A stretch of 52,923 nt of DNA from Deltaproteobacteria bacterium (lineage in GTDB: Bacteria > Desulfobacterota > Binatia > UTPRO1): contig JADLHM010000155.1 of NCBI GenBank assembly GCA_020848745.1, forward strand, positions 1 through 52,923, read 5' to 3'. Within the stretch, counting starts at the first letter, position 1, and each line of letters starts with the position of its first letter. The translations under genes were made by a program, and so were the position numbers. This document shows, one piece after another, positions 1 through 52,923 of this stretch. Under the pieces are notes generated by a model. It saw nothing but the letters and a program-made list of their open reading frames with translations, made no database searches and was not told where the DNA came from.

Positions 1-100
1 CGGCGCGCTGCACGCGAGGGCGACTGCCTTCGTGACCCACGATCGACGTTTGCCCGACGTCCCCGGTATGCGCATCGTCTCGGTGTCGGACCTCCGCTGA
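1..100 (+). CDS. PIN-domain (VapC-like) toxin, C-terminal part, cut by the window edge
   Basis: Reading codons from base 2 gives 32 residues ending at a TGA at 98-100. They contain HARATAFVTHDRRL followed by a short 'pGm.Vvs' tail. This is the usual end of VapC PIN-domain ribonucleases, where the Asp in T-x-D-R-R-L belongs to the acidic metal site. The start and the other acidic residues lie outside the window, so I cannot tell whether the gene is intact. It points toward the antitoxin and truncated toxin on the opposite strand, so it is not their natural downstream partner. Confidence 0.55.
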   Translation, partial: GALHARATAFVTHDRRLPDVPGMRIVSVSDLR

Positions 101-103
101 CGG

Positions 104-205
104 TCACAGCCCGCCGCCCCAGCGATATCGGAGGGCCGATACCCACGCGGTCGATCTTCGATCCGCAGTTGGCGACAGCAGCGCCGAGCTGTCCCAGAAC
201 TGCAT
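104..205 (-). pseudogene. Truncated VapC/PIN toxin start (33 codons)
   Basis: An ATG at 203-205 opens a 33-codon frame beginning MQFWDSSALLS. This is the hallmark N-terminus of VapC toxins (hydrophobic strand plus the first catalytic Asp in 'WDSSAL'). After about 11 residues the similarity stops, and the frame runs through unrelated sequence to a TGA at 104-106. A normal VapC has about 130-140 residues. It starts only 6 bp after the antitoxin stop, the classical antitoxin-toxin spacing. I infer a toxin gene that lost everything after its first strand, leaving an orphan antitoxin. A short unrelated ORF is possible but unlikely given the position. Confidence 0.55.
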
Positions 206-211
206 GCGAAA

Positions 212-517
212 TCAGTGGTCGTCGCGATCGGCGCGCAAGGCCGCGAGTGCGTCGCCTCGACAGCGTACTGGAGGACCGAGCTCGCCGAGCGTCAGAGAGC
301 TCCGTGGAGCGGGAACAAGAGCCCCACGCCGGATGAGATCATCGCGAAGGTCGGTGGTGGTGCGCCCCACGCCTACGGGGCTGATCTCGGCAACCGGGGT
401 ATCTCGATCCAGCACGATGAGGCGTGTGCCCCGCCGGACGACGTGCAGATACCGAGACAGGTGAGTCTTCAGCTCCCCGATCCGGACCGTCCTCACGTGG
501 TCACGTTCGCGCATCAT
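212..517 (-). CDS. Phd/YefM-type antitoxin (prevent-host-death family)
   Basis: This 101-residue protein begins MMRERDH and then carries VRTVRIGELKTHLSRYL, followed by a 'G..liVldRdtPVAeisPV' strand. Together these make the Phd/YefM fold that binds operator DNA and neutralises a partner toxin. The C-terminal half (residues 50-101), where the toxin-binding arm should be, is Arg/Ala-rich and less typical. Alternative starts are the second ATG (512-514) and a GTG at 494-496 (V8). It is followed after 6 bp by a truncated VapC start, so it is probably an orphan antitoxin. It may still regulate itself. Confidence 0.75.
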   Translation of the reverse strand: MMRERDHVRTVRIGELKTHLSRYLHVVRRGTRLIVLDRDTPVAEISPVGVGRTTTDLRDDLIRRGALVPAPRSSLTLGELGPPVRCRGDALAALRADRDDH

Positions 518-535
518 CACAAGCGCCAGAACGCT

Positions 536-561
536 GGCCCCGGCTGCATACAGCCGGGGCC
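536..561 (-). terminator. GC-rich hairpin downstream of the aldehyde dehydrogenase gene
   Basis: A perfect 11-bp stem (ggccccggctg at 536-546 and its complement at 551-561) with a 4-nt loop lies 18 bp beyond the dehydrogenase stop and 18 bp before the antitoxin start. No T-run follows on the minus strand, so it is either a weak or Rho-assisted terminator or an mRNA-stabilising 3' hairpin. Confidence 0.5.
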
Positions 562-579
562 GCACACCTCGAATGCCGC

Positions 580-2085
580 CTAGTTCAACAGCAGCTGCAG
601 GTAGAACTTGCCCTCCGGCGGCGTGTCCTCGCCGACGTGGATGTGCTTGAGCTCGTGGTACTCCGCGAGCCCCCACTTGCCGAGCTCGCGCCCGACGCCG
701 CTCTGCTTGTAACCACCGAACGGGAACCGGAGATTGATCATGTGGTAGTCGTTCACCCACACGGTGCCGGTCTCGATCTTCTTGGCCATCGCGATCGCCC
801 GGTCCCTGTTCGACGACCACACCGCGCCGCCGAGCCCGTAGACCGAGTCGTTGGCGATGCGGATCGCCTCGGCTTCGTCCTTGTAGCGGATCACCGAGAC
901 GACCGGCCCGAAGATCTCCTCCTGCGCGATCCGCATCTTGTTGTCGACGTCGTCGAAGATCGTGGGCTCGTAGTAATAGCCCTTGCCCATGCTCGCCGGA
1001 CGCTTGCCGCCGGCGACGAGCTTGGCGCCCTGCTCCTGCCCGATCCCGACGTACTTCTCGACGGTGTCGCGCTGCGACGCGCTCACGAGCGGGCCCATGC
1101 CGGTCGTCATGTCCATGGTGTCGCCGATCTGGATGCGCTCGATGCCGGCGATCATCTTCTCGACGAACCGGTCGTGGATCTTCTCGTGCACCAGCACGCG
1201 CGTGCCGGACTCGCAGATCTGGCCCTGGTGCATGAAGGTACCGAAGAGCGCGCCGAGGGCGGCGGTATCGAGGTTGGCGTCGTCGAGGATGATGTTCGGC
1301 GACTTGCCGCCGAGCTCGAGCGTGACCTTCTTCAAGGTCCCGGCACCGAGCTGCATGATGCGGCGGCCGACCTCGGTCGAGCCGGTGAAGGCGACCTTGC
1401 CGACGTCGGGCGAGGTCGCGAGCTCCTCGCCCGCCGTGCCGCCCGGCCCGCTGATGACGTTCACGACGCCCGCGGGCACGCCGGCCTTGGTGCAGATCTC
1501 GCCGAGCATGAGCGACGACACCGGCGTCACCGACGCCGGCTTCAGCACGACGCAGTTCCCGGCCGCGAGCGCGGGGCCGATCTTCCACGCGGCCATGATG
1601 AGCGGGAAGTTCCAGGGCGTGATGCCGGCGCAGACGCCGATCGGCTCGCGCACGACGAGGTTCTTCGACGGGATCGGCACCGTCTCGTCGTACTCCTCGC
1701 AGATCATCGCCTGGTACTCGTCGCCGCAGATGAACTGTCCGAAGTGCATGAAGGTCTGGGCGGCGCCCGGGACGTCCATGCTCATCGCCTTCCGCATGGT
1801 GCCGCCGCCGTCCTGCACCTCGGCCGCCGCGATCTCGTCCTGGCGCTCGAAGATCGCCATCGCGACCTTCTGGAGGATCTCGCCGCGCTCCTGCGGCGAC
1901 TTGTTGCGCCACACGCCGGAGTCGTGGGCCTTCTTGGCGGCGGCGACAGCCTTCCGCACGTCCTCGCGGTCGGCAACCGCGACCGTGGCCCAGGGCTCTT
2001 CGGTCGCGGGATTGATGGTGGGAGCGGTCTTGCCGCCCTTGGCGGCCTGCCACTCTCCGTCGATGAACAGTCCGAACTCTTTCAT
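580..2085 (-). CDS. NAD(P)-dependent aldehyde dehydrogenase
   Basis: This 501-residue protein is full length for the ALDH superfamily and soluble. The oxyanion Asn (TPWNF, N159), cofactor Lys (KPAS, K182), general base Glu (ELGGKSPN, E257) and catalytic Cys (GQICESGTR, C291) are all in place, together with the FTGSTEVG nucleotide-binding turn (233-240). It should oxidise an aldehyde to the acid, with NAD(P)+ as acceptor. The family resemblance is to betaine-aldehyde and phenylacetaldehyde-type dehydrogenases, but the substrate cannot be read from sequence. AGAAGGAG lies 6 nt before the ATG. It is divergent from an enoyl-CoA hydratase/isomerase-type gene, which suggests, but does not prove, a shared catabolic role. 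Confidence 0.93.
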   Translation of the reverse strand: MKEFGLFIDGEWQAAKGGKTAPTINPATEEPWATVAVADREDVRKAVAAAKKAHDSGVWRNKSPQERGEILQKVAMAIFERQDEIAAAEVQDGGGTMRKAMSMDVPGAAQTFMHFGQFICGDEYQAMICEEYDETVPIPSKNLVVREPIGVCAGITPWNFPLIMAAWKIGPALAAGNCVVLKPASVTPVSSLMLGEICTKAGVPAGVVNVISGPGGTAGEELATSPDVGKVAFTGSTEVGRRIMQLGAGTLKKVTLELGGKSPNIILDDANLDTAALGALFGTFMHQGQICESGTRVLVHEKIHDRFVEKMIAGIERIQIGDTMDMTTGMGPLVSASQRDTVEKYVGIGQEQGAKLVAGGKRPASMGKGYYYEPTIFDDVDNKMRIAQEEIFGPVVSVIRYKDEAEAIRIANDSVYGLGGAVWSSNRDRAIAMAKKIETGTVWVNDYHMINLRFPFGGYKQSGVGRELGKWGLAEYHELKHIHVGEDTPPEGKFYLQLLLN

Positions 2086-2153
2086 GGCTGACTCCTTCTC
2101 GGCGCCGGTCGAGTCGCCGCGCCGTGGGTGACGGCGGGCGTCCGGGCGTCGGG

Positions 2154-2183
2154 TAGCTAGTCAGCTCGCCGGGGGTGGGTCAA
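2154..2183 (-). promoter_or_regulatory. Candidate sigma70-like promoter for the aldehyde dehydrogenase
   Basis: On the minus strand TTGACC (2178-2183) is followed after 18 bp by TAGCTA (2154-2159), placing transcription initiation about 60 nt before the dehydrogenase start. The -10 matches the consensus only partly. The arrangement resembles the stronger promoter at 19332-19361 (TTGACA, 18 bp, TAGGAT). Confidence 0.4.
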
Positions 2184-2203
2184 GCCCGGCCGCGCCGTTT
2201 GTC

Positions 2204-2225
2204 GCGCCGTTCGCCGAGACGGCGC
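2204..2225. promoter_or_regulatory. Inverted repeat in the divergent intergenic region
   Basis: gcgccgt (2204-2210) and its complement acggcgc (2219-2225) are separated by 8 bp, between the dehydrogenase promoter and the hydratase start. The size and position would suit a dimeric repressor operator serving both divergent genes. No regulator gene is nearby, so this is only a suggestion. Confidence 0.25.
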
Positions 2226-2258
2226 AACTGTGATCAAACGCGCCGCGAAGGAGCCGCG

Positions 2259-3047
2259 ATGACCTACGAGAACCTCACCCTGGAGCGCCGCGACGGGGTC
2301 GCCACCCTCACCCTCAATCGGCCGAACGCCGCCAACAGCATCGACCTGCCGCTCGCCCGCGAGCTGATGCACGCGGCGATCGCGTGCGACGACGATGTCG
2401 AGGTGCGCGCCGTCGTGCTGACCGGCGCGGGCAAGATGTTCTGCGCCGGCGGCGATCTCCGCGCCTTCGCGGACACGGGCCCGGCGATCGCGAGCCGCTT
2501 GAAGGAGCTGACGGCGTACCTGCACGCGGCGATCTCGCGCCTCACGCGCATGGACGCCCCGGTCATCGCGGCGGTGAACGGCATGGCGGCCGGCGCCGGT
2601 TTCAGCCTCGCGATCGCCGCCGACCTGGTGCTCGCGAGCGACACGGCGGGCTTCGTGATGGCCTACACGCAGGCGGGCCTCGTCCCCGACGGCAGCTCCA
2701 CCTTCTTCCTGCCGCGCCGCATCGGCGACCGCCGGACGCGCGAGCTCATGCTCACCAATCGCCGCCTCTCCGCGGCCGAGGCGCTCGACTGGGGGCTCGT
2801 GAACCAGGTCGTCCCGGCCGACGAGCTGTTGCCGGCCGCGACGAAGCTCGCGGCGACGCTCGCCGCCGGCCCGACGCGCTCGTTCGGCGCGACGAAGGCC
2901 CTCCTGAACGAGAGCTTCGAGCACGGGCTCGAAGCGCAGATGGAGCTCGAGGCGCGCGCCATCGCCGGCGCCGCGATCACGCCCGACGGTCAGGAGGGCA
3001 TCCGCGCGTTCCTCGAGAAGCGGAAACCGGCCTTCACCGGGAAATGA
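2259..3047 (+). CDS. Enoyl-CoA hydratase/isomerase family protein (PaaG-like)
   Basis: This is a 262-residue crotonase-fold enzyme. Both oxyanion-hole segments are present (GKMFCAGGDLRAF, 59-70, and NGMAAGAGFSLAIAADL, 107-123). At the catalytic position it has Asp in GLVPDGSS (D144). This resembles PaaG-type isomerases, which use one Asp, rather than the two-Glu pattern of fatty-acid hydratases. It therefore probably isomerises or hydrates an unsaturated acyl-CoA in a degradation pathway. The frame extends upstream, but the ATG at 2259 is chosen because GAAGGAG lies 5 nt before it and homology begins there. Apart from the partial PIN gene, it is the only plus-strand gene, and it ends 15 bp from a convergent gene. 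Confidence 0.9.
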   Translation: MTYENLTLERRDGVATLTLNRPNAANSIDLPLARELMHAAIACDDDVEVRAVVLTGAGKMFCAGGDLRAFADTGPAIASRLKELTAYLHAAISRLTRMDAPVIAAVNGMAAGAGFSLAIAADLVLASDTAGFVMAYTQAGLVPDGSSTFFLPRRIGDRRTRELMLTNRRLSAAEALDWGLVNQVVPADELLPAATKLAATLAAGPTRSFGATKALLNESFEHGLEAQMELEARAIAGAAITPDGQEGIRAFLEKRKPAFTGK

Positions 3048-3062
3048 CGAGCGGCGGGCGGG

Positions 3063-4466
3063 TCACACCCCCCGCCGCGTCACCATCACCTTCACCGTCT
3101 CGGCCATGATCTTGAGGTCGAGGGTGATCGAGTAGTTGTAGATGTAGGCGAGATCGTACTTGAGCTTGTACGCCGGGCTCGTGTGGTACTCGCCGTTCAC
3201 CTGCGCGAGGCCCGTGAGCCCCGGCTTCACCTGCAGCCGTTCGAGGTAGCCGGGGATCTCCTCGGCGTAGCGGCGTACGAACTCCGGACGCTCGGGACGC
3301 GGCCCGATCAGGCTCATCGTGCCGTTCAGCACGTTCCAGAGCTGCGGGATCTCGTCGACGCGGCTCGCGCGTAGGATGCGGCCGACGGGCGTCACGCGCT
3401 GGTCCTCGTGGCTCGCGAGCACCGGACCGCTCCCGCGCTCGGCGTTCTCGAACATGGTGCGGAACTTCCAGATCGTGAACTGCTCACCGCCCTGGCCCAC
3501 CCGGCGCTGCCGGTAGAAGATCGGACCCGGTGAGCCGAGCTTGACGGCAACGGCGGCGAGGACGGCGATCGGCAGCGTCGCGACGAGCAGCACGCCCGCG
3601 ATCAGGAAATCGCTACTGCGCTTGAAGAGGTAGGCCAGGTCGTCGCGCGGATTCTTCACGACCTCGACGACCGGGATGTCGTGGATGCGCCCGGACGACA
3701 CGCGGCCGACGAGGATGTCGTACACGGAGGGCACCACGCTCACGCGCGGCCGGCGGCTCTGCCGCAGCATGCGGTCGACGAGGCGATCGCGCCACGAGAG
3801 CGGCGAGAGGAGCACGATCTCGCCGACGTCGTGCTCGACGAGGAGGCGCGGCAGGTCACCCACCTCGCCGAGCCACGGTAGGCCGCCGACGAACGGCGAC
3901 GGCGCCTGCCCGTTCCCGTCGGCCGCGACGGCGACCGCGCCCACGATGTCGACGTGATGCAGGCGCGGCTCGCCGACCCCTTCGAGGAACTGCCCGATCT
4001 CCTCCGCGGTCCCCACCAGCAAGACGCGCACCGGCGACGACGCCGCGAGGCGCCGCCTGACCCACTCGCGAATCGCCGCGACCCCCGCCGCGTTCACGAG
4101 CCAGTACACGACCAGGACGGAGCGGGGGAAGTTGACGTCACCGCTGAAGAAATAGAGCGCCGTGGTGGCGAGCAGGTGCACGAAGAGCGCGGTCACGCTG
4201 TTGACGACCGGCCGGAAGCCGGTGCGCAGCGCCCGCAAGTCGTAGAACCCGAAGAAGTAGAGCGTCACGACCTCGGCAAGGAGGATCGCCGGCAGCATGT
4301 GGCGCAGCTCGAAGAGGCGCGCGACCGGCAGGAAATCGGTCGTGAGCGGCAGCGGGAAATAGATGCGCAGGAAGAACGCGAGCGCGTAGGCGGCGATCGC
4401 CCACGCGAGATCGCAGAGGAGAAGCAGCGCGATCGTGCTCTGCTCGCGGAGACCGCTGCGCTGCAC
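3063..4466 (-). CDS. Polyprenyl-phosphate sugar-1-phosphate transferase (exopolysaccharide/O-antigen initiation)
   Basis: This 467-residue membrane protein has four N-terminal membrane segments (about residues 12-125), a cytoplasmic Rossmann-like middle domain, a fifth hydrophobic segment (DFLIAGVLLV), and the conserved C-terminal catalytic domain of the WbaP/WcaJ/ExoY family. Visible motifs are GSPGPIFYRQRRVG, FTIWKFRTM, RVDEIPQLWNVL, GPRPERPEF and KPGLTGLAQV. It should move a hexose-1-phosphate from a nucleotide sugar to undecaprenyl phosphate, the first membrane step of polysaccharide assembly. It is the last gene of the left-hand glycosyltransferase cluster, 6 bp after a GT2 gene. The exact sugar is not predictable. 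Confidence 0.92.
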   Translation of the reverse strand: MQRSGLREQSTIALLLLCDLAWAIAAYALAFFLRIYFPLPLTTDFLPVARLFELRHMLPAILLAEVVTLYFFGFYDLRALRTGFRPVVNSVTALFVHLLATTALYFFSGDVNFPRSVLVVYWLVNAAGVAAIREWVRRRLAASSPVRVLLVGTAEEIGQFLEGVGEPRLHHVDIVGAVAVAADGNGQAPSPFVGGLPWLGEVGDLPRLLVEHDVGEIVLLSPLSWRDRLVDRMLRQSRRPRVSVVPSVYDILVGRVSSGRIHDIPVVEVVKNPRDDLAYLFKRSSDFLIAGVLLVATLPIAVLAAVAVKLGSPGPIFYRQRRVGQGGEQFTIWKFRTMFENAERGSGPVLASHEDQRVTPVGRILRASRVDEIPQLWNVLNGTMSLIGPRPERPEFVRRYAEEIPGYLERLQVKPGLTGLAQVNGEYHTSPAYKLKYDLAYIYNYSITLDLKIMAETVKVMVTRRGV

Positions 4467-4472
4467 GGCGGC

Positions 4473-5429
4473 TCAGGTCCCGGCGCCGGCGGCGGGCCAG
4501 CGCTTCGTCGACGGCAGCACGCTCCAGCCGTGGTCGAAGCCGCGCCGGATCCGGCGGAGCGCGCGGGCGCGCGCGTAGGCGCGGGCCGCCATCGAGAGCG
4601 CGACAAGCGGATACTCGTGCGGCGCGATCTCGCGGACGAAGCGCCGCCACGGATAGACCCCGAAGCCGTGCACGCGGTGGAGGTCCGGGAACTCACGCTC
4701 GAGCTGGAGCTTGCCGACCTCGTTCCGAATGCGCTGGCGGAGGTATTCCTCCCACGTCGTCGGCGGACGCAGCCGGACGACCGCGCCGGGTTCCTTGGCG
4801 AAGCGCGCCCGGCCGAGGCGGACCGAGAGGTACGCGTCCTCGTGCAGCACCGACGCCGGCATCGGCTCCGGCAGGGCCGCCGTGCGGAGCGCGTAGAGCC
4901 GCCCCGGCACGTTGCCGAAGTCGAACCGATGCGGCAGCGCGGCGACCCGCGCGACGAGCCCGTCGGCGGGCGTGACCACGGGCTCCTCGCGGCCGGCGAC
5001 GATCGCGAGCTCAGGCGACGCCTCGAGGCGGCGCACGAGGAGTGCGAGGGCTTCCGGGGCGACGCGCACGTCCGCGTCGGCGAAGACGATCACCGGCGCC
5101 CGCGCGGCGGCGCGGATCGCGTTCCAGGCGGCGGTCTTGCTGCGGGGTGCGAGGCGGAGCAGGCGGACGCACGAGCCGGTCGCGGGCGGCGCCGCGTCGG
5201 GCGGGACGAACGGCAGCGCCGCGCTCCGCGCGAACGCCTCGACGCCCACGACGGCCGCCGCCGGCTCGTGCGGACCGTTCACCGCCACCACGATCTCGAC
5301 CGGTTCGTCGAGGCGGGCGGCGCTCGCCGCAAGGCTCTCGAGCGTCGCGGGCAGATCGTTCTCGCCGGTGCTCGCCGGCACGCCGATCGTGGCCGCCGGC
5401 GGCCGGACGTCGTTCGCGGCCGAGCTCAT
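4473..5429 (-). CDS. Family 2 glycosyltransferase
   Basis: This 318-residue protein has a GT-A fold of GT2 type: an opening strand with EIVVAVNG, then APVIVFADADVRV (about 111-123), whose D-A-D triad is the metal/nucleotide-sugar site, and a later HEDAYLSVRLG acceptor/base segment (196-206). It should add one sugar to a lipid-linked glycan at the inner membrane. The C-terminal 100 residues are basic and carry the 'R.R.RNEVGKLQLEREFP' element often seen in exopolysaccharide GT2s. The ATG overlaps the previous stop (ATGA, 5426-5429), so translation is probably coupled to the upstream GT2. Confidence 0.82.
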   Translation of the reverse strand: MSSAANDVRPPAATIGVPASTGENDLPATLESLAASAARLDEPVEIVVAVNGPHEPAAAVVGVEAFARSAALPFVPPDAAPPATGSCVRLLRLAPRSKTAAWNAIRAAARAPVIVFADADVRVAPEALALLVRRLEASPELAIVAGREEPVVTPADGLVARVAALPHRFDFGNVPGRLYALRTAALPEPMPASVLHEDAYLSVRLGRARFAKEPGAVVRLRPPTTWEEYLRQRIRNEVGKLQLEREFPDLHRVHGFGVYPWRRFVREIAPHEYPLVALSMAARAYARARALRRIRRGFDHGWSVLPSTKRWPAAGAGT

Positions 5430-6271
5430 GCCGCCCGGCGCACCGTCTCGAGGGTCGGCCGCGTGAGAAGATAGCCGTGCTTCCAGAAGAAGTATCCGAG
5501 CCCGTACACGTGCCGCGCGGTCAGCGCCGAGAGCAGCGTCCGAGTCACGCGGCGCTCGAGGTGCATCACGACGGCCTCCGGCACGTACTCGACGCGCCAC
5601 CCCGCGCGGTGCATGCGGAGACAGAGATCGACGTCCTCGGGCCCGTAGAAGATGCGCTCGTCGAGGAGCCCGACCTCGTCGAGCGCCGCCTTGCGGATCA
5701 CCTGACACGCGCCGATCACGTAGTCGACCTCGCGCACGCCCGCGTGATCCCACCAGCGGAGCTCGACGTCGTCGACGACCGCCCGCCCCAAGCGGGACGG
5801 CAAGCGCCGCAGCACCTTGTCGACGAGCGTCGGGAAGCGCCGGCAGCTGTACTGCAACGCGCCGTCGGGATCGACGAGCTTCGGTCCCACCAGGCCGACG
5901 TCCGGCGCCGAGTGCAGACGCGCCACCAGCGTCGCGAACGACCGCGGCGCCGCAACGGTGTCGACGTCGAGGAGCGCGACGAGCTCGCCACGCGCGCGCC
6001 GCAGCCCCTGGTTGCGGGCCGGCGCGACGCCCCGGTTGGTCGCGTTCGTGATCGTCACGAGGTCGGAGCGCGCGGCGAGCCATTCCGCCGTGCCGTCGCG
6101 CGAGCCGTTGTCGACCACGATGACCTCGATCGGAAGCGGCGCCGTCGCGGCCGGGAGCGCCGCCAGGCAGTCCTCGAGGAGCGCGCGCGAGTTCCAGGTC
6201 AGGATGACGATCGACACCACCGGCGCTTCCCCGCCTGGGCCTTTGACGATCCCGGGGCCCGGTTCTGTCAC
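5426..6271 (-). CDS. Family 2 glycosyltransferase (rhamnosyltransferase-like)
   Basis: This 281-residue GT2 protein has 'VSIVILTWNSRALLEDCL', VDNGSRDGT, the NRGVAPARNQG loop, the LLDVDT DxD-type site and the YGPEDVDLCLRM acceptor motif. This set is typical of rhamnosyltransferase-like enzymes that extend O-antigen or exopolysaccharide. The start is a GTG (6269-6271) overlapping the previous stop by GTGA, and its end overlaps the next start by ATGA. It is thus translationally linked on both sides. Donor and acceptor are unknown. Confidence 0.85.
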   Translation of the reverse strand: MTEPGPGIVKGPGGEAPVVSIVILTWNSRALLEDCLAALPAATAPLPIEVIVVDNGSRDGTAEWLAARSDLVTITNATNRGVAPARNQGLRRARGELVALLDVDTVAAPRSFATLVARLHSAPDVGLVGPKLVDPDGALQYSCRRFPTLVDKVLRRLPSRLGRAVVDDVELRWWDHAGVREVDYVIGACQVIRKAALDEVGLLDERIFYGPEDVDLCLRMHRAGWRVEYVPEAVVMHLERRVTRTLLSALTARHVYGLGYFFWKHGYLLTRPTLETVRRAA

Positions 6272-7233
6272 GCCCCCTCTATCCCAGGAGGCCGCCGGAC
6301 CCGCAACCGCGCTCGGTCGGCGCGCCGCCCCGCCGGATCGCCGCTGAGACAGAGGCCCGCCATGCCGGCGTACCGCCGCGCGCGCCCGGCCGCCGTCGCG
6401 TCACCGCCGCGCGCCGCCCAGGCCGCGAACGCCGCCTTGGCGGCGAAGCCCGCCCCGGCCGCGACCCGGAAACCGAGCTCCGCCGGCCGGCCGCGCCGGC
6501 GCCGGAAGAAGCGGAGCGTCCCGCACAGCACGGCGCGATCGCGATTCGCGCCGTAGCGGGCCGCGCCGCTGCGGTTGCCGTGGTGCACGATCACCGCCTC
6601 CGCGCAGTAGCCGACGCGCCACCCCGCCGCGCTGAGGCGATGACAGAGGTCGAGGTCCTCGCCGTACATCTCGTAGGCCTCGTCGAATCCGCCGATCGGC
6701 GCGAGCGCCGCTCGGCGGGCGAGCAGGAACGACCCGTACACCCAGTCGACGAGCCCGCTCGCGGAGGGCGCGGTGCCGCGCGGCCCGCGCCGCCGCTCGC
6801 CGAGCGCCTCGGCGACCAGCCCCCGCACCGAGTGGAAGCGATCGACCGTCGGCTGCGGCGTCCCGTCGGCGTTGAGCGTACGGCACCCGACGAGCGCGAC
6901 CGACGGCTGGCGGTCGAGGCACGCGAGTGCGAGCGGCACGGCGTCGGGCTCGACCACGACGTCCGGGTTCAGGAAGAGCACGACGGCCCGCCCGGTCGCC
7001 GCGAACCCTTGGTTCGCGGCGGCGGCGAAGCCGCGATTCGCGGCGTTGGCGACCACGCGCGCCGCCGGTGCGTGCCGCCGCACCTCCGCCACCGTCGCGT
7101 CGGTCGACGCGTTGTCGACGACGACGAGCTCCGCGCCGGCCGCGAGGGTCGGCGCGAGCGACGCCAGCAGCGCCGGCACCTCGGCGGCGCTCTGCCAGGT
7201 CACGACGACGATCGCGAGGTCGCCGAGGGTCAC
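6268..7233 (-). CDS. Family 2 glycosyltransferase
   Basis: This 321-residue GT2 enzyme begins at a GTG (7231-7233; VTLGDLAIVVVTWQS). The open frame continues upstream, but only through the palindromic element at 7241-7419, so the longer start is rejected. Motifs include VVDNASTDATV, ANRGFAAAANQG, LFLNPDVVVEP and YGEDLDLCHRL. A second GT2 of the same subtype follows by a GTGA overlap. A short hydrophobic C-terminal stretch may anchor it to the membrane. Role inferred: extension of a lipid-linked polysaccharide. Confidence 0.85.
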   Translation of the reverse strand: MTLGDLAIVVVTWQSAAEVPALLASLAPTLAAGAELVVVDNASTDATVAEVRRHAPAARVVANAANRGFAAAANQGFAATGRAVVLFLNPDVVVEPDAVPLALACLDRQPSVALVGCRTLNADGTPQPTVDRFHSVRGLVAEALGERRRGPRGTAPSASGLVDWVYGSFLLARRAALAPIGGFDEAYEMYGEDLDLCHRLSAAGWRVGYCAEAVIVHHGNRSGAARYGANRDRAVLCGTLRFFRRRRGRPAELGFRVAAGAGFAAKAAFAAWAARGGDATAAGRARRYAGMAGLCLSGDPAGRRADRARLRVRRPPGIEGA

Positions 7234-7240
7234 GGACTCA

Positions 7241-7419
7241 GAGCTTATCCCACAAGGTGCCGCCGAGAGCGAGGCGCACGGAGCCTGAGCGAGAGACGCA
7301 AGCGCAGTGCCGACCGCGGAGGCGTAGCCAGAGGCTACGCCGCACAAGGGAGGCGCGAGCACGCGGCTCGCAGCCAGGCTCCATGCGCCGCAGCCGGCGG
7401 CACCTTGTGGGATAGGCTC
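7241..7419. repeat. 179-bp palindromic element between two genes
   Basis: The ends are 25-bp inverted repeats with one mismatch (7241-7265 and 7395-7419; core tatcccacaaggtgccgccg). Nested inside are a 15-bp pair with one mismatch (7273-7287 and 7375-7389) and a perfect 9-bp hairpin with a 3-nt loop (7321-7329 and 7333-7341). The intervening arms pair only partly. There is no coding potential. It begins 6 bp beyond the stop of the gene at 7426-8499. The architecture fits a MITE- or REP-like mobile palindrome. In the transcript it could also form a strong stem that stabilises or attenuates the mRNA between the two genes. Confidence 0.75.
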
Positions 7420-7425
7420 TTTAGG

Positions 7426-8499
7426 TCACGCCGGCTCACTCGTCAGGCCGTGCAGCGCGTGGCAGGCGTCCCCGAGCACGATGCGATAAGCGCGCGGCAC
7501 CGACGCGGCGAGCGCGTCGAGGTTGTGGACCGTGGTGATGCGCTGCACGACTTCGCCGAGCGCGCGCTCCGCGGTCGTACGCGCGGCGCGCTCCGCGTCC
7601 GACGGCGCGTAGATGCCCCAGCGCTCGGCGTACCGCAGGTTCTCGATCGAGTGGCCGAGGAACTGGAGCTTCGCGGCGTCGGCGTTCAACTGCTGCGCCG
7701 GGCTCGCGAGGGCCTGGTCGATCAGCGCCACCTCGGCGGCGAGGCGGAAGTACGTCGCCCGCGTAAGGTCACCGACGCGCCGGCGCAGGCTCTTCGCCTC
7801 GTACCCGTGCCGGAGGGCGTCGTAGAGCCCGTAGAGCACGTGGCTGCCGTTACAGGCGTAGGTCTGGAGCGTGCTCCGGCCGTACGCCTTCGTGCCGCGC
7901 ATCGCGGCGACGGTGTCGGCATAGCCGACCTCCGCCACCTGCGCCGCCGTCTCGACGAGCGCCGCCACGGTGAACGTCTGGCCGTCGGCGTTCGCGAAGC
8001 GGTCGGCCGACGGCGGCATCGCCCTGGTGAAGACGCTGAGCGTCCACGACAGCTCCGGACCCGCGATCGTCGGCGTGAAGAGCGCCCGCGCGCCGACGAG
8101 GAGGTCGTCGACGCCGATCGGGCCGCCCGCGGCGGCGAAGCGGCGCGCGGGCGGCACGCCGGTCGCGTCCATGATCTCGAGGAAGTGGTTCGGGTGCGCC
8201 TCGACGTTGATCGGAAACCCCACGTACGAGCGCTCGCCCTTGGGCGTGCGGGCGGCATAGCGCGCGATCACGGCGTCCAGGATGGGACCGGCGGAATTCT
8301 TCGCGTCGGGCCCGAGCGCGAGGACGACGTGCATCAGCACCCACGGATCGTCGCTCGCGAGCGCGCGCTGGGTGACGAGGCCGCGGAGCGCCTCGATCGT
8401 CCGGGCGGTGGCGGCGCCCGCCGCGCGCGGGCGCGACGCCGCGAGCGCCGCGGCGCCGGCGGCGAAGCCGAGGAATCGTCGTCGGGTCCATGCCATCAT
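7426..8499 (-). CDS. Tat-exported protein of unknown function
   Basis: This 357-residue protein begins MMAWTRRRFLGFAAGAAALAAS: a twin-arginine signal (RRRFLG) followed by an Ala-rich hydrophobic stretch, so it is probably exported folded and may carry a cofactor or metal. The mature part is mostly helical and has scattered His residues (VEAHPNHFLEIMD, CNGSHVLYGLYDALRHGYEAK, TTVHNLD, GDACHAL) that could bind metal. I do not recognise the family. It lies between GT2 genes, 12 bp after the upstream gene, and is followed by the palindromic element. Its location suggests an envelope or polysaccharide-related job, but nothing in the sequence proves that. Confidence 0.8.
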   Translation of the reverse strand: MMAWTRRRFLGFAAGAAALAASRPRAAGAATARTIEALRGLVTQRALASDDPWVLMHVVLALGPDAKNSAGPILDAVIARYAARTPKGERSYVGFPINVEAHPNHFLEIMDATGVPPARRFAAAGGPIGVDDLLVGARALFTPTIAGPELSWTLSVFTRAMPPSADRFANADGQTFTVAALVETAAQVAEVGYADTVAAMRGTKAYGRSTLQTYACNGSHVLYGLYDALRHGYEAKSLRRRVGDLTRATYFRLAAEVALIDQALASPAQQLNADAAKLQFLGHSIENLRYAERWGIYAPSDAERAARTTAERALGEVVQRITTVHNLDALAASVPRAYRIVLGDACHALHGLTSEPA

Positions 8500-8511
8500 C
8501 GGCGGATTCTC

Positions 8512-9642
8512 TCAGCCTTCGCGCGGCTCGGGAAGGCGGGCGTCGAGCTCCTCGATCCGGCCCTCGAGCTCGTCGATGAAGTCGCCGAGCCCGTCGGCGC
8601 CGGCGACGGTGGCGGCGCCGAACACGCGGGCCAGGTCGTGGACATGGACGACCCGTCGCTGGGCCGCCCAATACACGCGCCCGAAGGCGCTCGGACGGAA
8701 GGGCTCGCGGAAGAGCGGCAGGACGTCCCGGTCGGATCGCCGGCGCCGCGCTTGCACCGCGTCGCGAGCCGCTCGCAGCGCCGGAAGCCGCGCGTCGAAG
8801 GCGCGCCCGGCCTCCGCGAACGCCCCCGCCTCGGGACCGCGCGCGAGCCGCGCGCGTTCGGCGAGGAGCACGCGCGCCGCCGGCAGCACGACGTCGAGGC
8901 TCGCGTCTTCGTAGTTCTTGAAGCACGACGCGAGGGCGTTCCGTTCGAGGAGGAAGCGCCAGCGTCCGACATCCATGCTCGAACCGCGGTGACGGTGGTA
9001 CGCGACGGCCGTCGGCACGTAGAGCACGCGCTCGCCGAGCACCCAGAAACGCCATCCGAGGTCGACGTCCTCGAAGTAGGCAAAGTACTCCGCGTCGAAG
9101 CCGCCGGCCGCGAGGAAGCGAGCGCGATCGACCGCGAGCGCGCCGCCGCACCCGAAGAGCGCCGGCTCCGGTCGGGCCGCCGGGTCCGCGACGTACGGAC
9201 GCCCCCAGCCGCGGTGGCTGCCGTGACCGTGGAAGTTCATCGCCGCGCCCCCGAAGTCGACGCGCGCGCCGTCCCAGTCGAGCATGCAGCTTCCCGCCGC
9301 GGCGGCGTCCTCGGCGCGGAGCGCCTCGACGAGCCGGACGAGCCACGTCGACGCTACCCGACAGTCGTTGTTGAGGAACGCGACGACGTCGCCGGAAGCC
9401 GCCGTGGCCGCATCGTTCGCGGCCGCCGCGAAGCCGCGGTTCGCGTCGTGCGCGACGACGCGGACCGCGGGCCACTCGCGCCCGAGCCAGGCAACCGAGC
9501 CGTCGGTCGACCCGTTGTCGACGACCACGCACTCGAGGTCCATGCCGGGGTGCTCGAGCGCGAAGACCGACGGCAGGCAGGTCTCGAGGTGGTGGCGACC
9601 GTTCCAGTTGACGATCGCGACCGTGGCGACGCCCGCGCTCAT
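8512..9642 (-). CDS. Family 2 glycosyltransferase with a C-terminal helical extension
   Basis: This is a 376-residue protein. Residues 1-240 are a GT2 domain with VAIVNWNGRHHLETCL, VDNGSTDGSVAWL, ANRGFAAAAND, FLNNDCRV and the YFEDVDLGWRFW acceptor motif. The last 130 residues are charged and helical (ERARLARG, ARDAVQARRRRSD, DFIDELEGRIEELDARLPE) and end in a probable coiled coil that may drive oligomerisation or docking. It starts by an ATGA overlap (9639-9642) with the double methyltransferase. Rhamnosyltransferase-type chemistry is likely; the sugar is unknown. Confidence 0.87.
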   Translation of the reverse strand: MSAGVATVAIVNWNGRHHLETCLPSVFALEHPGMDLECVVVDNGSTDGSVAWLGREWPAVRVVAHDANRGFAAAANDAATAASGDVVAFLNNDCRVASTWLVRLVEALRAEDAAAAGSCMLDWDGARVDFGGAAMNFHGHGSHRGWGRPYVADPAARPEPALFGCGGALAVDRARFLAAGGFDAEYFAYFEDVDLGWRFWVLGERVLYVPTAVAYHRHRGSSMDVGRWRFLLERNALASCFKNYEDASLDVVLPAARVLLAERARLARGPEAGAFAEAGRAFDARLPALRAARDAVQARRRRSDRDVLPLFREPFRPSAFGRVYWAAQRRVVHVHDLARVFGAATVAGADGLGDFIDELEGRIEELDARLPEPREG

Positions 9643-11750
9643 GTCCGCTCGCCTCCGGCGAGCCGGCGGACGACCTTCCGGAACCCGCCGTAGACGCGAT
9701 AGGCCGGATGCGCCCGCACCCGCGCCGCGAAGCGCGCATCCTCGACGGCCCCGGCTGGGGGCGCCGGATCCGCGGTTGCCACGACGACCGGCTCCGCCGT
9801 GACGGGCTCGGGCGGCGGCGCCGGCGCCGCGGCGTTCGACGACGCCCCGGCCGCGAGCGTCAGGATCTCCGAGAGCGCGGTCGCGTCGCGCAGGCGACGC
9901 GCGGCGGCGTCCGTGCCCCCGTCGTCGGTGGCGAGCCGCCGCACGTCGCGACACCAGTCGGTCGCGCCCGTGAGGTCGACCACGAGGAGATGGCGATACG
10001 CCGGCTCGCGCCGATCGGCCACCTGGCCGTTGTAGCGCGCCTGCCCGCGCGCGTAGCGCTCGCCGAGGACCGGCTCGGCGAGCAGCAGGTTCGCGGCCTG
10101 CATGAGGCTCCAGTACGGCAGGTACCCGTTGGGCAGCGCGACGAGGCTCGCCCCCGCCTCCTCGAAGTAGGCGATGGTCGCCGAGAGGTCGGGATGACCG
10201 TGCGCCAGGTGCTCGCGGAGGAAATCGTGCGCGTAGCCGTGGCGGGCCTCGACGAGCGCGAACAGGAGCGCGTCGGCCTCCCGGACGCCGGGCGTCGCGA
10301 ACGGCGCGCCGAGCACGACGAAGCGCCGCGAGACGCGGCGCAGCTCGTCGAGGAGCAGCGTCCGCCCGTCCGGCGGCACGTGCTCGAGCACGTCCTGGCA
10401 GAGCACGAGATCGAAGCTCGCGTCCGCGAACGGCAGCGGCGGCTCCGCGACCGCGCGGTGATCGGGATGATCCGCGACCCGGACGTCGACGGCACACGTC
10501 GTGTCGTCGGGAAAGAAGTCGGCGAGCGTCGCGAAATGACCGTGCGCGCCGCCCATCACGCCGCCGACGTCCAGCACGCGCCGGGGCGACGTGCCGAGCC
10601 GCGCCGTCGCCGCGCGCGCGTGGTCGTAGCGTTGGTACATGTCGAAGGGCAGCCGGGCGAAGAGCTCGACCCGCGTGGCGGTCTCGGCCACCACCTCGAG
10701 TCGCCGTACGAGCAGCGGCGAGCTCGCCCGCAGGCGGAGCCCGTGTCCGCCTGCGGCGAGCGGCACGCTCGGCAGCTCGAGGGCACACGGCGCCTCGGCG
10801 AGCGGCGCGCGGCCGATCTCCTGGTCGCCGATCTGCGCCACGAGGTCGCCGGCGCGCTCGGCGCACGCCTCGACCCGCACGGTGACGCGGCAGGGCTCGC
10901 GCCCGGCGACCAGGAGATAGCAGAGGCCGTCGGCGGCGCCGCTCCACTGGGCGTCGGGCGCGTCGGGCTGCGGCGCCGCCACGAATCCCGCCCGCACCCG
11001 GACCGCGACCCGCGCCGCCGCGGAACCAGCGACCGTCCCGAGCGTCGACGCCGCTCCGAATCCCTCCGGGCGTAGCCCACCGGCGGGCGCGAGCCCCGCG
11101 GCGCCGGATCGCACGGCCGCGATCTCCAGATTGTAGGGCGCCTGGAAGAAGCGGAAGTCCACCGTGAACCCGAGTGCGAGCAATCGGTCGACCCAGTAGG
11201 ACGGCGGACGCTCCGAGTAATGCGTCTCCTCGTCGCCGCCGAAATACAGCGGATCGGGCGTCGCGCCGATGAGCGCCCCGCCGGGTTTCAGCACCCGGGC
11301 GATCTCGGCGAGCGCCGGCTCGGGCTCGTGCAGATGCTCGAGCACGTCGAACGCGCTCACCACGTCGAAGGCGCCGTCCGCGAACGGCAATCGATCCGCG
11401 AGCCCGCGCAGGACGCGCCCCGCGGCCGCCGGCGCCTCGTCGCGCGCGCGCGCGAGCGCATAGGCGCTCACGTCGACGCCGACCGCCGCGAAGCCGCCCG
11501 CACGCGCCTCGGCGACGAGGTAGCCGTAGGCGCACCCGAGATCGAGCCAGCGCGCGCCCGGCGCGTAGCGCGTCGCCAGGTGCGCCACCCAATGATACCA
11601 GCTCGCGTGCTCGCTCTCGTAGCCGGACGACGGGTATCCGCTGTTGACCCCGTGGTAGTAGCCCTCGTCGTAGAGGGCTCCGAGCGCGCGCGCGTCCAGG
11701 TCGGGCGCGGACGACATGATGCGCGCGCTCATAGCACGGCGCAAAATCAC
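9639..11750 (-). CDS. Double SAM-dependent methyltransferase with a central beta-rich domain
   Basis: This 703-residue protein has two class I methyltransferase domains. The first is at about 30-215 (motif I WLDLGCAYGY at 68-77; DVVSAFDVLEHLHEP; RVLKPGGALIGATPD). The second is at about 365-530 (VLDVGGVMGG at 392-401; FDLVLCQDVLEHVPPDG). Between them, about 245-355, is a beta-rich, probably carbohydrate-binding-like region. Bifunctional enzymes of this kind cap or decorate O-antigen chains. The start is the GTG in a GTGA overlap (11747-11750); ATGs at 11732 and 11717 are alternatives, and none has a clear ribosome site. The C-terminal 70 residues are Pro/Ala-rich with a basic tail. Substrate unknown. 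Confidence 0.85.
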   Translation of the reverse strand: MILRRAMSARIMSSAPDLDARALGALYDEGYYHGVNSGYPSSGYESEHASWYHWVAHLATRYAPGARWLDLGCAYGYLVAEARAGGFAAVGVDVSAYALARARDEAPAAAGRVLRGLADRLPFADGAFDVVSAFDVLEHLHEPEPALAEIARVLKPGGALIGATPDPLYFGGDEETHYSERPPSYWVDRLLALGFTVDFRFFQAPYNLEIAAVRSGAAGLAPAGGLRPEGFGAASTLGTVAGSAAARVAVRVRAGFVAAPQPDAPDAQWSGAADGLCYLLVAGREPCRVTVRVEACAERAGDLVAQIGDQEIGRAPLAEAPCALELPSVPLAAGGHGLRLRASSPLLVRRLEVVAETATRVELFARLPFDMYQRYDHARAATARLGTSPRRVLDVGGVMGGAHGHFATLADFFPDDTTCAVDVRVADHPDHRAVAEPPLPFADASFDLVLCQDVLEHVPPDGRTLLLDELRRVSRRFVVLGAPFATPGVREADALLFALVEARHGYAHDFLREHLAHGHPDLSATIAYFEEAGASLVALPNGYLPYWSLMQAANLLLAEPVLGERYARGQARYNGQVADRREPAYRHLLVVDLTGATDWCRDVRRLATDDGGTDAAARRLRDATALSEILTLAAGASSNAAAPAPPPEPVTAEPVVVATADPAPPAGAVEDARFAARVRAHPAYRVYGGFRKVVRRLAGGERT

Positions 11751-13606
11751 GGCGCAATTTTGCCGGCGTCACACGCCGGATCGGGGCGCTCGTAGAGATC
11801 GAGCTCACCCGCCGCGTCCGCCGACGCGTCGACGACGACGCGCGCGCGCCGCGGACCGTTCGCGAAGCAGAGCGCGCTCGCCGATCCCGCGGAGCCGCTC
11901 GGCCCGGCGTCCTCCCGCACCGTCACGGTGCCGCTCCCGACCGACGCGACGACGCGAACGCCGCCCGCGGGAACGTCGATCTCGCACGTCACCCGGCGCG
12001 GCAGCGACGTCGGACGCGCGATCGTACCGTCGCCGTAGCGGCGCGGGGCGGGCAGGACGCGGATCGGCACGGTCACCGGCGCCCCATCGTCCCCGCGGCA
12101 GGACTCGTACGCCACCGCGGGGCGGTAGCGCGCGACCCGCAGGGGCCCGAGGTCGACGAGCTCGAACCGTGGCGGCGCGACGACGGGCGCGCCGGGATCG
12201 TCGCGATACCAGAGCACGACGTGGCGTGGCGCCCTCGCCCCCCCGCTCGGCGGCGCCGCGCGCGCGAGCCAGAAGCCGTTGTCGCCGGTCGCGTCGTCGA
12301 ACGCCGGCCCGTGGACGCTCGCCCAGCGCGCAGGGAAGGCCGCGCCGTCGTCCGCCAGCAGCGCCGCGAGCTCGCGCTTCACTCCCATCGTGAGCAACCG
12401 ACCCGGCACGGGAGCGTCGCGGCCGCCGGCGCCGTCGAGAGTGAGCGCGGCCGGCGCGAGGGCGAGGTAGCCGTGGCGGGCGATCGTCGCGAGCCAGTCG
12501 GCGCTCCATCCGCCGAGGAGCGTCGACGCTCCGATGAGGACGGCGGCCGCCGCGCGTCCGAGCGTCGATCGCGCGTCGCCCGCGACCAGCAGGCCGGCCG
12601 CGAGCGCCGCGAGCGGCAGGAGCGCGTCGAGGTAGTAGTACCAGGCCTCGCCGGGAAGCAGGACGACCATGCCGAGCTGGCACGCGGTGACGACGGCGAG
12701 CACCGCGGCCGGCCGGTCGCCGCGGCGCGCGCGGAGGACGGCGCGCCCGATCCCGAGCCCCGCCGCCGTCGCGACGAGCACGGCGAGGCCGCGCGCGACG
12801 AGCGGCGCGGGAGCGGGCGCATCCGGCCACTGCCAGAAGGCCTCGGGCACGCGCCATTCCAGGCACCATGCCGCCACGAGCCGCGCGAGCACGTCGGGCG
12901 GCGGGCCGCGGCTCGGCAGGGTCGCCAGGCCGGCATCGCGCCCGGCGTTCGCGAGCGCGGCGTACGCGGCCGGAAATCCGGTCGCGATCCCGCCCATGAC
13001 GCCCGCCGCGAGCGCGGCGCGCGTCGGCCGGCGGGCGAGCACGAGCCCGGCCGCCGCCACGACCCATGCCGCCATCGCCAGATGGAGCTGCACGGCGAGC
13101 CCGAGCGTCGCCCCGACGAGCGCCAGGCGCGCCGGCGTCGCGGGCCCCGCGAGGAGGGCGACGAGCGCGAGCGCGACCGGCGGCAGCGCCGCGGGCGCCC
13201 AGGCCACACGCCCGTCGATGATCGCGACCCGCGACGTCGCGAGCACGGCGAGCGCCACGAGAGCCGGCCGCGCCCCCCACCAGCGCCGCGCGCAGAGCCA
13301 GGTCGCGACGAGCGTCGCGACGCCGAGACCGGCCGCGAAGCGATAGGCCGCGAGGGGCTCGTCGCTCGCGAGATGCGGTAGGGCCCAGACGTAGTGATAG
13401 AGCGCGCCGAGGCTCGTCACCCGGCGCATGGTCGGTCCGACGATCGGGAAGCCGCTTCCCGCCGCGACGTCGAGCGCCGTCTGGACGTCGCGCGCCTGGT
13501 CGACCCCGAACCAGCCGAGGTCGAGGCGCCAGCAGCGGAGCGCCGCGCCGAGCGCCAGGAGCGCGGCGGCGAGCGCGAGCTCCCCGCGCGTCGGGCGCGT
13601 GCTCAC
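11747..13606 (-). CDS. GT39/ArnT-like membrane glycosyltransferase (GT-C fold)
   Basis: This is a 619-residue polytopic membrane protein. Its N-terminus carries LGWFGVDQARDVQTALDVAAG after the first helix, the acidic first-periplasmic-loop motif typical of dolichol/undecaprenyl-phosphate-sugar-dependent GT-C enzymes. About nine to ten further hydrophobic segments follow to residue ~400. The last 200 residues are a soluble, probably periplasmic beta-rich domain. It should transfer a sugar from a polyprenyl-phosphate donor on the periplasmic face, to lipid A, glycan or protein. It starts at a GTG overlapping the upstream stop (GTGA, 13603-13606) and ends by GTGA with the methyltransferase. Confidence 0.8.
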   Translation of the reverse strand: MSTRPTRGELALAAALLALGAALRCWRLDLGWFGVDQARDVQTALDVAAGSGFPIVGPTMRRVTSLGALYHYVWALPHLASDEPLAAYRFAAGLGVATLVATWLCARRWWGARPALVALAVLATSRVAIIDGRVAWAPAALPPVALALVALLAGPATPARLALVGATLGLAVQLHLAMAAWVVAAAGLVLARRPTRAALAAGVMGGIATGFPAAYAALANAGRDAGLATLPSRGPPPDVLARLVAAWCLEWRVPEAFWQWPDAPAPAPLVARGLAVLVATAAGLGIGRAVLRARRGDRPAAVLAVVTACQLGMVVLLPGEAWYYYLDALLPLAALAAGLLVAGDARSTLGRAAAAVLIGASTLLGGWSADWLATIARHGYLALAPAALTLDGAGGRDAPVPGRLLTMGVKRELAALLADDGAAFPARWASVHGPAFDDATGDNGFWLARAAPPSGGARAPRHVVLWYRDDPGAPVVAPPRFELVDLGPLRVARYRPAVAYESCRGDDGAPVTVPIRVLPAPRRYGDGTIARPTSLPRRVTCEIDVPAGGVRVVASVGSGTVTVREDAGPSGSAGSASALCFANGPRRARVVVDASADAAGELDLYERPDPACDAGKIAP

Positions 13607-16413
13607 GCCGCCTCGCGTTCGGCGTGCAGCCGCGCGCCGATCCGAGCGTACGGCACGAGGAGCGCCGCGGCCAGCAGCGAGAGCGCGCCGCCGACGATCC
13701 ACGACGTCGGTCGGTACCGGAACGTCACGACATGGCGCCCCGCCGGCACCAGGACTCCGCGCAGCACGCCGTCGACCGTGTGCACGGTCGCAGCGCGGCC
13801 GTCGACGTCGGCGCGCCAGCCGGGATAGGCGAGGTCGGCGAGCACGAGGAGCGCCGGCGCCGGGCCGGCGGTCGCGACGGTCACCGAGCCGGGCGTCTCG
13901 CGCTCGATCGCCGTACCGGAATCGTCGTCGGCGCCGGCGGCGGGCGCGGTGCGCACCGCGAGGGCCGCGCTCAACGCCGCCGCGTCGGCCTTCGGTACGA
14001 GCGCGGTCGTGCGAAAGTCGAAACCGTCGCCGAGACGTCCGAGCGCCGCCTCCTCGCTCGCCGTCGGCTCGACGTTCCGGACCCGGAATGCCCGCGGCAG
14101 CGCGTTCGCGTTCTCGTAGACGACGGCGCCGACCAGCGGATCGCGAAACGCCTCGCGGAGCGCCGCGGCCTCGGCCGCGTGCCGGGTTCCGCGCTCCGCG
14201 CCGAGGCGCGCCTCGACCGCCGCGCCCGGGCCGAAGCCGAGATCGCCGAGCGCGACGACCGCCGGCGCGCCGTCGACGCTCGCGGCCGTCACGCGCACGC
14301 GCACGCGCCGCGCCTCGCCGGCGCGCCCGAGGGCGACGCGCTCCTCCTGCCACGCCTCGCCGGTCCCGAGGCGGCGCGGCGCGCCCGACGCGTCCGATGC
14401 GACGCCGTCGACGACCGTGCGCACCTCGACGGCGGAAGCGGCGCCGCGCACCAGCGCGCCGAACGCGAGCTCGCCCGCCTCCGTGACGGCCGTCACGTCG
14501 AGCGTGAACGGCGTCGGCACGCTGAACGCGAAGCGCTCCTCCCCGGCGGCGGCGATCGGTCCGATCGCGAGCGGGCCGCCCACGACCGCGAGGCGCGTCA
14601 GCCCCGCGAGCAGGCGCGCGGTGCGTTCCCGGCCGACCTGGCGCCGTACCCGGATCGCCAGATCGTCGACCACGAGCGGCCGGCGCGTCACGACCCAGCG
14701 CACGCCGGCGAGGTCGGCGGCGGGCGCCGTCGCCGCGAGCGGCACGTCGGGGTCGACCGTGAAGTGGATCACCCGGCCGCAGAAGCTCAGCAGGCGCGTG
14801 AAGAAGGCGTAGGTGGCGCCCGGCGTCAACACGTCGATCGACCGGACGTCCGCGAGCCCGGCCGCCACCGACGTGAGCGGCACCGCGAGGTCCGGATCGG
14901 CGACGATGCGGCCCGCTTCCGCGCCGCGCAGGAACGCGACGTACGGAGGCGCGCGGTACGGGTCGAGCCGCGGCGGATGGCGATGCGGCGCCGCCGCCCA
15001 GAGCTCGACGAGCGCGATCGCGGCGAGCACCCAGGCCGCGAGCCCGCGCCCGACGCGCCCGCCCCACCAGAACCCGACCGCGGCGCCGAGCGCCAACGAG
15101 AGGATCCCCGGGAGCGCGAGCGCCGCCGCATGCGTCGGCAGGGGCGCGCGCCACACGGCCGCTCCGGCGAGGGCGGCGAGCGCGAGCCAGGCGACGAGGA
15201 TCGCGCGGCGCGCCGAGCGGTCCTCGCAGCGTCCCGCGAGGAGCGCGTCGAACCCGATCGCGGCCGCGACCGCGACCGCGAACACGACCGTGAACGTGTA
15301 CTTCACGAACAGAATGCCCCGCAGCACCGGCAGGTGCACCGCGAGATCGCCGAACGCGCCGACGTTCCGCGCCAGCAGCGCGACCGCCCAGGCGGCGCAG
15401 CAGAGCGCCCCGTGGCGCATGGGCGCGGCCCGGGCCGCGACGCCGAGGGCCCCCAGCACGACCGCCGCGCCGCCGAGCGACGGGGTAAGCAGACCGTCGG
15501 CGAACGCCCGCCCCGGCGCCACGAAGAGCGCCGGCACCGCCAGGCTCGCGAGCGACGGCCACGGCACGACGAAGCCCGCGAGCTGCGAACGGCCGCCGAG
15601 CGTGAGTCCCGACGCGCGCGCCATCGACTCGAGCGCCGGCACCAGCAGGAACCCGGCGAGCCCGGCGGCGAGGACGAGACCCGCCGCCGTCGACGCGAGC
15701 GTCGCAATCCCCCGGCCGCCGCGGCGCCGTGGCGCGCGCACGAGCGCCCACGCCGTGGTGAACGCGACGCAGAGCAGGCTCGCCTGCAGCTTGCCCCCGA
15801 GCACCGAGCCGGCGGCGGCGAACGCGAGGAGTGTCCAGCCGCCGACGCGCCCCGCCCGGCCACGCTCGAAGCCGAGGAGCATGAGCGGCAGGAACACCTC
15901 GGTCGAGAGGGGATGGTGCGCGATCCACCCGAGCGGGTACCCGCCGTAGGCGACGAGCGCGGCACCGAGACACGCGGCGGCGGAAGCGAGACGGATCTCT
16001 CGCAGGAAGGCCCACGTGGCGCACGCGAGGAGGAGCAGCCGGGCCAGGTAGAAGAGATCGGCGTGGGTCGGGGACGGCCAGAGGTTCAGCGGCAGCTGCA
16101 GCGGATTCCCGGCGCCGGAGTTCAGGTTCGCGGCGAGCGGGCTGCCGAGGCCGCTCCCCGGGCTCCAGAGGGGGAGTTCGCCGGCGGCGAACCCCGCCCG
16201 CGCGAGGTACGGGCTCGGCTCGTCGACCCACGCGGCGCCCTCGACGTCGAGGAGGTGCGGCGGCGGCGCCGGATCGGGCGCGTCGAGGGGGCCCCGCGCA
16301 GTCAGCCCGGCCGTCGACGACGCGGCCGAGAGCGAGCGCCCGTCGAAGACGACGTCGGCGAAGAAGATCCCGTGCAGCACCAGGAACACGAGCAACGCCG
16401 GCGCGACCGACAC
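13603..16413 (-). CDS. YfhO-family membrane protein (putative GT-C glycosyltransferase)
   Basis: This 936-residue protein has about a dozen N-terminal membrane helices and a large soluble C-terminal region ending in LAYPGWRADVDGR, a 'GVLVPAGRHVVTFRYRP' stretch and a final helix. This ending ('ypGW.a.vDG...vpaGkH.V.f.Y.P') is the YfhO-family signature. Family members are thought to add sugars to membrane or wall polymers. The frame opens at 16503, which would overlap the upstream gene by 35 bp. The GTG at 16411-16413 is preferred because GGGAGGG lies about 8 nt upstream and the hydrophobic start (VSVAPALLVFLVLHG) follows directly. Confidence 0.82.
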   Translation of the reverse strand: MSVAPALLVFLVLHGIFFADVVFDGRSLSAASSTAGLTARGPLDAPDPAPPPHLLDVEGAAWVDEPSPYLARAGFAAGELPLWSPGSGLGSPLAANLNSGAGNPLQLPLNLWPSPTHADLFYLARLLLLACATWAFLREIRLASAAACLGAALVAYGGYPLGWIAHHPLSTEVFLPLMLLGFERGRAGRVGGWTLLAFAAAGSVLGGKLQASLLCVAFTTAWALVRAPRRRGGRGIATLASTAAGLVLAAGLAGFLLVPALESMARASGLTLGGRSQLAGFVVPWPSLASLAVPALFVAPGRAFADGLLTPSLGGAAVVLGALGVAARAAPMRHGALCCAAWAVALLARNVGAFGDLAVHLPVLRGILFVKYTFTVVFAVAVAAAIGFDALLAGRCEDRSARRAILVAWLALAALAGAAVWRAPLPTHAAALALPGILSLALGAAVGFWWGGRVGRGLAAWVLAAIALVELWAAAPHRHPPRLDPYRAPPYVAFLRGAEAGRIVADPDLAVPLTSVAAGLADVRSIDVLTPGATYAFFTRLLSFCGRVIHFTVDPDVPLAATAPAADLAGVRWVVTRRPLVVDDLAIRVRRQVGRERTARLLAGLTRLAVVGGPLAIGPIAAAGEERFAFSVPTPFTLDVTAVTEAGELAFGALVRGAASAVEVRTVVDGVASDASGAPRRLGTGEAWQEERVALGRAGEARRVRVRVTAASVDGAPAVVALGDLGFGPGAAVEARLGAERGTRHAAEAAALREAFRDPLVGAVVYENANALPRAFRVRNVEPTASEEAALGRLGDGFDFRTTALVPKADAAALSAALAVRTAPAAGADDDSGTAIERETPGSVTVATAGPAPALLVLADLAYPGWRADVDGRAATVHTVDGVLRGVLVPAGRHVVTFRYRPTSWIVGGALSLLAAALLVPYARIGARLHAEREAA

Positions 16414-16468
16414 GAATCCAGAGCCCTCCCCGCGGCGCCGCCGCACAGCCGCGGCCGCGCGGCGGCCT

Positions 16469-17947
16469 TCAGTGAAACGCGATGCGGCGCACGTACAGAT
16501 CAAGCGGCGGCCGCTTGTTCTGCGCGTCGCCGAGCGTCTTGATGACGGCGCGCGCGTCGCCCCACTCTTCCCACATCACGTAGGCGGTGGCGCCGCCGAC
16601 GGCGATCTGCGGAAAGCGCACGGTGCCCTGGCCCTCGGCCTCCGGGCGGTCGACCACGGCGAGCGGCGCCTCCCACGTGGCACCGTCGTCCTTCGACCGC
16701 GTCAACCGGACGCCGCGCGCGCCGGCGGCGTAGACGAGATAGAGCGTCCCGTCGGATCCCGATGCCAGGCGCGGCGCGCTGGCCTTGACGTCGGCGGGCG
16801 TCAACGGCGCGACCGCGTCCTTGCCGGGGCTCCAGGCGCCGTCCGGCCGCAAGCTCACGTAGTACACCGCCTCGGCGCCGCCACGCGCCTTCGCCTCGAA
16901 GACCACTGCGGCGCGCTTCCCGTCCGAGAAGAGCTGCACCGTCGGAGCCGTCCCTCCCGGCTGCTCGTGCAGCAGCACGTCCGTGCCCCAGGTGATCCCG
17001 CCGTCCGCCGAGGAGTCGGCCCAGACCTCGGCGAAGGCGTTGATCCCGCCGACGGCGGCCGTCCAGAGGACGACCGCGCGCCCGCTGGCGAAGGCGGCGC
17101 GCGGCGCCAGCGGCGCACCGCGCCCCTTGCCGTCGTCGACCCGAACGGGCTTCGACCACGTGGCTCCGCGGTCCGAAGAGGCGGCCGCCATCACCACGCG
17201 CCCCGCCCCCGACGCCTGCTCCTCCCAGACCGCGACGACCCGGTGCTCCCCGTCGCTCGCCACGGAAACGGCGTTCGCCATGAGGCCCCCGCCCTCCCCG
17301 TCGTCGATCCGCACGTCCTGCGGCAGCCAGGTCGCGCCGCGATCGAGGGAGTGGTTCACGAAGACGCCGGTCGTGTAGCCGCGCTCGTCGGGCCAGGCGA
17401 CCGTCACGCCGCCGCTCCGGTCGGTCGCGATGGCCGGAGCGAATGCCATCGGCTCCGTGTTGAGCACGCGCGGATCCGACCAGCTCGCGCCGCCGTCGCG
17501 GGTGCTGCGGAACACGACGAACTTGTTCCCGGTCTCCGGCCGCCGCGCCTGCCAGGCCGCGAAGAACTCGCCGTCAGCCGCGCCCCGCAGCATGGTGAGA
17601 CCGATCGTGATCGTCCTCAGCATGTCGTCGGGGCTCAGGTGGGCTTCCGGACCGAACGGCTCATCCGCCTTCGGGGCCCGCCGGAAGACGACCGGCCGAT
17701 AGGGCGGCTCGTCCCGCATCCAGATCGCCACCGCGCCGCCGTTCGCGAGCGCGTGGATCGCGGCGTAGTACGCGACCTGGTAGCGCCCGACGTTCCCGGC
17801 CTCGCCGTTCAGCCGCTCGATCTCGGCGAGCTCGGGCCCCTTCGGCTGACATCCGAGCACCAGGACGAAGAAGGACACGAGCAGAGACGTCCGGAGACCG
17901 CGGCGGCAGCATCGCAAGGGGGCACCCATCCTGGTGGTGGTCGTCAT
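16469..17947 (-). CDS. BNR/Asp-box repeat lipoprotein (sialidase-like propeller)
   Basis: This 492-residue lipoprotein has a signal peptide ending in the lipobox LVLGC (C33). The mature part is a beta-propeller of sialidase type with five Asp-boxes: STRDGGASW (148), SLDRGATW (200), SSDRGATW (257), SSADGGITW (312) and SKDDGATW (418). I see no clear sialidase Arg triad, so it is more likely a carbohydrate-binding or glycan-handling lipoprotein than a true neuraminidase. It starts only 12 bp after a strong intrinsic terminator and has no visible ribosome site; ATG at M7 is an alternative. Its expression may depend on terminator read-through. Confidence 0.82.
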   Translation of the reverse strand: MTTTTRMGAPLRCCRRGLRTSLLVSFFVLVLGCQPKGPELAEIERLNGEAGNVGRYQVAYYAAIHALANGGAVAIWMRDEPPYRPVVFRRAPKADEPFGPEAHLSPDDMLRTITIGLTMLRGAADGEFFAAWQARRPETGNKFVVFRSTRDGGASWSDPRVLNTEPMAFAPAIATDRSGGVTVAWPDERGYTTGVFVNHSLDRGATWLPQDVRIDDGEGGGLMANAVSVASDGEHRVVAVWEEQASGAGRVVMAAASSDRGATWSKPVRVDDGKGRGAPLAPRAAFASGRAVVLWTAAVGGINAFAEVWADSSADGGITWGTDVLLHEQPGGTAPTVQLFSDGKRAAVVFEAKARGGAEAVYYVSLRPDGAWSPGKDAVAPLTPADVKASAPRLASGSDGTLYLVYAAGARGVRLTRSKDDGATWEAPLAVVDRPEAEGQGTVRFPQIAVGGATAYVMWEEWGDARAVIKTLGDAQNKRPPLDLYVRRIAFH

Positions 17948-17959
17948 GGCCGAGCGGGC

Positions 17960-17997
17960 AAAAAGAGAGGGGACGGCGTACGAAACGCCGTCCCCTC
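17960..17997 (-). terminator. Intrinsic terminator of the secreted-protein gene
   Basis: A perfect 13-bp stem (gaggggacggcgt at 17967-17979 and its complement at 17985-17997) with a 5-nt loop is followed on the minus strand by TCTTTTT. It lies 33 bp beyond the stop of the gene at 18031-19098. This is the only unmistakable Rho-independent terminator in the window. Confidence 0.92.
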
Positions 17998-18030
17998 GTT
18001 CTTCACTCGGAGGTCCTGCTTAGGACAGGA

Positions 18031-19098
18031 TTACTCCGCGGTGTAGCGACCGAGCACCGAGGTGCCGTACGGACCCACCGCCTGGCCGTGATACGCGAAC
18101 AGGAAGGTGGTCAGGTCGATGCCGTTGATCGTGGTGTCGCCGATCGGCACATTGCCTTCGTCGCTACCGACCTGGCAGTTCGTGATGCGAACGAAACCCG
18201 AAGTCTCGGCCGGGATCGAGGCCGGGATGATGGCCGGGAGATCGATGGCCGCGAGGGAATCGTTCTCGGCGATCTTCGCCGTGCTCGAGCACGTGACGCA
18301 GATGTCCGGCAGCGACACGAAGGACTCGACGTTGTCGTAGTACTGCGCGTTGCAGCAGACGGCCGAGCCGTTCGTGAGTGCGGACGGGATCGGGCCGATC
18401 TCGGACTCCGAGAACTGCGCATTGCCCGCAGGGAACGCCACCCCGATGAAGAAGACCTCGGAATCCTGGAGGTCGAGCGGGTTGAAGGTCTGCAGGAAGA
18501 GGCCGGCCGCGACCGGACCAGTGAGGAAGAAGTCCCCACCAGCGGGAAGCGTCTGGCCGTCGACGACGCCGATCGCGTTGTTGCCGAACGCCGCGTTGGT
18601 CGCGGTGTTGGCGACGACCCAGCTGCCGATGAGGGCCGGAGTGCCGCTCGGCGCTTCCGGATCCTCGGGCTCGCAGGTCTGGCTGTTGGTGTCGGCATCG
18701 AACGACGTAACCGTGACGAAGCCCTTCTCACCCGTCAGGTTGATCACGGGGCCAGTGTTGATGTTGCTCTGGCCGGTCTGGATCTGACCCTGGAGGGCGG
18801 TCGGGTCCACGACCACGGTGTCACGCGGCGTCAGGCAGATGAAGACGTCCGCGAGGTGGTCGCAGCTCTCGGACCAGAACGACCAGTGGGTCGCCAGGGG
18901 ATCCGAGTCCTCGCCACCGATGCGGCTCACGAGCTGGAAGCTCGCCTTCCCGTCCGTGACGTCGAACGGCATGATCAGCGCCACCGCCGGCTGGATCGTG
19001 GTGACCGTGTCACCGAGCTCGGCCGCCTGCACGGGACACGTGGCAAACGCCACGCCCGCGAGGGCCGCCCCAAAACTAAACTTGATGCCCTTCCTCAT
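18031..19098 (-). CDS. Secreted Cys-containing protein of unknown function, monocistronic
   Basis: This 355-residue protein has a clear Sec signal peptide (MRKGIKFSFGAALAGVAFA..., cleavage near VQA-A, residue 25-26). The mature chain is acidic, rich in Gly, Asn, Thr and beta-strand-type residues, with paired cysteines (ESCDHLADVFIC, AVCCNAQ, DICVTCSS, TNCQV) suggesting disulfides outside the cell. I do not recognise the family; no PEP-CTERM or LPXTG signal is present. It has its own promoter, a long leader, a GGAGAGAGAG ribosome site and a strong terminator, so it looks like an abundantly made envelope or extracellular protein and a natural T2SS-substrate candidate. Third-position GC is visibly lower than in its neighbours. 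Confidence 0.85.
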   Translation of the reverse strand: MRKGIKFSFGAALAGVAFATCPVQAAELGDTVTTIQPAVALIMPFDVTDGKASFQLVSRIGGEDSDPLATHWSFWSESCDHLADVFICLTPRDTVVVDPTALQGQIQTGQSNINTGPVINLTGEKGFVTVTSFDADTNSQTCEPEDPEAPSGTPALIGSWVVANTATNAAFGNNAIGVVDGQTLPAGGDFFLTGPVAAGLFLQTFNPLDLQDSEVFFIGVAFPAGNAQFSESEIGPIPSALTNGSAVCCNAQYYDNVESFVSLPDICVTCSSTAKIAENDSLAAIDLPAIIPASIPAETSGFVRITNCQVGSDEGNVPIGDTTINGIDLTTFLFAYHGQAVGPYGTSVLGRYTAE

Positions 19099-19158
19099 AG
19101 TGCTCTCTCTCCTTTCGTCTCCACTCGTTCGCTGTGAGACTTCACTGACCTACTGCAC

Positions 19159-19185
19159 ATCGCGCCGGTCCGGTGATGGCGCGAT
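19159..19185 (-). promoter_or_regulatory. Leader hairpin in the secreted-protein mRNA
   Basis: atcgcgcc (19159-19166) and ggcgcgat (19178-19185) form a perfect 8-bp stem with an 11-nt loop in the 5' leader, about 60 nt before the start codon. It leaves the ribosome site free. It may stabilise the transcript or be part of a regulatory leader; no known riboswitch is recognised. Confidence 0.35.
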
Positions 19186-19331
19186 CTCTTGGCAATCGTG
19201 AGCACCCATCCCCCTTCCGGTCCTTCCGACCAACGACCGCTGGGGAGCGCGTCACTCGCTGAAACTTTGATTACGAGACCCAAAAAGAAGACCCACGACC
19301 CCCAACCATCCTCACCCTAAAAACGCGGCGC

Positions 19332-19361
19332 ATCCTAACCCGAGGTTTTGAAATGTGTCAA
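19332..19361 (-). promoter_or_regulatory. Sigma70-like promoter of the secreted-protein gene
   Basis: On the minus strand a perfect -35 TTGACA (19356-19361) is followed after 18 bp by TAGGAT (19332-19337; 4 of 6 consensus bases). Surrounding sequence is unusually AT-rich for this genome. Predicted initiation near 19325 gives a leader of about 225 nt. The spacer through 19338-19355 includes an A-run. Confidence 0.7.
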
Positions 19362-19373
19362 GGCTCGAGAGCC

Positions 19374-19829
19374 TCATTCGGCCATCACCACGTACCAGAC
19401 GCCGTCGCGCCGCACCCATTGGTCGTTGGTGGTGACCTGCTTCTTGATGAATGTCAGCTCGCCCTCGGGCGTCTTCAGGGGGAAATTGACCTCGTTGCGG
19501 ACGGCGACGGTCGCCTTGTCGTCTCCGTCCTGCTTAACGTCGCTGATTTCGTAACTTAGGATGTCGAAGGCGAGGAAGCGGCGCTTCAGGAAGGCGTCGC
19601 GCGACAGCGACTTCCTGGCCTCCGGGTCGACGTACTTGTCGTACACCTCGGGCCACCCCTTGGACTGCTTGAGGCCCCAGTAGGCGGATGCACGCTCCTT
19701 CAGGGAGGCCGCCGGGTCGGTTTTCCGACACCCGCCCCCGGCCCCGAGCGCAGTCACGAGCGCCAATCCGAGGACTCCCGCCAGCGCCGCCGCCCGGCTC
19801 GTCGTCTCGCCCCACCCCTCAAGTCGCAT
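19374..19829 (-). CDS. Small exported protein, probable lipoprotein
   Basis: This 151-residue protein begins MRLEGWGETTSR, has a hydrophobic segment (AAALAGVLGLALVTALG) and then GGGCRKTDP; C34 could be lipidated, although the lipobox is imperfect. The mature part is one compact alpha+beta domain ending DGVWYVVMAE. It resembles small periplasmic NTF2-like or 'YVDPEARK...RRFLAFDIL' proteins near secretion or polysaccharide loci. Function unknown. The longer frame upstream is excluded because it lies inside the acyltransferase gene. The chosen ATG overlaps that gene's end by 11 bp. It is the last gene of the long right-hand transcription unit. Confidence 0.75.
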   Translation of the reverse strand: MRLEGWGETTSRAAALAGVLGLALVTALGAGGGCRKTDPAASLKERASAYWGLKQSKGWPEVYDKYVDPEARKSLSRDAFLKRRFLAFDILSYEISDVKQDGDDKATVAVRNEVNFPLKTPEGELTFIKKQVTTNDQWVRRDGVWYVVMAE

Positions 19830-20814
19830 GCGCACCTGCCTCGTATCCACTGCGACCCCCTGCGTCAATCGTGGCTGGGAGCGGCTCCTCGACCCAGAAG
19901 CTGCGGGCGTACTCCCACATGAAGAATTGCGCCGGATCGACGGCGATCTCGCGCTCGACCACGTCGATGCACCGCTGCAGCGTTCCCGCTCCGGCTTCCG
20001 GCCCCGGGACCCTCGGCAGCACCGTGAGCGTGTGCGTGCGGCCCGGCGCGTCGCGCCGCACCGTGAAGGGCACGAGCGCCGCCCCGGTTTCACCGGCGAG
20101 GTATTCGATCCCGAGGGGGAACTCGGCGACGTGGCCGAGGAAGCGGACCCGACCGCGATGGCGGACCAGCTCGGGCGGCACGTCGATCAGCATGTACACC
20201 ACCTGCCCCGCTCCGAGCGCGGCCCGGATGCGCGCCATCGCGTCCGGCGTTCCGGGGAGGATGAAGGAGCTCCCGACGATGCGCTCCAGGGCGGCGACCT
20301 TGCGCGCACCGTAGCGGCGCACGGCGTCGTGGAGCGGATTGTCGTCGGGCTCGAGCGAACGCGCGATGACGTTCATGCGATAGCCGAGCCGAGCGAGCGC
20401 GATGATCGCGAGGCACATGCTGCCGTAGTGCGACGAGAACACGATCGCGCCGCACCCACCCGCGAGCGCGGCATCGAGGTGCTCGCGGCCCTGCACGGCG
20501 ACGACGCGATCGACGCCCTCCGCGCCGAGCTCCGGATAGAAGAACGCCTCGGATTCCTCGCACGCCTGGGTCTGGAAGCAGCGGCGGATCGCGCGCCGCG
20601 CCGCGGCGGCCGTGAGCGCGTCGCCATACGCCCGCCGGATGTTGGCGATCGCGGCCTCGCGGCCGACGGTACGCCACCAGTAGCGGACGTCGCCGCGGCG
20701 CCGCCCCCACCAGAGCGCGGCGCGCCACGAAACGCGCGCCAACGCCGGCATGATCGTGAAGTAGTCGAGCTCCATCGCGGCGCGGATCCAGCGCGCCGAC
20801 GCGCCGCCGCTCAC
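19819..20814 (-). CDS. LpxL/HtrB-like acyltransferase with an altered catalytic motif
   Basis: This 331-residue protein is of the lipid A late-acyltransferase (lysophospholipid acyltransferase) fold. It has an N-terminal amphipathic segment, the AIANIRRAYGD element, GCGAIVFSSHYGSM, and later 'YMLIDVPPEL' and 'FFMWEYARSFW'. In LpxL enzymes the catalytic motif is H-x4-(D/E); here it is H129-YGSM-C134, so the acidic partner is replaced by Cys. It may acylate a different acceptor, use another residue, or be inactive. It begins at a GTG overlapping the Wzt stop (GTGA, 20811-20814), tying lipid modification to the O-antigen exporter. Confidence 0.8.
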   Translation of the reverse strand: MSGGASARWIRAAMELDYFTIMPALARVSWRAALWWGRRRGDVRYWWRTVGREAAIANIRRAYGDALTAAAARRAIRRCFQTQACEESEAFFYPELGAEGVDRVVAVQGREHLDAALAGGCGAIVFSSHYGSMCLAIIALARLGYRMNVIARSLEPDDNPLHDAVRRYGARKVAALERIVGSSFILPGTPDAMARIRAALGAGQVVYMLIDVPPELVRHRGRVRFLGHVAEFPLGIEYLAGETGAALVPFTVRRDAPGRTHTLTVLPRVPGPEAGAGTLQRCIDVVEREIAVDPAQFFMWEYARSFWVEEPLPATIDAGGRSGYEAGAHAT

Positions 20815-22007
20815 GACGGCGCGACCCATTGGTGGTCCATCCGCATGACGCCGAACTCGTCCGAGCGATTGCGGACGCGAAACGGACAGCGACGCTCCTG
20901 GACGTCGTAGATCAGCAGCGCCGAGCGGTTGTCGATGGTCGCGACGTTCAAGTAGTACCCCCCGCCGAGGAGCGGCAGCCGGGGCACGTGGAGAACCGCT
21001 TCGAAGCGCCCGTCGGGACGGGCGTGCATGCCGACCGCGTCCATCTCGGTCGATACGCAATAGCAGACGAGGCCGTCGTTGCGCACGAAGGCGATGCCGA
21101 CCCCCGGCTCGAGCGCCGCGTCGCGCCCGCGTTCGAGCACGACCCGGACCGTGAAGGGCGCGCCGCTCTGCCAGGTCGGCGGCTCCTGCCCGTCGCCGCC
21201 TTCGAGCGCGACCTCGACCAGGCGCAGGACCGCCGGATCGCGCCCGGCCGCCGGCTGGGACGCGACCTGCTCCTCGTCGCGCACGCGCGTGTACTCGAGA
21301 TACCCGTCGATCACCTCGTCGACCGGCCCGAGCGCCTCCACGCGACCCTGGCGGAGCCAGAGCGCGCGGTCGCAGAGCTTCTTCACCTGGTACATCGCGT
21401 GCGAGCAGAAGAGGATCGTCTTGCCCCGCTCGCGGAACTCGGTGATGCGGTCGACGCACTTCGTCTGGAAGTGCTGGTCGCCGACGGCGAGCGCCTCGTC
21501 GATGATCAGCATGTCGGGATCGACGCTCACCGCGAGCGCGAAGGCGAGCCGCACGTACATGCCCGAGGAGTACGTGCGTACCGGCTGCTCGATGAAGCCG
21601 CCGAGCTCCGAGAAGGCGATCGCCTCCCCGATGCGGCGCTCGGCCTCGTCGCCGGTGATGCCGAAGAGCGCCGCGTGCATGCGGGCGTTGTGGCGGCCGC
21701 TGAACTCGGGATGGAATCCGGCGCCGAGCTCCAGGATCGCGGCGAGCGTCCCGTGCACGGCGACCCGCCCCGTCGTCGGCCGCGTCGTGCCGGTGAGCAA
21801 GGCCAGCAACGTCGACTTGCCGGCGCCGTTCTCGCCGATGATCCCGATCGACTCGCCGGCCCGTACGTCGAGGTCGAGATCGCGGAGCGCCCAGAACTCC
21901 TGGTGCCGCGGTCGCCGCGAGAGCCATTCGAACGCCCGATCGAGCGGGCGCGCGTAGAGCCGATACGCCTTGCCGAGTCGCTCCGCCCGCACCGCGATCA
22001 TCGTCAC
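20811..22007 (-). CDS. wzt: ABC transporter ATPase for O-antigen/polysaccharide export (Wzt-like)
   Basis: This is a 398-residue protein. Residues 1-240 are the ATPase: Walker A GENGAGKST (58-66), signature YSSGM (146-150), Walker B MLIIDE (166-171) and H-loop His203. The set, with 'ILELGAGFHPEFSGR', is typical of the polysaccharide subgroup. Residues ~250-398 form a beta-sandwich C-terminal extension like the Wzt domain that recognises the modified end of the finished O-chain. With the neighbouring permease it should flip undecaprenyl-PP-linked polysaccharide into the periplasm. Both ends are GTGA overlaps with wzm and the acyltransferase. Confidence 0.92.
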   Translation of the reverse strand: MTMIAVRAERLGKAYRLYARPLDRAFEWLSRRPRHQEFWALRDLDLDVRAGESIGIIGENGAGKSTLLALLTGTTRPTTGRVAVHGTLAAILELGAGFHPEFSGRHNARMHAALFGITGDEAERRIGEAIAFSELGGFIEQPVRTYSSGMYVRLAFALAVSVDPDMLIIDEALAVGDQHFQTKCVDRITEFRERGKTILFCSHAMYQVKKLCDRALWLRQGRVEALGPVDEVIDGYLEYTRVRDEEQVASQPAAGRDPAVLRLVEVALEGGDGQEPPTWQSGAPFTVRVVLERGRDAALEPGVGIAFVRNDGLVCYCVSTEMDAVGMHARPDGRFEAVLHVPRLPLLGGGYYLNVATIDNRSALLIYDVQERRCPFRVRNRSDEFGVMRMDHQWVAPS

Positions 22008-22867
22008 ACCAGATCCGCGAACTCGCCGCGCGCGCGGGCGAAGATCCAGGCCCCGATCGCGAACGTCGCGAGACTCGCGGTCGCGATCTGAAGAACCTCC
22101 GCGCCGTTCGGCGCGATGCCGTAGAGCACCACGTCACGATGCGCCCGCACGAGCGCCGTCATCGGGTTCAACGCCAGGACCGGCCGCAGGAACGGCGGCA
22201 CGAGGTGCTGCGGGTAGAGGATGGGGGTCAGGTAGAACCACACCGGCAGCAACACCCCGAGGGCCTGCGCGGTGTCGCGGAAGAAGACGTGCAGCGTCGC
22301 CGCCGCCCAGCCGAGGCCGACGGCCACGGCGAGCTCGGCGGCGAGCAGCAACGGCCAGACGGCGAGCGTCGGACGCGGCGGGAACCCGAGCGCCGCCATC
22401 AGGAGGAGCAGGAGCGCCGTCGCGATCACCTGGTGCACGACCGCGGCGCACGCGAGCTGCACGGGGAGCACCTCGACCGGAAAGATCACCCGCTTCACCA
22501 GCGTCGGATTGTCGACCAGGCACGTGGCGCTGCGCGTGATCGCCTCCTGGATCGCGAGCCACGGGAAGAGTCCGCAGGCGAGATAGAGGACGAACGGCAC
22601 GTCGCCGCCGCCGGCGTCCGTCACGCGCACCTGCATCACGGTCGCGAAGACGAAGGTGTACGTCGCGAGCTGCAAGAGCGGCTGCGCGATCGACCAGAAC
22701 GTGCCGAGCGCCGAGCCGACGTAGCGGCCGCGCAGGTCGCGCACCACGAGCGCGCGGACGACCGTGCGCGCCGACCAGACGGCCCGCGCCATGGCGAGGG
22801 GCGCCGCCCGGCCGGAACCGCGTTCACCCGCGACGACGGTACGGACCGGCGCCCCGTGCGCGCTCAC
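22004..22867 (-). CDS. wzm: ABC-2 type polysaccharide export permease (Wzm-like)
   Basis: This 287-residue permease has the ABC-2 polysaccharide motif RDLRGRYVGSALGTFW near residues 43-58. Six membrane segments follow, including 'LACGLFPWLAIQEAI', the NPTLVKRVIFPVEVLP loop, and 'FFRDTAQALGVLLPVWFYLTPILYP'. It forms the channel partner of the ATPase encoded next. The GTG start overlaps the TMTC-like gene's stop by GTGA. A Wzm/Wzt pair implies ABC-dependent (not Wzy-dependent) export of at least one glycan. Confidence 0.92.
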   Translation of the reverse strand: MSAHGAPVRTVVAGERGSGRAAPLAMARAVWSARTVVRALVVRDLRGRYVGSALGTFWSIAQPLLQLATYTFVFATVMQVRVTDAGGGDVPFVLYLACGLFPWLAIQEAITRSATCLVDNPTLVKRVIFPVEVLPVQLACAAVVHQVIATALLLLLMAALGFPPRPTLAVWPLLLAAELAVAVGLGWAAATLHVFFRDTAQALGVLLPVWFYLTPILYPQHLVPPFLRPVLALNPMTALVRAHRDVVLYGIAPNGAEVLQIATASLATFAIGAWIFARARGEFADLV

Positions 22868-24465
22868 GGCGTCCTCGGGGCCGCGCCGCCGGAGCTCGCC
22901 GCGCGCAGCGCCCGCTCGCGGCCGCCGCGCGCCTTCTCGGCCCGCTCCGCAGGGAGGCGGGCGAGCGCCGCGTCGAAGTACTCTCGCGCCCGCTCCGGCT
23001 TGCCGCGATCGAGGGCGATGTAGCCGGCGAGCGTGTAGGCCTCCCCGTCATCCGGCTTGGCGGCGATCACCGCGTCGATCTTCGCGGCGGCGGCCTCGTG
23101 CTTCCCGAGACGGTAGTACAGCATGCCGAGGTTGCGGGTGGTCTCGACGTCGTCGGGCTGGAGCGCCGCGGCCGCGAGCCAGGCGCGCTCGGCGTCGGCG
23201 AGCCGGCTCCGCTCGAAGTAGGCCTGCCCGAGATTGTACTGCGCGCGGGCGCAGCGCGGCGCGGCCGCGACCGTCGCCGACCAGAGCGTAACACGGTCCC
23301 GCCAGTCGCGGTTGCGGACGATCGTACGCGCCCCGAGCGCGCCGATCGCGACCAGCACCGCCGCCGCCACGGCCGTCCGCCGCGCCGGCCAGCGCGCGCG
23401 CGCACCGTCCACGAGACCGCCCGCGACCAGCGCGATCCCCATCATCGGCACGTAGAGGTAGTGCTCCGCGAGGAGCTCGCGAAACGGGACGAGATGCGAC
23501 ACGGGCAGGAGCGTGACGGCGGCCCACGCGAGCCCGAGTCCGATCGCGTCACCGCGCCGCCAACGGGTGGCCGCGACCGCCGCGAGCCCGACGAGCACCA
23601 CGAAGCTCGCGAGCGCGCGCGGGTCGAGGAGGTTCGTCGAGACCGGAAACGCGTCGTAGCTGTAGTCGGCGGAAAGCGTCGCGGGCCACACGACGAGCTG
23701 CGCGTACTTCACCCACACCCGTGCCACCGTCGCCACGTTCGCACCGAAGCTGCCGCCGTGCCAGGGACGCGCCGTCGCGATGTGGAGCACGTGTCCGCCA
23801 TAGGTGAGCGCGAGGGCGAGCACGCCGAGCCCGGCGAGCGCGCCGAGAGTCGCGAGGCGCCGCGCCGTGAACGCGCCCGCCGCGGATGGCGCGTCGGCGC
23901 GGCGGCGCGTCCAGCGGTCGATCAGCAGGCAGACGAGCGGCAGCGTCACCGCCATCTCCTTCGCGAGGATCGCGAGCACGTACGCCAGCGCCACGAGCAC
24001 GAGCGTCGCCGCGCGCGGGGTCCGCCGCCAGCCGAGGTAGGCGACGACCCCGAGCGCGTAGAAGAGCCCGCAGAGGACGTCGCGACGGCCGGCGGCGTAG
24101 CTCACCGCGTCCGTCTGCACGGGGTGCAGGGCGAAGACGAGCGCGCCCGCGAGCGCCGCCGGCGGCGAGACGCCGAGCGCTCCCAGGAGAGCGTGCACGA
24201 GCACCACCGCGACGCCGTGGTAGAGCACGTTGCTCAGGTGGAAGGCGCGCGGATCCATGCCCGCGACGGCGTGGTCGAGCCGGTAGGACAGCGTGCGCAG
24301 CGGCCGATAGTGCAGGCCCGAGAAGCCCGCGGAGAGCGGCAGGCGCACCGCCGGGTCGTCGACGATGACCAGCTGGTCGTCGTAGACGAAGCCGTTTCCG
24401 ATCGCGTTGGCGAACGTCGCGGCGACGGCCACGATCAGAACGGCGCGCCCGAGCCAGGTGGTCAT
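22864..24465 (-). CDS. TMTC-like membrane protein: GT-C domain plus TPR repeats
   Basis: This is a 533-residue protein. The first helix is followed by NAIGNGFVYDDQLVIVDDP, whose Asp-Asp resembles the catalytic loop of TMTC/PMT-type GT-C glycosyltransferases; 'HYRPLRTLSYRLDH' and a series of about ten membrane helices follow to residue ~390. The last 130 residues hold about three TPRs (ARAQYNLGQAYFERSRLADA, TTRNLGMLYYRLGKHEA, AYTLAGYIALDRGKPERA). Eukaryotic TMTCs O-mannosylate proteins; bacterial relatives are largely uncharacterised. It lies 19 bp after gspD and overlaps wzm (GTGA), so it joins the secretion and polysaccharide blocks. Confidence 0.78.
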   Translation of the reverse strand: MTTWLGRAVLIVAVAATFANAIGNGFVYDDQLVIVDDPAVRLPLSAGFSGLHYRPLRTLSYRLDHAVAGMDPRAFHLSNVLYHGVAVVLVHALLGALGVSPPAALAGALVFALHPVQTDAVSYAAGRRDVLCGLFYALGVVAYLGWRRTPRAATLVLVALAYVLAILAKEMAVTLPLVCLLIDRWTRRRADAPSAAGAFTARRLATLGALAGLGVLALALTYGGHVLHIATARPWHGGSFGANVATVARVWVKYAQLVVWPATLSADYSYDAFPVSTNLLDPRALASFVVLVGLAAVAATRWRRGDAIGLGLAWAAVTLLPVSHLVPFRELLAEHYLYVPMMGIALVAGGLVDGARARWPARRTAVAAAVLVAIGALGARTIVRNRDWRDRVTLWSATVAAAPRCARAQYNLGQAYFERSRLADAERAWLAAAALQPDDVETTRNLGMLYYRLGKHEAAAAKIDAVIAAKPDDGEAYTLAGYIALDRGKPERAREYFDAALARLPAERAEKARGGRERALRAASSGGAAPRTP

Positions 24466-24484
24466 CGACGCGTCGGCGCCCGTC

Positions 24485-26938
24485 TCACGGCGCCGGAGGG
24501 CTCACGCGCATTTCGTCGAGGGTTTCGTCGGACGGCTGGCCGCTGCCGTAGTCCGGACGGCTCCGCTCGTAGCGGTACAGGTCGCGCTCCATGCCCTTCA
24601 AGCGCGACTTGAAGGCCTCGGTCGCGTTCCGCGACTCCTGCCGGTCGCGCACGACGTGGGGCGTCAGCAGGACGATCAGCTCGGTCCGCCGGACGGTGTC
24701 GCTCTCGATGCGGAAGGCGCGGCCGACGACCGGGATGTCCATCAAGAACGGCACGCCCGTGCGGGCGCGGTCGACGGTGTCGTCGATGATGCCGCCGATG
24801 ACGATCGTCTCGCCGCTCTGGACCACCACGGTCGTCTCGGACTCGCGGGTGGAGAAGGTCGGCGACTGGATCCCGCCCGTCGTGGCGCTCGCGACCTGGC
24901 TCACCTCCTGGCGGATCTGCATGTTGACGAGCCCCTCGGAGTTCACCTGCGGGAGCACGGTCAGGATGACGCCGGTGTCGCGGTACTGGATGTTCTGCAG
25001 GATGTTCGACGTGCCGTTCGTCTGGGTCGTCGTGGCGTTGCTCTGGGTCGTGACGATCGGCACCTCGTTGCCGACCAGGATGTGCGCCTCGTGGTTGTCC
25101 GCCGTCATGATGTGGGGCGCGGAGAGCACCTTCAGCTTGTTCTTGCCGGCGGCGGCGTTCATCACGAGCGCGAAGTTCCGGTTGTCGCTGATGATGCCGA
25201 ACATGCCCGTGCCGGGAAGCGGCACGACGTCGGCGGCACGGCTGCCGAGCGCGTTGAGGTCGAAGAGGCTCGCGTTGTTGTTGGCGTTGTCGGAGTCCGC
25301 GTTGGTATTCGTGGGGCTCCCGGTGATGCGGTCGATTGCGCGGGCGCCTCCCGCCGAACGCGCCCGGCTCTGGTCCGCCATTGCCCACTCGACGCCGAAC
25401 TTCATGTCGTCGCCGAGCGTCACCTCCGCGACCAGCACCTCGATCAGCACCTGGCGGGGGACGACGTCGAGGCGGCGCAGCACCTCGCGGATGTCGGCGT
25501 AGTCCTTCTTGGTGGCCAGCACGACGAGCGAGTTGGTCACGTCGTCGGCGACGATACGCACCTCCTGGCGGAAGATGTCGCCGGGCTCGCCGCCGGCGAG
25601 CACGAAACCCTGGGCGCCCTGCGAGTTGCCGAACCCGCTGCTCGAGTTGTTCGTGTTCCCGAACCCGCCGCGGCTCGAGCTGCCGCCGATACCGCCGCTC
25701 CGGCCGCGCCGGCTCGAGCTCGACGAGCTCGAACCGATCCCGCTGCTGTCGTCGAACTGCTGCAACGGCGCGTAGTCGTCGAAGCCGTCGAGCATCTGGT
25801 TCACCCGCGGGGCGGCCGGCGCGCCAACCACCGGCGCGGGATTGTTCTGCCGCCCGACCACGGGCCCGCCATGGCGGCCGGCGGCCTGCGCGCCGCCGAT
25901 GCCGCCGCGCTGCCGGGTGCCGAACGGCGTGAAGCCCTGCTGCTGGCTCTGGCGCGAGGACGATCCTTCCCCGTAGAGCTCGCTCAGGATCTCGGCGAGG
26001 TCGGCGGCCTTGGCGTTCTCGACCGCGTACACGTGCACCGAGCGCCCGGCCCCCTCCTCGGGCGGAACGTCGAGCAACTTCATCCAGCGGTCGACCTCGG
26101 CGAAGATCGTCGGATTGAACGCGACGATCACGAGCGAGTTCAGGCGCTGCAGCGGGATGATGTAGACGCCCCGTTCCTCCGCCGAGGCCGGCGTGACGCC
26201 GTAGGTATCCAGGATCGCGATCAGCTCCTGGCCGATCTCCTCGATGTTGGCGTGCTCGATCTTGTAGACCTTGGCCCGCAGGTCGCGGAACGCGTCGCGA
26301 TCGAAGGTGGCGACCAGGTCCTTCAAGCGGATGACGTTCGACTCGAGATCGGTCACGATCAGGAGGTTCGCGCGCGCGTAGGGGATGACGTCGCCGCCCG
26401 GCGTCACGAAGGGCTGGAGAACGTTCACCATCTCCTGCGCCGCCACGTGCTCGACCTTCACCACCTCGATGATGAACGCATCCTCGCGGGAGGCTTGTCG
26501 CTTCTCGCCGGGGGCGACCGGGATGATCGCCTTCGTCTTCGCTTCGGCCACGGGGATGATCTGGTAGATGTCGCCCACCTGCACCGCGGAGATGCCGTTC
26601 GAGCGCAGGATGCGGTTGAAGATCGGGAAGAGATCCTCCTTGGCGATCGGCCCGGTCGTGCGGATCGTCACCTGACCCTGGATGCGGGGATCGATCTGGT
26701 AGTTGATGCCGAGGGAGTCGGCGAGGCTGTGGATCACCTCGCGGATGTCGGCCCCTTCGAAGTTCAACACGACGGAGTCGTCGGGAGCGGGGCTCGTCTT
26801 GGCCGCCTCGGGCGCCGCGCTCGGCCCGCCGTTCGGGGCGGGGGCGCCCGGGGTCGGCGCGGGAGTCTCGGCGCGCGCGAGCGCGGTGGTCCCGACCACC
26901 ACGATCGCGGCGACGATCCTCAGGACTGTTCGTGTCAT
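24485..26938 (-). CDS. gspD: T2SS secretin GspD
   Basis: This is the 817-residue outer-membrane secretin. A signal peptide (to ~22) and a Pro/Ala linker precede the N0 domain (VVLNFEGADIREVIHSLAD, ~56-130). N1-N3 follow (~150-480) and then the secretin barrel (~490-765), with the signature VPFLMDIPVVGRAF (729-742) and TELIVLLTPHVV (752-763). The N2/N3 junction carries a long low-complexity insert (~325-450) with Gln/Gly, Pro and Ser/Gly/Asn tracts, including seven consecutive serines. An Asn-rich loop lies at ~541-558. It forms the exit pore for folded exoproteins. It is 18 bp after gspC. Confidence 0.95.
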   Translation of the reverse strand: MTRTVLRIVAAIVVVGTTALARAETPAPTPGAPAPNGGPSAAPEAAKTSPAPDDSVVLNFEGADIREVIHSLADSLGINYQIDPRIQGQVTIRTTGPIAKEDLFPIFNRILRSNGISAVQVGDIYQIIPVAEAKTKAIIPVAPGEKRQASREDAFIIEVVKVEHVAAQEMVNVLQPFVTPGGDVIPYARANLLIVTDLESNVIRLKDLVATFDRDAFRDLRAKVYKIEHANIEEIGQELIAILDTYGVTPASAEERGVYIIPLQRLNSLVIVAFNPTIFAEVDRWMKLLDVPPEEGAGRSVHVYAVENAKAADLAEILSELYGEGSSSRQSQQQGFTPFGTRQRGGIGGAQAAGRHGGPVVGRQNNPAPVVGAPAAPRVNQMLDGFDDYAPLQQFDDSSGIGSSSSSSSRRGRSGGIGGSSSRGGFGNTNNSSSGFGNSQGAQGFVLAGGEPGDIFRQEVRIVADDVTNSLVVLATKKDYADIREVLRRLDVVPRQVLIEVLVAEVTLGDDMKFGVEWAMADQSRARSAGGARAIDRITGSPTNTNADSDNANNNASLFDLNALGSRAADVVPLPGTGMFGIISDNRNFALVMNAAAGKNKLKVLSAPHIMTADNHEAHILVGNEVPIVTTQSNATTTQTNGTSNILQNIQYRDTGVILTVLPQVNSEGLVNMQIRQEVSQVASATTGGIQSPTFSTRESETTVVVQSGETIVIGGIIDDTVDRARTGVPFLMDIPVVGRAFRIESDTVRRTELIVLLTPHVVRDRQESRNATEAFKSRLKGMERDLYRYERSRPDYGSGQPSDETLDEMRVSPPAP

Positions 26939-26956
26939 GCGACCCTCCTCCCGTAC

Positions 26957-27640
26957 CTACTGTGCTTCGGCGGCCTGGCCGCGGCGCTTGCGCGCCTCCT
27001 GCCGGAGCCGCTCGATCTTCTCCTTGATGTCGGCTGCCGGGGTGCGCGCCGCGCCGGGCGACATGACGCTCCGGGGAGTGCGCGTGGCACCGGCGGCCGG
27101 GGTCGGCGTGGGCTGGATGCCGGCCGGCCCGGTCGCGGCCGCCGGTTGGCCGGCCCTGGCCTTCTCGACGTTGATCACCAGCGTCGTTTCTTGTCCGTCC
27201 GGTCCTACCATCACGATCGCGGTGGGGTCGATCCGTCCCACCTTGTAGCCCCCCACGTCCTCGCCTTGCCGGAGCCACTGGGGCTTCGGTTGCGTCGTAT
27301 CTTTGACCAGAGCTTCGCGCTCCGGGCCACCCCCCGAGACCCCCAGGAGGACCAGTGTAAGCGGGCGGACGGGCTCGTTCGTGGTCACGGCGGCCGCCTG
27401 CCCGGGCTGCACCCCGGTCCGCGACTGGTCGAAGAGGTCCTTGTCGGCGATCTGGGTCGCGAGATTCGGCGGCGCCGGGCGACGGTCGACCTTTGGAAGG
27501 TCGAGCTTCTGGGCCTTGGCCTCGCGCGGCGCGATCGCCTCGGCCTCGGGCGTACGGACCCACCAGAGCGTGACGATCTGGAACAGCAGTCCGGCCACGA
27601 CGACGAGGAGGAGGATGTTGAGGATCAACACGCGCCGCAT
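26957..27640 (-). CDS. gspC: T2SS inner-membrane protein GspC
   Basis: This 227-residue protein has one N-terminal membrane helix (LILNILLLVVVAGLLFQIVTLWW) and a periplasmic homology region (LTLVLLGVSGGGPEREALVKD...QWLRQGEDVGGYKVGRIDPTAIVM), which in GspC contacts the secretin N0 domain. A Pro/Thr-rich linker and a basic helical tail (IKEKIERLRQEARKRRG) follow; no PDZ domain is evident. Its ATG overlaps the gspM stop by one base (TGATG). Confidence 0.85.
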   Translation of the reverse strand: MRRVLILNILLLVVVAGLLFQIVTLWWVRTPEAEAIAPREAKAQKLDLPKVDRRPAPPNLATQIADKDLFDQSRTGVQPGQAAAVTTNEPVRPLTLVLLGVSGGGPEREALVKDTTQPKPQWLRQGEDVGGYKVGRIDPTAIVMVGPDGQETTLVINVEKARAGQPAAATGPAGIQPTPTPAAGATRTPRSVMSPGAARTPAADIKEKIERLRQEARKRRGQAAEAQ

Positions 27641-28338
27641 CAGGCGGTGCCTCCCGCCGGAGACGCCACCGGCGCCGCGCTCGGCGCCCCGGCCGGCGCG
27701 GACCCGGCCGGCCCGCCCGCTGCCGCGGCGGGCGCCTTGCCGCCCGCGGCGGCGGGCGCCCCTTGGAGGAACGCCGTCACCTCGATCGTCGCCGAGAGCG
27801 CCCGCGCCGCCTTGCCGCGGAGCACGGCGCCGCGACGGCTGATCTCGAGAAACGGGATCAGGACCCGGGTCTGTCCGTGCTCCACTCCGGCCAGGAAGTC
27901 CGCGACCTGCTTCAGATCGCCGGTGACGGTGATGCGGACGGCGATGCGGCGGAACTCGCCGACGGCGTCGTCGCGCATGACCTGCGTGCTCTGGATCTCG
28001 ACGCCCTTCTCGCCCGCGAGACTGTGCAGCGTGTTCTGGAGATTGGCGGCCGCCAGGGTCGGCGTGTCGCCGGGGACGAGCTGCGCGTGCACCTGTTGAT
28101 AGAGCTTCTGGAGCCCGTCGCGCTGCCGCGTGATGTCGGCCGTCCGCGCGAGATACGCCTTGCCGTTCTCGATCTTCTCGCGATGCGCGGCGATGTCGTC
28201 CTGCAGATCCTGGCGGTAGGAGAGGAACGGCGAGACCACCAGCAGGTGCACGAGGAAGAGCCCGAGCACGCCGCCGGCGGCCCCGATCAGCCGCCGCTCG
28301 CGGACGCTGAATTGCGCCCAGCGCTCGCGCCAGTTCAT
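27640..28338 (-). CDS. gspM: T2SS assembly protein GspM (PilO-like)
   Basis: This 232-residue bitopic protein has a short cytoplasmic start (MNWRERWAQFSVRERRLI, a typical GspM opening), one helix (AAGGVLGLFLVHLLVVSPF), a coiled coil (~42-90), a ferredoxin-like periplasmic domain (~90-190), and an Ala/Gly/Pro-rich tail of about 40 residues. With GspL it forms the inner-membrane platform that anchors the ATPase GspE. Start by ATGA overlap with gspL. Confidence 0.86.
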   Translation of the reverse strand: MNWRERWAQFSVRERRLIGAAGGVLGLFLVHLLVVSPFLSYRQDLQDDIAAHREKIENGKAYLARTADITRQRDGLQKLYQQVHAQLVPGDTPTLAAANLQNTLHSLAGEKGVEIQSTQVMRDDAVGEFRRIAVRITVTGDLKQVADFLAGVEHGQTRVLIPFLEISRRGAVLRGKAARALSATIEVTAFLQGAPAAAGGKAPAAAAGGPAGSAPAGAPSAAPVASPAGGTA

Positions 28339-29756
28339 CCTTCGATCTCCGCGACGATCGAGAAGCGCTCCTGCCCGCCCTGCCCCTGCGTGATCGGCGA
28401 CGTGAACTGCGCGTTCTTGAACATCGGCGAGCTCTCGAGGATCTGGATGAGCTCGGAGGACTTGGTCGCGAAGCCGTCCATCTCGATGCGGTTGTTCCGG
28501 TAGCGGAGCGTCGTGAGATACGCGTCGGACGGGATCTTGTCGGTCAGCTCCTTCAGGTAGTGCACGACGCGGCGGTCCTGGTTCTCGCTGAGCGTCGCGA
28601 TCTGGGACTGGAACTTCCGGACGTCGGACTCCTGCTTCTTGATCGCGGCGACCTGGGGCTCGAGCTCCTCGACCTCGCGGGCGAGCGTCCGACGGGTCAT
28701 CTCGTCGCGCACGACGACGCTGCCGCCGTAGACGAGGGCCAGGACGACCGCGAGGACCATGAGGAGCAACGGAACGAGCAGGCCCTCCTGCACCGGGCGG
28801 TGCTCCGCGGGCAGCAGGTCGATGTCGACCACGCCCTCGCGCACGGCGCCGAGCGCCGCGCCGACGGCGGGAAGGAGGGACGGATCGGCGGCGTCGAAGA
28901 AGCTGGTCGGCGCCTCGAGCCGGCCGCTCGCGAGCGCGAAGAGATCGAGGGTGCCCTCGGAGCCCGTCCCGTTCCCGCTGCCGTTCGGCGCCGCCGCGAC
29001 CAGGAGATCGACCGGGGCCTCGACGGCGTGGAACACCTCGGCGAGGTCGCGGCGCACCATCGCGTTCACCTCGGCGCTCGACGGCGCGTGGCCGCGCAGC
29101 GCGTGGCTCGCGACCAGCTGGCGCTCGACGAAGACCGCGAGCTCGCCCTCGCCGCCGCCCCCGTCGCGTACGAGGAGCGCCACGGGCTGCGCGAGGGCGC
29201 CGCGGCAGAACGCGGTATAGTCGCCGAGCGCCGCCGCGGCGACGGCGACCGACTTCGGCCGGATGCCGGCGCCCTCCAGGGCGTCCACGTACTGGCGCAC
29301 CACGCGGCGCGGCACCGACACCACCAGGACCGCGAGCCTCCCGTTCTCGCCCTGCCCGGACTCCCTGACCTGGTAGTCGTAGAAGATCTCGTCGCGCGGC
29401 AGCGGAATCACGCGCTCGATCTCGTACTCGAGCACCTGGGCCAGGTTCTCCCGGGCCGCGATCGGGAGGACCAGGCGGTTCAGCAGGAGTTCCTGGCGGG
29501 CGAGGCAGAGGTGCACCGCCCCCGGTTCGGCCCTGGTCTCGCGCTTGAAGGCGGCAACCGCCTCCGCGAGGCTCCGCAGCCGCTCCTCCGGCCGCGACAC
29601 CGGAGCCAGCGGGTACGTCCGGTTCTGGACGAGGGCGACCCGCAGCAGGCGCTTTCGCACCAGCGCCAGCGACACGTGCTCGGGGCCGACGTAGATCCCG
29701 AGCCCGTCGAGGAAGTCGACGCGGCGTATCCGCTGCGAGAAGGTCGAAAGGTCCAT
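28335..29756 (-). CDS. gspL: T2SS platform protein GspL (PilM/PilN-like)
   Basis: This is a 473-residue protein. Residues ~1-320 are an actin-like cytoplasmic domain (VGPEHVSLALVRKRLLRV, LLLNRLVLPIAARENLAQVLEYEIERVIPLPRDEIFYDYQV), which in GspL/PilM docks GspE. One helix (LLVPLLLMVLAVVLALVYGG) precedes a coiled coil and a ferredoxin-like PilN domain (IPSDAYLTTLRYRNNRIEMDGFA). The arrangement is PilM fused to PilN, as usual for GspL. It is 3 bp after gspK and overlaps gspM by ATGA. Confidence 0.88.
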   Translation of the reverse strand: MDLSTFSQRIRRVDFLDGLGIYVGPEHVSLALVRKRLLRVALVQNRTYPLAPVSRPEERLRSLAEAVAAFKRETRAEPGAVHLCLARQELLLNRLVLPIAARENLAQVLEYEIERVIPLPRDEIFYDYQVRESGQGENGRLAVLVVSVPRRVVRQYVDALEGAGIRPKSVAVAAAALGDYTAFCRGALAQPVALLVRDGGGGEGELAVFVERQLVASHALRGHAPSSAEVNAMVRRDLAEVFHAVEAPVDLLVAAAPNGSGNGTGSEGTLDLFALASGRLEAPTSFFDAADPSLLPAVGAALGAVREGVVDIDLLPAEHRPVQEGLLVPLLLMVLAVVLALVYGGSVVVRDEMTRRTLAREVEELEPQVAAIKKQESDVRKFQSQIATLSENQDRRVVHYLKELTDKIPSDAYLTTLRYRNNRIEMDGFATKSSELIQILESSPMFKNAQFTSPITQGQGGQERFSIVAEIEG

Positions 29757-29759
29757 GGA

Positions 29760-30752
29760 TCAGAATGCCGGCAGGCGGTCGTACCACCGGTCGATGTGGA
29801 AGCCGTCGCCGTCCTCGGGGATCTCCACCACCGCCCCGACGCGGGCCTGCACCCGTCCGTTCTGCATCGTGGCGCGGGCTTCGATCGCGACCCGGCTCGG
29901 CGCCCGATCCACCAGCCGGCGCGCCAGCACCTGATCCGCAACCTTGGCGCGAATCAAGCCCAGTACGCTGCTCGGATCCTCGTCCCGCGCGGTGACGATC
30001 TCGTCCACGGCCTCCTCATCCCCTCCCAGCACCACCCGCAGCACCGCCACCGGTGCCGTCCGGACGTTGATGTTAGCGCTCCGGTTGAAGACGGAAAAGA
30101 CTTCCCGTAGCGGAATCGGCGGCGTCTCGTCCGATCCGAGCCCCCGACCCCGCACCCCGAAGAACAGCTCGCGCGTAATACCACGAACTTGGAGGAGCTC
30201 GTCCACCGAATCGAAGGGGCCGTTCTTGGCGTGGTAGGGCTCGGCGAGCTTCATGTAGTACTCGTCCTCGGCGCCGTGCAGGCGGTGGAGGTCGTCGCCG
30301 TCGCGCCAGTCGATGATGGCGTCGACGATCTCCTCCTGCTCGTCCGCCTTCATCCCGAGCACCTCGAAGACCTTCCGGAGCAGGGTCTCGTCCGCCCGGT
30401 TCAAGGAGATCTTCCCGCCCTCGTCGATCAGCCGGACCCCGTAGGTCCCCCCCCAGTACGGCTCCTCGTGCCAGCGGCCGTCGGGCAGCCACGGGGGGGG
30501 CGCGTCGGCGTCGGCCGCGTCCGGATCGTCGTCCTCCGCTTGCGTCTGGCGCGCGTACAGCAGGCGGTAGATGGCACGATTGATGCCGCCGATGGCCACC
30601 CCCCGGGCCTGCACCTCCTCGGCCAGGTTCTGGGTCGCGATCGCGTCGTCGCGCATGGCGCGCGAGAACTCGGCGGAGAGCACGCTCAGGACCATGAAGA
30701 TCCAGATCACCATGAGGAGCGCGATGCCGCGCTCGCCGCGGGCGTTCCTCAC
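29760..30752 (-). CDS. gspK: T2SS minor pseudopilin GspK
   Basis: This 330-residue protein begins at a GTG in a GTGA overlap with gspJ (30749-30752; VRNARGERGIALLMVIWIF). The prepilin segment has Gly before IALLMV but lacks the usual +5 Glu, as is normal for GspK, the pilus-tip subunit. The helical insert contains ISLNRADETLLRKVFEVLG, IIDWRDGDD and 'EDEYYMKLAEPYHAKNGPFDSVDELLQVRGIT', the conserved GspK body. The longer frame upstream is an overlap with gspJ and is rejected. Confidence 0.92.
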   Translation of the reverse strand: MRNARGERGIALLMVIWIFMVLSVLSAEFSRAMRDDAIATQNLAEEVQARGVAIGGINRAIYRLLYARQTQAEDDDPDAADADAPPPWLPDGRWHEEPYWGGTYGVRLIDEGGKISLNRADETLLRKVFEVLGMKADEQEEIVDAIIDWRDGDDLHRLHGAEDEYYMKLAEPYHAKNGPFDSVDELLQVRGITRELFFGVRGRGLGSDETPPIPLREVFSVFNRSANINVRTAPVAVLRVVLGGDEEAVDEIVTARDEDPSSVLGLIRAKVADQVLARRLVDRAPSRVAIEARATMQNGRVQARVGAVVEIPEDGDGFHIDRWYDRLPAF

Positions 30753-31501
30753 TGGTCGAGCTCCTCGTCCTCGTCGACCTCGTCGTCCCCGCCCGATCCG
30801 CCGGTCGTCGTCGTCATGCCCTGCTCGTCGTCCTCGGTCTCGTCCTCCGGCGGCTCCTGGAAGTCGTTCGTGCCCCAGCCGGCCGCCCGGGTGAAGAGCG
30901 GGATCTCGCGGATCCACGGCGCGCCGCCGAAATACGGCAGGCCGTCGACCGTGACGCGCACGAGCCCCGGCAGGTCGTCCTCGTCGCGCGCGTCCCACTT
31001 GTCGACCCACCCGAGATCGCGCTCCTCGGCGGCCATGTACTCGAAGCGGAACGACGTGAAGCCCTCGAGCAGGACCGCGCGCTGGACCGATCCGTCGGAG
31101 GGCGCATCGTAGAGGTCCTTCGGGGTGAAGTTGACGCGCTCCTCGACCACCAGCTTCCCCTCGACGAGCCGATAGGTGACGGCGGCGAGCCCGGTTCCTC
31201 CGCGGCTCTGCGGCGCGCTCGTCACGAACATCAAGCCATCGGCGGCGCCGAGGAAGAACGGGACGTTCTCCTCGTCGTCGTAGTGCGCGAAATAGTAGAC
31301 CGCCGACCGCACCTGGCGGCCGAGCATCTCCTCGGCGAGCCGCATGCGCTGGTTCTCGTCCGCGGACCGCTCCCCGCTCGTCACCGCGCGGTGTCCGAAA
31401 TAGAAGGCGCTATAGACGATGGCCGAGATCATCCCGAAGATCACGAGCGCCAGCACCAGCTCGAGGAGCGTGAAGCCGGATTGCCGGCCGCGGATCGTCA
31501 T
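30749..31501 (-). CDS. gspJ: T2SS minor pseudopilin GspJ
   Basis: This 250-residue pseudopilin has the N-methylation signal GRQSG/FTLLELVLALVIFG with Glu at +5, followed by a beta-rich body (ERVNFTPKDLYD, LLEGFTSFRFEYM, LPGLVRVTVDGLPYFG). The C-terminal 40 residues are extremely acidic with a TTTTGGSGG patch, an unusual tail. Its ATG overlaps the gspI stop (ATGA, 31498-31501); the 24 residues the frame offers upstream lie inside gspI. Confidence 0.92.
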   Translation of the reverse strand: MTIRGRQSGFTLLELVLALVIFGMISAIVYSAFYFGHRAVTSGERSADENQRMRLAEEMLGRQVRSAVYYFAHYDDEENVPFFLGAADGLMFVTSAPQSRGGTGLAAVTYRLVEGKLVVEERVNFTPKDLYDAPSDGSVQRAVLLEGFTSFRFEYMAAEERDLGWVDKWDARDEDDLPGLVRVTVDGLPYFGGAPWIREIPLFTRAAGWGTNDFQEPPEDETEDDEQGMTTTTGGSGGDDEVDEDEELDQ

Positions 31502-31929
31502 GCCTGCGGGCTCGGCCCGACGCGCAACGTGCGCACGGTGTACACGCCCTCGCGGTCTTCCGCCTGCGCCCACAGCACGGACACCTCGATCTCGAAGATG
31601 GTGATGTCGCTCTTCACGTCGAGCTGGCGGCCGCTGCCCTCGAGCAGCTCGGTCGCCTCGCGGACGCGGCGCTCGTAGCGATAGCCCCCCGGCAGCTCGC
31701 CGCTGTCCTGTCCGGCCGCCGGATCGGGCTCGGTCATGGTCTGCTCGAGGAGGGCGCGGGCCTGCATGGCGGCGCGCGCCCGCACCCCGGCCGCGCGCTC
31801 GGTACGGAGCGCGGCGGTGAAGATCTGCAGTACCGCGACGACCCCGACACCGACGATCGCCATCGCGATCGCCACCTCGATCAACGTGAAGCCCGCCGAG
31901 CGGCGGACGCGTGACACGGACGTCCTCAC
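31498..31929 (-). CDS. gspI: T2SS minor pseudopilin GspI
   Basis: This 143-residue protein begins at a GTG overlapping the gspH stop (GTGA, 31926-31929). The prepilin motif is RRSAG/FTLIEVAIAMAIVGVGVV, with Glu at +5. The body shows the GspI pattern (RARAAMQARALLEQTM, YRYERRVREAT, FEIEVSVLWAQ). It forms the tip complex with GspJ and GspK. The window has no prepilin peptidase, so one must be encoded elsewhere. Confidence 0.9.
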   Translation of the reverse strand: MRTSVSRVRRSAGFTLIEVAIAMAIVGVGVVAVLQIFTAALRTERAAGVRARAAMQARALLEQTMTEPDPAAGQDSGELPGGYRYERRVREATELLEGSGRQLDVKSDITIFEIEVSVLWAQAEDREGVYTVRTLRVGPSPQA

Positions 31930-32402
31930 GTCGTCGCGTCCTGGATCACGACCGTCCCGAGCAGCGAGTCCACGCGGATCGCGAAGCTCAGGCTGTCGCC
32001 GTCCTGCTGTCCGACGACGAGCGCGATCCCGCTCGAGCCGCCGTTCGGATAGAACACCACCCGCGCGCCGCCGTCCTGATCGCGCCACCCGCCGCGGATG
32101 CCGGTCACCGCGGCTCCGCCGGGCAGCGTCGCCTGCTGGTCGCCCGTCCAGCGATACGTCTGCCCGTCGGCGTCGATCACGAGCTCCTGCTCGACACCGC
32201 GCCGCACGGCACGCTCGCGCAGACCGCGCATCACGGCCGCCAGCGAGCGCGTACCGCTCCGCACCTCACGGGCGCGCCAACCGCTCTGGATGCCCGGCGC
32301 CGCGAGCCCGCTCGCGATCGCGACGATCATCAGCACGACGATCAGCTCGAAGAGTGAGAATCCGCTCTCCGGCGTGCGCGCTCCGCGCGCCCGGCGCCGC
32401 AC
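31926..32402 (-). CDS. gspH: T2SS minor pseudopilin GspH
   Basis: This 158-residue pseudopilin starts at a GTG (32400-32402) 7 bp after gspG. The motif PESG/FSLFELIVVLMIVAIASGLAAPG has Glu at +5. The globular part carries REVRSGTRSLAAVMRGLRERAVRRG and an all-beta C-terminus (YRWTGDQQATLPGG, ARVVFYPNGGSSGIALVV), the GspH/FimT fold. Confidence 0.9.
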   Translation of the reverse strand: MRRRARGARTPESGFSLFELIVVLMIVAIASGLAAPGIQSGWRAREVRSGTRSLAAVMRGLRERAVRRGVEQELVIDADGQTYRWTGDQQATLPGGAAVTGIRGGWRDQDGGARVVFYPNGGSSGIALVVGQQDGDSLSFAIRVDSLLGTVVIQDATT

Positions 32403-32409
32403 GACCCGC

Positions 32410-32856
32410 TCAGCCGGCCCAGCTCGCGAGGTCTCGCGCGTCGCCGTCGCCGCCGGGCGCGCCGTCGGCGCCGTACGTGTAGAGATCGTACTCGCCGTGC
32501 TCGCCCGGGCTCACGTAGACGAACGGCCGACCCCACGGATCCGGGGGCACGCCCTTCTTCAAGTAGGGGCCGTCCCACCCGGGGATGCCCCGGCCCTCCT
32601 GCAGGGCGTTCAACCCCTCCTGGCTCGACGGATAGCGACCGACGTCGAGCCGGAACGTGTCGAGCGCGGTGCCGAGCAGCTCGATCTGGGTCCTGGCGGC
32701 CTGGGTGCGGGCCTTCCGCTCGCGACCGAGATACGCGGGCACCACGAGCGCCGCGAGCAGGCCGAGGATCACCATCACGACCAGCAGCTCGACGAGCGTG
32801 AAGCCGCCCTGGCGTCGTCGCGGCCGGTTGCGATCGTCCGTGCGCGTTTCGTTCAT
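32410..32856 (-). CDS. gspG: T2SS major pseudopilin GspG
   Basis: This 148-residue protein has the motif RRRQGG/FTLVELLVVMVILGLLAALVVP (Glu at +5). The conserved GspG features follow: TQIELLGTALDTFRLDVGRYPSSQEGL, 'PYLKKGVPPDPWGRPFVYVSPGEHGEYDLYTYGADG'. The last portion includes the calcium-site loop typical of the major pseudopilin. It builds the periplasmic pseudopilus that pushes substrates through GspD. The gene is 18 bp after gspF. Confidence 0.95.
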   Translation of the reverse strand: MNETRTDDRNRPRRRQGGFTLVELLVVMVILGLLAALVVPAYLGRERKARTQAARTQIELLGTALDTFRLDVGRYPSSQEGLNALQEGRGIPGWDGPYLKKGVPPDPWGRPFVYVSPGEHGEYDLYTYGADGAPGGDGDARDLASWAG

Positions 32857-32874
32857 GCGTTCACCCTCCAGGAA

Positions 32875-34104
32875 TCAGATGTCGACGTCGTTGATGCTGA
32901 AGACGGCCATCAGCATCGAGATCACCATGAAGCCCACGACGAGCCCCATGATCAAGATCATCGCCGGCTCGAGGAGCCTGGTGAGCCGCTTGACGTCGTT
33001 GCGGACCTCGCGGTCGAAGAAATCGGCCGTCGTCACCAGCATCTCGTCGAGCTTTCCCGTATCCTCGCCGACCGCGATCATCTGCAGCGCGAGCTGCGGG
33101 AACACCCCGCTCCGCCCGAGCGGCGCGGCCATGCCGGCGCCCTCGCGCACGCCCACCTGCACCTCGTTCAAAGCCTGCGCGATCACCTGATTGGTGGCGA
33201 CGGCGCGCACGATGTCGAGCGCCTGCAACATCGGCACGCCGCTGCGGAGCAGCACGCCGAGCGTCCGCCCGAAGCGCGCCACCTCGGTGAGCCGCAGCAG
33301 GTTGCCGACGACCGGCATGCGCAGCTTGAAGGCGTCGAAGGCCATGCGCTTGGTGGTCGAGAAGTAGCGGTAGAGGCCGAAGAGCGCCGCGCAGACGGCC
33401 GGCACCCCGATCAGCGACCACGGGCTCGTCGCGGCATCGCTGATGGCCAGCATCATGCGCGTCGACAGGGGAAGCGCCTGCCCGAGGTCCGCGAACATCG
33501 TCGCGAACTTCGGCAGCACGAAGATCAGCAGGATCGCGACCGAGACGCCGCCGACGCCCACCAGGATCAGCGGGTACGTGAGGGCGGAGATGACCTCGTC
33601 GCGAAGCTCCTCGGCGCTCTGCAGATACTCGACGAGCCGCTGCAACACCTGGTCGAGCACACCGCCGACCTCGCCGGCCTTGACCATGTTGACGTAGAGG
33701 GGTGGGAACACCTTCGGGTGCTGGCCGAGCGCCTCGGCGAGCGCCGTGCCGCCCCGCACGGATTCGAGCACCTCGGACGTGACCCGCTTGAGCTCCGGGG
33801 TCTGCGCCAGCTGGGTGAGGGTGGTGAGGCTGCGGTCGAGCGGCATGCCCGCCTGGAGCAGCGTCGCGAGCTCGCGGGTGAAGATGAGGAGCTCGGCGGT
33901 CTTGACCCCCTTCCGCCCGAAGCTCGGAAGCGTGATCGCCTTGCCGGCGGCGCGCGGGGCGGCGGTGGTGCCGACCCCGATCCGGATGGGAATCAGCCCC
34001 TTTTCGCGCAGGCGCTGGACGACCGAGCGCTCCTCGCCGGCCTCCATCGAGCCCTCGACGATCTTCCCCTGAAAGTCGGTTGCTCGATACTGAAATTGCG
34101 CCAT
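32875..34104 (-). CDS. gspF: T2SS inner-membrane platform protein GspF
   Basis: This 409-residue protein has two repeated cytoplasmic helical domains, each with the T2SSF motifs (FTRELATLLQAGMPLDRSL near the start and VARFGRTLGVLLRSGVPMLQAL later), and three membrane segments (~170-195, 222-245, 375-400). The chosen ATG (34102-34104; MAQFQYRATDFQGKIVEG) is the standard GspF start with GAGG 4 nt upstream; the upstream frame lies in the GT4 gene. Its separation from gspE by three glycan genes is unusual. Confidence 0.95.
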   Translation of the reverse strand: MAQFQYRATDFQGKIVEGSMEAGEERSVVQRLREKGLIPIRIGVGTTAAPRAAGKAITLPSFGRKGVKTAELLIFTRELATLLQAGMPLDRSLTTLTQLAQTPELKRVTSEVLESVRGGTALAEALGQHPKVFPPLYVNMVKAGEVGGVLDQVLQRLVEYLQSAEELRDEVISALTYPLILVGVGGVSVAILLIFVLPKFATMFADLGQALPLSTRMMLAISDAATSPWSLIGVPAVCAALFGLYRYFSTTKRMAFDAFKLRMPVVGNLLRLTEVARFGRTLGVLLRSGVPMLQALDIVRAVATNQVIAQALNEVQVGVREGAGMAAPLGRSGVFPQLALQMIAVGEDTGKLDEMLVTTADFFDREVRNDVKRLTRLLEPAMILIMGLVVGFMVISMLMAVFSINDVDI

Positions 34105-34132
34105 GCGACCTCGCGGAAAGCGATTCGGCTCC

Positions 34133-35299
34133 TTAACACGGGCCTGACGGCTCGCATATAGCGGTGGCCGCGAGATCGGCGATCGTGCGAGCGGCCGCCC
34201 GCCAATCGAGCCGCACCGCTGCGTCGCGTGCCGCTCGACCCATCTCGTCGCGAACATCGAGGGCATGGGCGATCGCGTCCGCGAGGGCGACGGGGTCACG
34301 CGGCGGGACGAGCAGGCCCGTGACGCCGTCGCGCACCAGGTCCGGGAGGCCGCCCACGCGGGTCGCGACGACCGCTCGGCCGCTCGCCATCGCGAGGGGA
34401 ACCACCGCGCTCTGGCTCGCTTCCCAGTAGGGCAGGACGACGAGGTCGCTCGCGTGGAAGCAGCATCCCACCTCGGAGGCCCCGAGGAAGCGGTCCATGA
34501 TCACGACGCGATCCCCCACCCCGTGCCGGATCGCCGACGCCCGATAATGCCCGGCGTCGTGGTGGTAGATCTCGCCCGCGACGACGAGTTGCACGCCCGG
34601 GTCGAGCCGGGTCAGCGCCTCGATGAGGGTCGGCAGTCCCTTGTACTCGCGCACGTAGCCGAAGAAGAGGAGCCGCCGCGGCGCACCCGGGATCCCGAGC
34701 GCGGCGGCGCAGGCGTCACGCGCGCCGCCGTGCGGACAGGGCGGCGGCGTCGTCGCGGGCGGCAGCACCAGTGCCACCGGTCTCCCGGGATGGCTCCGCC
34801 CGAGCCGCGCGGCGTCGCGCTCGCTCTGCGCGACGAACGCGGCCGCACGCCCGAGCGCGCGCGCGGCGAGCCAGCCGCCGCCCGGCATCGGCTCGTGCGG
34901 ATCGAGGTTGTGGCAGACGAAGATCGCCGGCACGCCGCCGCGGCGGAGCCGCGCCGCGATCACCGCGAGCGCGGGCGCGAAGAACGGATGCCACCATTCG
35001 ACGAGTGCGACCTCGGCCTCGGCGGCCCGACGCGCGGCGGCGAGCCAGCTCGCCGGCCCGACCGAGTCGAGGATCGCCTCGGGCGGCGGCAGCGCCGCCG
35101 GTCCTTCTGATCGGGCGTCGCCCGCGGACGACTCGACGAACTGCGTCCGCCCCGGGAAGAGGATGCGAGGATACATGCGGCGGAAGGAGATGCGCCGGAC
35201 TTCGTGCCCCGCCGCCGCGAGCGCGCCCGCCAGCCGATCGTGATACTCCGCGATGCCGCCGCGATACGGAGCGCTCGGACCGATCAAGGCGAAGCGCAT
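34133..35299 (-). CDS. Family 4 glycosyltransferase
   Basis: This 388-residue GT-B enzyme begins MRFALIGPSAPYRGGIAEYHDRLA, the acceptor-side N-terminal domain. A C-terminal donor domain has LLFFGYVREYKGLPTLIEAL, VVAGEI, FLGASEVGCCFHASDLVVLPYWEASQSAVVPLAMASGRAVVAT (E-x7-E-like phosphate/sugar site) and a GLPDLVRDGVTGLLVPPRDPVALA ending. It probably adds a sugar to a lipid-linked glycan. A GTG at 35311 would give a GTGA overlap with the phosphohydrolase; the ATG fits the family start better. It sits between gspE and gspF. Confidence 0.85.
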   Translation of the reverse strand: MRFALIGPSAPYRGGIAEYHDRLAGALAAAGHEVRRISFRRMYPRILFPGRTQFVESSAGDARSEGPAALPPPEAILDSVGPASWLAAARRAAEAEVALVEWWHPFFAPALAVIAARLRRGGVPAIFVCHNLDPHEPMPGGGWLAARALGRAAAFVAQSERDAARLGRSHPGRPVALVLPPATTPPPCPHGGARDACAAALGIPGAPRRLLFFGYVREYKGLPTLIEALTRLDPGVQLVVAGEIYHHDAGHYRASAIRHGVGDRVVIMDRFLGASEVGCCFHASDLVVLPYWEASQSAVVPLAMASGRAVVATRVGGLPDLVRDGVTGLLVPPRDPVALADAIAHALDVRDEMGRAARDAAVRLDWRAAARTIADLAATAICEPSGPC

Positions 35300-35307
35300 G
35301 CGCCCGC

Positions 35308-36678
35308 TCACACGGCCACTCGCGCCCGCCCGTCCATCGGGACGAGCGGCGGACAGCCGAGCCACGCCAACACCGTCGGCGCCACGTCGGTGACGGTGAG
35401 CCCGTCCGTCGGCACGTCGGGACGATTCACGCAGAAGAGCGCGTCGTCGTAGGTGTGCATGCCGGTGAGCGGGCTTCGGTCGAAGAGTGCGCGGCGCCCG
35501 ATCGAACCTTTGAAATCGAAGCCCGCCCGCGGCTCGATGACCGCGTCGGGCGCATCCTCCACGTGCGGCCCGGAGTAGAGCTCGTCGCGCCGACGCACCG
35601 CCACGACCGGTCGCCGCCCGTCGCCCACGGCGCCTTCCGGATACGCGAGGCCGCGCAAGCCCTCGACGACGCGCGCGAGCACCTCGTCCGCCTCGGCCCC
35701 CGGCGCGACGACGCCCTCGGCGAAGCGCCCGCGCAGGTGCAGGTAGATCCGGCCGGGGTCGAGCACGAAGACGCGCGAGCCGCGGTCCATGTCCGCGAGG
35801 GCGCGCGGCGGCTCGCTCGCGAAGCGCAGCAGCCCCTCGCGCTGGAGCCAGACGTTGGGATGGCACTCGCTCTCGATCGCCGTATGACCGTGGTCGGCGA
35901 CGACGAAGAGCGGCGTGGCGTCGCCGACCGCGTCCGCCACCTCCCCGATCGCCGCGTCCACCTCGGCGTAGAAATCGAGGAAGCGCTGGTGCCAGCGGTG
36001 CGCGCGATCCGTCCAGGCGTGCCAGAAGTAGTGATGGAGGCGGTCCGTCTCGGTGACGACGCCGAGGAAGCAGTCCCACTCGCCCGCGAGGAAATGGCGG
36101 AACACCCGCCGGCGCGCGGCGAGCGTCGCGAAGAGATCGTCGAAGAAGGCCTCGGGACGCCGGTCGGCGTTCACGTAGTCCACGTCGACGCGATACCCCT
36201 GCGCCCGCAGCACCGCGAGCGCCGCGGGAGGCCGGACCGCGCGCTCGAGGCTCACGGCGACGAACCCGGACACGAGGGTCCCGACGATGTCCTTCGCGGG
36301 ATACGTCCCGGGCACGTTCAACACGACCGAGGCCCGGCCGCCGGCGCCGAGCGCGTCCCAGAACGCCGGCGCCCGGACGTGTCCGGAGTTCGGGAACGTG
36401 GTCGTGTAGCGGTCGCGCGCCAGGTCGGTGAAGCCGTAGATCCCGTGGCGACCCGGGTTCACGCCGGTCACGAGGCTCGTCCACGACACGTTGGAGATCG
36501 TGGGCAGCGTCGACGTCATCGGCGCCATCGTCCCCGCGCGGCAGATGGCCGCGAGGCGCGGCATCACGCCGGCGTCGACGAGCGTCCGCGCGAGCGACAG
36601 CCCGACGCCGTCCAGGCCTACGAGCGCCGCGCGCCGCTTCGCGGGGCCCCCGCGCCGCCAACGATCGAGCAGCCCCAT
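35308..36678 (-). CDS. AlkP-superfamily phosphohydrolase (type I phosphodiesterase/nucleotide pyrophosphatase-like)
   Basis: This 456-residue soluble protein has the alkaline-phosphatase-superfamily metal sites: ALVGLDGVG (D23), LPTISNVSWTSLVTGVNPGRHGIYGF with the Thr/Ser nucleophile near 60-62, TETDRLHHYFW (D212, H216), VVADHGHT (D262, H263, H265) and GMHTYDD near the end. No signal peptide is visible, so the enzyme is probably cytoplasmic. It may cleave a phosphodiester or pyrophosphate such as a nucleotide sugar or a lipid-linked sugar phosphate. Its neighbours (a polyprenyl-phosphate GT2 and a GT4) suggest a role in glycan intermediates. The substrate is unknown. Confidence 0.85.
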   Translation of the reverse strand: MGLLDRWRRGGPAKRRAALVGLDGVGLSLARTLVDAGVMPRLAAICRAGTMAPMTSTLPTISNVSWTSLVTGVNPGRHGIYGFTDLARDRYTTTFPNSGHVRAPAFWDALGAGGRASVVLNVPGTYPAKDIVGTLVSGFVAVSLERAVRPPAALAVLRAQGYRVDVDYVNADRRPEAFFDDLFATLAARRRVFRHFLAGEWDCFLGVVTETDRLHHYFWHAWTDRAHRWHQRFLDFYAEVDAAIGEVADAVGDATPLFVVADHGHTAIESECHPNVWLQREGLLRFASEPPRALADMDRGSRVFVLDPGRIYLHLRGRFAEGVVAPGAEADEVLARVVEGLRGLAYPEGAVGDGRRPVVAVRRRDELYSGPHVEDAPDAVIEPRAGFDFKGSIGRRALFDRSPLTGMHTYDDALFCVNRPDVPTDGLTVTDVAPTVLAWLGCPPLVPMDGRARVAV

Positions 36679-36696
36679 CGGCCGGCGCGCGCCGCC

Positions 36697-37667
36697 TCAG
36701 CCGATCTTGCGCGCGCGGTGATAGTCGTCGTCGACGCGCCGGCCCGCGTCGACCAGCATCTCGCCGACGAGCCCGGTCGTGAAGAGCTGCACGCCGACCA
36801 CCACGAGCAGCACCGCGAAGATGAGGAGCGGATGGCGGCTCTGGATGTTGCCGTACACGAGACGGAGCGCGGCGATGTACGCGCAGAGGACGCTCCCGAC
36901 CATGACGAGCGCCGCGCCGGGCAGCGAGAAAAAATGCGCCGGACGACGGTTGTAGCGCGTGAGACAGATCACCGTGATCATGTCCATCATGCCGCGGAGC
37001 GCGCGCGACCACCCGTAGCGCGACCGCCCGAAGGCCCGGGGACGGTGCGACACCGGCTGCTCGGTCACCCGGAAGCCCTGCCCCGCCGCGAGCATCGGAA
37101 TGAAGCGGTGCAGCTCGCCGTAGAGCGGCACCTCGGCCGTGACCTCGCGGCGAAACGCCTTGAGGCCGCAGTTCATGTCGTGCAGCTCGATGCCCGACAC
37201 GAAGCGCGACACGCCGTTGAAGATGCGCGACGCGACGACGCGCGACAGAGAATCTCGGCGGTCGATCTTCCACCCGCACACGAGGTCGGCGCCGGCGTCC
37301 AACGTCGCCAGCATGCGCGGCACTTCGGCGGGGTCGTCCTGCAGGTCGCCGTCCATGGTGACCAGGCGCTCGCCGCGCGCCGCGCGGAACCCGACCGCGA
37401 GCGCCGCCGCCTTGCCGAGGTTGGCGCGGAGACGAAGCCCGCGACAGCGCGCGTCGCGGGCTTGCAGCTCGGCGATCTCGTCGAACGAGCCGTCGTTCGA
37501 GCCGTCGTCGACGAAGATCAGCTCCCAGGCGACGCCGAGCGGATCGAGCACCGCGCGGCATTCGTCGAAGAGCGCGACGATCGTCGGACGCTCGTTGTAG
37601 ACCGGGACGACCACCGACACGTCCACCGACGCGCCGGCCGTCGCATCGCGCGCGCGAGCCGGCTCGC

Positions 37668-37671
<4 letters not shown>
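36697..37671 (-). CDS. Polyprenyl-phosphate hexose synthase-like GT2 (DPM1/GtrB/ArnC type)
   Basis: This 324-residue protein has a GT2 domain (VSVVVPVYNERPTIVALFDE, VDDGSNDGS, VTMDGDLQDDPAEVPRML with the metal-binding DGDLQDD, MNCGLKAFRREV, HRPRAFGRSRYGWSRALRG) followed by two C-terminal membrane helices (FFSLPGAALVMVGSVLCAYIAAL and LLIFAVLLVVVGVQLFTTGLVGEM). This is the architecture of enzymes that load mannose, glucose or aminoarabinose onto dolichol/undecaprenyl phosphate. Such carriers feed GT-C enzymes like those encoded at 22.9, 11.7 and 13.6 kb. It overlaps gspE by ATGA (37668-37671). Confidence 0.88.
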
Positions 37672-39386
<1,715 letters not shown>

Positions 39387-39452
39387 CGAAGGTTCCCTAA
39401 CATGCTGATCTAGCGCCCTCAAGGTGACTTCCGTCGTCGGGAGCGCGAGCGC

Positions 39453-40427
39453 TCACCCCCGGCCGTCGGCCGCGCGCCAATGGTCGAGCAGCTCGCCAAG
39501 CGTCCGGGCGAGCGGGATCGTCGGGGCCCAGCCGAGCGCATGCGCGCGGCGCGCGTCGCCGACCACGCGCGGAATCTCGCGCCGCCGGACGCGCGTCGTC
39601 TCCTCGACGACCTCGAACGGCACGCCGACCTCGGCCCGCAGGTGCTCGACGATCGCGCCGATCGTGACCGCCTCCCCGCGGCAGAGATTGTAGGCCTCGC
39701 CGGGCACCCCCCGCTCCATCAGGGCCACGTAGCCGCGCACGACGTCGCGGACGTCCGAGAAGTCGCGGGCGCTCGCGAGATTCCCGACCCGCAGCACCGC
39801 CGGCGCGGCGCCGCGCTCGATGCGCGCGATCTGCCGCGCGAAGTTCGAGCAGACGAAGTCGTCGCTCTGCCCGGGCCCGGTATGGTTGAACGCGCGCGCC
39901 CGGATGACCGCGAGCCCGGTCTCCCACCACGCCTGGAAGGCCGCCATGTCGGCCGCGGCTTTCGAGAGGCCGTAGGTGCTGACGGGACGGAGCGCGCGCT
40001 CCTCGCTGATCGGCCCGGCGGCGTTCGCCGCGGCGCCGTAGACGTCGGCGGATCCCACCACCACGACCCGGCACGCCGGCGCCTCCCGCTCCGCCGCCGC
40101 GAGCACGTTGCGCGTGCCGAGCACGTTCACCGTGAGCGCTCGGGCGGGATCGGCGGCGGCGCGGGGCACGAACGCGATGCCGGCGAGATGGAAGACTCCG
40201 TCCGGTCGCGCCGCCGCGAGCGCCGCCCGCACGACCTCCGGATCGGCGACGTCGCCGCACGCGAGCGCATCGGGGCGAAACGCCGGATACGACGCCGCGA
40301 GCGCGTCCAACCCCGGATGAGCGCGGCGCGTCCGGACGAGGCCGGTCACCTCGTGCCCGGCCGCGAGCAGCGCGGCCGCGAGGTGCGCACCCGCGAATCC
40401 GCCGATCCCGGTGACGAAGTAGCGCAC
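39453..40427 (-). CDS. rmd: GDP-4-keto-6-deoxy-D-mannose reductase-like SDR enzyme (Rmd type)
   Basis: This is a 324-residue extended short-chain dehydrogenase. It has TGIGGFAGAHLA (NAD(P) loop), the SADVYG Ser region, YGLSKAAAD (Tyr-x3-Lys), RAFNHTGPGQSDDFVCSNFARQIA, and VGNLASARDFSDVRDVV, the latter two diagnostic of Rmd/RmlD-like reductases acting after Gmd. Gmd plus Rmd make GDP-D-rhamnose from GDP-mannose. The GTG start lies 3 bp after the gmd stop, supporting joint function. A GDP-fucose or other epimerase role cannot be excluded. Confidence 0.83.
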   Translation of the reverse strand: MRYFVTGIGGFAGAHLAAALLAAGHEVTGLVRTRRAHPGLDALAASYPAFRPDALACGDVADPEVVRAALAAARPDGVFHLAGIAFVPRAAADPARALTVNVLGTRNVLAAAEREAPACRVVVVGSADVYGAAANAAGPISEERALRPVSTYGLSKAAADMAAFQAWWETGLAVIRARAFNHTGPGQSDDFVCSNFARQIARIERGAAPAVLRVGNLASARDFSDVRDVVRGYVALMERGVPGEAYNLCRGEAVTIGAIVEHLRAEVGVPFEVVEETTRVRRREIPRVVGDARRAHALGWAPTIPLARTLGELLDHWRAADGRG

Positions 40428-40430
40428 GCG

Positions 40431-42437
<2,007 letters not shown>

Positions 42438-42893
42438 TCAGCGCGGCCGCGTCGTCCAGTCGAATCCGATGGTCGGATCGTCGAAGGGGATGCGCTCCTC
42501 GTCGGGGTCCTTCGGATCGTACGCCTCGGTCGTATGGTAGAGCAGCCCTGCCGGCTCGTGTCCGAGGACGCGGTAGCCGTGCGCGACGCCGACCGGAATG
42601 GCGAGCAGACCGGGAGCGCGGTCGCCCATCACGACCACGTTCGTCTGCCGGTGCGTCGGCGACTCGGGCCGCAGGTCGTGGAGCACGACTTGCGCCATGC
42701 CGCGCACGAAGAACCACATGTCCCACTGCCGACGGTGCCAGTGGAAGGCCTTGATGACGCCCGGAAACGCCTCGGTGTAGGTCGTCTGCTTGATGGTCTG
42801 GAAGCACGGATCGTCCGATTTCAGGACCTCCATGAGGAAGCCGCGGTCGTCCGTATGCACGGTCAGTCGCTTCAGGTGGACGCCTTGGATCAT
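42438..42893 (-). CDS. RmlC-like cupin (dTDP-4-keto sugar epimerase family)
   Basis: This 151-residue cupin has DDRGFLMEVLKSDD, GVIKAFHWHRRQWDMWFFVRGMAQVVLHDLRPES and PVGVAHGYRVLG. It belongs to the dTDP-4-dehydrorhamnose 3,5-epimerase superfamily but is shorter than RmlC (~180) and has a His-x-His pair in place of the usual 'RGxH' segment. It probably epimerises or binds a dTDP-4-keto-6-deoxy sugar. The order rfbA-rfbC-rfbB supports this. It starts by ATGA overlap with the nucleotidyltransferase gene. Confidence 0.82.
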   Translation of the reverse strand: MIQGVHLKRLTVHTDDRGFLMEVLKSDDPCFQTIKQTTYTEAFPGVIKAFHWHRRQWDMWFFVRGMAQVVLHDLRPESPTHRQTNVVVMGDRAPGLLAIPVGVAHGYRVLGHEPAGLLYHTTEAYDPKDPDEERIPFDDPTIGFDWTTRPR

Positions 42894-43654
42894 CGCTTTC
42901 TCCTCGTCTTCGCGCGCGGCGGGTCGAGCTTGTTCGCGCCGGTCCGCGCCACGAGATTCCCCGCGCGGTGCAGCGCCTCGAAGGTGCCGGCGTCGGTCCA
43001 CCATCCGCGCAGGATCTCGTAGCCGAGCTCGCCCTGCCGGAGATACCAGTTGTTGACGTCGGTGATCTCCAGCTCGCCGCGTCCCGACGGCTTCAGGGTC
43101 CGGATCACGTCGAACACGCGGGCGTCGTACATGTAGATGCCGGTGACCGCGTAGCGACTCTTCGGACGGCGCGGCTTCTCCTCGATCGCGACGATGCGCT
43201 TGCCGCGGAACGCCGCCACGCCGAAGCGCTCGGGATCGGGCACCGCCTTCAGGAGGATGCGCGCGCCCTCGGTGCCCCGCGCGAACTTCGCCGCCGACGC
43301 CGCGAAGTTTCGCTCGATGATGTTGTCCCCGAGCACGACGCACACCCGCTCGCCGTCGACGAAGTGCTCCGCCAGCGAGAGCGCGGCCGCGATGCCGCCC
43401 TCGCCCTCCTGATACGTATAGTTCAAGTGCTGCAGGCCGAAGTCCTTGCCGTTGCCGAGCAGCTTCAAGAGGTCGCCCGCGTTGTTGCCGCCGGTCACGA
43501 GCAGGATGTCGCGGATGCCGGCGTCGATCAGCGCCTGCAGCGGATAGTAGATCATGGGCCGATCGAAGACCGGCAGCAGATGCTTGTTGGTGATGCGCGT
43601 GAGGGGGTGGAGCCGGGTGCCGAGGCCGCCGGCGAGAATGACGCCTTTCATCAT
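42890..43654 (-). CDS. rfbA: Glucose-1-phosphate thymidylyltransferase-like nucleotidyltransferase (short form)
   Basis: This 254-residue protein is clearly of RmlA type: MKGVILAGGLGTRLHPLTRITNKHLLPVFDRPMIYYPLQALIDAGIRDILLVTGG, VVLGDNIIE, DPERFGVA, AIEEKP and WTDAGTFEALHRAGN. It would couple glucose-1-phosphate to dTTP. Typical RmlA is ~290 residues; this one lacks the C-terminal extension used for allosteric dTDP-rhamnose binding, so feedback control may differ. Start overlaps lptD by ATGA (43651-43654). A second ATG follows directly. Confidence 0.88.
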   Translation of the reverse strand: MMKGVILAGGLGTRLHPLTRITNKHLLPVFDRPMIYYPLQALIDAGIRDILLVTGGNNAGDLLKLLGNGKDFGLQHLNYTYQEGEGGIAAALSLAEHFVDGERVCVVLGDNIIERNFAASAAKFARGTEGARILLKAVPDPERFGVAAFRGKRIVAIEEKPRRPKSRYAVTGIYMYDARVFDVIRTLKPSGRGELEITDVNNWYLRQGELGYEILRGWWTDAGTFEALHRAGNLVARTGANKLDPPRAKTRRKR

Positions 43655-46131
43655 TCGCCCATGAAGCCGTGCACGGGCGCCGCGATGGCGCCGAGCGACT
43701 GTCGGAACGGCTCCTTGCCGAACTGCGCGAGGCCGACCAGGGACACCAAGAATCGCACCTCCGTTTCGTCGGGGTTCACCCGATCGGACACGCCGAGATC
43801 GACGACCCAGCATTCCTGCTTCGAGACGAACCTGAGGCCGTACCGGTGCTCCAGGAAGCGACCGCTGCGATTGTCGTATCGCGCCTCGTAGGCGCCGTAG
43901 AGCTGCTTCATGAAGCGCACCAGCATGCTCCCGTTTACCTCCTCCACGGCCTGGTTGGCGACGAAGCGATAGCCGATGCCGACTCGCGTGCGGCCGCGCA
44001 AGGCCTGGAGCTCGAAATCGTCCGCCGCGGCCCGCCAATCGGTCAAGAAAAGGCCCACGGTCGCGCTCTTGGTGCCCTCCCCGGTCACGCTGTAGTCGGT
44101 GCGCCCCTCGAAGCTCAGGAAGGGCGACGGGGTGAGGCGCAGATACACCGAGAGGTCCGACGCCCGGCTCCCCTTCCCGCGCAGGACCTCCCCGGTGTCG
44201 GGGTCGACCTCGTCGATGAAGTCGCCGCTCGCGTTCGCGAAGTCGTAGCTCTGGAAGAGCGAGAAGCGCGCGAGCTCGCGCATGCCCCCCGACGCCGCCG
44301 CCGTCGGCACGGCCTCCACGCCCGTGCCGAGCGCCTCCGATTCGTCACGGGTCCCGTCGAGGGAGGCATGCTCGGCGACCGAGTGCCGATGCTGCTCCGT
44401 GTGGTCGGCGGCGGACGGCGGCGCCGCGAGGCGTCCGAGGACTCGGCTCGTGACGCCGTAGGTCGCGACGCTCCGCTGGTTCACGCGGTCGACGTCGTCG
44501 AAGAGGGGGAGCGCCGCCTGGCGCGTGTCCGTCCGGGGCACGAAGAGATACCCGACCTCCGGCTCGATCGTGTGCTTGAGGCGCACCAGCCCGAACCGCT
44601 CGAACGGATAGACGCGCGACACCGCGGTGCCGACGTCGCCTCGGAGGTAGAAGAGCTCGCGGCTCGCGCTCTGATCGAGGGCCGGCAGGATGCTCGGCGG
44701 CTGGCTCCCGGGATCGGCGGGGTTGGTGTTGACCTGCGTCGGCACGCTCGTGTCCTCGAGGTGATAGGCCGTCTCGCGAAAACCGCCGCGGAACGACCCG
44801 CGCACGAACGAGCCGTACCGCCACGGCAGCTCGACCTCGGGACGGAGGTCGATCCGCTGCCCGTCGTAGCCGCGATCGCGCGTGTAGTTCACGGCCCCGC
44901 CGGTGAAGCTCACGAGCACGCGGTCGTCGAAGAAGCGTGACTGCGTCCACGCGTCGAAGCGCGGCGGCGCCTGGAACACGTAGCGATCCGGATTGATGAA
45001 GTCCTGGTACCAGGTGCTTGTCGCCAGCAGCAGGCCGTCGTCGAACACCCGCTCGACCGCAAGCCGCGAACGCTCGAAGCGCCGCGTCCGCAGCGCCACG
45101 TCGACGCCGGGATTGAACGTGAAGACGTTGATCTCGCGCAGGAACAGGTCGTCGCTCACTCGCAGCACGTCGGCGTATCCCTTGAAGCCGTAGGGCAGCC
45201 ACTGGTCGTGCGTCATGCCGGCGCTCCAACGGTCGATCGGGATGTTGGGGTCGGCGATGTTCGTGTTGACGACGTCCTCCGAGCTCGCGCCGCGGATGGA
45301 TTCGTTGAAGTACGAGCCGCTCACCTCGCCCAGGGTGTCGGGACTGAGCGCGTAGCGATACTCGGCGAGCGCGCCGACGCGCGCCTTGGTCTCGAGGTCC
45401 ACCGAGACCGTCGCGTCGTGGCTCTTGTTGAAGTTCAGGAACAACGGCTGCTCGAACTGAAAGCCCCGCCGATTCGAGTATCCGAAGCGCGGGAACAGCA
45501 GGCCGGTCTGCCGCTCGCGGCGCACCGGAAAGATCCCGTACGGCACGTACAGGATCGGAACGTCGTGAACGGCGAACGTCCCACCCTTGACGCGTCCGTA
45601 GCCCTCGAGGTCGAGCGTGATGCGCTGACCGCGGATGCTCCAGCTCGGCGACTCGTCCTTCTTGCAGACGCAGGTCGTGAAGCGACCGTTGACGACGCGG
45701 TAGCTCTGCCCGACCGACTTCTCGAAGCGCTGGCCGGAGAGCTGGTAGCGGTTGGCGTTCAGGAAGACGGCGCCCTCGTCCATCGACCCCGTCTCCTGCA
45801 CGAGATCGAGGGTCAGGACGTCGGCGGAAAGCGTGCCCTGCGGGTCGACGACGACCACGTTGCCCTTCGCGTTCGCCACCTGCGTGGTGCGGTTCACCTC
45901 CACGGTGTCCGCGGTCAGCGTCATGTCGCCGCGGGTGATCTTGACCGCGCCGCGCGCGGTCACCACGTTCGCGCGCTGGTCGTACTCGACGTGCTCGGCG
46001 TCGATGATCACCTCGCCGGCCTCGCTCTCCCCGAGGTGCGAGAGTCCGGGGATGTCGCGGGCCGCCACGGAGCCCGTCAGCACGCCGAGCCAGAGCGCCG
46101 CGGCGACGACCCGTGCGACGCGGCTCAGCAT
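43651..46131 (-). CDS. lptD: LPS-assembly outer-membrane protein LptD
   Basis: This 826-residue protein has a signal peptide (to ~24). An OstA/LptA-like beta-jellyroll (~38-150; VIIDAEHVEYDQRANVVTARGAVKI, LTADTVEVNRTTQVANAKGNV) follows, then the large beta-barrel with 'PILYVPYGIFPVRRERQTGLLFPRFGYSNRRGF', a diagnostic LptD stretch. Cysteines C154 and C156 (TTCVCKK) and one near the end (KQECWVV) could make the N-to-barrel disulfide. It inserts LPS into the outer leaflet. It is in the tryptophan/fatty-acid transcription unit, 7 bp overlap with folC. Confidence 0.93.
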   Translation of the reverse strand: MLSRVARVVAAALWLGVLTGSVAARDIPGLSHLGESEAGEVIIDAEHVEYDQRANVVTARGAVKITRGDMTLTADTVEVNRTTQVANAKGNVVVVDPQGTLSADVLTLDLVQETGSMDEGAVFLNANRYQLSGQRFEKSVGQSYRVVNGRFTTCVCKKDESPSWSIRGQRITLDLEGYGRVKGGTFAVHDVPILYVPYGIFPVRRERQTGLLFPRFGYSNRRGFQFEQPLFLNFNKSHDATVSVDLETKARVGALAEYRYALSPDTLGEVSGSYFNESIRGASSEDVVNTNIADPNIPIDRWSAGMTHDQWLPYGFKGYADVLRVSDDLFLREINVFTFNPGVDVALRTRRFERSRLAVERVFDDGLLLATSTWYQDFINPDRYVFQAPPRFDAWTQSRFFDDRVLVSFTGGAVNYTRDRGYDGQRIDLRPEVELPWRYGSFVRGSFRGGFRETAYHLEDTSVPTQVNTNPADPGSQPPSILPALDQSASRELFYLRGDVGTAVSRVYPFERFGLVRLKHTIEPEVGYLFVPRTDTRQAALPLFDDVDRVNQRSVATYGVTSRVLGRLAAPPSAADHTEQHRHSVAEHASLDGTRDESEALGTGVEAVPTAAASGGMRELARFSLFQSYDFANASGDFIDEVDPDTGEVLRGKGSRASDLSVYLRLTPSPFLSFEGRTDYSVTGEGTKSATVGLFLTDWRAAADDFELQALRGRTRVGIGYRFVANQAVEEVNGSMLVRFMKQLYGAYEARYDNRSGRFLEHRYGLRFVSKQECWVVDLGVSDRVNPDETEVRFLVSLVGLAQFGKEPFRQSLGAIAAPVHGFMGE

Positions 46132-47438
46132 CGCCCGGCGAGCGCGGCCGCGGCACGCTCACGCTCCGCCGCCACGGCGAGCGACGGATCGATCACGGGC
46201 AGGAGATCGCCGATGAGGAAGAGCGAGCCGGCCACGACCACGACGTCGTCCGGGGCGCTCGTGGCGAGGAGCTCGCGATACGCCGCCACGGGATCGTCGA
46301 CGACGCGCACGGGGCACGGAGCCGCACCCGCGACGTCGGCGGGCGAGGCGCTCCGCGGTTGGCGCGGGCGCGTGACGACGATCTCGGACGTCACCTCGGC
46401 GAGCCCCCGCAGCATGGTCTGCCACCCTTTGTCACGCATCACGCCGAACAGTACCCGCACACGGCGCCCGGCGGCACGAACGCGCACGTCCTCCGCCAGC
46501 GCCTCGACACCCGCCGCATTGTGGGCGCCATCCAATAGCACAAGGGGTTCGCGGCACACTACCTGAAGGCGCCCGGGCCAGCGGACGTCGGCGAGCCCGG
46601 CACGAATCGCCGCGACGGACGGCGTGAGGCGCGGCACGAGCTCGAGGGCGCGGACCGCGAGCGCGGCGTTCCGCCGCTGATGGGCACCGGCGAGGCCGAG
46701 CGTCACCGGCGAGATCACCCCGCGAGCCGAACGATACGCGAGCGTTCCGTCGGCATCGGGCTCGAGCGCGAAGTCGCGGCCGAGCACCTCGAGCGGGCTC
46801 CCGACCTCCCGCGCGCGCGCCGCCACGACGTCGCCCGCAACGCCCCTCGCGCCGGACACCACCGGCACACCCGCCTTCACGATCCCCGCCTTCTCCCGCG
46901 CGATCGCCGGGAGCGTATCACCGAGCCAGGCTTCGTGATCGAACCCGACGTTCGTCACCACCGCCACCTCCGGTGTCGCCAGGTTCGTCGCGTCGAGCCG
47001 ACCGCCGAGCCCGACCTCGAGCACGACGACATCCACGGCCGCGGCCCGGAACGCCCCCCACGCGAGCAGCGTCGAAACTTCGAAGCACGTGAGGTCCATC
47101 GCCCGACCGAGGGTGCCGCGGATCTTCGCGACACCGTCGACGACGGCCGCCTCCGTGATCGGCATGCCCGCGATCAGGATGCGTTCGCGAAACGAGACGA
47201 GGTGCGGCGACGTGTAGAGCCCGACGCGCACCCCGCCCGCGGTGAGCATCGCGGCGAGCATCGCGGCGGTGGAGCCCTTCCCGTTCGTGCCGGCGACGTG
47301 GAATGTGGGGGCCGCGCCCTCGGGATGGCCGAGCACGGCGGCGGCGCGCCGGACCCGCTCGAGCTTGAGGTCGATGCCGTGGCGCGCCTCGAGGCGATAG
47401 AGCCACGCCAGCGTGGCGACGTACGCGTCGACCGCCAT
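46125..47438 (-). CDS. folC: Bifunctional folylpolyglutamate/dihydrofolate synthase
   Basis: This 437-residue Mur-ligase-type enzyme has VAGTNGKGSTAAMLAAML (P-loop, ~48-64), VLEVGLGGRLDATN, VVTNVGFDHEAWLG, REKAGIVKAGVPVVSG and LLDGAHNAAGVEAL. It adds glutamate to dihydropteroate and to reduced folates. The accD-folC order is conserved in many proteobacteria. The gene starts 6 bp after accD and overlaps lptD by 7 bp. Confidence 0.96.
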   Translation of the reverse strand: MAVDAYVATLAWLYRLEARHGIDLKLERVRRAAAVLGHPEGAAPTFHVAGTNGKGSTAAMLAAMLTAGGVRVGLYTSPHLVSFRERILIAGMPITEAAVVDGVAKIRGTLGRAMDLTCFEVSTLLAWGAFRAAAVDVVVLEVGLGGRLDATNLATPEVAVVTNVGFDHEAWLGDTLPAIAREKAGIVKAGVPVVSGARGVAGDVVAARAREVGSPLEVLGRDFALEPDADGTLAYRSARGVISPVTLGLAGAHQRRNAALAVRALELVPRLTPSVAAIRAGLADVRWPGRLQVVCREPLVLLDGAHNAAGVEALAEDVRVRAAGRRVRVLFGVMRDKGWQTMLRGLAEVTSEIVVTRPRQPRSASPADVAGAAPCPVRVVDDPVAAYRELLATSAPDDVVVVAGSLFLIGDLLPVIDPSLAVAAERERAAAALAGRC

Positions 47439-47444
47439 CGCGGG

Positions 47445-48269
47445 TCAGCGCCCGCGGCCGTCGGCGGATTCGCCTCGCGTCGGCAGGAGCGCGAGCACGC
47501 GCGCCAGCGTCCGGCGGAGATCGCGGCGTTCGACGACCGCGTCGAGCATGCCGTGCCGCAGGAGGAACTCGGCGCGCTGGAACTCCGCCGGCAACTCCTC
47601 GTTCAACGTCTGCGCGACGACCCGCGGCCCGGCGAAACCGACGAGGGCACGCGGCTCGGCGAGATTGACGTCGCCGAGAAGCGCCACCGACGCCGCGACG
47701 CCGCCGGTCGTCGGGTCCGTGCAGATCGAGACGTAGGGCACGCCGGCCTCGCGCAGACGCCCGAGCGCGCCGGTGAGCTTCGCCATCTGCATCAGCGAGT
47801 GGATGCCTTCCTGCATGCGCGCGCCGCCCGAGGCCGACACGATGACGAGCGGCAGGCGGGCCGCGCAAGCGTGCTCGATCAAGCGCGTGAGCTTCTCCCC
47901 CACGGCCGATCCCATGGTGCCCCCGAGGAAGTGGAAGTTGAAGACGGCGATCGCGACCTCCCTCCCGCCGATCCGGCCGGTGCCCGTGATCACGGCCTCG
48001 TGATGGCCGGCGCGATCCTGCATCTCGCGCAACCGTTCGGCGTAGGGAGGTTGGTCGGGAAACCCGAGGACGTCGCGCGACCCGATCCCGGCGTCGCGCT
48101 CGACGAAGGTCCCACGATCGAGGAGCAGCTGCAGACGCTGCTCGGCGGTGAGCCGCTGGTGGTGCCCGCAGCGGGGACAGACGTAGAGACGACGTTCGAG
48201 CTGCTTCCGGTAGACGAGCTCGCGGCACCCGTCGCAGCGGGTCCAGAGCTCGGCGGCGGACGTCGTCAT
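47445..48269 (-). CDS. accD: Acetyl-CoA carboxylase carboxyltransferase subunit beta
   Basis: This 274-residue AccD has the N-terminal zinc ribbon (C12, C15, C31, C34: RCDGC and CPRCG) and the crotonase-like core (IVSASGGARMQEGIHSLMQMAKLTGAL, SICTDPTTGGVAASVALLGDVNLAEP, LVGFAGPRVVAQTLNEELP). It transfers carboxyl from biotin to acetyl-CoA to form malonyl-CoA with AccA, which is not in the window. GGAGCGGCGG lies upstream. It follows trpA by 25 bp. Confidence 0.96.
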   Translation of the reverse strand: MTTSAAELWTRCDGCRELVYRKQLERRLYVCPRCGHHQRLTAEQRLQLLLDRGTFVERDAGIGSRDVLGFPDQPPYAERLREMQDRAGHHEAVITGTGRIGGREVAIAVFNFHFLGGTMGSAVGEKLTRLIEHACAARLPLVIVSASGGARMQEGIHSLMQMAKLTGALGRLREAGVPYVSICTDPTTGGVAASVALLGDVNLAEPRALVGFAGPRVVAQTLNEELPAEFQRAEFLLRHGMLDAVVERRDLRRTLARVLALLPTRGESADGRGR

Positions 48270-48294
48270 CCGCCGCTCCGTGACGGACGGGCGC

Positions 48295-49098
48295 TCACGC
48301 GCGCGCCGCGTGCACCGCGTCCGCCAGGCTCCGCAGGAGCGCGCGCGCCGCCGGCAGGAACGCGGCGCCCGGGTGCTCCTCGACGAGCCGCATGACCGCG
48401 CTCCCGACGACGACCGCGTCGCCGACACGCGCGAGCGTTGCCGCCTGCTCGGGCCCCGTGATCCCGAAGCCGATGCCGACCGGCAGGCCGACCCGAGACC
48501 GCACGTTGTCGACCATCGCCGCGACCGCCGCGGCATCGGGCGCCGCGGCACCCGTCGTGCCGGTGATCGACACGTAATAGACGAAGCCGCGCGCCCGGGC
48601 GCGCACGGCGTCGATCCGCGAACGGTCGCTCGTCGGCGCGAGGAGGAAGATCATGTCGAGGCCGGCGGCGGCGAGCGCCGGCTCGAGGTCGTCGGCCTCC
48701 TCCGGCGGGATGTCGACGCAGAGGACGCCGTCGACGCCGCTCGCCGCCGCGTCCCGGGCAAGCCGCTCGGCGCCGTAACGCAGGAACGGGTTGGCGTAGC
48801 CGAAGAGCACGATCGGCACCGGCGAGTCCCGCCGCACTTCGGCCACGAGATCGAGCACGCCCGTGAGCGTCGTGCCGACGGCGAGCGCGCGCTCCGCCGA
48901 GCGTTGCAGCGCGGGTCCGTCGGCCATCGGATCGGAGAACGGCACCCCGAGCTCGATGAGATCGACGCCGGCGTCGAGCGCCGCCCGCAGCAGCTCGCGC
49001 GTGACGTCGAGGTCCGGATCGCCCGCCATGATGAACGGGATGAACCCCGCGCGCTTCTCGGCCCGGAGCCGGGCGAAGGTCTCGGCGATCCGGCTCAT
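48295..49098 (-). CDS. trpA: Tryptophan synthase alpha chain
   Basis: This 267-residue TIM-barrel protein cleaves indole-3-glycerol phosphate to indole. The catalytic residues sit at textbook positions: E49 and D60 in [43 protein letters not shown] and [10 protein letters not shown] are also present. The start is an ATGA overlap with trpB (49095-49098). Confidence 0.97.
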
Positions 49099-50312
49099 GC
49101 GCGCTCCTCCCCGGGCTCGCGAAGCCGGATCCCCAGGTAGTCCGCGACCGTCTCCATGTCCTTGTCGCCGCGTCCGGAGAGGTTCACGAGGACGATCGCG
49201 CGCCGCGGCAGCGTCGGCGCGACGCGCATCGCGGCGGCCACGGCGTGCGAGCTCTCGAGCGCGGCGAGGATGCCCTCCCGCTCCGCCAGCATGCGGAGCG
49301 CCGCCACGGCGGCCTCGTCGCCGACGGTCTCGTAGCCGACGCGGCCGCTGTCCTTGAGATAGCTGTGCTCGGGGCCGACCGCCGGGTAGTCGAGCCCGGC
49401 CGAGATCGAGTGCGCGATCTGCACCTGCCCCGTCTCGCTCTGGAGCACATACGTCTTGTTGCCGTGGAGGACCCCGACATGGCCCGCCGTCAACGAGGCG
49501 GCGTGCTGGCCGGTCTCGACGCCGCGCCCCGCCGCCTCGACGCCGATCATCCGCACGTTGCGGTCGCCGAGAAACGGGTGGAAGAGGCCGATCGCGTTGC
49601 TGCCCCCGCCGACGCACGCGATCAGCACGTCGGGAAGCTTCCCGGCGACGTGCCGGATCTGCCGGCGCGCCTCGCGGCCGATCACCGACTGGAAGTCACG
49701 CACCATCATCGGGTACGGATGGGGACCCGCCACGGAGCCGATGATGTAGAAGGTGTCGCGCACGTTCGTGATCCAGTCGCGCATCGCTTCGTTGAGCGCG
49801 TCCTTGAGCGTGCGGCTCCCCGAGTCGACGGGGTGGACGGTCGCCCCGAGGAGCTTCATGCGGAAGACGTTCAGCGCCTGACGCCGAACGTCCTCGCTCC
49901 CCATGTAGACCTCGCACTTGAAGCCGAAGAGCGCCGCCGCGGTGGCCGTCGCGACGCCGTGCTGACCGGCACCGGTCTCGGCGATGATGCGCGTCTTGCC
50001 CATGCGCTTCGCGAGCAGGATCTGGCCGAGCGTGTTGTTGATCTTGTGCGCGCCGGTGTGGCAGAGATCCTCGCGCTTCAAGTAGATGCGCGCCCCGCCG
50101 AGCGCGCGTGTGAGGCGCTCCGCAAAGTAGAGCGGCGTCGGGCGTCCGGTGTAGCGCTCGTGCAGCTCACGGAGGTCGCGCCTGAAGCGCGCTTCCTTGT
50201 GGAGGCGGTTGTACGCGCGCTCGAGCTCGAGCAACGCCGGCATCAGCGTCTCGCTCACGTAGCGGCCGCCGTACGGACCGAAGTGGCCGCGCTGATCAGG
50301 CAGTCTTGGCAT
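49095..50312 (-). CDS. trpB: Tryptophan synthase beta chain
   Basis: This 405-residue PLP enzyme has [31 protein letters not shown] (Schiff-base Lys K90), [29 protein letters not shown] and '[15 protein letters not shown]'. It joins indole and serine. The ATG (50310-50312) overlaps the end of trpF by 17 bp. The order F-B-A matches many proteobacterial operons. Confidence 0.97.
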
Positions 50313-50928
50313 GGGTCACGAAATCTCTCAGGAGCGCGTGGTCCTTGATGCCGGGCGCGCGCTCCACACCCGAGCAGACGTCGACGCCGAGCGGACGGAG
50401 GCGGCGCACGACGTCGGTGACGGTGTCGGGCGCGAGGCCGCCCGCGACGAAGAGCCGCCGCGCGAGGTCCCGCGCGACCGGCTCGATCGGCAGCGCCCGG
50501 CCTGTGCCGCCGTAGCGGGTCGGGTCGGCCGCGTCGACGAGCAGCCACCCCTCGGGGTACGGCGCGGCGGCCGTCTCGAGATCGGTGAGGCTCGCCACGC
50601 GGAGCGCCTTCATCGCCGGTACCGCGAAGCCCCGGCAGTAGTCCGGGCTCTCGTGGCCGTGGAACTGCAGGAGCCCGAGCTTCGCCGTCGCGAGCGCGCG
50701 CTCCACGGCCGGCCGCTCGGCGTCCACGAAGACACCGACGGCCAGCACCCGGCGCGGCAGCAACGCGACGATGGGCGCCGCGTCATCCGGGGCGATGTAC
50801 CGCGGGCTCTTCGGATAGAAATTGAAGCCGAGGAGATCGGCGCCGGACTCGATTGCGGCGACGGCGTCCTCGGGGCGCGTGATGCCGCAGACCTTCACGC
50901 AGAGGGGGCGTTCGCGCACTGCGGTCAC
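50296..50928 (-). CDS. trpF: Phosphoribosylanthranilate isomerase
   Basis: This 210-residue TIM barrel has [12 protein letters not shown] (catalytic Cys), [50 protein letters not shown] (catalytic Asp) and [35 protein letters not shown]. It isomerises PRA to CdRP. The start is a GTG in a GTGA overlap with trpC (50925-50928). Confidence 0.96.
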
Positions 50929-51698
50929 GCGAGGAGCCCGCGCAGCGCCGCCCCGGGATCCGGGGCGCGCATGAACGCCTCGCCGATCAGGAACGCACGG
51001 ACGCCGACCGCCTCGAAGCGCCCGACGTCCGCGGCGGTCTTGAGCCCGCTCTCGACGACGACCGTGCGGTCGGCGGGCACGGAGCCGACGAGCTCGAGAC
51101 CGGTCTCGAGGCGGGTGACGAACGTGTCCAGGTCGCGATTGTTGATGCCGACGACGCTCGCGTCGGCGGCGAGCGCGCGCTCCAACTGCTCGGCGGTGTG
51201 AACCTCGACGAGCGCCGTCATGCTCATCTCGCGGCCGAGCGCCACGAGCTCGCGAATGATCTCCGTCCGCAGGATGGCGGCGATCAGGAGGAACGCGTCG
51301 GCGCCCGCTGCCCGCGCTTCGTACACCTGATACGGCTCGAACAGGAAATCCTTGCGAAGAAGCGGAACGTCGACGCCCTCGCGAATGGCGGCCAAGTAGT
51401 CGAGGCTCCCCTCGAAGAAGCGCTCCTCCGTCAACACGGAGATCGCGGCAGCGCCCGCGGCCGCATAGCCGGTCGCGATCGCCACCGGATCGAAATCGTC
51501 GCGGATGCGGCCGAGCGACGGCGACGCGCGCTTCACCTCCGCGACGATGCGTCGTCCCGGTGCGCGGAGCGCGGCTGCGAAGTCGCGGCGCGGGCGCGCG
51601 AAGAGCGGCGCCTCGGTGAGCGCCCGCAGAGGCCGGGCGCGCCGACGCGCCTCGAGCTCCCGCGCGGTGTGGTCGACGATGGCCTGGAGCGTGCTCAT
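50925..51698 (-). CDS. trpC: Indole-3-glycerol phosphate synthase
   Basis: This 257-residue TIM barrel has IVAEVKRASPSLGRI (catalytic Lys), ISVLTEERFFEGSLDYL, PLLRKDFLFEPYQV, ALVEVHTAEQLERAL, VGINNRDLDTF and VVVESGLKTAADV. It closes the indole ring from CdRP. The ATG overlaps the trpD stop (ATGA, 51695-51698). Confidence 0.97.
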   Translation of the reverse strand: MSTLQAIVDHTARELEARRRARPLRALTEAPLFARPRRDFAAALRAPGRRIVAEVKRASPSLGRIRDDFDPVAIATGYAAAGAAAISVLTEERFFEGSLDYLAAIREGVDVPLLRKDFLFEPYQVYEARAAGADAFLLIAAILRTEIIRELVALGREMSMTALVEVHTAEQLERALAADASVVGINNRDLDTFVTRLETGLELVGSVPADRTVVVESGLKTAADVGRFEAVGVRAFLIGEAFMRAPDPGAALRGLLA

Positions 51699-52762
51699 GC
51701 GGGTCGGGCTCCGTCCTCGTACTCGTTGCTCGTCTCGACGAGACGCGCAAGCGCCCGCGCCGCCGCGCCGCCGTCGATCGTCGCCGCCGCGACGGCCATG
51801 CCCACGCGCCAGTCCGCGGCGCGACCGGCGAGTACCAGCGTCGCCGCGGCGTTCACCAGGACGAGGTCGCGCGCACCTCCCCCGACTCCGGCGAGCACGT
51901 CGCGGAGGATCGCCGCGCTGCCGGCGGCGTCGGCGACGCGCGGCGGCGCGTCGCATCGAGCGAGCCCGAAGTCGGAGGGCGCCAGGTCATAGGTGCGGAC
52001 GCCGTCGGATCCGACCTCGCTCACCCGCGTCGGCCCGATCGTACTGATCTCGTCGAGCCCCGAGCCGTGCACGACGAGGGCGCGCGTCGTGCCGAGTCGG
52101 CGGAGCGCCTCGGCCATCGGCGCGGTCCACCGCGGCTCCGAGACACCGACGAGCTGCACCGTCGCTCCGGCGGGATTGGCGAGCGGACCGACCAAATTGA
52201 AGATCGTGCGGAGCCCGATCTCGCGACGCGGACCCGCGGCGTAGCGCATGGCCGCGTGGAAGCGAGGCGCGAAGCAGAAGCCGACGCCCGCCCGTTCGAG
52301 ACAACGGGCGACGCCGTCCGGCGGCAGGTCGATGCGAACACCGAGCGTCTCGAGCACGTCGGCGCCGCCGACGCGGCCGGACTGGGCGCGATTGCCGTGC
52401 TTCGCGACGGCGACGCCCGCGCCCGCCACGACCAACGCGACCGCCGTCGAGACGTTGAAGAGGTCGGCGCCGTCCCCCCCGGTGCCGCAGGTGTCGACGG
52501 CGAGGCCCCCCCACGGTACGCGGAGCATGTGGGCGCGCATCGCGCGCGCCGTCCCGACGAGCTCGTCGACGCTTTCCCCCTTCATACGAAGCGCCGTGAG
52601 CAGACTCCCGATCTGCGCCGGGGTCGCGGCGCCGCTCATCATCACGTCGACGACCTCCTGCATGGCCTGCTCGCCGAGATCGCGACCCGCGATCGCCGCC
52701 GCGATCGCCTCGCGCACGCGCCGTGCCGCCGCGTCCGCGGCCTCGCTGCCGGAGCCCGTCAC
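51695..52762 (-). CDS. trpD: Anthranilate phosphoribosyltransferase
   Basis: This 355-residue protein has the nucleoside-phosphorylase-like helical domain followed by VDTCGTGGDGADLFNVSTAVALV, AKHGNRAQSGRVGGADVLETLG, FAPRFHAAMRYAAGPRREIGLRTIFNLVGPLANP and VHGSGLDEIS. It transfers phosphoribose to anthranilate. The frame opens at 52840, but the first 26 codons run into the palindromic element. The GTG at 52760-52762, with GAGG upstream, gives the usual length. trpE and trpG are not in the window and may lie to the right. Confidence 0.95.
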   Translation of the reverse strand: MTGSGSEAADAAARRVREAIAAAIAGRDLGEQAMQEVVDVMMSGAATPAQIGSLLTALRMKGESVDELVGTARAMRAHMLRVPWGGLAVDTCGTGGDGADLFNVSTAVALVVAGAGVAVAKHGNRAQSGRVGGADVLETLGVRIDLPPDGVARCLERAGVGFCFAPRFHAAMRYAAGPRREIGLRTIFNLVGPLANPAGATVQLVGVSEPRWTAPMAEALRRLGTTRALVVHGSGLDEISTIGPTRVSEVGSDGVRTYDLAPSDFGLARCDAPPRVADAAGSAAILRDVLAGVGGGARDLVLVNAAATLVLAGRAADWRVGMAVAAATIDGGAAARALARLVETSNEYEDGARPA

Positions 52763-52806
52763 GCCGTCTCGCGCCTCAGAGGTTGTGAAGAAATCTCCGG
52801 ACCGAG

Positions 52807-52910
52807 CCGGGCGAAGAGCGCCGAGCAGCGCAAGGAGCAACCCGCAGGAATACCTGGAAGGTATTCCGAGGACGTGCGACGCCGCGATGCGACGGCGCTC
52901 TGAAGCCCGG
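52807..52910. repeat. Palindromic element upstream of trpD
   Basis: Three nested arm pairs share one centre: ggaatacct/aggtattcc (52847-52855 and 52859-52867, 3-nt loop), agagcgccg and its complement (52815-52823 and 52893-52901), and ccgggc/gcccgg (52807-52812 and 52905-52910). The stretches between pair only partly, the right arm being slightly longer. There is no convincing coding sequence. It may be a REP/MITE-like dispersed palindrome or a leader structure of the trp mRNA. No run of Trp codons, as in a classical attenuator peptide, is seen. Confidence 0.65.
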
Positions 52911-52923
52911 CGACGGGAGGGGA

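Follow-up and report, generated by a model that had tools for sequence, protein, structure and literature searches.

In passages of two publications, vapA of Aeromonas hydrophila AH-1 and of Aeromonas salmonicida A450 is described as clustering with the sps genes of a type II secretion system (T2SS) and with Wzm/Wzt (PMC4413209, PMC4483657). For Vibrio cholerae, RbmA is characterized in a published passage as a secreted protein of two domains, whose ligand is the exopolysaccharide of the same strain (PMC5605196). The ASRAH-domain superfamily has been predicted to bind sugars and its domains were proposed to be sugar sensors, and actinobacterial surface dyads carrying ASRT domains were described (De Souza 2009, PMC2739507).

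Here, we analyzed a window of 52,923 nucleotides, the whole stretch of DNA presented above, which contains a minus-strand gene (18,031–19,098; hereafter the target gene) encoding a candidate secreted protein of 355 residues. Judging by analogy with the systems above, we consider it a real possibility, though somewhat short of an even one, that the target is a T2SS-exported surface protein bound to the polysaccharide of its own locus, with a role in a coat or matrix together with a BNR protein. The analysis describes a protein family that has no name in the libraries searched and proposes a model-based fold as well as a likely class of ligand. Among the titles retrieved on Binatota or Binatia and secretion, none concerned the target gene.

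The target gene and its product

The amino terminus of the protein (MRKGIKFSFGAALAGVAFATCPVQA) reads by eye as a clear Sec-type signal peptide, comprising approximately residues 1–25 (19,098–19,024, minus strand; by inspection only). The mature protein of 330 residues has a mass of 34 kDa, a predicted pI of 4.05, and contains 3 Lys and 57 Ser and Thr residues. It also contains eight Cys residues, which presumably form disulfides; four of these alignment columns are occupied by Cys in 37–40 of 45 relatives (alignment A2, 47 rows with L025 and L049 omitted). The sole Cys close to the cleavage site sits in ATCP and there is no clear lipobox, on which grounds we rejected the target as a lipoprotein. 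Likewise, a protein of repeated domains (a dyad) was discarded, as the profile alignment of the two halves scored 10.0 and 41 of 60 shuffles were equally good.

Searches with the target protein gave no match in Pfam at E 1 and nothing significant in NCBIfam (best E 0.06) or among PDB sequences (best E 0.29), both best values being meaningless. Across the 45 relatives, each of two Pfam families was hit weakly by a single member (best E 0.0016), one member had a weak hit in PHROGs (E 0.0063), and none matched NCBIfam at E 0.01. The family is unnamed in any library searched here, in agreement with the initial annotation, which had assigned the protein to no recognized family. A confident match to a known periplasmic enzyme, which that annotation had set against its own view, did not emerge from Pfam, NCBIfam, PHROGs or PDB sequences, and this candidate was dropped with isolated weak hits and no significant support. 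Viral or plasmid copies of the target, also considered, gave no match.

The promoter TTGACA-18-TAGGAT (19,361–19,332, minus strand) agrees with the consensus at 10 of 12 positions, has a spacer of 18 nt and was the sole promoter-like site detected in a four-part scan covering the entire window. The perfect −35 box previously ascribed to this gene alone is indeed the single TTGACA of the window; since 4.2 occurrences are expected by chance, its rarity alone is weak proof and its position carries the weight. The leader spans 226 nt (19,099–19,324, minus strand), a length that presumes a transcription start 7 nt past the −10 box, and ends at its 3′ side in the ribosome site gaaaggagagag, as strong and purine-rich as had been noted. 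From the earlier description of a leader of about 225 nt with a hairpin, the length was thus recovered under the assumed start and the hairpin is able to form locally, but the whole leader folded no better than shuffled sequences (z 0.05; z −1.1 for a 106-nt piece). The hairpin was not seen by eye in the alignment for L062 and L063. A riboswitch or otherwise structured leader was rejected on this fold score, and the two Rfam hits obtained were both under their gathering scores and located outside the leader. The intrinsic terminator (17,967–17,997, minus strand) combines a 13-bp stem with 10 GC pairs and a T tail at a fold z of −7.9, in line with its earlier description as a textbook one. The codon adaptation index of the target (CAI 0.726) lay within the range of 0.51–0.78 for 20 window genes, and ribosomal genes were not distinct either; we set aside high expression inferred from codon bias as uninformative in this GC-rich genome.

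The locus and its conservation across genomes

The genes surrounding the target, all on the minus strand, were identified by Pfam as T2SS and O-antigen-type genes, corroborating that the target lies beside a T2SS/O-antigen locus. Directly downstream is a BNR-type beta-propeller protein (16,469–17,947; BNR_2, E 9.9e-16), by inspection a probable lipoprotein, and upstream lies a small lipoprotein-like gene (19,374–19,850) with no Pfam match at E 0.001, the third member of a conserved module. An O-antigen-type ABC exporter (20,811–22,867) follows, consisting of Wzt (20,811–22,007; ABC_tran, Wzt_C) and Wzm (22,004–22,867; ABC2_membrane). The T2SS comprises GspD (24,485–26,938; Secretin, E 8.6e-49), a GspC-like gene (26,957–27,640; T2SSC, E 3.9e-5, slightly under the cut-off) and further genes at 28,335–39,422, which by Pfam are GspL/PilM-N-like, K, two N_methyl pseudopilin-like genes, G, F and GspE, with phosphodiesterase and glycosyltransferase genes sitting between F and E.

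The target family is multi-copy and has a clear member in 18 of the 148 genomes of the class (apparently Binatia). Matches were obtained in 19 of the 148 by sequence and in 19 by profile, with 18 holding a clear member by both; G351, whose match is a fragment interrupted by three stops, and G002 (E 2.9e-5, a distant unit type) were left out. Within a phylum-wide sample of 297 genomes the sole match was the window's own genome, which carries three family copies by sequence, and up to 12 profile matches per genome were found when distant units were included. G002, a genome of the same genus and 89% complete, lacks both a clear family member and a GspC match and shows only a weak, partial match to the BNR protein, be it through loss or through a missing contig.

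We compared 24 window genes, target included, with the fragments around the relatives. In 16 of the 18 family genomes, one copy is flanked by the ABC exporter and the small lipoprotein on one side and the beta-propeller protein on the other (the window and L045, L060, L062–L064, L068–L072, L076, L148–L151). The common order of Wzt, small lipoprotein, target, BNR beta-propeller protein and ArnT-like enzyme is retained in all 16 loci, and Wzm is present in 15, the exception, L063, being cut at the contig start. An LpxL-like gene comes after Wzt in the window and L060. The TMTC-like gene located ahead of Wzm in other loci could not be detected in L045 and L149, indicating that these two loci are somewhat different. 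GspD occurs within the same fragment in 11 of the 16 loci; of the other five, L063, L148, L149 and L151 start at a contig start at most 2 kb upstream of the ABC genes, and for L045 3.5 kb of contig lie outside the examined fragment. The earlier proposal to look for relatives beside T2SS genes thus returned the target beside Wzt in every syntenic locus and GspD nearby in most. Synteny is kept down to about 27% protein identity. The linkage to T2SS and O-antigen-type genes is not accidental but recurs in two taxonomic families within the class. The 29 fragments around other family copies contained no further window gene at E 1e-8.

A search with the BNR protein matched 23 of the 148 genomes at E 1e-8, 16 of them at E 1e-29 or better, and in each of these 16 the match adjoins a family member, with a wider gap in G397 and a second match elsewhere in G004. 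In G395, a similar T2SS–Wzm–Wzt locus (L146) has Wzt directly followed by the ArnT-like gene, so that the three-gene module is absent as a unit. The module was also missing from all ten T2SS regions examined in family-less genomes (L136–L145); in two of these regions Wzm and Wzt lie close by. A search for GspC matched 39 of the 143 class genomes covered, among them 16 of the 18 family genomes, with G397 and G399 unlisted and perhaps unsampled. The 23 class genomes with GspC and no clear family member, which we count against our preferred reading, indicate that the T2SS is wider than the family and is not devoted to the target protein class-wide.

The expression signals recur at the syntenic loci. 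The pattern TTGAC[AT]-N18-TA, defined post hoc after the alignments, occurs at a distance of 233–300 nt upstream of the start in 14 of the 16 loci, window counted, whereas no more than 0.8% of first-order random sequences matched in composition contain it; a stricter pattern requiring T at the −10 end misses the promoters of one taxonomic family, f6 (f1 and f6 being number labels of two such families). The TTGAC[AT]-N18-TA pattern is absent from L072 and L151, both of genus g14, which again counts against the preferred reading. Leaders of 196–263 nt accompany the promoter in the 14 loci. A long leader is also a feature of vapA. A terminator stem of at least 12 bp, beginning 25–52 nt past the stop, is present in 14 of the 16 loci by raw count, L068 having a weaker stem and L151 none; these two exceptions likewise speak against the preferred reading. 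Together, the recurrence of promoter and terminator indicates that the free-standing, strongly signalled gene is conserved and not a mere impression. Among 20 scanned copies away from the locus, one has a comparable −35/−10 pair and ten have terminator stems of at least 10 bp; the shared terminators, and the large number of copies outside the locus, weigh against the preferred reading. Between the window and an ortholog, 210 of 226 leader positions (93%) and 305 of 355 third codon positions (86%) are identical (raw counts). The 3′ block of the leader, GAACGAGTGGAGA..AAAGGAGAG, is invariant across five f1 leaders, and the end of the leader, with the ribosome site, hardly varies among these five or among the nine f6 leaders aligned. 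As far as sequence signals can tell, this conservation fits a major surface or extracellular protein.

In the tree, the ten f6 syntenic copies in the alignment cluster with a support of 92/96, below the level that the tool marks with a star and with one long branch included, and the f1 syntenic copies are intermingled with local duplicates, indicating that duplication from or into the locus went on in f1.

Pro/Thr-rich linkers and additional domains of the kind typical of surface proteins occur in some relatives. Family domains, such linkers and a further end are combined in L022 (1264–3282), L008 (7926–9731) and L023 (1384–3384, minus strand). The end is cytochrome-like, of CxxCH type, in L022 (Pfam matches below the cut-off) and in L008 (by eye only), and a weak CBM96 match lies beyond the linker in L023. 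L152–L156, from families f1 and f6, encode large secreted proteins with tandem distant family units of the form GDQ..FYDAR..TTFLNVAN (hereafter GDQ units), some with Pro/Thr-rich linkers. L049 (3553–5061, minus strand) shows an apparent circular permutation, the signal peptide being followed by profile positions 251–311 and then 4–257, which suggests that the amino and carboxy termini of the fold are close together.

Fold of the amino-terminal half

The model of the window protein, built from six sequences (pLDDT 46.9), aligned with TM1070 (1nc7) at Z 10.1 (rmsd 2.7, 105 aligned; next match Z 4.9), a value to be read with a model pLDDT of only 47. For the relative L007, the best of five models reached a pLDDT of 71.5 (the other four 47–49) and aligned with TM1070 at Z 8.9 (rmsd 2.3, 105 aligned) and with two ASRT entries at Z 7.9 and 7.7, the next unrelated row being at 5.4; with the structure-comparison tool used (VIA-align), a best Z of 7–8 is typical for models without a clear relative. 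The corresponding Foldseek E-values were weak (1.2e-3, and 3.1e-2 at rank 26). By sequence search, 1nc7 and 2ii7 belong to one family. The C-terminal half, modelled as part of the whole protein, gave no clear fold (best row Z 5.4).

None of the 45 family members matched PF07100 at E 1, nor did the window protein, and an hhalign comparison of the N-halves with 11 ASRT domains (an alignment omitting the hits of G431, G353, G416 and G034) scored 9.9, less than the average of 11.0 for shuffles. Twelve GDQ units, cut out individually, aligned with the target family at E 1.5e-24, and their N-half scored 25.1 against ASRT (E 0.0013, probability 18.6%), beating 100 of 100 column shuffles with a maximum of 16.1. 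The superfamily's conserved Asn at the end of strand 2 is represented by Asn in 29, Arg in 15 and His in one of the 45 members, and by the invariant N28 in the 12 GDQ units; the window protein has Arg at this position, which counts against the assignment. A Trp at the start of strand 1 (by inspection against the published description) and the ASRT-like signature SHExxCxxN in strand 2 (by inspection) were not present in alignments A1–A3.

Weighing the model matches and the weak, indirect GDQ bridge against the failed direct profile comparison, we say that the N-terminal half looks like an ASRT/TM1070 beta-sandwich, as judged from models, and do not file it as a superfamily member. The profile and structure search suggested in the initial annotation thus found no sequence family and an N-half model resembling TM1070, but no PF07100 match. 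Two PF07100 (ASRT) domains are present in a probable lipoprotein from the window's own genome (L084, 2623–3747, minus strand; G000 contig C38), which resembles the actinobacterial surface dyads (PMC2739507).

Proposed role and comparison with known systems

In the reading that we favor tentatively, strong expression from its own promoter would yield a disulfide-stabilized protein with two beta-rich halves, which would cross the inner membrane by its signal peptide and fold in the periplasm. The T2SS encoded upstream would export it, and binding to the polysaccharide delivered by Wzm/Wzt of the same locus would retain it at the cell surface; the N-half would be an ASRT/TM1070-like sandwich, a type predicted to bind sugars. 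There, it might work alongside the beta-propeller lipoprotein in a coat or matrix, in the manner of S-layer proteins or RbmA. The gene signals and their conservation, the neighborhood, the family and the fold resemblance of the N-half (at the level of models) are observed; a high abundance, the disulfides, export by the T2SS, binding to the polysaccharide and a role in the coat are properties that we infer. As most relatives checked retain the neighbors, the promoter and the terminator, the target probably belongs to an outer coat. Eight Cys residues are unusual among S-layer proteins, which counts against a coat. The initial annotation had envisaged a major surface or extracellular protein and T2SS cargo; the conserved signals and the conserved T2SS linkage favor this, and the 23 GspC genomes without a member detract from it.

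How far such a coat would resemble a true S-layer, a paracrystalline array over the whole cell surface attached to O-antigen like VapA, can be judged from several features of the locus. The gene content resembles the Aeromonas cluster of T2SS, surface-protein gene and Wzm/Wzt, as far as described in the passages cited (PMC4413209, PMC4483657), a single gene carries the conserved promoter, leader and terminator, and the mature protein is acidic (pI 4.05) with 3 Lys and 57 Ser and Thr among 330 residues. We nevertheless regard an array as improbable for a 34-kDa protein with 8 Cys whose many paralogs are in part fused to other domains.

Two further explanations place the protein elsewhere. It might remain inside the cell envelope, in the periplasm or associated with the outer membrane, and sense sugars or take part in glycan assembly, thereby helping to build or regulate the polysaccharide, which we consider unlikely but far from negligible: the linkage to Wzt and polysaccharide genes is tight (16 of 16, including five fragments without a visible T2SS secretin gene), lipoprotein-like genes lie on either flank and ASRAH domains were proposed as sugar sensors (PMC2739507), whereas the target's own promoter and terminator set it apart from the biosynthesis genes, and those relatives in which long Pro/Thr-rich linkers occur together with additional domains appear extracellular. 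Alternatively, the protein might act outside the cell in soluble form, as a lectin or in substrate capture; its position in the locus would then be historical and its signals inherited with the family. This agrees with the multi-copy nature of the family and with several off-locus f6 copies that keep strong ribosome sites and terminators. This explanation seems doubtful to us, as just one of the 20 scanned off-locus copies has a comparable −35/−10 pair and synteny persists to about 27% protein identity.

Returning to the surface coat, an extended and more speculative version, which we hold to be rather unlikely, is that this uncultured class (apparently Binatia) evolved, independently of known S-layers, a coat of its own that is exported by the T2SS, anchored to O-polysaccharide and made of an ASRT-like sandwich and a beta-propeller partner, in which a sugar-sensor fold has turned into a coat building block. 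If the favored surface-coat reading is right, it would provide a candidate surface-coat system, with promoter, cargo and exporter, for a class known mostly from environmental genomes.

Compared with ASRT/TM1070 (PF07100), the target family resembles TM1070 in the modelled fold of the N-half (Z 8.9–10.1), and 29 of 45 members as well as all 12 GDQ units have the strand-2 Asn; it differs in having no PF07100 match, no strand-1 Trp and no SHExxCxxN, and the window protein has Arg in place of the Asn. With respect to RbmA and Bap1 of Vibrio cholerae, the proposed likeness is to a secreted polysaccharide binder of two beta-sandwiches, as RbmA is portrayed in the part of the literature considered; the RbmA domains, however, are FnIII, and RbmA chain 4kkq appeared in Foldseek at E 0.022, rank 41, among many beta-sandwiches. 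Bap1, with its beta-propeller, would parallel the BNR partner.

The Aeromonas A-layer cluster (spsE-L, spsD, vapA, Wzm, Wzt), as described in PMC4413209 and PMC4483657, likewise unites T2SS genes with a single gene for a surface protein and with an O-antigen ABC exporter, in a gene order E-F-G...D comparable to that of the window. Here, in contrast, the protein gene lies downstream of Wzm/Wzt between two lipoprotein-like genes, and its product is a 34-kDa protein with 8 Cys and many paralogs, apparently different from VapA. Were the proposed role correct, the gene arrangement known from Aeromonas would recur here around an apparently unrelated protein.
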